Assembly: GCA_026394565.1 (NCBI GenBank)
Contig: JAPKYA010000076.1
Coordinates: forward strand, 1-35,899
DNA: 35,899 nt
Source: Methanothrix sp.
GTDB taxonomy: Archaea > Halobacteriota > Methanosarcinia > Methanotrichales > Methanotrichaceae
Direction: 5' to 3'
The notes beneath the pieces were generated by a model that had not been told where the DNA came from, did no database searches, and saw only the letters and a list, made by a program, of their open reading frames with translations. A program made the translations under genes and the position numbers. This document shows, in pieces, positions 1 through 35,899 of this stretch (positions within the stretch are counted from its first letter, which is position 1; the number at the start of each line of letters is the position of its first letter).

Positions 1-36
1 GCCAATCAGGAACATGCATTCAAGTTGCTTATAATT

Positions 37-291
37 TTAAGCATTTGCCTCGACTGCAATAGTGCATATCATCGAATCATCGGATTCTTCCGGCTCTTCT
101 TCGCCGCGGGCGATCATGCAGGCTATAATGCCCTCAAGGGCCTCTTTTGCCATCGCTAATGCCTCTTCAACTGTTCGCCCGAAGGTCAGGCAACCCGGCA
201 GTGAAGGCACAATCACCGTGTAAGTTCCATCTTCCTCTTTTCGGAGCAGAACTTTGTATTGCTGAGTATTGAGGATCATGTCGCAAAGCAC
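37..291 (-). CDS. HicB-like antitoxin (solo), directly after cas3
   Basis: An 84-residue protein with the partial RNase H-like HicB fold: an early strand pair containing YTVIVPSLPGC, followed by TVEEALAMAKEALEG, the usual HicB core. HicB proteins normally neutralise the HicA mRNA interferase and repress their own operon. Here the gene begins 5 bp after the cas3 stop on the same strand, so it is probably the last gene of the interference operon. No hicA lies upstream of it; one could lie beyond the left edge. The first start is GTG at 291 with a short-spaced AGGT; ATG at 279 (MILNTQQYKV) is an alternative. Family assignment is firm; the antitoxin role is inferred. Confidence 0.8.
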   Translation of the reverse strand: MLCDMILNTQQYKVLLRKEEDGTYTVIVPSLPGCLTFGRTVEEALAMAKEALEGIIACMIARGEEEPEESDDSMICTIAVEANA

Positions 292-296
292 CCAAC

Positions 297-2780
297 CTAA
301 ATGATCATGGAGCCCTCTCCAGCTCCCGCCCGCATGAAGCCCGTCTCCTTATCGTAGTAGTTGGACAGCTCATCTCTTGAAATATAGCCCATTTCGGAGT
401 CTTCAGCGACCAGGCTGTGAGCGTATTTCTCTGGTGCGGAGATCACATACTCGCTGAATTCTTTTCTTATCGCCAGTTTTTTTCTTATTCTTTCTTTGAT
501 GTCCTTCTCCATTCGCAAATCTTGATATTTCTTCCAGATTTCTACAGCCTCTTTATCAAGCTCTACAAAAACATTTACCTTGGGATAATCTTCCTCAATC
601 AGCTTAAACTTCTTGCTCAGATCTTGGAAGGCCAACTGCGACAGACAGGCCAGGTTTTCTTTTGATTTCTCGTCGCCCATGCCTCTCTTCACAGCTTTGA
701 AGTACTTGTTGTTCAACTCCAAAATAGTTGATTCTCGAATCGAACCCTTAATCGGTTTTAGGATATCAAGGGTCTTGCTCATTAAGAATGGATCGTAGAT
801 GTATTTATAAAATTCTTTTCTATCATCTTTTAAAATAAAAATTGATACCGTGCCTTTGTCTGCTTTGGCGGAGTTCCTGTTGCACCTACCTGCCACCTGG
901 TTTATGGAATCCATTGGAGCGAAGTCTCGGTAGACTCTGTCTGCATCGATGTCTACACCGGCCTCAATCAATTGAGTGCTCACAATGACCTTTCTTTTCC
1001 GAGAAGACTCATTTTGCACCCCCTTTTCCGAAGAACCTTTGATCGTTCTTATCCGCTCCAACCTTTCCTTCGGAATCACATTTGTTGATAGGTAAAACTT
1101 CTCAGTATTCTCTAACACCAGGCCCTTGATGAACTTGTAAACGTCGTTAGCTGAGCTTATGGTGTTGAGAACGATCAGGAAGTCCTTTTTAGGATTGTCG
1201 GTTAGATCCTTTTCCAGCAGGGCCTTGAATTCCTCCAGGGTCAAAGCCGTCTCAATTCTGGGAATTAGTTCAATCCTATCCAGGCCCTTGAAGTACTCTT
1301 CTTTATTCTGAGTTATCTCTTTTATCTCTCCTATTGCCTCATCAAAGATAAGCGGCTGCGTTGCCGTAACGAAGATGACGTAGCTATTGAACTTCTCACA
1401 AAGCATCTTCGTCGCGTCGTGAATCAACTGCCAGTACTGGTGAGGGACTGCCTGTACTTCATCCAAAATAATTATGGAGTTAGCCAGCTTGTTGAACTTG
1501 CGCAGTAACTTATTTCGGTTAGAAAAAAGCGTGTAGAAGTACTGCCAGAATGTTGTTACTATTATCTCTGCGTTCCAGCCCTCCAGGAGCAGCAAGCTTT
1601 CGTCGGCCTTATAAAATTCGTCATCCTTATCCTCAATTTTGTAGTTTACATCTGCCAGATGATGGTGCTTGAGAAGAAGCCTGGAATCCTCATGTTTTCC
1701 CTCCTGGGTGACAACATCTTCAAAGACATCGTAATTTTGATCTATTATGCTCAGGAAGGGCAGAGCGTAGATTATCCTTGGTGTGAAATTTTTCTCGTTC
1801 TTCAATCGATGTCTCAGCTTGAGGGCAAAGGAAAGAGAGGTCAACGTCTTGCCGGTGCCGGTTGGAACATTCAACGAGAGAATTTTGTTGTCCAGGTTCC
1901 AATCCCTAATTCCTACCATTGCATCTTCGTAGATCTGATTCCTGAGACTATTAATATTATTTCTGTCAAATGTGAAGCCTTTCTTCTCTTTATACTGATC
2001 CACCAGGTCTGCTGGAAGATCTAAACGATCTAGATCTTTGCCACCTAGCCCCGCGTCGGTCTTGTCTGCATCCAAAAGGGCAGAGTAAAGAAACTGAGTT
2101 ATGAAATACGGGTAAAGATCGATCTTTCGATTGAGATGTCTTATCAGCCGCTTTTCCTTCCTACCGATTTCGTTGCACGCATCCTGCAAAATGTAACTAA
2201 TAATATTATTAATATCAATTTTTAAATTTATCCTGCCTTCTGGAAAAAGCAATGCTAGTATTTCATTTATCTCGGCTTTATCTGCTTTATCCATAGACTC
2301 AATCTGCTCTTTCGCTACCTCCAAAATTTTCTCCGTCTCCGCATCCACTTCGCTTATCTCGTCCATGGCGTTCATAAGGTTTCCGTGATGCCTCTTCACG
2401 GCCAAGAAAGATATTATAGGCAGGTAATCCGCTAATTCTCCTTTTCTCCCCGATTGGCTAAGGTATTCTTTGATTACCGCATAAGTAAAGAAAGCCGAGA
2501 GCAGGCCATGATGAGTGTTTTCCTTGGCTTTGAGGGACTTCTTTTTCTTCTCATCTTTCTCAACAATGTACTCCTGGAAAAACTTCGTAGCTTTTCCCAG
2601 GTCGTGCGTCACGCCTATGAGGTAAGCAGCGTCTGTCAGGAGGTCCTTGTCATCTATGTTTAGGGATTTATCTGTAACGGTTTTCCTGCTCAATTGCCCT
2701 ACTCTTCTCAAGTGATCCACCAGACGTTTATCCGGGTGAGACTTGAGCTTAAAGGAATACGATTCGCTCGCCGTCGCCAT
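297..2780 (-). CDS. cas3: CRISPR-associated nuclease-helicase Cas3 (type I-B)
   Basis: Cas3 is recruited by Cascade to an R-loop, where it nicks and degrades target DNA. The N-terminal HD nuclease shows HDLGKAT near residue 58 and a second histidine cluster (KRHHGN) near 130. The SF2 helicase has Walker A PTGTGKT near 307, motif II LDEVQ near 440, motif III VTATQP, and motifs V-VI in TQLIEAGVDID and QVAGRCNR. Motif II reads DEVQ where many Cas3 proteins have DExH. The start is placed at ATG 2780, not the longer open frame to 2837, because GGGAGGT sits 5 nt upstream. This start lies inside the 3' end of cas5 (32-bp overlap), which points to translational coupling. About 827 residues, normal for the family. 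Confidence 0.95.
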   Translation of the reverse strand: MATASESYSFKLKSHPDKRLVDHLRRVGQLSRKTVTDKSLNIDDKDLLTDAAYLIGVTHDLGKATKFFQEYIVEKDEKKKKSLKAKENTHHGLLSAFFTYAVIKEYLSQSGRKGELADYLPIISFLAVKRHHGNLMNAMDEISEVDAETEKILEVAKEQIESMDKADKAEINEILALLFPEGRINLKIDINNIISYILQDACNEIGRKEKRLIRHLNRKIDLYPYFITQFLYSALLDADKTDAGLGGKDLDRLDLPADLVDQYKEKKGFTFDRNNINSLRNQIYEDAMVGIRDWNLDNKILSLNVPTGTGKTLTSLSFALKLRHRLKNEKNFTPRIIYALPFLSIIDQNYDVFEDVVTQEGKHEDSRLLLKHHHLADVNYKIEDKDDEFYKADESLLLLEGWNAEIIVTTFWQYFYTLFSNRNKLLRKFNKLANSIIILDEVQAVPHQYWQLIHDATKMLCEKFNSYVIFVTATQPLIFDEAIGEIKEITQNKEEYFKGLDRIELIPRIETALTLEEFKALLEKDLTDNPKKDFLIVLNTISSANDVYKFIKGLVLENTEKFYLSTNVIPKERLERIRTIKGSSEKGVQNESSRKRKVIVSTQLIEAGVDIDADRVYRDFAPMDSINQVAGRCNRNSAKADKGTVSIFILKDDRKEFYKYIYDPFLMSKTLDILKPIKGSIRESTILELNNKYFKAVKRGMGDEKSKENLACLSQLAFQDLSKKFKLIEEDYPKVNVFVELDKEAVEIWKKYQDLRMEKDIKERIRKKLAIRKEFSEYVISAPEKYAHSLVAEDSEMGYISRDELSNYYDKETGFMRAGAGEGSMII

Positions 2781-3459
2781 TCTCGACCTCCCAAAGCTCT
2801 TTTGCCTTCGCTCTGATTTTCTTTGCGTTCCTTTCAAACAGAATCTCGCTGTAATCAGTTACTTCTCTTGCTTCTCCCATCTCGCCAGGCATCACTTCTG
2901 AGAAGTATTCCTTCCCATCCTCGAATTCGGGGGCCAGCAGGCATTTACCCGGCACCACGCTATCAATATCCTGGACATCTTCTCCTGAACTCTTCAGGCC
3001 AAACTCTCCAACGAACTGATAGTTGCAGATGAGCTGGCTCAGTCCGAGACACGGAGTGTATACAGACTGATGGCTGGCGAGCAGGTCTTTGAGCCTTTTA
3101 TGCAATTGCTCATCGGAGTGAGAGAAATAAATTCTGTACTTCGGATCTTTGACGAACTCGAATCTGATCTGGGTTCTGTTCTTGATCAGATGCATCTTAA
3201 CTGCGCTCTTGGTATCAATCAGGTTCTCTCCGATCCTCACTTTTTTCACAGGCTCTAGGATTTTGCAACCGATTTTGGCATCAACCTTAAAGAAGTACCT
3301 GAAATACTCCGTTTTGTCCAGACCGACGATGGCCCCGATCAGCCCTGAGAGAGCCGTTCGGGGTGGGAAAGAATAGGTGAGTGGAGAGCTGGTAGAGTAA
3401 TTCTTCCTGAAGTGGGCGTAGTCCCCCCACACGTCGAATACTATTACTCTCTCCGGCAT
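2749..3459 (-). CDS. cas5: Cascade subunit Cas5 (type I-B)
   Basis: A RAMP-fold subunit that caps the crRNA 5' handle in Cascade. The N-terminus shows the hallmark Cas5 pattern: FDVWGDYAHFRK, then SPLTYSFPPRTALSGLIGAIVGL, the glycine-rich segment typical of type I-B Cas5. At 236 residues the length is normal. ATG 3459 has GAGGT 4 nt upstream, and that GAGGT overlaps the cas7 stop codon, so cas7 and cas5 are tightly coupled. The 3' end overlaps cas3. In type I-C, Cas5 processes crRNA in place of Cas6; this protein does not show an obvious reason to assign that role. Confidence 0.93.
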   Translation of the reverse strand: MPERVIVFDVWGDYAHFRKNYSTSSPLTYSFPPRTALSGLIGAIVGLDKTEYFRYFFKVDAKIGCKILEPVKKVRIGENLIDTKSAVKMHLIKNRTQIRFEFVKDPKYRIYFSHSDEQLHKRLKDLLASHQSVYTPCLGLSQLICNYQFVGEFGLKSSGEDVQDIDSVVPGKCLLAPEFEDGKEYFSEVMPGEMGEAREVTDYSEILFERNAKKIRAKAKELWEVENGDGERIVFL

Positions 3460-3466
3460 CTGGACC

Positions 3467-4387
3467 TCAGAACGCTATTGGCTTTATAGCTATGCCGGTA
3501 GCTGCTGCCAATCCTTCAATTGGAAAATCGGCCCCTTCTTTGCAGAACTTAATCCTGCCGTCCACACAAATCTCAATATCCTTGATTGAGCCTTTCTCAG
3601 CAGCAAGTTTCTTGACCAGCTCAGATATTTCAAGCTGGTAATCTGTGGTGTCACGAATATTCTCATGGGGCATCTCGGTTACCAGTTTCAGCATCTTATC
3701 CAGATCCCCGATGTGATAATTCTCTTTGCTGTAATTCACCTTAAGGAGCAACCTGGGAACCTGTCCTGCTTTGGATCTGGAAATCAGGCTCTTGGTTCCA
3801 TTCCAAGTGCCTTCCAGCAAGAGCATTAAATCATCCTCGGTAAGATGAGTGTGTTTGGCAGCATTTTCGTTTATGATGCCATAAAAGGAGATAAGCGAAT
3901 AAGGCAGAAAGTCCTCTTCTCTAAACGTTGCCTGCTTAGAACCCTCCTTCGAGGCAAAGGCTCCTGTTCCTTTAATATGCATCATGGTAACACGATGAAG
4001 CGACCGGCCCATCTTGAACTGCACTGGACCGGTATAAGTTATCGAGTCTTCTTTGAGCGGAATAACTCCGCCGAAGAGACGCACATCGATGCATTCGTTC
4101 AAAATCCGCTCTGCTTTATCCTCGAAGTCCTTGGCTCGTTTTTTCCCATCTTGGATGTAGCCATTTTGGGTATCATAAATGATCTCCCTTACAAATATCT
4201 CTTGACCCTTGAAATTGTGGAGATAATCTCTGATAGTTCTCTTCAGCCTAACATCTGTAACGAGATTTACTCCGGTCTCTTCATCGATTCTGGGCTTGTT
4301 CTCATCCATGGGATCGCCGTTAGGATTTCCATCTCTTATGTCGTAAATGAAAAGAATCTCAGATCTATTCTTGATGGTTTCACTCAT
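3467..4387 (-). CDS. cas7: Cascade backbone subunit Cas7 (Csh2 family)
   Basis: The repeated backbone subunit that coats the crRNA spacer. The N-terminal signature RSEILFIYDIRDGNPNGDP followed by PRIDEETG and TDVRLKRTIRDYL is characteristic of the Csh2/Csd2 Cas7 family of type I-B and I-C systems. About 306 residues. Two ATGs lie at 4393 and 4387. GGAGG ends only 1 nt before the first but 7 nt before the second, so ATG 4387 is the better start. The cas8b stop lies at 4390-4392, so the genes abut. Confidence 0.94.
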   Translation of the reverse strand: MSETIKNRSEILFIYDIRDGNPNGDPMDENKPRIDEETGVNLVTDVRLKRTIRDYLHNFKGQEIFVREIIYDTQNGYIQDGKKRAKDFEDKAERILNECIDVRLFGGVIPLKEDSITYTGPVQFKMGRSLHRVTMMHIKGTGAFASKEGSKQATFREEDFLPYSLISFYGIINENAAKHTHLTEDDLMLLLEGTWNGTKSLISRSKAGQVPRLLLKVNYSKENYHIGDLDKMLKLVTEMPHENIRDTTDYQLEISELVKKLAAEKGSIKDIEICVDGRIKFCKEGADFPIEGLAAATGIAIKPIAF

Positions 4388-4389
4388 TT

Positions 4390-6273
4390 TCATGCCTCCC
4401 CAACAATTATTTGCTCTTCTTCTTTTGCATGCTTGAACAATTTATGCATATCCATTCCTAAGACGAAATAGAAGCTCAGCTCATCATCCACCTCTTTCCA
4501 TTTAAGTCCTGCCAAAACGAAGTGATTCGCAATGAGCGATTCCAGATCCCTGTAGTAATTTTTCTGGTACTCTTCCAGCTTATTCTGAATTTCCGGAAGG
4601 AGCCTCTTGATCAGTGCTTCATTCATATTCAAGCCATGCAATTTATTGCGGAATGGAGTTGCCTTTTTGTCCATCCACTGTATGTTAAGGAGCTTCTGAG
4701 TCAATACCCCTTCCAAGAAGGTTGCCTTCTTAGAATCACTATTGAAAAACGCCTTGTTTGCTTCGAAGAACCTTTCAATACGTTGCTCTAATGGGAGACT
4801 ATCGAGCTCTTCGATGCGAAGAACCTTATTGCCCTGTTCATTCATGTCTTTCATCTCCGCTTTCTTTGCTTTGAAAAGATTAAGCTCCTCAATATAGTGC
4901 AAAAGCAAGAACCCATTCAAGGTAGTGATATTAGTAGGATAACCCTTGATGAATGCCTCTTTCACTTTGCTCATTATAAAATATATCAGCAAATGGTAGC
5001 TGATTTGATCTCCAACAAATATCTTGTCTACTATTTCCAAGAATATTTTGTCGAAGGTTCTATTTTTGGACTCGGACGGGAAGAATCGTCTTAATACTCC
5101 AAAATTGAACTCCAAGTGGTTCTTTTCCTTCTGTGCTTCACTAAAAATCGAATCGTTGTAAATTATAAATCTCTCATCGACCTTTCCTTTGGCATTGAAA
5201 AGCGCCCTCAATCTTGATGGAAGAATCCCATCTATTAAAAGCAGGATTCTGTAAGACGATTGTTCCTTTTTATAAAATATCAGGCTATTGCTGAAGAAAT
5301 CTTTTTGATCTTGGACAAACTCAAGAACCTCTTCTTCATCAGAAGTTATTCTGTTCTTGACTTCACGATTTATTTTTATCTTTCTTTTTTGATCTTTCTT
5401 GCCAAGGATGTCCAGGATCTCTTCAAGAACCTCTTTTTTGTCTCCTGCCAGGGTCAATTTTGGCACGAGGAGATATCTGAAGCCATAGAAGCCAAAGTCG
5501 AGGTTTTCCTCGATGTATTTCTTTCCAACTTCCAGGCGCGTGGCACAATCGAAGCATACTGGTGTATTCTTCCAGGATTCATTGACCTTAAAACCACCTG
5601 CAATAAATCCGGGCTTGTCAAAGGTGTGGAATGTCCAGGGAATTGCGAAGCCATAGACCTCATCTTTTGTCCCTTTGCAAACTGAACAAGCAGCCTCTTT
5701 TCCTAGTGATTCCCCTTGTGACTTCTTGAGATAATATTTATCCTTGCCTTTCCTGATCAAAATATTCTTGAAAACCTGCAGATTTCCAGGATAGCATATC
5801 TCCCCATCTCTCTCAATCCCCACTGTGATAATTGCATATTCATCGGATTTCTTTTGAGCAAATTTTTCTTCTAAATTAGCCAGTATCGTCTCTGCTTGAC
5901 CTTTTATGGCTCTGCACATTTTTTTGAGAGCATCTTTGTCTTCTATTGATATATCATAGCTATCATAGTTCTCAAACCATTTAATAAATCTGTTCTGGAA
6001 GGTTTTCTCCAGTTTCCCTGCTACCTTGCTCGTAGGTGTAGCATCTGTGCCATTCGGTGCACCCTTCTTGTAGAGATATATTTTGAAATCTTTAAACTCC
6101 TCACGTTCTACACGACTAAATGAGTACTCACCTTCAATTTCCTTCAAAACTACTATTAATACGAATTTATACTTGCCATTGCTATTCGGGTTCTCTAAAA
6201 AAGTAGAGAGCAAGTCATCTCCACCATAAGTCCTTTGAATGTAGTCCCCGATTCTACCTACTGCATCGATCAC
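4390..6273 (-). CDS. cas8b: Cascade large subunit Cas8b (Csh1 family)
   Basis: The large Cascade subunit, which recognises the PAM and recruits Cas3. The 627-residue length and the zinc-finger pattern (CSVC near residue 196 paired with CFDC near 241) fit the Csh1/TM1802 family. Its position as first gene before csh2-type cas7, cas5 and cas3 supports type I-B. Large subunits diverge fast, so the call rests partly on context. The start is GTG 6273 behind AAGGTGG; no ATG competes in frame. The promoter region upstream has a TATA-like ATATAAAG (6370-6385) and a clean 17-bp palindrome at 6303-6319. Confidence 0.88.
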   Translation of the reverse strand: MIDAVGRIGDYIQRTYGGDDLLSTFLENPNSNGKYKFVLIVVLKEIEGEYSFSRVEREEFKDFKIYLYKKGAPNGTDATPTSKVAGKLEKTFQNRFIKWFENYDSYDISIEDKDALKKMCRAIKGQAETILANLEEKFAQKKSDEYAIITVGIERDGEICYPGNLQVFKNILIRKGKDKYYLKKSQGESLGKEAACSVCKGTKDEVYGFAIPWTFHTFDKPGFIAGGFKVNESWKNTPVCFDCATRLEVGKKYIEENLDFGFYGFRYLLVPKLTLAGDKKEVLEEILDILGKKDQKRKIKINREVKNRITSDEEEVLEFVQDQKDFFSNSLIFYKKEQSSYRILLLIDGILPSRLRALFNAKGKVDERFIIYNDSIFSEAQKEKNHLEFNFGVLRRFFPSESKNRTFDKIFLEIVDKIFVGDQISYHLLIYFIMSKVKEAFIKGYPTNITTLNGFLLLHYIEELNLFKAKKAEMKDMNEQGNKVLRIEELDSLPLEQRIERFFEANKAFFNSDSKKATFLEGVLTQKLLNIQWMDKKATPFRNKLHGLNMNEALIKRLLPEIQNKLEEYQKNYYRDLESLIANHFVLAGLKWKEVDDELSFYFVLGMDMHKLFKHAKEEEQIIVGEA

Positions 6274-6302
6274 TCAACCACCTTACTTAATTATCTCATT
6301 TT

Positions 6303-6319
6303 CTTGTAACGTATACAAG
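6303..6319. promoter_or_regulatory. Palindrome upstream of cas8b, possible operator
   Basis: CTTGTAACGTATACAAG is a perfect 6-bp inverted repeat with a 5-bp centre (CTTGTA/TACAAG). It starts 30 bp upstream of the cas8b GTG, between the TATA-like element and the gene. The size and symmetry suit a dimeric winged-helix repressor. The binding protein is unknown. Confidence 0.45.
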
Positions 6320-6369
6320 GCTATTTATGATATCCTTAAACAATTTACGGACATTTCTGAGCTAAGGCA

Positions 6370-6385
6370 TAATCTTTATATCGAA
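6370..6385 (-). promoter_or_regulatory. TATA-like element for the cas8b-cas7-cas5-cas3 operon
   Basis: Read on the minus strand the segment is ATTCGATATAAAGATT, with GATATAAAG resembling an archaeal box A. It lies about 100 bp upstream of the cas8b start, leaving a leader that contains the 6303-6319 palindrome. This is a motif call only. Confidence 0.35.
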
Positions 6386-6430
6386 TCAAGACATACATTC
6401 CAATGCCCTAGAGTAATATTGCTTAGGAAA

Positions 6431-6505
6431 GGACGGGAGGGGAATCAGACCCCTGTAGTAACGCGGATGAAATCCGCGAATTCTATGCCATTGAATTACC
6501 CGTCC
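6431..6505 (-). tRNA. tRNA gene, anticodon UUC (Glu), atypical body
   Basis: A 75-nt cloverleaf: acceptor GGACGGG/CCCGTCC with seven perfect pairs, D arm ATTC/GAAT with GG in the loop, and anticodon stem CGCGG/CCGCG with loop ATTTCAT, giving anticodon TTC. T stem is AGGGG/CCCCT. Oddities: the T loop reads TCTGATT instead of the usual TTCRANY; the variable region is 7 nt; the discriminator base is U. The GTAATTCAATGG segment and U73 resemble bacterial tRNA-Gly more than archaeal tRNA-Glu. CCA is not encoded. It lies 22 bp downstream of the UAA tRNA on the same strand. Confidence 0.8.
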
Positions 6506-6527
6506 CACTTAGGCAATGGGTGATAAC

Positions 6528-6614
6528 GCGGCGGGTGGGATTCGAACCCACGTGGACCTGCCCGGACCAAACGGCTCTTAAGGCCATCGCATTTGGCCAC
6601 TCTGCCACCGCCGC
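6528..6614 (-). tRNA. tRNA-Leu (anticodon UAA) with G73
   Basis: An 87-nt class II tRNA: acceptor GCGGCGG/CCGCCGC, short D stem GCA/TGC, anticodon stem ATGGC/GCCGT with loop CTTAAGA, giving anticodon TAA. A long variable arm precedes the canonical T arm GTGGG-TTCGAAT-CCCAC. The base after the acceptor stem is G. Archaeal leucine tRNAs normally carry A73, whereas archaeal serine tRNAs carry G73. The identity is therefore Leu by anticodon, but the discriminator is Ser-like. Confidence 0.88.
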
Positions 6615-6790
6615 ACATTTATCTATTATATATTGTCCCAGATTTTCGCCAGCTTATTGGGGATTTCTTAATCTTAGTAGACATAAAGAAGTCTAACTGG
6701 TTATTAAATCTTTCCCCATGTTGTAGCTTAATTAATATTTAAATTATTTTAAATATCAGCGAATAAGCATGCAACCTAAATAACGATAGA

Positions 6791-6798
6791 TTTATAAA
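6791..6798 (+). promoter_or_regulatory. TATA box upstream of the degenerate repeat pair
   Basis: TTTATAAA on the plus strand, centred about 25 bp before position 6820. That spacing would start a transcript at the first of two CRISPR-like repeats (6815-6844). A second A/T-rich candidate lies at 6737-6758. Confidence 0.4.
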
Positions 6799-6814
6799 TG
6801 AAGATGACCTTTGT

Positions 6815-6917
6815 AAATTTACTCCAATAAAACAAGGATTGAAATGTAGCGATAACAAAGTCAAACTACATTTAAATAAATATACTTTAAAAAGTTCCAA
6901 AAAAACAAGGATTGATA
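6815..6917 (+). CRISPR. Two degenerate CRISPR repeats (relic array or CreA-like RNA)
   Basis: Two related segments, 6821-6844 and 6894-6917, agree at 20 of 24 positions at a 73-bp period. Both contain AAACAAGGATTGA and the first ends ATTGAAAT, matching the 8-nt 5' handle typical of type I-B crRNAs. With about 30-bp repeats the spacer is about 43 bp. The spacer starts an inverted repeat with the handle: AAATGTAG (6842-6849) and CTACATTT (6866-6873). The pair lies between the adaptation and interference genes, ends 8 bp from the cas4 stop and is transcribed, if at all, opposite to the cas genes. No intact array is visible. Confidence 0.5.
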
Positions 6918-6925
6918 CATTAGCA

Positions 6926-7567
6926 TTAAACGCATATATTCCTGTACGTGCAGTCCACGCACCTGGCCTTCTGCTTCGTCCCATCGGGAAAGTATCCCCT
7001 CTGAATTATCATCAGTATCTCGCGCACAATCTCCTTTGCCTTCTCATAATCTTTTTGCCGAAAGTCAATTTCCGCCACATAGTTGTTGCTCCTGGTGTAG
7101 CAGATGAAGCCCCGCTTCACATCCACCCCGAAGTGCTCCATAATGAGTATGCCGTAAAGAGCAGCTTGAAACTTGTGCGTCCTGTAAATGGTGTTTTTAA
7201 ACTCGGCATACTTGTAATCCAGAGGCGCTGCCGTTCCATCATCCAGAAAGAGAACCTCATCCACCTCTCCCTTGAAGTGGTACTTTTGCGAAGTCAGATA
7301 AACCGAGATCTCTTTTCCCGTGCAATTCAGCTTCTTTCTCACGTAATCCCGGTTCACCTTCTCCCGGATCTCGTGCAGCTCTCTGCCCTTCAAAACTTTG
7401 TAGCGCCGCTCCTCTCTCTGGGCGATGCCCAGGCAGTGCATGAAGAATATGAACCTGGGGCAGAACAGATATTCCAGCGCATCGGATACCGTGATGAAAA
7501 TCTCCTGCGCAGGTGCGGGCTCCTGCGCCTGCCCGCGCGCGGCCGCGATCTCAGTTTCCGTCTCCAT
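6926..7567 (-). CDS. cas4: CRISPR adaptation exonuclease Cas4
   Basis: A RecB-like Fe-S nuclease that trims prespacers and helps select PAM and orientation with Cas1-Cas2. Four cysteines for the cluster are in place: C36 (FCPRF) and C203, C206, C212 in CVDCTYRNIC at the C-terminus. Nuclease motifs GEVDEV, PLDYKY and QAALYG follow in the correct order. At 213 residues it is slightly long because of a roughly 20-residue Ala/Gln/Glu-rich N-terminal extension. ATG 7567 has TGAGGG 5-6 nt upstream, overlapping the cas2 stop. Confidence 0.93.
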   Translation of the reverse strand: METETEIAAARGQAQEPAPAQEIFITVSDALEYLFCPRFIFFMHCLGIAQREERRYKVLKGRELHEIREKVNRDYVRKKLNCTGKEISVYLTSQKYHFKGEVDEVLFLDDGTAAPLDYKYAEFKNTIYRTHKFQAALYGILIMEHFGVDVKRGFICYTRSNNYVAEIDFRQKDYEKAKEIVREILMIIQRGYFPDGTKQKARCVDCTYRNICV

Positions 7568-7574
7568 TTTGCCC

Positions 7575-7868
7575 TCAGAACACCTTGGTTAACATCATGC
7601 CCGCCACCAGCTCTCTGTCGAATCCCGCTCCGATCAGCTTGATCCGGTCATTGCAGTCCTCGCACATGGGAAAGACGTAGACTGAATCCGATTCCTCAAT
7701 GACCGCCTCGCACTCCAGGGCCAGGGAGTCGGACTGATTCCTGTTCAGATCGCCCAGAAAGGCGCTCTTCTGCACCCGGAATAGGCCGTAGTTCTTGCAT
7801 AGCTTCGCCACCCGGCTTCGAATTTTGTTCTCGGATATGTCGTAAATGACCCAGACCAGCATCAACAA
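7575..7868 (-). CDS. cas2: CRISPR adaptation protein Cas2
   Basis: A 97-residue ferredoxin-fold protein that forms the central dimer of the Cas1-Cas2 integrase. The first strand VWVIYDIS carries the conserved aspartate; GLFRVQKSAFLGDL and SVYVFPMCEDC complete the Cas2 pattern. ATG 7868 has GAGGT 5 nt upstream and is preferred over the second Met two codons later. It sits between cas1 (94-bp gap holding a dispersed repeat) and cas4 (7-bp gap). Confidence 0.93.
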   Translation of the reverse strand: MLMLVWVIYDISENKIRSRVAKLCKNYGLFRVQKSAFLGDLNRNQSDSLALECEAVIEESDSVYVFPMCEDCNDRIKLIGAGFDRELVAGMMLTKVF

Positions 7869-7900
7869 CCTCGATTATTACTATTATTATTTCTGCTGAA

Positions 7901-7952
7901 CTTCGCGGCTTCGCGCCTTCGCGTGAAACCGGACCCTGTTGAATCTCACGCG
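7901..7952 (-). repeat. Dispersed intergenic repeat, copy in the cas1-cas2 gap
   Basis: Positions 7909-7952, read on the minus strand, match 18403-18446 at 40 of 44 positions. The 27 bp at 7901-7927 recur exactly at 19565-19591. The element is rich in CGCGAAG/CTTCGCG units and sits inside the adaptation operon without a coding frame. Confidence 0.75.
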
Positions 7953-7962
7953 AAGCATGGAT

Positions 7963-9078
7963 TCAATTAGGCCCGGCTGTACTGGCATTCTGATCCGCAT
8001 TGGGCTCTCTTGCCGGTGTTTCGCATGATTTGCTTTCTCGTTCTCCTCCGCCTTCTTCCTCTTCCATTTCCAGTATGTTCTGATCAAAGTCCTCCGGCAG
8101 CTCCTGGCCTGGTCGGATGAGAGAGTTGGCAATCCTGTGGCACTCCATCTGAATGGTGTTCCGGGTCTTGATATTTCGGCCCCGGTAGAGGATCGTCTCC
8201 TCGAAGTTCTTGTTGAGAGCCTCGATGAGCGCTGCCTTGCCGTCCTTGGAAAGGCCCATCCCCTGCTCCAGCGGCTCGAAGAACTCGTCCTTAATCATGC
8301 GCCTGCTGAAGAGATAGACCACCGTCTCATCCACGTAAATGCGGAACATCTCAATGATATCGAAGACCAGCGACATCTTGTTGTAAGAGTCGGTGTGCAA
8401 AAAGCCCACGTAGGGATCAAGGCCGGCGATGACGCAGCCCTTTTCCACCATCGAGTAGAGAACGCCGTATCCGTAGTTGAGCAGAGCATTGAACTCGTCT
8501 TTGGCCGGATTTCTGCTCCTTCCTCTGAACCGGTACTTTTCAGGCATGACTGAGGAGAGGGCATCAAAGTAGGCCCGCGCCGCCCTGCCCTCCAGGCCGA
8601 GCATGTCCTGCCGCCGGGCGTCTATGCTGCCCAAAAGCCTCTTCATCTGCTCTCTGGACTGCTCAATCTCCTCGATTAACCGGTCCAGATCCTCTCTTTT
8701 CTCCTCTCTGGTCTTCCTCAATTTGGTGAGCAGCAGAGTCTGGTTGTCCAGCTTCTTCAGGCCCCACTCTTTTGCTAAATTCAGGCCATCCGTTGTGTCG
8801 TAGATCTCAAGTTGCCTTCTGCGAATCATTGTGGTGCTGCCCAGCTTCGGATGCCATACCCTGCCGTAGGGCTCCCCGTAGGAATCGAGAAAAACTATAT
8901 CGATGTTGTTGTCCACGGCCAGCTTGACGGCATCTGTGGTGATGTATGCAGACGTTGTAATTAAAATGCTATTGACTTTGCTCACCGCCACCTCAAAGCT
9001 TTTATCCTCTCTCTTTACCAGAAAGCAGTTCCCGCTCTTGCGAAGATATGCCCCATAGCTGTTGATCACAAGCTGCAC
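7963..9078 (-). CDS. cas1: CRISPR integrase Cas1 (type I-B)
   Basis: A metal-dependent integrase that inserts spacers at the leader end of arrays. The catalytic residues are visible: Glu near 162 in GLEGRAAR, His near 227 in GFLHTDSY and Asp near 240 in SLVFDIIEMFR. The family-typical start VQLVINSYGAYL begins at GTG 9078, preceded by AGAGGT at 6-nt spacing, so it is chosen over ATG 9108 ten codons upstream. The last 35-40 residues are an acidic, low-complexity tail (EMEEEEGGGERE) beyond the normal Cas1 end; their role is unknown. Confidence 0.94.
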   Translation of the reverse strand: MQLVINSYGAYLRKSGNCFLVKREDKSFEVAVSKVNSILITTSAYITTDAVKLAVDNNIDIVFLDSYGEPYGRVWHPKLGSTTMIRRRQLEIYDTTDGLNLAKEWGLKKLDNQTLLLTKLRKTREEKREDLDRLIEEIEQSREQMKRLLGSIDARRQDMLGLEGRAARAYFDALSSVMPEKYRFRGRSRNPAKDEFNALLNYGYGVLYSMVEKGCVIAGLDPYVGFLHTDSYNKMSLVFDIIEMFRIYVDETVVYLFSRRMIKDEFFEPLEQGMGLSKDGKAALIEALNKNFEETILYRGRNIKTRNTIQMECHRIANSLIRPGQELPEDFDQNILEMEEEEGGGERESKSCETPAREPNADQNASTAGPN

Positions 9079-9289
9079 AGCATTACCTCTAGCCTCTAGC
9101 AATTCCAATGCCAGTTAGTTCTGCAACTCCTCAGGTTTAATATCTTTGTACATGCTCAATAGAGTTACAAGATTCAGCAATACCTTTCTAAGCAAAAAGA
9201 ATCGTATCTAGAAATCCTTATATATGAATAAATAGATTGATTACAGTGTTTAATCGAATGAGAAGAAATCACAAAGAGAGGCTGTGCTG
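9079..9289. promoter_or_regulatory. Divergent promoter region of cas1 and the arsR operon
   Basis: On the plus strand CCTTATATATG (9216-9226) is a good archaeal TATA box, about 25-30 bp before a likely start near 9245. Downstream, ATTGATTA (9237-9244) and TTAATCGAAT (9250-9259) form an imperfect inverted repeat, a plausible ArsR operator between TATA box and gene. On the minus strand an AAAGATATTAAACC segment may serve cas1. Only motifs support this. Confidence 0.45.
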
Positions 9290-9745
9290 ATGCCGGATAA
9301 AGAACTGCCAATGATTTCCTGCAAGAGATTGCCAGGGAGAGAGAAAGAATCCTGCCGGGACAATAGCACTTGCTGTGAGGCAGAAAAAACTCTGGCCAGG
9401 CTTTATGGAGATAGAAGCATAGCCAGAGAGCGATGTCTCCAGGTATGCACTCAAGTAAAAAGGATAGACGAAGAGAAACTGACTGCCGAGATCAAGATCT
9501 TTAAGGCTGTAGCCGATGTGACCCGCCTCAAGATTCTCAAACTTCTGAGCGGAGGTGAGCTTTGCGTTTGTGAGATAATGCTGGCTCTGAAAAGACCGCA
9601 GTCCTCCATATCACATAATCTCTCCATACTTGAGAACGCAGGCTTGGTAAAAGAGAGAAAAGAGGGAAAATGGTGTCGCTACAGGATCTCGGATGGGGCA
9701 GTTATTGATATGGTCAGCTTAGCCGGGCGGCTTAAGAGAAAATGA
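9290..9745 (+). CDS. ArsR-family transcriptional repressor with Cys-rich N-terminus
   Basis: A winged-helix regulator of the ArsR/SmtB family. The core AVADVTRLKILKLLSGGELCVCEIMLALKRPQSS includes ELCVCE, the cysteine pair that binds arsenite or other thiophilic metals in ArsR. The roughly 60-residue N-terminal extension carries several more cysteines (at SCK, ESC, TCCE, RCLQVC), unusual for the family and suggestive of extra metal or redox sensing. ATG 9290 has GAGAGG at 8-nt spacing and is preferred to GTG 9284. It leads an operon with an Fe-S/HTH protein and DsrEFH, which it probably represses. Confidence 0.85.
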   Translation: MPDKELPMISCKRLPGREKESCRDNSTCCEAEKTLARLYGDRSIARERCLQVCTQVKRIDEEKLTAEIKIFKAVADVTRLKILKLLSGGELCVCEIMLALKRPQSSISHNLSILENAGLVKERKEGKWCRYRISDGAVIDMVSLAGRLKRK

Positions 9746-9770
9746 TAGATTTGCAATTGGGGTGGACAAT

Positions 9771-10568
9771 ATGGTTGGAGGACAGGCAGACGTTAAGCTC
9801 GTGAGCAATGCTATGGCCAATGCTGCGAGAAGAAAGATAATGGCCATGCTGGTGGAAAGCAACAGGACCAAAGAAGAGGTCGGAAAGGTCATCGGTCAGT
9901 CCATGCTCGACTACCACCTGCAAATGCTGGAGCAAGCAGGTTTGATCGGGATAAAAGAAGATGCTTTGGTTCTAACCGATTTTGGCAAGAGCTTCATGGA
10001 GACGAAAGCCGAGAAGCCGGCCGAGGCCAGGAAGGACCTTTCCGGGACGCCGCCCCTGCAGATCACAGAGGTCCGGCAGCTTCTGCCCTGCATTGCCGAT
10101 GTCTCCAAATTTCGGATCATCGCCCGGATGGAGCCGAATTTGGGCGGAGCCCTGAAGCTCTTAGAGCCTCTCTTTCCCAGGGGCAGATACTCGGATAAGA
10201 TCGGGGCGCTCATCATTCAGAAGGGCAATGTCCTCATCACCCTCTACTCTACCGGCAACGTGACCATGACCATGATAGGCAGCGAGGCCGAAGCCAGGGC
10301 AGTTTTGGAAAGCTTGAAAGAGACCATCAATAAGGCCATCGCCGGCGGCGTTACGCCTGTGGCCAGGGAGAAGGTCAAAGTGGATCACGCCGAGATCTAC
10401 AAATATCTGCCCAGGACCGACTGCAAGATATGCGGAGAGCAGAGCTGCTATGCTTTCGCCATCCGGCTGGTAGGAGGAGAGACAGCCTTAGAGAAATGCA
10501 CGCCTCTATTGGAGCCAAAATTCGCCACAAGCCTGGAGACGCTGCGTGCCTTGCGAGAGTACCTATGA
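9771..10568 (+). CDS. Winged-helix / Fe-S cluster fusion protein
   Basis: About 265 residues in three parts. Residues 5-75 form a winged helix (NAARRKIMAMLVE, QSMLDYHLQMLEQAGLI). The middle 80-180 is an unrecognised alpha/beta region that could be a ligand or dimer domain. The C-terminus has C-x2-C-x4-C-x16-C in TDCKICGEQSCYAFA to LEKC, matching the 4Fe-4S domain (PF04060 type) of corrinoid Fe-S and RnfB-like proteins. This architecture suggests an Fe-S redox-sensing DNA-binding protein. ATG 9771 (after GGGGTGG) is preferred to GTG 9762. The gene lies 25 bp after arsR and 48 bp before dsrE. Confidence 0.75.
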   Translation: MVGGQADVKLVSNAMANAARRKIMAMLVESNRTKEEVGKVIGQSMLDYHLQMLEQAGLIGIKEDALVLTDFGKSFMETKAEKPAEARKDLSGTPPLQITEVRQLLPCIADVSKFRIIARMEPNLGGALKLLEPLFPRGRYSDKIGALIIQKGNVLITLYSTGNVTMTMIGSEAEARAVLESLKETINKAIAGGVTPVAREKVKVDHAEIYKYLPRTDCKICGEQSCYAFAIRLVGGETALEKCTPLLEPKFATSLETLRALREYL

Positions 10569-10616
10569 GCAGTATGAGAAATTTGTGAGCGATATGAGAG
10601 ATACGAGGAATGACTG

Positions 10617-10988
10617 ATGGGCACACTCACCATCGTCCTGACGGACGGGCCCTACATCTCCCAGTATGCCGAGATGGCCTGCAAGATTGCCAAAGCAGCC
10701 CTGAAAGCGAAAGAACACAGGGTGAATGTCTTCCTCTACCTGGATGCGGTCCATATCCCCAAAGCCGGCCAGAATCCAGTCTTTTTTGCCAACGCTGGAG
10801 AGCTCTTCGCCGATCTGGCCCGGCAGGGGGCAAAGGTGGAGGCCTGCCCCAGGTGCGCCACGGCGCGCGGCTATTCGCCAGAGGGTGGAAAGAGCGAGGA
10901 CTACGTAGAGGGGATCAAGATCACCAGCCTCTATCGCCTGGCGGAGATGCTGGAGGAGAGCGACAGGGTGGTGACTTTAGCAAGATGA
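10617..10988 (+). CDS. DsrE/TusD-like sulfurtransferase subunit
   Basis: A 123-residue DsrE-fold protein. MGTLTIVLTDGPYISQYAEMACKIA gives the first strand and helix, and EACPRCATARGY carries Cys77 and Cys80, matching the persulfide-carrying cysteine of TusD/DsrE. Such subunits hand sulfane sulfur on to a partner protein, as TusBCD does in tRNA 2-thiolation. ATG 10617 has GAGG at 8-nt spacing. The stop overlaps the next start (ATGA). With DsrF and DsrH it would form a TusBCD/DsrEFH-type complex in the cytoplasm. Confidence 0.85.
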   Translation: MGTLTIVLTDGPYISQYAEMACKIAKAALKAKEHRVNVFLYLDAVHIPKAGQNPVFFANAGELFADLARQGAKVEACPRCATARGYSPEGGKSEDYVEGIKITSLYRLAEMLEESDRVVTLAR

Positions 10989-11326
10989 GATCGATATTCT
11001 TTCTCCTGGACAGCGCCCCTTACGGCAGCGAGAAGGCATTCGGCCTGCTGAATGCGGCAGCGGTGAGCAGCAAGATGGATGTAGCAGTGGGCCTTTACGG
11101 GGACGGCGTCTACCTGGCTATTGCCGGTCAGGAGAGCAGAGCTTTAGGGCTGCCCAATCACTCCGACATTCTCTACGCCTATCCTGAGATGAGGATCTTG
11201 GCCCATGAGCCATCCCTGGCGGATCGGGGCCTCATGAGCGCCGGGCTGGTGGAAAGAGTGGAGCTGGTGGACGAGGAGATGTTCTTAGAGGAGATGCTGC
11301 AATCAGAAGGCATTATACTATTATGA
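10985..11326 (+). CDS. DsrF/TusC-like subunit
   Basis: A 113-residue protein of the same fold: MRSIFFLLDSAPYGSEKAFGLL, a glycine-rich middle VAVGLYGDGVYLA, and HEPSLADRGL where relatives have a Cys-containing ...CxxSLxxRGL. It has no cysteine at all, so it is probably a structural partner. The open frame extends further 5', but the true start is ATG 10985, which overlaps the dsrE stop, and the next gene again overlaps its stop by four bases. Confidence 0.82.
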   Translation: MRSIFFLLDSAPYGSEKAFGLLNAAAVSSKMDVAVGLYGDGVYLAIAGQESRALGLPNHSDILYAYPEMRILAHEPSLADRGLMSAGLVERVELVDEEMFLEEMLQSEGIILL

Positions 11327-11670
11327 GGATTTTTCTCTTGACAAAAACGCCTCACAGCGAGCGCGCCAGACTATGTCTGCGACTCTTGGCCGGCTCTGTT
11401 GATGCTGTGGTCTATCTGGTCGGGGATGGCGTCTACAATCTGCTGGGGCAGGGAGAGGCCGACAAGGTCAGTCAGACGACCGGCGAGGCATGTCAGGCGG
11501 CCAGCCAGGCCTTAGCAGCACTCGTGCCCGGGCATAGAATCCTGGCCTGCCGGGAAGACCTGCTGGCCCGAGGCGTCTCTGCTGATGGAAAGGCAATAGT
11601 GCCCGCCGAATTCTATAAGAGTCTGGTTGATGACATGATGCGAGAAGGCAGCCGGATCTATACCTTTTAG
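11323..11670 (+). CDS. DsrH/TusB-like subunit
   Basis: A 115-residue small DsrE-superfamily protein beginning MRIFLLTKTPHSE, with AVVYLVGDGVYNLL in the middle and ILACREDLLARGV, the conserved DsrH/TusB cysteine context. It is the third member of the DsrEFH set, translationally coupled to dsrF by ATGA at 11323. It ends the operon; an oligo-T stretch follows at once. In sulfur oxidisers DsrEFH works with sulfite reductase and DsrC; no such genes are here, so a sulfur-relay role for tRNA or cofactor thiolation is more likely. Confidence 0.8.
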   Translation: MRIFLLTKTPHSERARLCLRLLAGSVDAVVYLVGDGVYNLLGQGEADKVSQTTGEACQAASQALAALVPGHRILACREDLLARGVSADGKAIVPAEFYKSLVDDMMREGSRIYTF

Positions 11671-11688
11671 CTTTCTTTTTGGCTTTTC
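11666..11688 (+). terminator. Oligo-T terminator of the DsrEFH operon
   Basis: Three T-runs follow the dsrH stop (TTTT, TTTCTTTTT, TTTT) with no clear stem before them, the usual look of archaeal intrinsic termination. Confidence 0.5.
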
Positions 11689-11856
11689 GCTAATTCCAGT
11701 GGCTAACCTTAGGTACAATGGTTTTCCAGTTGTTTGTTAGTCGCTCTGTGACCTCTGTGAACTCTGTGGTTGAAAGACGTCGTTAGCCACTGGTTATATC
11801 CAAATGGCTGACGATACTACTACCACAGAGTCACAGAGCGCACTGAGGACTTACAG
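11681..11856. repeat. Structured intergenic repeat element, copy 1
   Basis: Positions 11681-11750 match 19379-19449 across about 70 bp with few differences. Within this copy CCAGTGGCTAAC (11696-11707) and GTTAGCCACTGG (11782-11793) are a perfect 12-bp inverted repeat. CGCTCTGTGAC (11742-11752) and CTCTGTGGT pair with ACCACAGAGTCACAGAGCG (11822-11840). The unit could fold into a long stem and resembles a non-coding MITE- or REP-like element. No gene is visible in it. Confidence 0.7.
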
Positions 11857-11863
11857 AGGATTC

Positions 11864-12142
11864 TCAGCCTTTGATGAGGCCCTCGTCGCAGAACACCTTC
11901 CTTGCCTCCTCAAACGACAGGTCGGAAGGAGGAATGATGATATCCGAGGGGAGGATCTCCACGGGATCAAGGGGCTCTGCCAGCTCTTTGACTGTGGATA
12001 TCAAATTGGCCAGATCCCTGGCAAACTCGACCCTGTTGCCCTGGGTGACATGATTTACAATTTTGTTGTCGATCCTGTTTACCCTGTCCAGCAGACTATC
12101 ATCCAGCCGAAACTGCCCCTCACCTAAAATCCTGATGATCAT
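11864..12142 (-). CDS. PspAA-domain protein, partner of PspA
   Basis: A 92-residue protein starting MIIRILGEGQFRLDD, with SLLDRVNRIDNKIVNHV and a C-terminus PPSDLSFEEARKVFCDEGLI. This matches the PspAA domain found next to PspA in archaea and many bacteria. Its start overlaps the pspA stop by four bases (ATGA), so the two are made together. PspAA proteins are thought to adapt PspA to other membrane-stress partners; the exact role is not established. Confidence 0.8.
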   Translation of the reverse strand: MIIRILGEGQFRLDDSLLDRVNRIDNKIVNHVTQGNRVEFARDLANLISTVKELAEPLDPVEILPSDIIIPPSDLSFEEARKVFCDEGLIKG

Positions 12143-12834
12143 TTCTTCATCTCCTCTTTCATTTTGGCCAGCATATCATTGACGCTGCTGCTCGCCTTTG
12201 CCTTGGCCAGCTCCCTGTCCAGATCATCGCTGCCGGAGTAATCGATTAAAGTTCCCGACTCGAGAAGCTCGTCTAAGGCTGCCGAGCGAGCTTTCATGTT
12301 CTCCGTCTTCTCCTCCGCTCTCTGCACGGCCATGCCCACGTCTGCCATCTCCTCGCTGATGCCCGTCACTGACTCGGTGACTTTTACCTGAGCCTCTGCC
12401 GCAGAATACTGGGCTTTGATGGTCTCCTTCTTGGTGCGGAAGGACTCCACCTTGGTGGCCAGGCGGCTCTCAGCTGCCATGAGCTTCTGCTGCTGGTCTT
12501 GCAGGTCGGTGATCTGCTGGTCGAGCGTGGCCGACTGGGCCTGCAGTGCGGCCTTGCTCTCCAGGGCCTTTCGAGCCAGATCCTCCCGGCCCGCCTGCAA
12601 TGCCTCTTTGGCCTGACCGTCCAGCTTGTCCAGGCTCATCTGCAGCTTGGCCTTTTGCAGCTCGAGTCTCTTCTTAGAGGTGGTGACCTCGGCTACGCCC
12701 CTTTTGACATTTTGCAGGAGCTGAAGCTGCTTTTCGTAGGACAGGTCCAGGGTCTCCCTGGGGTCCTCGATCTTGTCCATGATCTTATTCATCTTTGCCT
12801 GCACAACTGTGCTCATACGATCCAGGAAACCCAT
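12139..12834 (-). CDS. pspA: PspA/IM30-family membrane stress protein
   Basis: An ESCRT-III-like coiled-coil protein that polymerises on damaged membranes. It begins MGFLDRMSTVVQAKMNKIMDKIEDP, the family signature including the amphipathic first helix, followed by about 180 residues of heptad-rich helix (KKRLELQKAKLQ, ATLDQQITDLQDQQQKL). The open frame extends 55 codons upstream, but ATG 12834 with GGGGAG 8 nt before it is the real start; it gives 231 residues, normal for PspA. There are 112 bp between it and the SWIM gene on the same strand, so it may have its own promoter. Confidence 0.93.
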   Translation of the reverse strand: MGFLDRMSTVVQAKMNKIMDKIEDPRETLDLSYEKQLQLLQNVKRGVAEVTTSKKRLELQKAKLQMSLDKLDGQAKEALQAGREDLARKALESKAALQAQSATLDQQITDLQDQQQKLMAAESRLATKVESFRTKKETIKAQYSAAEAQVKVTESVTGISEEMADVGMAVQRAEEKTENMKARSAALDELLESGTLIDYSGSDDLDRELAKAKASSSVNDMLAKMKEEMKK

Positions 12835-12946
12835 ATCATACACTCCCCTAAATTGATAATTGGCTTTGTTTTCAATAAGAATAGTCTCCCAACTATTTAT
12901 AGGCTGCTCGGAGGCCGGTGAGGAGAGAGGTTTGAATGGATAAAAA

Positions 12947-13843
12947 TTATGGCTCTTCGCTTCCCCTGGCGGCCTTCTGGAGTGCGGCCTGACCTGCAAT
13001 TACGTATGCTTTTATAAGAAAGAAGGCGAAATTGGCCCGGCCAATTAAGATGGGTGCTTCCCCAAGCCTTTTCAGGACTGCATTCTCCACCGGCGGGCTC
13101 CTGGGATTGATCTCCAGCAAATCAAGCTCGCTTCCCTTTTGCCAGAAGCAATCCAGGCACTCTTCCAGAGGCCTGACCTTCCCATCGATGAGGGAGACGG
13201 AGGCGGAGACTGATCCGGGAGAGCCTTCATTCTCTTGCCCGGCCCCGGCAGAGCGAAAACTGCGCAGGGCCTCGACGATTTCTTCTTTGGATTTGCCCCG
13301 AAGCTTGAAGATGAGAAAAGGATCATTGTCGAACTGCTCAGCTAATAGATAATAGACTGCTGCTATGTGCTTGCAGGGGTTGGACCAATCCGGACAGGAG
13401 CAATCCGTTTTCAGGTCCGCTCCATCTTCGGGAAAGAGAGATATGCCGCAGTCGGAAAATGCTTCCTCGATGTTCTGCGGCATCTCTCCGGAGAGCAGGC
13501 GGGCTGAGAATACCGCTTTAGAGGCCATGGCGGCTATTGCTTTCTCCCAATCTTCCGGGGAGAGGGGCGACAGTTTTATCGATACATCATAGGGCTTTGG
13601 ATATGAGCCCTGGACACGAGCCTTCACAACTCCCGGCTTGACATCGATGGAGATGACCTGGCCTTTTCGGGCATAGGATTTTCCTCGGGTGAGCCTGGCG
13701 CCCATATCGAAGGACTCGAGAACGCCGACAAAGCGTTTTGACCACCAGGTCTCTCCGATGGAGCCGCGCTTGCTCTTGGCCTTCAGGCCGTTCTTGACCT
13801 CCTTTGGCGAAGTCTTCTCGTAGTAACTCCAATAAGGGCTCAT
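12947..13843 (-). CDS. SWIM zinc-finger protein, partner of SNF2 helicase
   Basis: A 298-residue protein with the SWIM motif CxC-x6-CxH at C148, C150, C157, H159 (CSCPDWSNPCKHI). The N-terminus (MSPYWSYYEKTSPKEVKNG, GETWWSKRFVGVLES, GRSY-like KSYARKGQV) matches the protein family usually encoded next to bacterial and archaeal SNF2 helicases. SWIM domains bind DNA or protein. The start overlaps the helicase stop by four bases (ATGA), which argues for a complex. The C-terminal third is less conserved. The biological role of the pair is not settled. Confidence 0.85.
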   Translation of the reverse strand: MSPYWSYYEKTSPKEVKNGLKAKSKRGSIGETWWSKRFVGVLESFDMGARLTRGKSYARKGQVISIDVKPGVVKARVQGSYPKPYDVSIKLSPLSPEDWEKAIAAMASKAVFSARLLSGEMPQNIEEAFSDCGISLFPEDGADLKTDCSCPDWSNPCKHIAAVYYLLAEQFDNDPFLIFKLRGKSKEEIVEALRSFRSAGAGQENEGSPGSVSASVSLIDGKVRPLEECLDCFWQKGSELDLLEINPRSPPVENAVLKRLGEAPILIGRANFAFFLIKAYVIAGQAALQKAARGSEEP

Positions 13844-16800
13844 TTATCATCATCCCCGTTGCCTACGGCATCGCGCCGCAAGGTAAGCATATCCTTTAGC
13901 GCCTCATTGGAGAGCTCAGTCAGCCAGGCCTCACCAGTCCCTATTACCGAATCCGCCAGGGCCTTTTTCTGCTCTATCATTTCGTCTATTTGCTCTTCCA
14001 GAGTGCCGAGACACACGAACTTGTGGACAAAGACGTTCTTCTTCTGCCCAATACGAAAGGCGCGATCGGTAGCCTGATTTTCCACGGCAGGGTTCCACCA
14101 TCGATCAAAGTGAAAGACGTGGCTGGCTGCTGTCAGGTTGAGGCCGAAGCCGCCCGCCTTCAGAGATAATATAAATATAGGCGATCCTCCCGCCTGGAAC
14201 CTCTGGATCATATCATCCCTCTGCTTTCTGGTGGTTCCTCCATGCAAGAACAGGGCCTCGACTCCCAGCTTCTCCTGAAGATGGTGTTTAAGCATGGCTC
14301 CCATTCCGGCAAACTGGGTGAAGATCAAGGCTCTATCGCCTCCTGCCAGGACCTCATAGAGCATCTCCTCCAGGCGAGAGAGCTTTCCGGAACGGCCGGC
14401 AAGAGCGCTTCCATCCTGCAGGAAGAGGGATGGATGGTTGCAGATCTGCTTCAGCTTGGTCAGAGCGGCCAGGATTTGACCTCTGCGCTCAATGCCTTCC
14501 AGCGATTCTATGCGGCCGAGCATCTCCTCCACCACGGCTGCATAAAGCGATGCCTGCTCCGCGGTGAGGTTGTAGTTGACCCGCATCTCCATCTTCTCGG
14601 GCAGATCCTGGATGACGGTTGGATCGGTCTTGAGCCGGCGCAGGACAAAAGGCTGAATTATGGAGCGAAGAGCCTCGGAGCGGCTCTTATTTTTGTATTT
14701 TTCAATCGGCAGTACGAAATTCTTGCGGAAGGATGCCGCGGATCCCAGGTAGCCGGGATTGAGAAAGTCCATGATGGACCATAGCTCGGATAGCCTGTTC
14801 TCGACAGGGGTTCCGGTGAGGGCGATCTTCTGGCCTGACTGGAGCCTTTTTATTGACTGGGTCTGCCGGGCGGCCTGGTTCTTGATGTTCTGCGCCTCAT
14901 CCAGGATCACATGGCTCCAGGAGACAGCAGACAAATGCTCCTCGTCCCTCTGGGCAAGAGCGTAAGTGGTGATGACCACGTCTTTGCCTGCGGCCTCCTG
15001 CAGGAAGCCGGGACCTGTGAGCCTATTTTGGCCGTGATGCACCAGGACTCTCAGGCTGGGAGCAAAACGCTCCAGCTCCTTTTGCCAGTTGCCGGCCACA
15101 GACATGGGGCAGATGAGAAGAGCCGGCTGGAGGGGGTCTTTGGACCTTTCTTCTTTCTTTCCTTCATGCTCCCTTTCGCGCTCTCGTTCATGCTCCCGCT
15201 CACGCAGGAGAAAAGCAATCAGCTCCACGGTCTTTCCCAGGCCCATATCGTCCGCCAGACAGGCACCCAGACCTATTCGGTGCAGGTACTCCAGCCAGGA
15301 GACACCCCGCAACTGATAAGGCCGCAATGTGCCCTGTAACTCCTGGGGAGGCGGGACATCCTCCAGACTGCCGGGATGGGATAGGGCTTTAAGCATTTGC
15401 TCAATTTGGCCCTCCGCCTGAACGCCGAGAATGGGTAGGGTTGAATCAACACCCAGCAGCTCCTGGCCGGGCAGACTCTCGCCTGGCAAGCTCTGGCCGG
15501 GAAGGTTCAGGCCAAGGCGCAGAGCCTCTGCAAAGGTCATCTCTCGATCCCTGTTCTTCCGGAAGAAGGCAATGGCGGCCTCGATCTCTGTAGAGCGAAG
15601 CTCCATCCATTCGCCTCTTATCTGAATGAGGGGTACCTTGAGACGGGCCAGCTCTGCGAACTCAGTCTCGGTGAGGATATCACCGCCCAGGGAGAGCTGC
15701 CAGTCGTAATTGATCAGGGTGTCGAGCCCGAAGAAGGCCGGACCTACTTGGCCCTCCTTTTTTACCGCATCTTTGAGCTGCAGCTTTATGCCCAGGCGAG
15801 AGCCGGGCTTCTCCCACCAGGAGGGCAGCAGCATCCCGAAACCATTCTGCTCCAGGAGGGGAGCCGACTCCCGCAGGAAGGAATAAGCCTCCTCGGTTTG
15901 CATCTCCAGGCCGGTGGGGCGGGCGCTCTCCAGGCACTTCTCCATCAGAGGGACTACCCTGGATGCTTTGCCAAGGTCTGCCAGGAGCTGCTCCTGTGGA
16001 TTTTTCAGCCTCTTCTTGAGGAAAGTGAGTGCGCGAGATTTGGTCTGCCATACCTCTTTTGCAGGAACAAGCAGGCTGCGGTCATCTTTTGCCTGGAGGA
16101 AGAAGGCAAGCCTCCAGGACACATCTTCTGCGCCCGGGGCTTCCAGGCGAAAGCAGGTGCGAAAGGGTACGTCCTCAATTTCCGGATGGATTTGTGAGAC
16201 CCAGGAATTCAACTTTAGAGAGAAGGAGACCAGCTCCGGGGCAGAGGCAGACAGGCCCGACTCTTTGCTGGTGAGGGCAGAGAGGAATTGGTCAGGCAGA
16301 GGAACTTTCTTGGGCATTCTGCCACGCCTGGCGGGTTGGAGGCTGACCCCATCCAGGCTGCTGCGAACAAGTGTGTTCACAGCTATGTTCACGAAGCTAT
16401 GGACCAAGCGGGAGGGGGCGGCCATCGGTCCCGGCTGCAGGCCAAGACAACTGGGCGGCAGGGACCGGATGAAGATATTCAGGCGCTCTTGATCCGGCTC
16501 GTCGATCACCGCCTTCCAGAGGGCTCTGCCTTTGCGGATGGCGGGCACAAAAAGCTCACGCGATACTAGCTCCAGAGAAAAGAGGGCCAGCTCCGACCAG
16601 AAGAGCAGGGAGTCGGCATAAGCAGTGCCCTGGGGAGGATGGGTGGGCAATTTCAGCAGAAGATCGAGGGCGGAGCCTGCCTCCAGGCCCAGGGCCGGGA
16701 CAAAGTAGGCACCCAGTCGAGATGGTTTTTCAGATATGTAGTCCTCGCGCAAGAGCCAGGGGGACGGAAGAGGTCCGGAAATACCTGCGGGAAGGCGGAG

Positions 16801-17013
16801 AGCCGGCGCTTCCTCCAAGCAGTCGTCGCCGCTCCAGTGGAAGGTCTCTTGAAGAAGGTCTTTGAGCGCTATGCCGGGCAGGGCGAAGGGATGAGACGAA
16901 GGTGGCTGTTTCTTGCGATTGCCTGATTTGTCGGCAGAGGAGAGGGGCAGAGCTGAGGATTCGGCCCAGATGTAGAATGTTTCCGTGTCCCAGATGGAGT
17001 GTAAGACCTGCAT
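13840..17013 (-). CDS. SNF2-family DNA translocase/helicase
   Basis: About 1057 residues. The N-terminal half is an accessory region with few recognisable motifs. The SNF2 ATPase occupies about 560-1050: RPYQLRGVSWLEYL, Walker A DDMGLGKT near 595, DEAQ near 710, LTGTPVENRLSELWSI, and C-terminal lobe motifs GGFGLNLTAA and QATDRAFRIGQ. Two low-complexity inserts stand out: LPGQSLPGESLPGQEL near residue 525 and a REHERERE-rich stretch near 615, just after motif I. ATG 17013 is preferred to TTG 17031. Family members remodel DNA-protein complexes, including RNA polymerase recycling by RapA-like enzymes. It forms a two-gene operon with the SWIM protein. Confidence 0.92.
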   Translation of the reverse strand: MQVLHSIWDTETFYIWAESSALPLSSADKSGNRKKQPPSSHPFALPGIALKDLLQETFHWSGDDCLEEAPALRLPAGISGPLPSPWLLREDYISEKPSRLGAYFVPALGLEAGSALDLLLKLPTHPPQGTAYADSLLFWSELALFSLELVSRELFVPAIRKGRALWKAVIDEPDQERLNIFIRSLPPSCLGLQPGPMAAPSRLVHSFVNIAVNTLVRSSLDGVSLQPARRGRMPKKVPLPDQFLSALTSKESGLSASAPELVSFSLKLNSWVSQIHPEIEDVPFRTCFRLEAPGAEDVSWRLAFFLQAKDDRSLLVPAKEVWQTKSRALTFLKKRLKNPQEQLLADLGKASRVVPLMEKCLESARPTGLEMQTEEAYSFLRESAPLLEQNGFGMLLPSWWEKPGSRLGIKLQLKDAVKKEGQVGPAFFGLDTLINYDWQLSLGGDILTETEFAELARLKVPLIQIRGEWMELRSTEIEAAIAFFRKNRDREMTFAEALRLGLNLPGQSLPGESLPGQELLGVDSTLPILGVQAEGQIEQMLKALSHPGSLEDVPPPQELQGTLRPYQLRGVSWLEYLHRIGLGACLADDMGLGKTVELIAFLLREREHEREREREHEGKKEERSKDPLQPALLICPMSVAGNWQKELERFAPSLRVLVHHGQNRLTGPGFLQEAAGKDVVITTYALAQRDEEHLSAVSWSHVILDEAQNIKNQAARQTQSIKRLQSGQKIALTGTPVENRLSELWSIMDFLNPGYLGSAASFRKNFVLPIEKYKNKSRSEALRSIIQPFVLRRLKTDPTVIQDLPEKMEMRVNYNLTAEQASLYAAVVEEMLGRIESLEGIERRGQILAALTKLKQICNHPSLFLQDGSALAGRSGKLSRLEEMLYEVLAGGDRALIFTQFAGMGAMLKHHLQEKLGVEALFLHGGTTRKQRDDMIQRFQAGGSPIFILSLKAGGFGLNLTAASHVFHFDRWWNPAVENQATDRAFRIGQKKNVFVHKFVCLGTLEEQIDEMIEQKKALADSVIGTGEAWLTELSNEALKDMLTLRRDAVGNGDDDK

Positions 17014-17118
17014 GTATTCGAGCCTTCGCAAGCGATGTAATTGGCTTGATACTATTATTAGTATTTGTATTTAGTTGTAATTAAGACTGTGCTTTTTTTT
17101 AGGAGAGGGCAAAGGCTG

Positions 17119-17499
17119 CTATGCAGCATCGTCAGCAGTATTAGTAAGATCGTTCTCTGTTGCCCGGCATCTGAAGCTGATAGTATCGCCCATGTGGTAG
17201 TGCATCGTCAAGAGAAATGTGTCCTCTGATTCAAAGCCGAAAGTGCCAAAGCCGTTTACCAGATCAGTCTCGTCCCAGCCTTCAAAGGAGAAAATCAGCC
17301 TCAGGCTTTCTTTATCCTTTTCAAATCGGCCATCGATGTATCCATCCTGGACGCCGAACTGATAGCTTCCCGTCACCTCGTTTTTTTCGTCCACGTTTAT
17401 GAGAAGATGTGGATCAGGCGATAAGCTGAGATAATCGTCCGCCATGTCCACGGCCTCGATGACTTTCCATTTACCGGCAAATTCGCTTTCTGTAACCAT
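17119..17499 (-). CDS. Small uncharacterised beta-rich protein
   Basis: A 126-residue acidic protein: SEFAGKWKVIEAVDMADDYLSLS, GSYQFGVQDGYIDGRFE, and LIFSFEGWDETDLVNGFGTF. The alternating strands and the GKWKV opening resemble a family of small bacterial and archaeal proteins of unknown function with a lipocalin-like look. There is no signal peptide and no cysteine pattern apart from one CRA near the end. It stands alone between the helicase and the HTH gene. Function is unknown. Confidence 0.75.
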   Translation of the reverse strand: MVTESEFAGKWKVIEAVDMADDYLSLSPDPHLLINVDEKNEVTGSYQFGVQDGYIDGRFEKDKESLRLIFSFEGWDETDLVNGFGTFGFESEDTFLLTMHYHMGDTISFRCRATENDLTNTADDAA

Positions 17500-17603
17500 G
17501 CTAAATCCTCCATGAGAATTGTCGGCGATCTTTGCAGTTAATAAGATATGGCTTTTTCCGCCAAAATCATTTCAGATGCCTGTATTTCATTTATGTTTCT
17601 TTC

Positions 17604-17990
17604 CTAAAGCAGTATCTTCCCGGTCAGAGTTATGCGCACCTCCTTCGTCTTGCCCCTGGGCACGGCATCCAGTGCCCCAAGCTCGGTTAGGCGGGCCACC
17701 TGGCGGGAGATGGTGCTCTCGGAGACAGAGAGGCGCTTTGCGATATCGGTAATAGTAGTAGGCTGGTTCTTGCTTATGTCCTTCAAAATCCTTTTTTGCC
17801 GGTCTTCCAGGATAGCGGTGATATTGGGCAGCGCGACCTCATGGAGGCTTCTTTCGATCTTCGTCCCACCGGCCACCAATCCCGCCGTCTTCGGGGCCAT
17901 AACAATCCGGCGCTCTTGGCCGTCCACCCCGGCCTCGTGCAGCTTTCCGCCCGCAATTCGCCTGCGCCCATCCGGCCGCTCCCGGACCAT
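17604..17990 (-). CDS. Winged-helix regulator fused to a fragment of AroA
   Basis: The C-terminal 70 residues form a winged helix: ILEDRQKRILKDISKNQ, TTITDIAKRLSVSESTISRQVARLTELGAL, then RITLTGKILL, as in MarR/ArsR-like regulators. The preceding 55-60 residues are clearly homologous to the end of EPSP synthase. VRERPDG, IAGGKL, RRIVMAPKTAGLVAGGTKIE align with residues 350-395 of the AroA encoded at 20946-22208 (IRERPDG, ITGGRL, HRIVMALTVAGFVAGGTRID). DNA similarity runs over about 170 bp. The conserved aspartate-histidine before RIVMA is lost, so no catalysis is expected. The frame is open to TTG 18062; ATG 17990 is used here, without a clear RBS, so the start is uncertain. Confidence 0.65.
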   Translation of the reverse strand: MVRERPDGRRRIAGGKLHEAGVDGQERRIVMAPKTAGLVAGGTKIERSLHEVALPNITAILEDRQKRILKDISKNQPTTITDIAKRLSVSESTISRQVARLTELGALDAVPRGKTKEVRITLTGKILL

Positions 17991-18078
17991 TGCGATGCGG
18001 GCCAGGCTCCACGGGCCTGGCACAACCTTTGGCCAGATCTTAAAGGCTCCCTTGCAGAGCAAATTGATTGGCCGCCAG

Positions 18079-18086
18079 TTATATTT
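18079..18086 (+). promoter_or_regulatory. TATA box for the hicB-like gene at 18102
   Basis: TTATATTT lies 20-29 bp before the two candidate ATGs (18102 and 18111). No Shine-Dalgarno is present, so the message is probably leaderless. Confidence 0.45.
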
Positions 18087-18101
18087 CGTTATCTGTAGTT
18101 T

Positions 18102-18359
18102 ATGCCTACTATGAGGACTCTCAGTTATCGAATCACTCTTAGAAAAGAGCCTGAAGGTGGTTATACCGTGCAGGTCCCGGCCCTTCCCGGATGCGTCACC
18201 TACGGGAAGACTGTGGAAGAGGCCATTGAGATGTCCAGGGATGCAATTTCGGGTTATGTGGAGAGCCTCATTGAAGACGGCGAGCCCGTTCCCGTGGAGG
18301 ACGAACTCATCGAGTGCAGAGTGACTGTGGAGGCTCGTGACTCGTACAGCGAGGCTTAA
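18102..18359 (+). CDS. HicB-like antitoxin (solo)
   Basis: An 85-residue HicB-family protein: SYRITLRKEPEGGYTVQVPALPGCVTYGKTVEEAIEMSRDAISGYVESLIEDGEP. It is a clear relative of the protein at 37-291, sharing the GYTV-x-VPxLPGC and TVEEA blocks. No intact hicA is adjacent. A hicA-like remnant lies 810 bp downstream on the same strand at 19170-19328, beyond a divergently oriented PIN-toxin module. It may act alone as a small regulator or be left over from a broken hicAB pair. ATG 18111 is an alternative start. Confidence 0.85.
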   Translation: MPTMRTLSYRITLRKEPEGGYTVQVPALPGCVTYGKTVEEAIEMSRDAISGYVESLIEDGEPVPVEDELIECRVTVEARDSYSEA

Positions 18360-18402
18360 TTAAGGCCATTCATGGTTGTCTTCTTCGCGCCGATCAAGGC
18401 TC

Positions 18403-18446
18403 CGCGTGAGATTCAACAGGGTACGGTTCCACGCCAAGACGCGAAG
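18403..18446 (+). repeat. Dispersed intergenic repeat, second copy
   Basis: It matches the reverse complement of 7909-7952 at 40 of 44 positions, beginning CGCGTGAGATTCAACAGGGT. It ends 3 bp before the stop codon of the PIN toxin gene. Confidence 0.75.
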
Positions 18447-18449
18447 CCA

Positions 18450-18899
18450 TTAGAACTCTACTACTTCCAGAAAGTCAACTCTTCTAAAGTCCCGATCGAA
18501 GGTTGCGATCTTCAAAATCTCGTTGCATAAGCAGGTTAAAGCTATTAGCGCGTCATATGGCAGAAGCCTGAATTTTAGCATGGTCTCCCGCCAATGGTTC
18601 ATATCATCATTGACTGGCACGAGGGAAATGCGTCTTGCATCGATGAAGCGGTATACTGCATCGATCTCTTTTTCAAATGGCCCATAGCCGTTATCAACGA
18701 TGAACCTCTTGAATGAAGTATGGTTTTTCGTTCCATAGCGCTCTTCGCAAAGGTCCCGAACTGACACAAGAATCAGTTCATGTATGACTGTAGATGATGT
18801 GACAAGTTTGTGATTCGGATCAAAAAATCTTCTGGCAGAGTTAGAAAATTTTGTGTCAAAGAAGGCATTATAAAATACATTAGTATCAATAAATATCAC
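18450..18899 (-). CDS. PIN-domain toxin (VapC-like ribonuclease)
   Basis: A 149-residue PIN-domain protein with the acidic residues of a VapC RNase: D5 in FIDTNV, E41 in VIHEL, D116 in LLPYDALIAL, and D135/D137 in ATFDRDF. Such toxins cut tRNA or rRNA when freed from their antitoxin. The start overlaps the stop of the upstream DUF104 antitoxin gene by four bases (ATGA), the normal arrangement of a two-gene toxin-antitoxin operon. All catalytic positions are kept, so it is probably functional. Confidence 0.88.
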   Translation of the reverse strand: MIFIDTNVFYNAFFDTKFSNSARRFFDPNHKLVTSSTVIHELILVSVRDLCEERYGTKNHTSFKRFIVDNGYGPFEKEIDAVYRFIDARRISLVPVNDDMNHWRETMLKFRLLPYDALIALTCLCNEILKIATFDRDFRRVDFLEVVEF

Positions 18900-19087
18900 A
18901 GATAGACCTCGCCCTCAAGCTCTTCTAGCCTCTCTGCTGAAGCTTTGCCAAACATGCCGTAGTATTTCGAAAGATCTACCTTTTCGATTTTGATCTTTAG
19001 CTTGGTGCCTTCCTCTAGCTTCACATTTTCCATCGGTTTGAAGACGCCGCCTTCGTATACACATTCAATGGTCTCACTGGCACTCAT
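18896..19087 (-). CDS. DUF104 (AF2212-like) antitoxin
   Basis: A 63-residue protein: ETIECVYEGGVFKPMENVKLEEGTKLKIKIE, the strand-rich DUF104/AF2212 domain found in archaeal antitoxins paired with PIN toxins, then a helical tail (FGKASAERLEELEGEVYL) likely to bind the toxin. ATG 19087 has AAGGAG at 8-nt spacing and is preferred to TTG 19093. It forms an operon with the PIN protein. Confidence 0.88.
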   Translation of the reverse strand: MSASETIECVYEGGVFKPMENVKLEEGTKLKIKIEKVDLSKYYGMFGKASAERLEELEGEVYL

Positions 19088-19169
19088 GCTCAAGTCTCCT
19101 TCTTCGTGTAGAATCTATATATTTCAACTTCTTGCTATTCAATCTTCTCCCCTGAACACAGCTCCTTCA

Positions 19170-19328
19170 AGATCCTTTGTCCGACAACCTCATTATATCT
19201 TCGCGAATGCTGAGACTAAGAGACGGGTCACTGTTCCTTTCCACAGCCAGGATGTAGCCAGAGGGACCCTTCTCCAGATTCTGAAGGATGCCGGAATCAG
19301 CAGAGAAGAGCTGCAGGATCTTCTCTAA
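19170..19328 (+). pseudogene. hicA toxin remnant
   Basis: The frame reads FVRQPHYIF, RRVTVPFHSQDVARGTLLQILKDAGISREELQDLL, the second half of a HicA mRNA interferase. In intact HicA the segment reads VRQ-x-GSH; here two residues are missing around the histidine. The first helix and strand (about 20-25 residues) are not found in any frame upstream. It therefore looks like a decayed 5'-truncated hicA. It lies on the same strand as the solo hicB at 18102, with the PIN toxin-antitoxin pair between them. Confidence 0.7.
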
Positions 19329-19670
19329 TTTCCGTGAATCTTGAAAGCATCAAAGCGTCATCGGTTAAGGCGGAAATCGGCTTTTCGCTATTTCCAGTGG
19401 CTAACCTCAGGTTATTATGGTTTTCCAGTTGTTAGTTAGGCGCTCTGTGCGTACTCTGCAGAGTGCACGGAGGACTCACAGAGAACTCAAATAATCCATT
19501 ACCAACAAAAAACAGCGAGGAACTGGAAACCGGTGTGGCAAGAATTGTCCTTCTCTCATCGGGACTTCGCGGCTTCGCGCCTTCGCGTGAACAGGTATGT
19601 CGTGCGAATAAGCCATGATCGACGCCCTCAAACACTATTCTGCGATGAAGCTCTCCAGCCCCTTTCGCCT
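19329..19670. repeat. Non-coding repeat-rich gap
   Basis: A 342-bp stretch without a convincing gene. Positions 19379-19449 are the second copy of the element at 11681-11750. ACTCTGCAGAGT (19453-19464) is a perfect palindrome following it. Positions 19565-19591 repeat exactly the 27 bp at 7901-7927 (CTTCGCGGCTTCGCGCC and on). A short minus-strand frame crosses the area but it is built from these repeats. Confidence 0.7.
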
Positions 19671-20477
19671 TCATCCCTTTCTTCCCGTCGCTTTGAAAAA
19701 GGTGTAACAGAACACGCCATCCTCTTCCGTCGTCCTGTAGAGATCCCTCACTCCCTCCTCAAAATCCCCCTGCTCAATGATTCCCGACTTCACAGCCTGC
19801 TCACGAACGCCCTCAATCATGGCCGTAAATGTTCTCCTGGTGAAGCCCTCGACAAGCTCGGGCTTGCTGGAATCGACATAAACCATGCGAGGAGAGACAG
19901 AAACCTCGCCGTAGCCCGCCTGGCAGAGCAGCGTATAAAGAGCCCTGCCAATCATGGCATTGCCGCCTGCTCTCTTCTGCAGTTCGACCTGGCACGAAAT
20001 GACTTTGTGGGCGGCCTCGCTATCGGGATAGAAGTAGGCTGAACCATGGTCCCCTTCGATTGCTGTGATCGTGCCGCCGGGCTTGATGAAATCCTTCAGG
20101 ACGCGCAGCGCCTCGACCGGTTGGGGGAGATGCTCCAGAACAAAACAGAGGAAAAGATGGTCGAAAGAGCCCGGCTGGAAAGGCAGATTGAATATGTCTC
20201 CTTGCAGAACCTGCACATTGGTCAGGCCCTCCGCAGCCACTTTCCTCCGGGCCTCGCCAGCAGAGGCTTCTGATATATCGACAGCGGTGATCATTGCATG
20301 CGGGCTATTCCGGGCGAGAGGGACGGTCTGTGCTCCCACGCCGCAGCCGGCTTCAAGAATGCGACATCCCGGCGGATAAAGGGTATCAGAGTGTAGCAGT
20401 TCCTCCAGTGTGGAGGCCTGATCCTGCAAGCGCGTGTTTTCTCTCGGATGATAGCCATGAACGTACGCATTAACCAT
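19671..20477 (-). CDS. Class I SAM-dependent methyltransferase
   Basis: A 268-residue methyltransferase of the UbiE/Methyltransf_11 type. Motif I is ILEAGCGVGAQT (40-51); the acidic end of strand 2 is AVDIS near 66; motif II LQGDIFNLPF is near 90; motif IV-like FDHLFLCFVLEHLPQP and a KPGGTI turn follow. The substrate cannot be told from the sequence; related methanogen enzymes act on small molecules or lipoquinone-like compounds. There is no Shine-Dalgarno; a TATA box inside a 16-bp palindrome (20493-20508) sits about 25 bp upstream, so the message is probably leaderless and may be regulated. Confidence 0.88.
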   Translation of the reverse strand: MVNAYVHGYHPRENTRLQDQASTLEELLHSDTLYPPGCRILEAGCGVGAQTVPLARNSPHAMITAVDISEASAGEARRKVAAEGLTNVQVLQGDIFNLPFQPGSFDHLFLCFVLEHLPQPVEALRVLKDFIKPGGTITAIEGDHGSAYFYPDSEAAHKVISCQVELQKRAGGNAMIGRALYTLLCQAGYGEVSVSPRMVYVDSSKPELVEGFTRRTFTAMIEGVREQAVKSGIIEQGDFEEGVRDLYRTTEEDGVFCYTFFKATGRKG

Positions 20478-20492
20478 GACGGCCCGTTCGCT

Positions 20493-20508
20493 GCTGATTT
20501 ATATCAGC
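20493..20508 (-). promoter_or_regulatory. TATA box inside a perfect palindrome
   Basis: GCTGATTTATATCAGC is a 6-bp inverted repeat around TTAT (ATAA on the minus strand), about 16-31 bp upstream of the methyltransferase ATG. It carries the TATA box (GATATAAATC on the minus strand). A protein bound here would block TBP. Confidence 0.5.
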
Positions 20509-20535
20509 TTTTCCGCTCAGATGCACAGGCTACGA

Positions 20536-20931
20536 TCATTCATCAGCACTTCTTCTTACCAACTGGATGGTGTTTCCCCACGGATCGCTCAGAACTACCA
20601 GGTTCTCCCCCCGCCTCGTGATGGGGCATTTTTCGATAAATGTTGCTCCCTTTGACACCAGAAATTCGGCATCTTTGTCAGGATCGTCGCTCTTTAACGC
20701 GATATGCAGTTGCAGATGGTGACTTAATCCCTCCGCCAGGGGCAGGACATCGGGAAGCTTTCCCAGTTCGATCATAACCTGATCGCTGCCGTCCGTGAGA
20801 AATGCCACTGCCTTTTCATCGTCCTCTGCCGAGAACTTGATATTAAAGCCCAATGCTTCCTGATACCAGTTCGCCATCTTGATGGGCTCTTTCACAGAGA
20901 TTCCTATGTGCTCTATTTCAAATTTTTTCAT
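20536..20931 (-). CDS. VOC-family (glyoxalase/dioxygenase-like) protein
   Basis: A 131-residue protein with two beta-alpha-beta-beta-beta modules: EIEHIGISVKEPIKMANWYQEALGFNI and the C-terminal VVLSDPWGNTIQLVRR, the standard vicinal oxygen chelate pattern. Metal-ligand candidates are His8 (EHIG), one or both central His residues (SHHLQLHI) and a late acidic residue. The substrate is unknown; relatives include methylmalonyl-CoA epimerase, glyoxalase I and resistance proteins. It begins 14 bp after aroA on the same strand and is probably co-transcribed with it. Confidence 0.85.
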   Translation of the reverse strand: MKKFEIEHIGISVKEPIKMANWYQEALGFNIKFSAEDDEKAVAFLTDGSDQVMIELGKLPDVLPLAEGLSHHLQLHIALKSDDPDKDAEFLVSKGATFIEKCPITRRGENLVVLSDPWGNTIQLVRRSADE

Positions 20932-20945
20932 GGTTGATAGATCTC

Positions 20946-22208
20946 TTACTCCACGCCCACCCTCGCCCCCAATCCAGCCATCTGCCCGAAGAATCCCGGA
21001 TAGGAGACATCCACCGCCTCCGCCGTATCGATCCTTGTCCCACCGGCCACAAATCCCGCCACCGTCAGGGCCATCACAATCCTGTGGTCGTGCCAGCCGT
21101 GCACCTTAGCTGGCCGGAGCCTGCCGCCAGTGATCTCCAGCCCGTCCGGCCTCTCCCGGATGTCCACGCCCATTTTGGCCAGCTCCACGGCCATGGCATG
21201 CAGCCGGTCCGTCTCCTTGTGGCGCACGTGCTCGGCATTGACCACGGTCGTCTTGCCTTGGGCCACTGCGCCCAGAACGGCGATGGTGGGCACCAGATCC
21301 GGAGTGCGGCCGGCATCCACCTCCACTCCCACCAGATCGCCGCCCTTGATGCGGAGGTCCCCTTTTTCCTTATCCCAGGAGACCTTGGCGCCCATGCGGC
21401 TCAGAATGTCGATGATTGCCGAGTCGCCCTGCCTGGAGGGCAGGACCCCTTTGACAGTGACCTCGCTGCCCGTGACCGCAGCCGCAGCCAGCGGGTAGGA
21501 GGCAGAGGAGAAGTCTCCGGGAATGGTGTAGCTCTTCATGCCATAGCTCTGCCCGCCCGGCACAAAGAACTCCTGCCGCTGTGCCTGCACCCGCACGCCT
21601 GCGTCGGCGAGCATGTCCAGGGTGATCTCGGCATAGGGGCGCGACTTCAGCTCGCCCTCGATTACTATCTTCGTATCCGCTTCCGCCAGCGGCGCGGCGA
21701 TGAGCAGTGCGGATAGAAACTGAGAGCTGACACCGCCGTTTAGATGGGCCGTGCCGCCCCGCATCTTTCCCTTGATCACCAGGGGAGCCTTGCCGTTGTT
21801 ACGGATGGAAAAGGCGTTTGCGCCAAGCTCTGAGAGCGTGCTCAGAAGAGGGCCGTTGGGCCGGGTGCGGATGGAGGCATCGCCCGTGAGTACAGCCCCG
21901 TCGGTCAGCGCCGCCACAGCCGAGCAGAAACGCAGTGTGGTGCCCGAGTTGAGGACGTTGATGACATCCTCCGGAGTCTGGGGCCTGTCGGATACGCCGG
22001 TGATAAACACTCCGTCGTTAAGTGAGATCTTGGCTCCAAAGGCCTCGCTGGCTGAGACTGTGGCCCTGGTGTCTGCGGAGAGGAGGGGCCGCTTTACGGT
22101 TCCACCTGGACCTAAGGAAGTTATGAGGATAGCGCGGTGGGTGTAGCTTTTAGAGGGCGGGGCATAGACCTCACCGGAGAGAGAAGAGCGCTCGACTGAC
22201 GCAATCAT
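20946..22208 (-). CDS. aroA: 3-phosphoshikimate 1-carboxyvinyltransferase (EPSP synthase)
   Basis: Catalyses phosphoenolpyruvate + shikimate-3-phosphate to EPSP, step six of the shikimate pathway, in the cytoplasm. Landmarks: PPSKSYTHRAIL (18-28) with the phosphate-binding Lys20; LNSGTTLRF near 87; SSQFLSALL; the KETDRL segment; and DHRIVMAL near 373. Length (420) is normal. The ATG at 22208 has no Shine-Dalgarno; a TTATACTT TATA-like element is about 25-30 bp upstream, so it is likely leaderless. A diverged copy of its last third is fused to an HTH gene at 17604-18020. Confidence 0.95.
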   Translation of the reverse strand: MIASVERSSLSGEVYAPPSKSYTHRAILITSLGPGGTVKRPLLSADTRATVSASEAFGAKISLNDGVFITGVSDRPQTPEDVINVLNSGTTLRFCSAVAALTDGAVLTGDASIRTRPNGPLLSTLSELGANAFSIRNNGKAPLVIKGKMRGGTAHLNGGVSSQFLSALLIAAPLAEADTKIVIEGELKSRPYAEITLDMLADAGVRVQAQRQEFFVPGGQSYGMKSYTIPGDFSSASYPLAAAAVTGSEVTVKGVLPSRQGDSAIIDILSRMGAKVSWDKEKGDLRIKGGDLVGVEVDAGRTPDLVPTIAVLGAVAQGKTTVVNAEHVRHKETDRLHAMAVELAKMGVDIRERPDGLEITGGRLRPAKVHGWHDHRIVMALTVAGFVAGGTRIDTAEAVDVSYPGFFGQMAGLGARVGVE

Positions 22209-22520
22209 GATCGAGGGATGGCGCAGGAAGTATAAGAAATGTGTGCCATGTCATGTCTTGACATAAGCAATTGACGGAAAAATGACGGCCCGGAGATGAG
22301 CCGACATCTCCATCAAACTGGTGACTAGGGAGAGAAGCCCCCACTCCTCTACCGCTCTCGCCGTTGTTCTTACGGCATTCAACGTAGTACGACACAAGTC
22401 GAATATAAATTTTACGGTCCTGGCAAAGAGGCAAAATGTCAAAGCGGAAGATAAATCTATGAGCATCCCGATATAGTGAGAAGAAATGAACAAAGCTTCG
22501 GGCTTGTCAGCGATACTACT
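22209..22520. other. Divergent intergenic region, aroA / ADP-dependent kinase
   Basis: About 310 bp with no coding frame I would trust. It holds the aroA promoter at its left end and a 7-bp hairpin, GGAGATG (22292-22298) with CATCTCC (22305-22311). The right half is A/T-rich and presumably carries the kinase promoter. No known RNA family was recognised. Confidence 0.5.
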
Positions 22521-23825
22521 ATGAATACCATTTGCGCCTATCCTGTAAACGTCGATGCCGTCTGCAATATACGGGAAGAGGAGATATCGCACCTCATCCC
22601 TTCTAGCCGTGCCGCTAATATGAAAATAGAGCTAAAAGAGTCTATAGGCAGCCGCGAGGATCTTCTATCTTCTCTATTATTCTGCATGCAACAGGGATCA
22701 GGAGCAGAAATCCTAATCCAGAGCCAGGTGGTGGCCCGCCAGATAGAAGAGTCCTTTTCCTGGCAATTTCGCCTGGGCGGAAATGCCGGCATCATGGCCA
22801 ATGTCCTGGCCGCACTGGGAGCGAAGCCGGTTCTCAATGCTCCCGCCCTGGGGCCGAGATTGGCCGGGATGCTTCATGCCGGGGTGAGTGTGCCGGTTTC
22901 CGGAATGCTCATGGAGCCAGGCAGGGCGGCAGGAGAGCTGGAAGTAGATCAAGAAAGAGATCAAGACGCAGAGACTGAGATGGAGCATTTCGTCTTTCAA
23001 TTCAAAAAGGGAGACGCGATTCACATTGGGCAGAGCAGAATAACCGCGCCCGGTGATAATCGTTTTATTGCCACATACGACCCGGTGAATACCAGGCTCC
23101 TCTCCAGCAAGCATTTCGATTCCTATTGCCTGGAAAATATCCGGGATTTTGATGGCGCTCTGCTCTCCGGTTTTCACCTGGCACCTTTTAAAGAGTACAG
23201 GGAGATCTTTCCCCAGAAAATCGCCCAGATCAAATCCTGGAAGGATAAAAACCCGCAGATCTTCATCCATGCCGAGATGGGTTCCTTCCAAAGCCCCGAG
23301 ATCATGCAGTCTCTTCTACTGCTTCTGTCGCGAATTCCCATCGACAGCCTTGGTCTGAACGAGGATGAGCTGGCGGCAGCAGAAGGATCATTGCCAGCCC
23401 GGTGGCAGGAGACAATGCGGGCGGCAGAGCGGCTGCGAGAAAGCCTGGGGCTTTTCAGAGTGGCGGTTCACACCCGAGACTACATTCTGAGCGTCATGTT
23501 GCAGGGAAAAATCACTCCTGAAGAAGAGCTTTCTGTCCTCCAAAGCGGAGCTGATGCCGCAGCGGCTCTGGCTGCCACGGGCTTTGTAACAGGAGAGCCT
23601 CCCGAGGATCTCAATCCCGTGGGGCTTGAGGCTAAAGAGGTGTTTTGCAGCAACGGGGCCACGGCATCAGGGAGGGGCGCATTCCTTCTTTCAGGCGACG
23701 AAATCATATCCTTGATGCCGTCTCTCCTGGCAAAAAAGCCCAGGTTCACTGTCGGCCTGGGCGATACCGCCACAGCCGCCGTCTTTTTCCGGGAGCTTAG
23801 GGCCATCAGGGAAGATCGGATTTGA
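22521..23825 (+). CDS. ADP-dependent phosphofructokinase/glucokinase family
   Basis: A ribokinase-fold sugar kinase using ADP as phosphoryl donor, as in the modified Embden-Meyerhof pathway of archaea. It starts [16 protein letters not shown], with the NVDA sugar-binding element; [21 protein letters not shown] follows; [21 protein letters not shown] and LGLNEDEL fit the family. [10 protein letters not shown] near the end carries the catalytic aspartate of the GxGD motif. About 434 residues. ATG 22521 fits the family N-terminus better than GTG 22476. Glucose versus fructose-6-phosphate specificity cannot be decided here; methanogen members are often active on both. It overlaps the convergent DUF2117 gene by 20 bp. 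Confidence 0.88.
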
Positions 23826-24876
23826 TCTGTTCCGCTTCGATGAGTTGCTCGCCGGCCAGCTTTTTCACTCTCTCCGCCAGATCGCCGGCGCCGATGCGGA
23901 TCCGTCTCTTCCCCTGGAATATCTCGGCCTTCACTCGCCTGCCCACCAGATCATCGTGCCCCGGCATGACCCGAATCACGGCGCTGCCCGGCAGCATTGT
24001 GGTGCATCCGGCCAGCCCGTCCAGATCTCCATCCACTATGCCGATAACGGGAATGCCCAGCCGGGCCAGGATATCTCCGGCAACGGCTGTGGTATCATCC
24101 CCTACCGTAACGGCCACGCCGGCTCCCAGCGCCGCCTCAAAGGCATCCTCAGCGCAGTGATCGATAAGAACTGCCCATTCGCCCCGGCCCTCTCTTTCGC
24201 CCGCTCTAAATCTCGGCATGGCCTCGCTGCGTCGGATGGAGCCGCTGCGGATGGTAGCCTTCTCCAGGTCAATCCATGAGAGCTTCTCCAGGCCGTGCTG
24301 CTTGGGCTTTACGCCCTTCATGGCAACGATCCTTCCGTCTTTGGCTTCCATCTCGACCCGGCTCTCTGTGGCCCTGCCCACCACAGTTCCGTTGATTGAG
24401 ATAAGCTCGCCTGGACAAACTGCAGAGAGGGTGCGCTTGGTGGTGTCTTTCCCAAAGGAGACGCTCGAAAGCGGCAGAGGCTTCAGAATATCGAGGCCCA
24501 GGTCCGAGGCAACCTGCAGGGCCAGCTCGCCTTCTTTTCCTGAGAGGATGGCCACGAATCTTCCGCCGCAGTCGATTTGAATGAGCGGCTTTACGATCCC
24601 CACGGCCGCCGCCACCATGGCCCCGAAGGCCAGGCCGCTCTCCCGGCTCTTGGCCTGGTTGAGAAGAAAAATGACATCGGATGTCGGCATCAGATCCTGA
24701 ATGGAGAGGCTTGGCCTCCTCCTGGGGCTGATAGTAATAACATCCTCCAGACCGGCATCGATCACGGCCACCCGGCCCATGCTCCCGCCAAGGACTGCGG
24801 TCACATGGCCCAGCTTTTTCAGGTAATTGATCAGCCGCAGAGCACAGCCGCTGTCTATGATCTCCGGACCGTGCAC
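23806..24876 (-). CDS. DUF2117-family methanogen protein
   Basis: A 356-residue protein opening with [34 protein letters not shown], which I recognise as the DUF2117 family of methanogens. Later segments [32 protein letters not shown] and [20 protein letters not shown] suggest a nucleotide- or phosphate-binding alpha/beta protein. No reaction is known. The first strand appears to begin before the first standard start: in-frame codons upstream read DRIGVV before VHGPE, but only ATT/ATA codons are available there, so GTG 24876 may not be the true start. Confidence 0.75.
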
Positions 24877-24920
24877 AACTACGCCGATCCTATCTTCAGA
24901 TTTTATTGCGGCTCTAATCT

Positions 24921-25202
24921 CTACCCGCCCGTCTCCAGGTTCTCATCCTGCATCTTGGCCGCATCCATCATCTCTTGCGTCTGTTTGAACCTCTCCTGAA
25001 TCTGCTCAATGGTCATGCCCTCCAAATCTTTTCTCTCCGGAGGTTTCTCGATGAGCTCCAGGGTATCCAGGCGGTAGTAAAGGCCGGTGCTGTCCAAAAA
25101 GGCCCACGTCTCTCCGTCGTCTTCAACCTTCAGAACCTTGACCGTTCCTATGGTGCCCGTGCCCTTGTACCTGACCAGGCTGTCTTCTTTGATCTCCGCC
25201 AT
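24921..25202 (-). CDS. DUF2098-family methanogen protein
   Basis: A 93-residue protein: [50 protein letters not shown], an SH3-like small barrel, then a helical, acidic tail ([20 protein letters not shown]). It matches the DUF2098 family, seen mainly in methanogens. ATG 25202 with GGTGA at 5-nt spacing is preferred to the start three codons upstream. It is third in a minus-strand cluster: zinc ribbon, unknown protein, DUF2098, DUF2117. Function unknown. Confidence 0.8.
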
Positions 25203-25218
25203 AAAAATCACCCATCAC

Positions 25219-25680
25219 TTACAGCTTCTGCACAATTATCTCACATTCTTTTGAAGCTATGCCCAGTATCTCTGCGCCCCCAGGCTCGGCCAGCACTTCC
25301 ATCTCGTGAAACTCCTCTGATCCGCAGAGCACATCCTGCTCAGGATGTGTTCCCGGCTGAATCCTGCAGCTCAAACGAGTGCGCGGTCCAATGGACACCA
25401 CCGTCTTCAAACGGGGCGATGCAGGATGGCCTTTAGGAAGCACTATCAGCGGTGCGCCCAGTTCCCGAAGCTGATAAATGGTGCATCGAAGGCCGCGCAT
25501 AACCTTCTCACCAACGCGAGAGGATGAGGCCACCATCAGATCCTCCGGCTGTGTGAAGAGCACAATCTCCTCAGACTCCGTCTCCAAATAAAAAAAGTAT
25601 CCTTTCGTCTTGGCTATAGCTAAAGTGCCCCTGCGGCCCACGAGATAAGCTATCTCGTCCTCCTTGAAGAGAATATGCAT
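25219..25680 (-). CDS. Uncharacterised conserved alpha/beta protein
   Basis: A 153-residue protein starting MHILFKEDEIAYLVGRRGTLAIAKTKGYFFYLE. It contains EDLMVASSSRVGEKVMRGLRCTIYQLRELGAPLIVLPKGHPASPRLKTVVSIG and ends in CEIIVQKL. No family was recognised with confidence. ATG 25680 lies 5 bp after the stop of the zinc-ribbon gene; the frame extends 15 codons further upstream but that part overlaps the ribbon gene. It is presumably co-translated with its neighbours. No membrane segment or catalytic motif is evident. Confidence 0.75.
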   Translation of the reverse strand: MHILFKEDEIAYLVGRRGTLAIAKTKGYFFYLETESEEIVLFTQPEDLMVASSSRVGEKVMRGLRCTIYQLRELGAPLIVLPKGHPASPRLKTVVSIGPRTRLSCRIQPGTHPEQDVLCGSEEFHEMEVLAEPGGAEILGIASKECEIIVQKL

Positions 25681-25685
25681 GGCCC

Positions 25686-25838
25686 TTAGACTGCCTTGAC
25701 GTTCCTGGATTTGCAGGAAGGACACATGGGCCTTCTGCCCATTCCCTTAAACTGATTCTTGCAGTCCAGACATTCATAATCTTTGGCGACCAAAGTTTCG
25801 ATGTTCCCTATGTCCGGCCCGCCTCCAACAGTACACAT
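25686..25838 (-). CDS. Small zinc-ribbon protein
   Basis: A 50-residue protein with two CxxC pairs: YECLDCKNQFKGMGRRPMCPSCKSRN, a rubredoxin-like zinc ribbon. ATG 25838 has GGAGGT at 9-nt spacing, so the 13 codons upstream are not used. It heads the minus-strand cluster with the unknown protein, DUF2098 and DUF2117. Ribbons of this size often bind RNA or larger protein partners; the role here is unknown. Confidence 0.82.
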   Translation of the reverse strand: MCTVGGGPDIGNIETLVAKDYECLDCKNQFKGMGRRPMCPSCKSRNVKAV

Positions 25839-25927
25839 ATTGCCTTCACCTCCTATTTTTCTATTGGGCTTTTGCATATATGAAGCTCTCGTAAGCTACA
25901 ATAGGCCGCTCGTCCAAAGACAGGATT

Positions 25928-26299
25928 ATGCTCTGCCTGCGTTGCGGTCAATGCTGCCTTCATCTTGATATTTTTATCGTCAACCCTTCTTCTATTCAGG
26001 CAGACGGCAGCATCGATCCCGATGATCAAGAAACCATGATCTTCAAGCCCGCCGGACAAAGGTGCCCCCATCTTGCCTTCCAGTCTGCCGGCGAGGGCGA
26101 CTATGTCGTTTGCACCATTCACCACCTGCCCTGCTACCGGGGAACTCCCTGCGAAGAGTTCGAGCAGGTGGGGCCCGAGGATGCCGTATGCATCATGAGC
26201 GGATACTTAAGCTACAGAGTCTCGATTGCTATGAGAAATCCAATGGCTCTTTCCGCCAGAGGGTATCTACGCACCAGTGCCTTGAACCTCTTGCCGTGA
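25928..26299 (+). CDS. YkgJ-like cysteine-cluster (zinc/iron-chelating) protein
   Basis: A 123-residue protein opening with CLRCGQCCLHLDI, then RCPHL, VVCTIHHLPCYRGTPCEEFEQ: the CxxCxxCC plus downstream cysteine pattern of the YkgJ family (UPF0153), thought to bind zinc or an Fe-S cluster. The last 30 residues (RVSIAMRNPMALSARGY) lie wholly over the convergent metallopeptidase gene (88-bp overlap) and look unlike the family, so a natural or sequencing frameshift near 26205 may have moved the stop. Start ATG 25928. Confidence 0.8.
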   Translation: MLCLRCGQCCLHLDIFIVNPSSIQADGSIDPDDQETMIFKPAGQRCPHLAFQSAGEGDYVVCTIHHLPCYRGTPCEEFEQVGPEDAVCIMSGYLSYRVSIAMRNPMALSARGYLRTSALNLLP

Positions 26300-26688
26300 T
26301 TGGGCTCAAGCAGATGGGCAAGCTCGTGCACAATCACATAATCCTCAACCCACTGGGGAAGTTTAGCCAGCTTGCTGCTGATGCGAATGGTCCGGGCGGT
26401 ACAGTTGCATGACCCGCGCCTGCGCTCCTGGGTTGAGGAGTACTGGATGCTGTTCCAGGTCAGAAACCCTTGAAAGTATCTGCTGTTTAAAAGGCTGGCT
26501 CTTTCATGCAGATGAGCGTCATCCTTTGGGTAGACCCGCTTCTCCAGTCGAGAACGCAGTTTTTCTATGTGACCCTGCAAAACGGCGTCTGAGATAGAGG
26601 CAGGTGCCAAAACCTCCATCTTTCCTCCCACCATCCTGGCCTGGATGGTCTTCCTGCGTCGCGCAGATCTCTTAATCAGAACCTCCAT
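26212..26688 (-). CDS. YgjP-like (DUF45) zinc metallopeptidase
   Basis: A 158-residue protein with the zincin motif H121-E122-x2-H125 in VHELAHLLEPNHGKRF and the third ligand H131, preceded by YVIV. The N-terminus has the usual KRSARRRKTIQARMVGGKMEVLAP strands. This matches the YgjP/DUF45 family (WLM/SprT relatives). Family members are about 230 residues; this one is shorter in the N-terminal half. The physiological substrate is unknown. Tail-to-tail overlap with the YkgJ-like gene. Confidence 0.85.
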   Translation of the reverse strand: MEVLIKRSARRRKTIQARMVGGKMEVLAPASISDAVLQGHIEKLRSRLEKRVYPKDDAHLHERASLLNSRYFQGFLTWNSIQYSSTQERRRGSCNCTARTIRISSKLAKLPQWVEDYVIVHELAHLLEPNHGKRFKALVRRYPLAERAIGFLIAIETL

Positions 26689-26784
26689 AGCGACAACCCC
26701 CGGTACACCATTGGTTCATCGGCTGGCTATTAATAACTTTCTTTTTGATGAAAGTATATAAAAAATAACAAAGTTCAATTCGGT

Positions 26785-27228
26785 TCAAGAACAGGGCAGC
26801 CAGTCCACGCTTATCTCCCCGGGACGACTGCCGGACCAAAGCTGTATAAACTTCTCAATGGAGAATACTCCAATCAGATCCTCCACGCTGCGACCCAAGA
26901 GCTGATGACGACCTTTGCTGGAAATGCTCGGATCGAAAGATTGCCAGGCGATGTGGGCCTTGCCTATGACATTAGAATTGATGCTGGCCTCAAGACCGCC
27001 TGCGAGGCCGCTTGCCCCGCCTGCCGGACGGCCGGCATCTGTCCCATTGACATCAGATGCGGCAGATTTCGTCCCATAAGTTCTGGTATTTATCTGAGTA
27101 TTTCTCTGCATGAGGATATCCTTTTGCCCGGCGTTGTTCATGGTCTCGGCAAAGCTCAGGGGCATCTCTCCCTGCGCGCCCAAAATCAGAGCCATTGCCG
27201 TGATCATCAGACAGATCAGCTTGCACAC
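26785..27228 (-). CDS. Predicted secreted protein, unknown function
   Basis: A 147-residue protein with a signal peptide (CKLICLMITAMALILGAQGEMPLSFA), followed by a polar, Asn/Ser/Gly-rich stretch and a more ordered C-terminus (RSVEDLIGVFSIEKFIQLWSGSRPGEISVDWLPCS). No family recognised. GTG 27228 opens the frame; ATG 27207 is an alternative that still keeps a signal peptide. It lies 50 bp from the start side of the secreted TPR gene's stop, on the same strand but after it. Confidence 0.6.
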   Translation of the reverse strand: MCKLICLMITAMALILGAQGEMPLSFAETMNNAGQKDILMQRNTQINTRTYGTKSAASDVNGTDAGRPAGGASGLAGGLEASINSNVIGKAHIAWQSFDPSISSKGRHQLLGRSVEDLIGVFSIEKFIQLWSGSRPGEISVDWLPCS

Positions 27229-27277
27229 TCATCCATCATCTCATATCGATGATCGTCGAACATTTATTTAAAGCTAT

Positions 27278-27952
27278 TCAAAGCATATCTTGCGTGCTCT
27301 GGCTGGAACTGGACTGTGGTGTCTGATCCATATCTTGCAGGGTTGACTCTCGGTTCTGCAGGGCAGTCTCATAAGTGGAGTCAATGCTGAGAGCTTTATT
27401 AAAGCAGGTCAAAGCATCCTGATATCTTTCCATTTGCCTCAGGACCACTCCTTTGTTATTCCAGGCAGAGGGATCTTGGGGCTTTATTTGGGTGGCTTTT
27501 TCAAAGCATTCCAGGGAGCTGTATAGGTTGCCGTCATTGGCCAGGGCCATGCCCTTTCCTATCCAGGCATCGAAATATGAGGCATTTGCCGCCAGGACCT
27601 GGTCGAAAATGGCAATTGCCTCACTGTACTTTTTTAATCCTTGGGAGAGGGCAATTGCTTTCAGGCTCATAGACTCCGGATTGGAGGAGTTGATGGCAAG
27701 AGATTTGTCAAAACAAGAGATGGCATCCTCATGGCGGCCCAGCATGCCCAGAACTCTTCCTTTGTAATTCCACAGGACGGTGCTGTTCGGCACAAGCTCC
27801 AGGGCTTTATCATAGCTTGCGGCCGCTTTTTCATAGTCACCGGAGATGAAGTACCCATTTGCCTGATCGTACCAGAACTGCGCAGATTCGCCCATTGCCG
27901 GCAGAACGAATATCGCCGTCAGCACCATGATAATGGTAATTGCAAGTTTCAT
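27278..27952 (-). CDS. Secreted or membrane-anchored TPR protein
   Basis: Signal peptide MKLAITIIMVLTAIFVLPAMG, then five tetratricopeptide repeats of about 34 residues: AQFWYDQANGYFISGDYEKAAASYDKALEL, TVLWNYKGRVLGMLGRHEDAISCFDKSLAI, and so on to SAWNNKGVVLRQMERYQDALTCFNKAL. The tail is Gln/Ser-rich. ATG 27952 is chosen because the hydrophobic segment follows directly. TPR solenoids mediate protein contacts, here outside the membrane. A shorter paralogue is at 33095-33562. The interaction partner is unknown. Confidence 0.88.
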   Translation of the reverse strand: MKLAITIIMVLTAIFVLPAMGESAQFWYDQANGYFISGDYEKAAASYDKALELVPNSTVLWNYKGRVLGMLGRHEDAISCFDKSLAINSSNPESMSLKAIALSQGLKKYSEAIAIFDQVLAANASYFDAWIGKGMALANDGNLYSSLECFEKATQIKPQDPSAWNNKGVVLRQMERYQDALTCFNKALSIDSTYETALQNRESTLQDMDQTPQSSSSQSTQDML

Positions 27953-28086
27953 AAAGGGCCTTTCTCTCACGAAGGGGTAAATATCTCTACCCCTTGGGCT
28001 TTGCGACCATTGCGATTGGTAAAGCTCTCAATAATGACAGATATCTTTACTTACAATAAACCACCTCCTGAGAAAAAGGTGATAAT

Positions 28087-28485
28087 ATGTTTCCAGGACT
28101 TGGAGGATTAGGCGGAAGGGGCGGTATGAGCCCCAAGAAGATGAAAGGCATGTTAAAGAACATGGGCATTGATATCGATGAGCTTGAGAACGTTTCCGAG
28201 GTCGTCATTCGCATGCCCGACAAGGAGATTGTCATAACCAATCCCTCTGTCGCGATCATGGATTCCCACGGCACGCGAAGCTATCAGATTTCGGGCGATG
28301 CTGCTGAGCGCGCCGCATCCAGCGCAGGCCGGGAGACGGCAGAAGAGGCCCCAATTGAGATCCCGGACTCGGACGTGCAGCTTGTAGCGGCTCAAACCGG
28401 CGCGAATTTGCCGGAGGCAAAAGCTGCCCTGCTGGAGGCCAAAGGAGACCTTGCGGCAGCTATTATGAAACTGGCTTCAAGATAG
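28087..28485 (+). CDS. nac: Archaeal nascent polypeptide-associated complex protein
   Basis: A 132-residue archaeal NAC homologue: a Gly-rich start (FPGLGGLGGRGGMSPKKMKGMLKNMGIDIDELENVSEVVIRMPDKEIVITNP), the beta-barrel dimer domain, an Ala/Glu linker, and a C-terminal UBA domain (VQLVAAQTGANLPEAKAALLEAKGDLAAAIMKL). It forms a homodimer at the ribosomal exit tunnel. ATG 28087 comes after GAAAAAGGTGATAAT. The next gene starts 4 bp after its stop, so both are probably one operon. Confidence 0.95.
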   Translation: MFPGLGGLGGRGGMSPKKMKGMLKNMGIDIDELENVSEVVIRMPDKEIVITNPSVAIMDSHGTRSYQISGDAAERAASSAGRETAEEAPIEIPDSDVQLVAAQTGANLPEAKAALLEAKGDLAAAIMKLASR

Positions 28486-28488
28486 GGC

Positions 28489-30237
28489 ATGCCTGACACT
28501 CTTCGCGACCCAGTTCATGGGGCCATCCGGATAGATGAGCTGGAGAAGCATCTCATCTTGTCTCGTCCGGTGCAGCGACTGAAGGGGATCAAGCAACTTG
28601 GTCTGGTGGAGACGGTCTATCCTGGAGCGAGCCATAGCCGGTTCGAGCATTCCCTTGGAACCATGTTCATGGCCGGGCGGATGGCCGAGCACCTGGGCCT
28701 CTCTCAGGAAGAGGTGCGAAAGGTGCGCCTCGCCGGGCTTTTGCACGATCTGGGGCACTCGGCCCTCTCCCACGCCGTGGAGGGCGTTCTCAGCCGAAAC
28801 CCGGACATACAGCCCACCCTGGCAGGCAGGCGCGTTTCCAGACATGAAGAGTTCACCCGCCAGATCATAGAGGCACACCCCTTCGGAGAGGAAGCCTTAC
28901 AGGTTGCAAATAGGGATTTTTGCGACGGCGATGAATTATTTCGAGAGGTCGCGGACATAGCTTCCGGAAAAAGGCCGCCCCTGGGCCAGATCATCGTGGG
29001 CGATATGGATGCAGACAGAATTGACTTTCTTCTGCGCGATTCGCACCACTCGGGCGTCTCCTTGGGCCTCGTAGATACCGATCAGATCCTGCAGGCCCTG
29101 ACCATCAGCAGTGGCCGCATTGTGCTGGCGGGGGAGGGCGATTACCGGGCCGAGATGTCCCAGACCGCAGCCGAGTCGATGCTCATTGCCCGGGCCCATC
29201 ACTACAATGCCCTCATCTACCATCCGGTCGTTCAATCCATCCGGGCTATGCTGCTGGCCGCATTGGAGAGCGCCCTGCAGAGGATGGATGCAAATGAGGC
29301 CAGAAGCAGCATTGTTCTATTCTTCCGGGAGTATACCGACCCCGATCTTCTGGAGTTCATTAGGCTGAGGGGGGAGGGCATCTCCCGAGACCTTCTGGCG
29401 CGCATAAAATACGGACAGGTCTTTCCCCTGGCGGCCAGGTTCGACCACAGATCTCTGTCGCCGGATATCAGAATGGCTCTCTCCACCATCTCCCGCCACG
29501 CAGGCATGAGAAAGCTCTTCGAGGACGCTCTGGGCAAGAAATACGGGGCATTGGTGGATGTCACTGTGGGCAGCGGAGTGCCGCGATCCATGAGAACCGA
29601 GGCGAATAGATTTCTATATGACGAATCTGCCTTAGCAGCGGGCCTGGTAAAATCTTTAACCCGCCAGATCGCTATCTCCTTCTTCTCGGACGATAGGCCG
29701 GAGATATCACTAGAGGAGGTGAGGAGCCAGGCGCTGCGACTGCTATCCTTTATTCGCTCCGAGAGCTACCTTCCCATCGACGGGCTACTGTTGCTATTTT
29801 ATACTCTGCACCAGATGCTCTCCGAAACTTACGGCCAGAAGATCCTCGTTCCCAGGATCAGAAACATAACCTGGATCTATCGCACTGTGGCCAGGATAAA
29901 GGATCTGGGTCCGGCCGGCCTCTCCGGCCTTTTCGACTACTCTTTTCACTCCGACTATGGCTTTCCCTACAGCGAGCGGCTGTTTGAAGACATTCAGATC
30001 TTGGTTGCCAACGGCATGATCTATCAGGACCTGCGGCATTATGAGGACAAAGGCAGATGGCTGCAGCGATACGAATACATGCTCACTGCCGAAGGCATAA
30101 AGTACGCTGAAAATGTGGCAGGCTCTTACAACAAAGAAGCCGAGGCCCTGGCCAATCATATCCGGCTGGAGAAACATACCATTCCCTATGATGTGGTGAG
30201 CCTTTATCTCAAGAGATATACAGGCAAAAATCAGTAA
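28489..30237 (+). CDS. HD-domain phosphohydrolase (dGTPase/SAMHD1-like)
   Basis: A 582-residue protein with the SAMHD1/dGTPase layout: DPVHG at 7-11, HSRFEHSLG with His54, LLHDLGHSALSH with H86-D87, and VGDMDADRIDFLLRDSHHSG with the last metal-binding aspartate near 174. These four positions bind a metal in dNTP triphosphohydrolases. The C-terminal 350 residues are helical without a known motif. The substrate is likely a nucleotide but unproven. It is coupled to nac (3-bp gap), an unusual partner. Confidence 0.88.
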   Translation: MPDTLRDPVHGAIRIDELEKHLILSRPVQRLKGIKQLGLVETVYPGASHSRFEHSLGTMFMAGRMAEHLGLSQEEVRKVRLAGLLHDLGHSALSHAVEGVLSRNPDIQPTLAGRRVSRHEEFTRQIIEAHPFGEEALQVANRDFCDGDELFREVADIASGKRPPLGQIIVGDMDADRIDFLLRDSHHSGVSLGLVDTDQILQALTISSGRIVLAGEGDYRAEMSQTAAESMLIARAHHYNALIYHPVVQSIRAMLLAALESALQRMDANEARSSIVLFFREYTDPDLLEFIRLRGEGISRDLLARIKYGQVFPLAARFDHRSLSPDIRMALSTISRHAGMRKLFEDALGKKYGALVDVTVGSGVPRSMRTEANRFLYDESALAAGLVKSLTRQIAISFFSDDRPEISLEEVRSQALRLLSFIRSESYLPIDGLLLLFYTLHQMLSETYGQKILVPRIRNITWIYRTVARIKDLGPAGLSGLFDYSFHSDYGFPYSERLFEDIQILVANGMIYQDLRHYEDKGRWLQRYEYMLTAEGIKYAENVAGSYNKEAEALANHIRLEKHTIPYDVVSLYLKRYTGKNQ

Positions 30238-30300
30238 GATTAAAATAATAGTATTCGTCTGACAGGCGCTCGTCCGGGCCTGTCATCCGAAAAAGCGGTT

Positions 30301-30771
30301 TTAATTCATCTGGTGCTGCTTATAGGGAGACTGCTCGTATGTTATGACGGCTGCGGTAGGAGTCCAAGCATCATTCAAAAACTGATAGATGCTCTCGCCA
30401 GTCCAAGCTACTGTCTTATCCTTTCCGGCTGCGCTGGCTGTATAGACGGGAGACGCGGCAGCAGGTGAGGTGTAATTGTCTTTCAGGAAATCGTAGATGG
30501 CATAGTTAGAGCTCTTCTGGGTGGTGTTATTGCGGGTCATATTCCTCAGCACACCAGTGGCCTCGCTCGCCAGAGGAGCTACGAATGTGCTCGGCTTCCA
30601 GCTATCATTGAGGAAAGCGGCCATAGAAGGTGTAGTCTCCAGTGAGGTTTGAGCTGGTTCCGGCATAGCGGCAAGTTCATCCTTTAAAACTGTCGATGGA
30701 AGGGCCATAATAACAGGCAATAGCCCACCCAGAGCTATCAGAGCAAATAGCACAAGTATGATATGTCTCAT
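30301..30771 (-). CDS. Secreted protein with three FLxDxW repeats
   Basis: A 156-residue protein with a signal peptide (MRHIILVLFALIALGGLLPVIMA). The mature part contains three copies of a short motif: MAAFLNDSWKPS, IYDFLKDNYTSP and IYQFLNDAWTPT, separated by Ala/Thr-rich linkers. No family recognised. ATG 30771 is preferred over the frame's first start at 30849 because the hydrophobic segment begins there. The repeats suggest a repeated binding or assembly unit outside the cell. Confidence 0.65.
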   Translation of the reverse strand: MRHIILVLFALIALGGLLPVIMALPSTVLKDELAAMPEPAQTSLETTPSMAAFLNDSWKPSTFVAPLASEATGVLRNMTRNNTTQKSSNYAIYDFLKDNYTSPAAASPVYTASAAGKDKTVAWTGESIYQFLNDAWTPTAAVITYEQSPYKQHQMN

Positions 30772-30855
30772 GGCGTTTCCATTATCCCTCAGGTATCCAT
30801 AAAGCTTTCCGTCGGCAAAGGCCTTTTCCCGGCAATGGATAATTGACAATGAATA

Positions 30856-31794
30856 TCAGTCTTGCCGGGCCTTCAGCTCGGCTGTGCTCGCTTGCGGGTG
30901 CGCTGCCAGATATGCGGCCACGTGAGAGCGGTGCACCAGCAGGCAGTTGATGCAACTCCAAAACCTCTTTCCCTTTTTAGTTCTCACGAACTTACCAAGC
31001 TCTTCATCTTTGCATGGGTACAAGGGACAGAAGCAGTGAGTGCAGTCCTGATCAGGGAAGTGGTGGCAGGGATAATACTGGCAATTTTCTTTGCCTGTGG
31101 CCTGCACAGGCTGGTCGGCTATCTCCCGGATCAGGCACGGGTCATCGGTTACCAGTCCATCGGCCCCAAGCCGGAGGAGCCAGCTCGCCTCTTCCTTGCT
31201 ATTGACGGTCCAGGGGTAGACCGCAATTCCCCGCTGATGAGCCTCTTTGAAGAGCCTGGCATTGACTCGCTTCGGAAAAATGGCCGCCGCTTTTGCCCAA
31301 AGGGCCAACTGCACTGGATTTAGGGGCAGCGATGAGATGATAATGCCCGTCTTCAGATCGGAAATGTCCGATAATTCGCGCAGACTGCTATGGTAAAAGG
31401 AGGTCACAATGCATTTTTTGCCCGAAAGAGCATCGGCCACCAGCCCTTCCAGGCCTTCTTCCTTCATCTCCGCCACCAGGCCCAGGCCAAGCACGCCTGC
31501 CAGAGATAGGGCCTCTTTAAGCGCTGGAATCCGCTGGCATTCCATGCGCTGATCATCGCTGCCTCTTATTTCCAGGGCTTTTAGCTCCTCCAGGCTGAGA
31601 TCTTCAACCAATCCTTTGCCATTGGTGGTTCTGTCCACCCGTTCATCATGCATCAAGACCAGTTCTCCGTCGCGAGAGAGCCTTACATCCAGCTCCACAT
31701 AGTCGGCTTTGCACAAAGCAGCAGCCCTGATGCCCGCCAGGGTGTTCTCCGCGGCATGGGCCGCGGCAGCCCGGTGACCTATGACTAAAGCCAT
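30856..31794 (-). CDS. Glycerophosphodiester phosphodiesterase with Cys-rich zinc-finger-like tail
   Basis: Residues 1-220 are a GDPD TIM barrel: IGHRAAAAHAAENT with His and Arg, YVELDVRLSRDGELVLMHDERVDRTTNGKG with the metal-binding Glu/Asp and catalytic His, LVAEMK, and YPWTVNSKEEASWLLRLGADGLVTDDP. The last 90 residues form a separate domain, CQYYPCHHF, DCTHCFCPLYPCKDE, FWSCINCLLVHR, with about ten cysteines, matching a zinc-finger-like Cys-rich small domain (COG2158 type). GDPDs release glycerol phosphate from diesters, here possibly archaeal lipid-derived. ATG 31794 fits the GDPD N-terminus. Divergent from the SepCysS gene. Confidence 0.88.
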   Translation of the reverse strand: MALVIGHRAAAAHAAENTLAGIRAAALCKADYVELDVRLSRDGELVLMHDERVDRTTNGKGLVEDLSLEELKALEIRGSDDQRMECQRIPALKEALSLAGVLGLGLVAEMKEEGLEGLVADALSGKKCIVTSFYHSSLRELSDISDLKTGIIISSLPLNPVQLALWAKAAAIFPKRVNARLFKEAHQRGIAVYPWTVNSKEEASWLLRLGADGLVTDDPCLIREIADQPVQATGKENCQYYPCHHFPDQDCTHCFCPLYPCKDEELGKFVRTKKGKRFWSCINCLLVHRSHVAAYLAAHPQASTAELKARQD

Positions 31795-31879
31795 TAGCCT
31801 GAAAACGACCGGAAAATATATCACTTTTTGCCTAAAGCCGGCAAAAGATTATACTTCTAGAAGGACAAAGGAGAATTGA
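31795..31879. promoter_or_regulatory. Divergent promoter between GDPD and SepCysS genes
   Basis: An 85-bp gap with an A/T box AAAATATATCA (about 31813-31823) that reads as a TATA box in both directions. On the plus strand it would start a transcript near 31845, ahead of GGAG (31870-31873) and the SepCysS ATG. On the minus strand GATATATTTT would give a start close to the GDPD ATG. A second plus-strand candidate, ATTATACTT, lies near 31850. Confidence 0.45.
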
Positions 31880-33046
<1,167 letters not shown>

Positions 33047-33094
33047 GCTGACACGGAGGGAAGAATAACGAATTGCAGTTCGCAAAACGTCTCC

Positions 33095-33562
33095 TTGGTA
33101 CTGGTTACATTGGCGTTGATTTGGGTTTTCGCGGCGCCGGCCTGTGCAGGAGCAAATGAAACCTCTATCGATTGGTTCATGAAAGGTCTGGATCTCTACA
33201 ACCATGAAAAATTCAATGAGTCACTGCAAGCTTACAATAGGGCTCTCGAGCTGGACCCTAATGATTTCGAGGCCTGGAACAATAAAGGAATTGACGAGGG
33301 TCTTTTAGGAAGGTACGACGAGGCTCTGAAGTCTTTTGGGAATGCAGTGGCCATCAATGAGTCTTATGCCGAGGCCTGGTACAATATGGGAGTCATTTAC
33401 GACTTTAAGGGTTACTACTATACAGCCGTCCAGGCATACAAGAGAGCCACTCAGATCAATCCTTCCTATCAAAAGGCACTGGTGAGAAGAAGTGTCGATA
33501 CGGATGTGGTAATGTCCCGTTCGCTCTCCTGCGCCTGTCAGGATCAGATCGTTATGGTCTAG
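33095..33562 (+). CDS. Short secreted TPR protein, uncertain start
   Basis: A signal-peptide-like start (LVLVTLALIWVFAAPACAGANE) and three to four TPR units: SIDWFMKGLDLYNHEKFNESLQAYNRALEL, DFEAWNNKGIDEGLLGRYDEALKSFGNAVAI, AEAWYNMGVIYDFKGYYYTAVQAYKRATQI. The last 25 residues (SRSLSCACQDQIVMV) look unlike TPR, hinting at a truncated end. The only standard start in a good place is TTG 33095. A strong GGAGGG (33055-33060) sits far upstream, before an in-frame ATA at 33065, so the original start may have been lost. Paralogous to 27278-27952. Confidence 0.65.
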   Translation: MVLVTLALIWVFAAPACAGANETSIDWFMKGLDLYNHEKFNESLQAYNRALELDPNDFEAWNNKGIDEGLLGRYDEALKSFGNAVAINESYAEAWYNMGVIYDFKGYYYTAVQAYKRATQINPSYQKALVRRSVDTDVVMSRSLSCACQDQIVMV

Positions 33563-33563
33563 A

Positions 33564-33985
33564 CTAGGACAGGCCACTGCCGCCCATTCCTATCGGTATC
33601 TGGCTGATGTCTCCCACCCAAGGCAGTGCTACTGACGCAGCCGTATAGCTGGAGATGTCGGGATTGATCCACATGGCTTGGAAATCGGATCGCAAAGAGA
33701 TATTTCCATTGCTCACCTGCAAGAGGTCGCCTTTGATCGATCCGCCTGCTGCGTCATAGGTCCCCCTCAGCCGGCTGGAAAATTGCCCTGTGTCCTTGAG
33801 GGCGGTCAGGACCATGGTGACCCTGCCCCCTTCCACTGAACCGATAACAATGGCATTCCAGGCCTGGCCGCTATCTGGTTCGTACTTGGCCCGGCCGTAG
33901 AGGTCGCTGCCGTCCTGGTTGAGGACCATGATCACCTGGCCGCTCTCAATTCCCGTTACCTACCAGATGTAGCTCAGATTGGGAA
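33564..33985 (-). pseudogene. Broken paralogue of the secreted protein at 34090-34788
   Basis: The frame LNQDGSDLYGRAKYEP, QAMWINPDISSYTAA, IPIGMGGSG matches LNQEGSDLYGQAKFEP, SAMWINPDTSSYIPA, VPPGMGGSG of the neighbour. Upstream in the same frame the conserved LSYIW is followed by a TAG codon where the neighbour has Ser, then VTGIESGQV. Before that a perfect 22-bp tandem duplication (33964-34007) shifts the frame. Signal peptide and N-terminal part are missing. The longest intact frame is 33564-33935. Probably a decayed tandem duplicate. Confidence 0.7.
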
Positions 33986-34007
33986 CAGATGTAGCTCAGA
34001 TTGGGAA
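33964..34007. repeat. Perfect 22-bp tandem duplication
   Basis: CAGATGTAGCTCAGATTGGG plus AA occurs twice head to tail (33964-33985 and 33986-34007). It corresponds to the codons of PNLSYIW in the broken secreted-protein gene and disrupts its frame. Confidence 0.9.
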
Positions 34008-34089
34008 CGAAGCTATATCAGTTCGCTTCCTGAAAAAAATGAAAAAATATTCTGCGACTCAATTTCTCTGCGCCCTTGATGCTCTTGAT

Positions 34090-34788
34090 CTAGATTCCGC
34101 CGCTTCCGCCCATGCCGGGTGGAACGCCGCTCAGATCGCCGCCGGGTCCGATCTTATCCTTGTATTGGCGAACGTCAACGAACCTTGAGGCCGGCTTTGC
34201 CGTCTCCGCAGATGCATTCGAGGCAGCAGTGGCGTCAACGGCGGCAGGGGCCGGTGTCTCCACTTTGGGCTCCTCGATGACCGCAGGGATGTAGCTGGAT
34301 GTATCCGGGTTGATCCACATGGCGCTGAAGGTGCCGTTGCCTACCTTCTTTCCGCCGCTGATCTGGGTGAAGTTGCCGTTGATGGTATCATTGGCATAGG
34401 TGCCGGTCATCTTTGTAGTGATGAGCTCTTTGTCCTTCTGGGCGGTCAATGTCAGCTCCACCTCGTTTTCTATGACGGAACCCACGACGTCGGCATTCCA
34501 GGCTTTTCCACCCTCCGGCTCAAACTTGGCCTGGCCGTACAGATCGCTTCCTTCCTGATTGAGGGCCATGGTAATGGAGCCCGTCTCTATTCCAGAGAAC
34601 GACCAGATGTAGTTGAGATTGGGTCCGGAACCGGCCTGTGTGACATTGGCAGCCGTCTCGTTCACCGATATGCTTTCATTCGTCGCAATGGTCTTAGTAA
34701 TACTCGTATTGTTGTCGGTCTGCCCCAGGGACAGGCCGGTGAAGAGAAGAACAAACAATAGGGAAAGGATCATTCTTTTTTTATTCAA
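34090..34788 (-). CDS. Secreted protein of a lineage-specific family
   Basis: A 232-residue protein with signal peptide MNKKRMILSLLFVLLFTGLSLGQ, a Thr/Asn-rich linker, and a beta-rich core: LNYIWSFSGIETGSITMALNQEGSDLYGQAKFEP, VELTLTAQKDKELITTKMTGTYANDTINGNF, FSAMWINPDTSSYIP. A Pro/Ala-rich linker follows and then a C-terminal tag PPGMGGSGGI. TTG 34788 is the start: GGAGG lies 7 nt upstream. No named family is known to me; the beta core looks lipocalin-like. A broken paralogue sharing the GMGGSG end lies just downstream. Confidence 0.75.
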   Translation of the reverse strand: MNKKRMILSLLFVLLFTGLSLGQTDNNTSITKTIATNESISVNETAANVTQAGSGPNLNYIWSFSGIETGSITMALNQEGSDLYGQAKFEPEGGKAWNADVVGSVIENEVELTLTAQKDKELITTKMTGTYANDTINGNFTQISGGKKVGNGTFSAMWINPDTSSYIPAVIEEPKVETPAPAAVDATAASNASAETAKPASRFVDVRQYKDKIGPGGDLSGVPPGMGGSGGI

Positions 34789-34921
34789 TAATATGCCTCC
34801 AATATATATCCACTTTTCAGCGATAGGCTTTTCGTCATTTGCCTACAACGCACCTCAGTTAATCCTTCTCCTTTATAAGCTTTTCACATGCACATATACT
34901 TGTGTAGTCCCGAAACCTTTG

Positions 34922-34930
34922 ACTTTATAT
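34922..34930 (+). promoter_or_regulatory. Transposase TATA box
   Basis: CTTTATATA matches the archaeal box A consensus and lies about 20 bp before the transposase ATG with no Shine-Dalgarno, so the transcript is likely leaderless. Confidence 0.5.
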
Positions 34931-34945
34931 ACCCACCAATGTGGC

Positions 34946-35899
34946 ATGGGAAAGAAGAATAAAGTCGTAAAGCTAACAGAGAGGAAGATCAGATATATCA
35001 TTCGGGCCAAAAAGAGAGGCGAGAGCACCAAAAGAATCGCGCAGGATATGAAGTTGAGTCCGTCCTCTGTGAAGCGTGTCTGGATGCACTGGACGAAAAC
35101 CAAGATGCCCCTAAACATTAAGAAATTTGGAAGAAAGAAGAAGACCCTGGATGAAGAGTCAGTTAAGCTGATACTTGAAGTCCACAAAGAGCAAAATTTG
35201 GGCGCAAGACGGCTGGAAAGGATCATTGATTTCACGCACGGAAAGCATATCCCGCATAACGCTATTCATAAGGAACTGCTATCTCATGGCTTGGCCAATG
35301 TGAACCGCAACAAATCGAAGCGCAGAAAACCCTGGATTCGGTTCGAACGCAAGCACAGCCTGTCCATGGTGCATCTGGATTGGCATACAAGCATTCACGA
35401 TGGGAAAAAGGTGTTCGTCTGCGCGGTCCTTGATGATAGTTCGCGGCGCATTCTCGCGGGCGGAGAGTTCGATGCGGAAACAACAGATAACGCCTTACAG
35501 CTCCTCAAAGAAGCTATGGGCAGATTCGGCTGGCTGACAAGTATTAGAGAGGTTTTGACCGATAGAGGGACCCAATTCTATGCCAACAAGCGAGACAAGA
35601 ATGGCGATGCAGATAGCAGATTTGAAGACTTTCTTGAGGAGAATAAAATCAAACACATCAAAGCTCGCGTCAAGCATCCTCAGACAAATGGAAAACTGGA
35701 AAAATGGAACGACACTTATGAACGTAACAGGTTTAGGTTCGAAAATTTTGACAATTTAATGAATTGGTATAATACAGTTAGATTTCATGAATCGCTTGAT
35801 ACAAAATGGTATCTACAGACGCCAGATATCGCATTCTGGTCAAGGCTGCCGGAAGGATGCAAATTGGGAATGTTCATGAATCGGATGGAGACTGAATTA
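34946..35899 (+). CDS. DDE transposase (integrase core), 3'-incomplete
   Basis: A frame of 318 codons from ATG 34946 runs open to the window end. The N-terminal 60 residues are basic with a helix-turn-helix (ESTKRIAQDMKLSPSSVKRVW). The integrase core has D145 in MVHLDWHTSIHDGKK, D206 in VLTDRGTQF and E252 in HPQTNGKLEKW, a complete DDE triad with the 35-45 residue spacing of the rve domain. The C-terminus continues with NWYNTVRFHESL. No disruption is visible, so the element may be active. The stop codon is outside the window. Confidence 0.9.
   Translation, partial: MGKKNKVVKLTERKIRYIIRAKKRGESTKRIAQDMKLSPSSVKRVWMHWTKTKMPLNIKKFGRKKKTLDEESVKLILEVHKEQNLGARRLERIIDFTHGKHIPHNAIHKELLSHGLANVNRNKSKRRKPWIRFERKHSLSMVHLDWHTSIHDGKKVFVCAVLDDSSRRILAGGEFDAETTDNALQLLKEAMGRFGWLTSIREVLTDRGTQFYANKRDKNGDADSRFEDFLEENKIKHIKARVKHPQTNGKLEKWNDTYERNRFRFENFDNLMNWYNTVRFHESLDTKWYLQTPDIAFWSRLPEGCKLGMFMNRMETEL

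Follow-up and report, generated by a model that had tools for sequence, protein, structure and literature searches.

The DNA analysed here, a contig of 35,899 nt from a Methanothrix sp. draft genome (124 contigs, 79% complete) that we refer to as the window, carries a type I-B cas operon in the order cas3-cas5-cas7-cas8b-cas4-cas2-cas1 at positions 297-9108, followed by an SNF2-type helicase gene, toxin-antitoxin genes and an intact aroA gene (Table 1). The interval between cas8b and cas4 contains two 20-nt repeats, 73 bp apart (6823-6915), which are possibly the remains of a CRISPR array. Upstream of the helicase, a single reading frame, open throughout and without frame breaks, combines an aroA-like part (17854-18022) with a winged helix (wHTH). 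The first-pass annotation had placed this frame at 17604-18020; the frame is real, and it extends to 18062, with 18020 falling inside it.

Table 1. Features of the window around the fused frame, with the basis of each assignment
Feature	Position	Strand	Basis
cas1; adjoins csa3 in G009 and G017	7963..9108	-	Comparison with relatives
Other edge of turned block	9149..9179	.	cas1-side similarity of G009/G017 stops at 9148/9149; block similarity of G021/G009 stops at 9180/9179
SNF2/DUF3670 helicase, downstream neighbour of csa3 locus	13840..17031	-	Domain match and relatives' loci
Small conserved gene, after csa3 in G008	17119..17499	-	Relatives' loci
Fused ORF, 152 aa	17604..18062	-	TTG start, open reading frame
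Linker helix and winged helix of csa3 (3' end, codon 127 onwards of 210)	17604..17858	-	Identity to intact csa3
Junction ATCGA	17854..17858	.	Shared 5 bp in local aroA, two compared aroA' copies and the csa3 gene of three genomes
aroA' scrap, aroA nt about 1011-1181 of 1263	17854..18022	-	DNA similarity and tree
hicB upstream region, kept in sister copies	18023..18101	+	Comparison of aroA' copies
HicB-like antitoxin gene	18102..18359	+	PF15919, E 1.9e-14
PIN-domain gene	18450..18899	-	PF01850, E 6.6e-17
AF2212-like gene	18896..19093	-	PF01954, E 5.5e-21
hicA 3' remnant, codons 30-74	19191..19328	+	93% over 45 residues to HicA of G000:C71
Intact aroA, 420 aa	20946..22208	-	TIGR01356, 432 bits (cut-off 287)

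Local alignment of 17854-18022 with 21028-21198 of the intact aroA gene, both on the minus strand, gave a score of 65 (maximum of 19 in 200 shuffles) and a DNA identity of 72%, and residues 86-147 of the fused frame match HTH_11, HTH_24, MarR, HTH_27 and similar wHTH models of Pfam, which confirms that an aroA 3' fragment and an HTH are combined in one frame, as first proposed. Frame residues 20-72 resemble AroA residues 343-395, and the RERPDG, RIVMA and AGxVAGGT motifs named in that proposal are indeed shared in frame. The likeness to AroA, the EPSP synthase, is limited to these roughly 50 residues; the full two-domain enzyme is absent from the frame, where only about 53 of its 420 residues are found, and the piece differs from the enzyme in being a fragment without the Asp-His pair that precedes RIVMA. 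Differences between the window fragment and the local aroA are distributed over the three codon positions as 12/16/17.

Scraps of the aroA 3' end (aroA') form a dispersed family that includes this fragment; we examined ten copies in six genomes: the window copy and a second copy in the same genome (G000:C71), three in G021, two in G009 and one each in G020, G018 and G024. Similarity to aroA starts at nt 1009-1012 in seven of the ten, hicB lies within about 0.2 kb of six, and part of the hicB upstream region is found beside two more (the third G021 copy and that of G024). In a tree that includes 23 intact aroA sequences (22 genes, with the local aroA entered twice), the ten copies form one clade with a support of 99. 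Nineteen alignment columns have a state that is common to at least six of the ten copies and absent from intact aroA genes, and the window copy holds 15 of these states, including two 3-nt deletions. Over the aroA part only, the family alignment gave identities of 64-73% between the window copy and its sisters and of 56-70% with intact genes (66% with the local aroA), so that the aroA' copies are old and diverged. The scrap has been copied around several Methanothrix-type genomes, as seen at L069 (G021:C22), L066 (G009:C108), L067 (G020:C46) and L070 (G000:C71), often just upstream of the hicB toxin-antitoxin genes. A longer aroA 3' pseudogene on G020:C46 (L067:5268-5643), which is outside the ten copies, covers residues 288-419 with an internal break; it lies about 1.8 kb from a relative of the glyoxalase gene, in the same order as glyoxalase and aroA in the window, and G020 has another aroA on C70.

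None of the ten aroA' copies keeps the Asp-His pair, the first G021 copy having CAC at the place of the His codon. In seven copies the net length change between RERPDG and RIVMA is not divisible by three, and codon-position differences summed over the 21 pairs of seven copies are 283/311/311; two intact aroA genes gave 3/8/20. Such flat differences are typical of non-coding DNA. The loss of Asp-His, then, came down from the ancestor of the scrap and is not an adaptation of the fusion. The scrap is not an enzyme, since it is a fragment without the Asp-His pair in a largely frame-broken family. The first-pass annotation was right that the pair is lost, which is a trait of the whole family and not of the fusion; the one-base insertion that it placed at the 5' edge of the similarity likewise exists, about 16 nt inside that edge, and recurs in sister copies (the third G021 copy, the first G009 copy, G020 and G024).

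A search of the window's own genome with the fused frame returned a second place, a 210-aa gene on another contig (G000:C4). Its protein passes the NCBIfam Csa3 model TIGR01884 (69.8 bits, cut-off 60.2) as well as Pfam PF22662 (Csa3_N), and its only PDB matches are three sequences, all Csa3 (2wte, 6w11, 6wxq; E about 6e-6). The csa3 end in the window has 87% DNA identity to this gene over 254 nt, and frame residues 67-152 share 84% amino acid identity with its product and 88% with that of csa3 in G009. This region can be aligned gap-free with the C-terminal ends of 16 Csa3 proteins from the same genus and family. These matches identify the HTH part as the C-terminal end of Csa3, a CRISPR-associated regulator with CARF and wHTH domains. 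Its place in a cas locus, next to the type I-B operon, also agrees with Csa3. That the HTH might come from a family with no relation to its surroundings had been considered as well and was ruled out when the paralogue search gave Csa3. The window frame differs from Csa3 in that the N-terminal CARF half is missing: TIGR01884 covers only model positions 128-196 of 202 (28.3 bits against the cut-off of 60.2), Csa3_N is absent among the best 25 of 36 Pfam rows for the window, and tblastn of Csa3 over the window found nothing before residue 94, with residues 94-126 falling in the aroA part.

The AlphaFold model of the fused frame contains a complete wHTH with helices at residues 87-99, 104-111 and 115-127 and a two-strand wing, at moderate confidence (block-mean pLDDT of 62-85 over residues 81 to 140). 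For residues 1-66 the block means are 35-42, and the model shows no secondary structure there; this region has no alignment rows, so the low confidence is weak evidence. Foldseek searches with the model gave a single match with an E value up to 0.001, a MarR (9.5e-4); the best 50 of 1787 matches are mostly described as MarR/ArsR-type or similar regulators, and Csa3 is named in none of these 50.

We sought relatives of the frame in 60 genomes, the window's own (G000) counted in. Matches extending from residue 64/67 to 151/152 were found in G000, in 12 further genomes of the genus and in three of the family; the window aside, no row in this search spans the aroA-like part and passes residue 103. 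A scan of GTDB genomes, a set from which the window's own record is possibly absent, returned 11 loci, ten of them titled Methanothrix, Methanotrichaceae or uncultured archaeon and one a weak bacterial match, and no second case of the fusion. Eight of the 11 rows start at residue 44, within the aroA part; the same stretch on the G009 contig is CARF sequence, and we therefore took the extension to residue 44 as chance. Among viral contigs the pattern matched in 19 stretches, none of which encodes a relative of the fused frame, and a literature search over titles and the opening lines of abstracts found no published report of such a fusion.

In several genomes csa3 lies upstream of one of two genes, the SNF2 helicase or a DUF4346 gene. 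The helicase-linked copy is intact in G009 and G017; three others are 3' relics, of about 42 codons in G015, 27 in G021 and 84 in the window. Among 16 helicase genomes, csa3 or a relic occurs within the fetched helicase flank in only five and was not detected there in the other 11, G012 among them; the ancestral state is thus one that we infer. The DUF4346-linked copy is intact in the window's genome (that on C4), and G009 keeps only its codons 14-57 and 176-210. Going by these remains, G000 and G009 seem to have lost opposite csa3 copies, so that loss of the duplicated regulators would be reciprocal in these two related Methanothrix-type genomes. The window relic groups with the helicase-linked csa3 of G009 in the nucleotide tree, with a support of only 89. 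The csa3 genes of L006 (G007:C272) and L008 (G020:C45) have a common replaced start, and the usual first 17 codons are unmatched in either.

The cas1 and helicase genes are divergent in all four other genomes that have both close together on one contig (G009, G017, G012 and G005) and are on one strand in the window. Alignments with three of the four gave the order cas1, csa3, helicase for G009 and G017, and cas1, the small conserved gene, helicase for G012. On its csa3 side the turned block stops at 17858, which is the fusion point, and the G009 segment that holds the cas1-csa3 spacer and the first part of csa3 (L132:811-1647) has no match in the window by alignment. One simple inversion would be expected to leave hicB at the far end of the block; no such hicB was seen in G021 or G009, and this candidate was rejected, so that we claim only a reversed order and not one clean event. 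The place that csa3 occupies in G009 and G017 holds in the window an ArsR-type regulator gene (9284-9745), divergent from cas1, whose HTH weakly matches the Csa3 model (26 bits). Two direct copies of a sequence of about 70 bp, 94% alike and 7.7 kb apart, lie at 11681-11750 and 19379-19449, and a related form is present in G009 (L132) and G012 (L137).

We consider it likely, with a probability of about 0.8, that the fused frame is a relic of rearrangement in which a truncated csa3 was joined in frame, by chance, to an old aroA scrap. What we observed, and what this reading draws on, are the component parts and the way they are joined, a second csa3 that is intact, csa3 relics in relatives, the reversal of gene order, and broken frames among the sister aroA' copies. 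In the order of events that we infer, csa3 would have been present twice in an ancestor, next to cas1 and the SNF2 helicase in one place and next to the DUF4346 gene in the other; the SNF2-linked copy would have lost its 5' part, encoding the CARF domain, as the block from 9149/9180 to 17858 turned round relative to cas1, and its 3' end would then have joined at the 5-bp ATCGA to the aroA 3' scrap beside hicB. The fused product would be without function. Joining at a short shared sequence fits the junction, presumably through an end-joining mechanism. Deletion or inversion at short microhomology leaves gene remnants, and the window resembles such cases in its truncated paralogue, its 5-bp junction and the relics of differing length in relatives. 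Unlike them, the remnant here has stayed open through the chance agreement of its aroA and csa3 frames, for which the odds are one in three. With regard to signs of decay, the CARF domain is gone from the window csa3, and breaks occur only in sister aroA' copies (the seven of ten noted above), with none in the window frame. An eye-catching chimera in one frame can thus be the scar of a rearrangement.

To assess constraint on the wHTH codons, we fitted a two-ratio codon model to 14 of 17 csa3 sequences (three from other genera excluded) over 84 codons on a fixed tree, leaving out the first two window codons on the aroA side. Omega was 0.16 on the window branch and 0.15 in the background, the window branch including time before the truncation, which may account for much of it; fixing this branch at omega 1 worsened the fit by 2.58 lnL units. 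The window codons contain no stop and no frameshift. The window wHTH has 12, 14, 13 and 18 amino acid differences to G000:C4, G021, G024 and G017, where the intact G009 copy has 11, 11, 13 and 19, which suggests that change in the window wHTH is not clearly faster than in the intact copy. The nucleotide-tree tip of the window is 0.068 (3' part only), against 0.021 for G009. Constraint on a branch that includes pre-truncation time speaks for a relic of young age or for a function that has been kept.

The low omega, the unexceptional amino acid change and the complete wHTH of the structural model would all suit a working Csa3 without CARF domain, made either as a protein of about 98 aa consisting of the wHTH only, from ATG 17900, or in the 152-aa form. 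Transcription might start in the hicB intergenic region, and the protein, lacking ligand sensing, would bind cas promoters in competition with intact Csa3. Several in-frame start codons precede the wHTH (ATG 17990, ATG 17900, GTG 17876 and others). All of these lie within the aroA part, and after the junction (codon 69) the first ATG, GTG or TTG in frame is TTG 17786, codon 93, inside the wHTH, which speaks against the earlier suggestion that the true start follows the aroA part. We nevertheless regard a working protein as unlikely, given that the CARF domain is missing, that the tested branch reaches back before the truncation, that the relics of G021 and G015 are too short for a wHTH, that the genomes searched gave no second case of the fusion, and that inspection by eye revealed no ribosome-binding-like sequence before the ATG codons of the frame. 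Csa3 is a CARF-wHTH transcription factor; that of Saccharolobus is reported to bind cA4 via its CARF domain and to bind a promoter independently of cA4 (PMC8844856). A form without CARF would be blind to the cA4 signal. Similarly unlikely is the specific proposal of such a ligand-blind wHTH that controls the cas genes, either constitutively or by competing with intact Csa3, with possible expression from the divergent hicB promoter region; if true, this would link CRISPR control to a toxin-antitoxin locus.

An assembly artefact joining two unrelated pieces is very unlikely. The genome is a draft and the junction appears in no second genome, but the pieces share only 5 bp at the junction, and on both sides of it, aroA'-hicB and csa3-helicase, the sequence has matches in other genomes that extend to this point. 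Five bases are fewer than the usual assembler overlaps. Least probable of all, to the point of being scarcely credible, is the origin favoured in the first-pass annotation, namely a recent partial duplication of the aroA gene 3 kb away that was captured by a regulator, with the aroA part serving as a new ligand-sensing or dimerisation segment. The DNA identity to that gene seems to favour it, and the window copy is little closer to its sisters than to intact genes, so that identity alone is not clear. The clade test and the shared indels decide against a recent tandem duplication: the window copy groups with the nine other, dispersed copies by the indels and substitutions that they have in common, five other genomes hold members of the same old family, and most copies have the same start of similarity. 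Fast-decaying sequences may group by long branches; here, however, the copies also have indels and a hicB flank in common, which argues otherwise. A sensor or dimerisation role for the aroA part is not supported, in view of the net frame breaks and flat codon-position differences of the family and, weakly, of the unstructured N-terminal region of the AlphaFold model. The regulator is instead a Csa3 that has lost its CARF domain: CARF, not AroA, precedes the HTH in all 16 csa3 loci above relic size, and the aroA-derived codons look neutral.

On the far side of the fusion, the AF2212-like gene is probably the antitoxin of the adjoining PIN gene. The hicBA module (18102-19328) is split by the PIN/AF2212 pair, which separates hicB from the final 45 codons of hicA. 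As far as position 19191, the hicB-PIN-AF2212 stretch is found again in G021 and G018.
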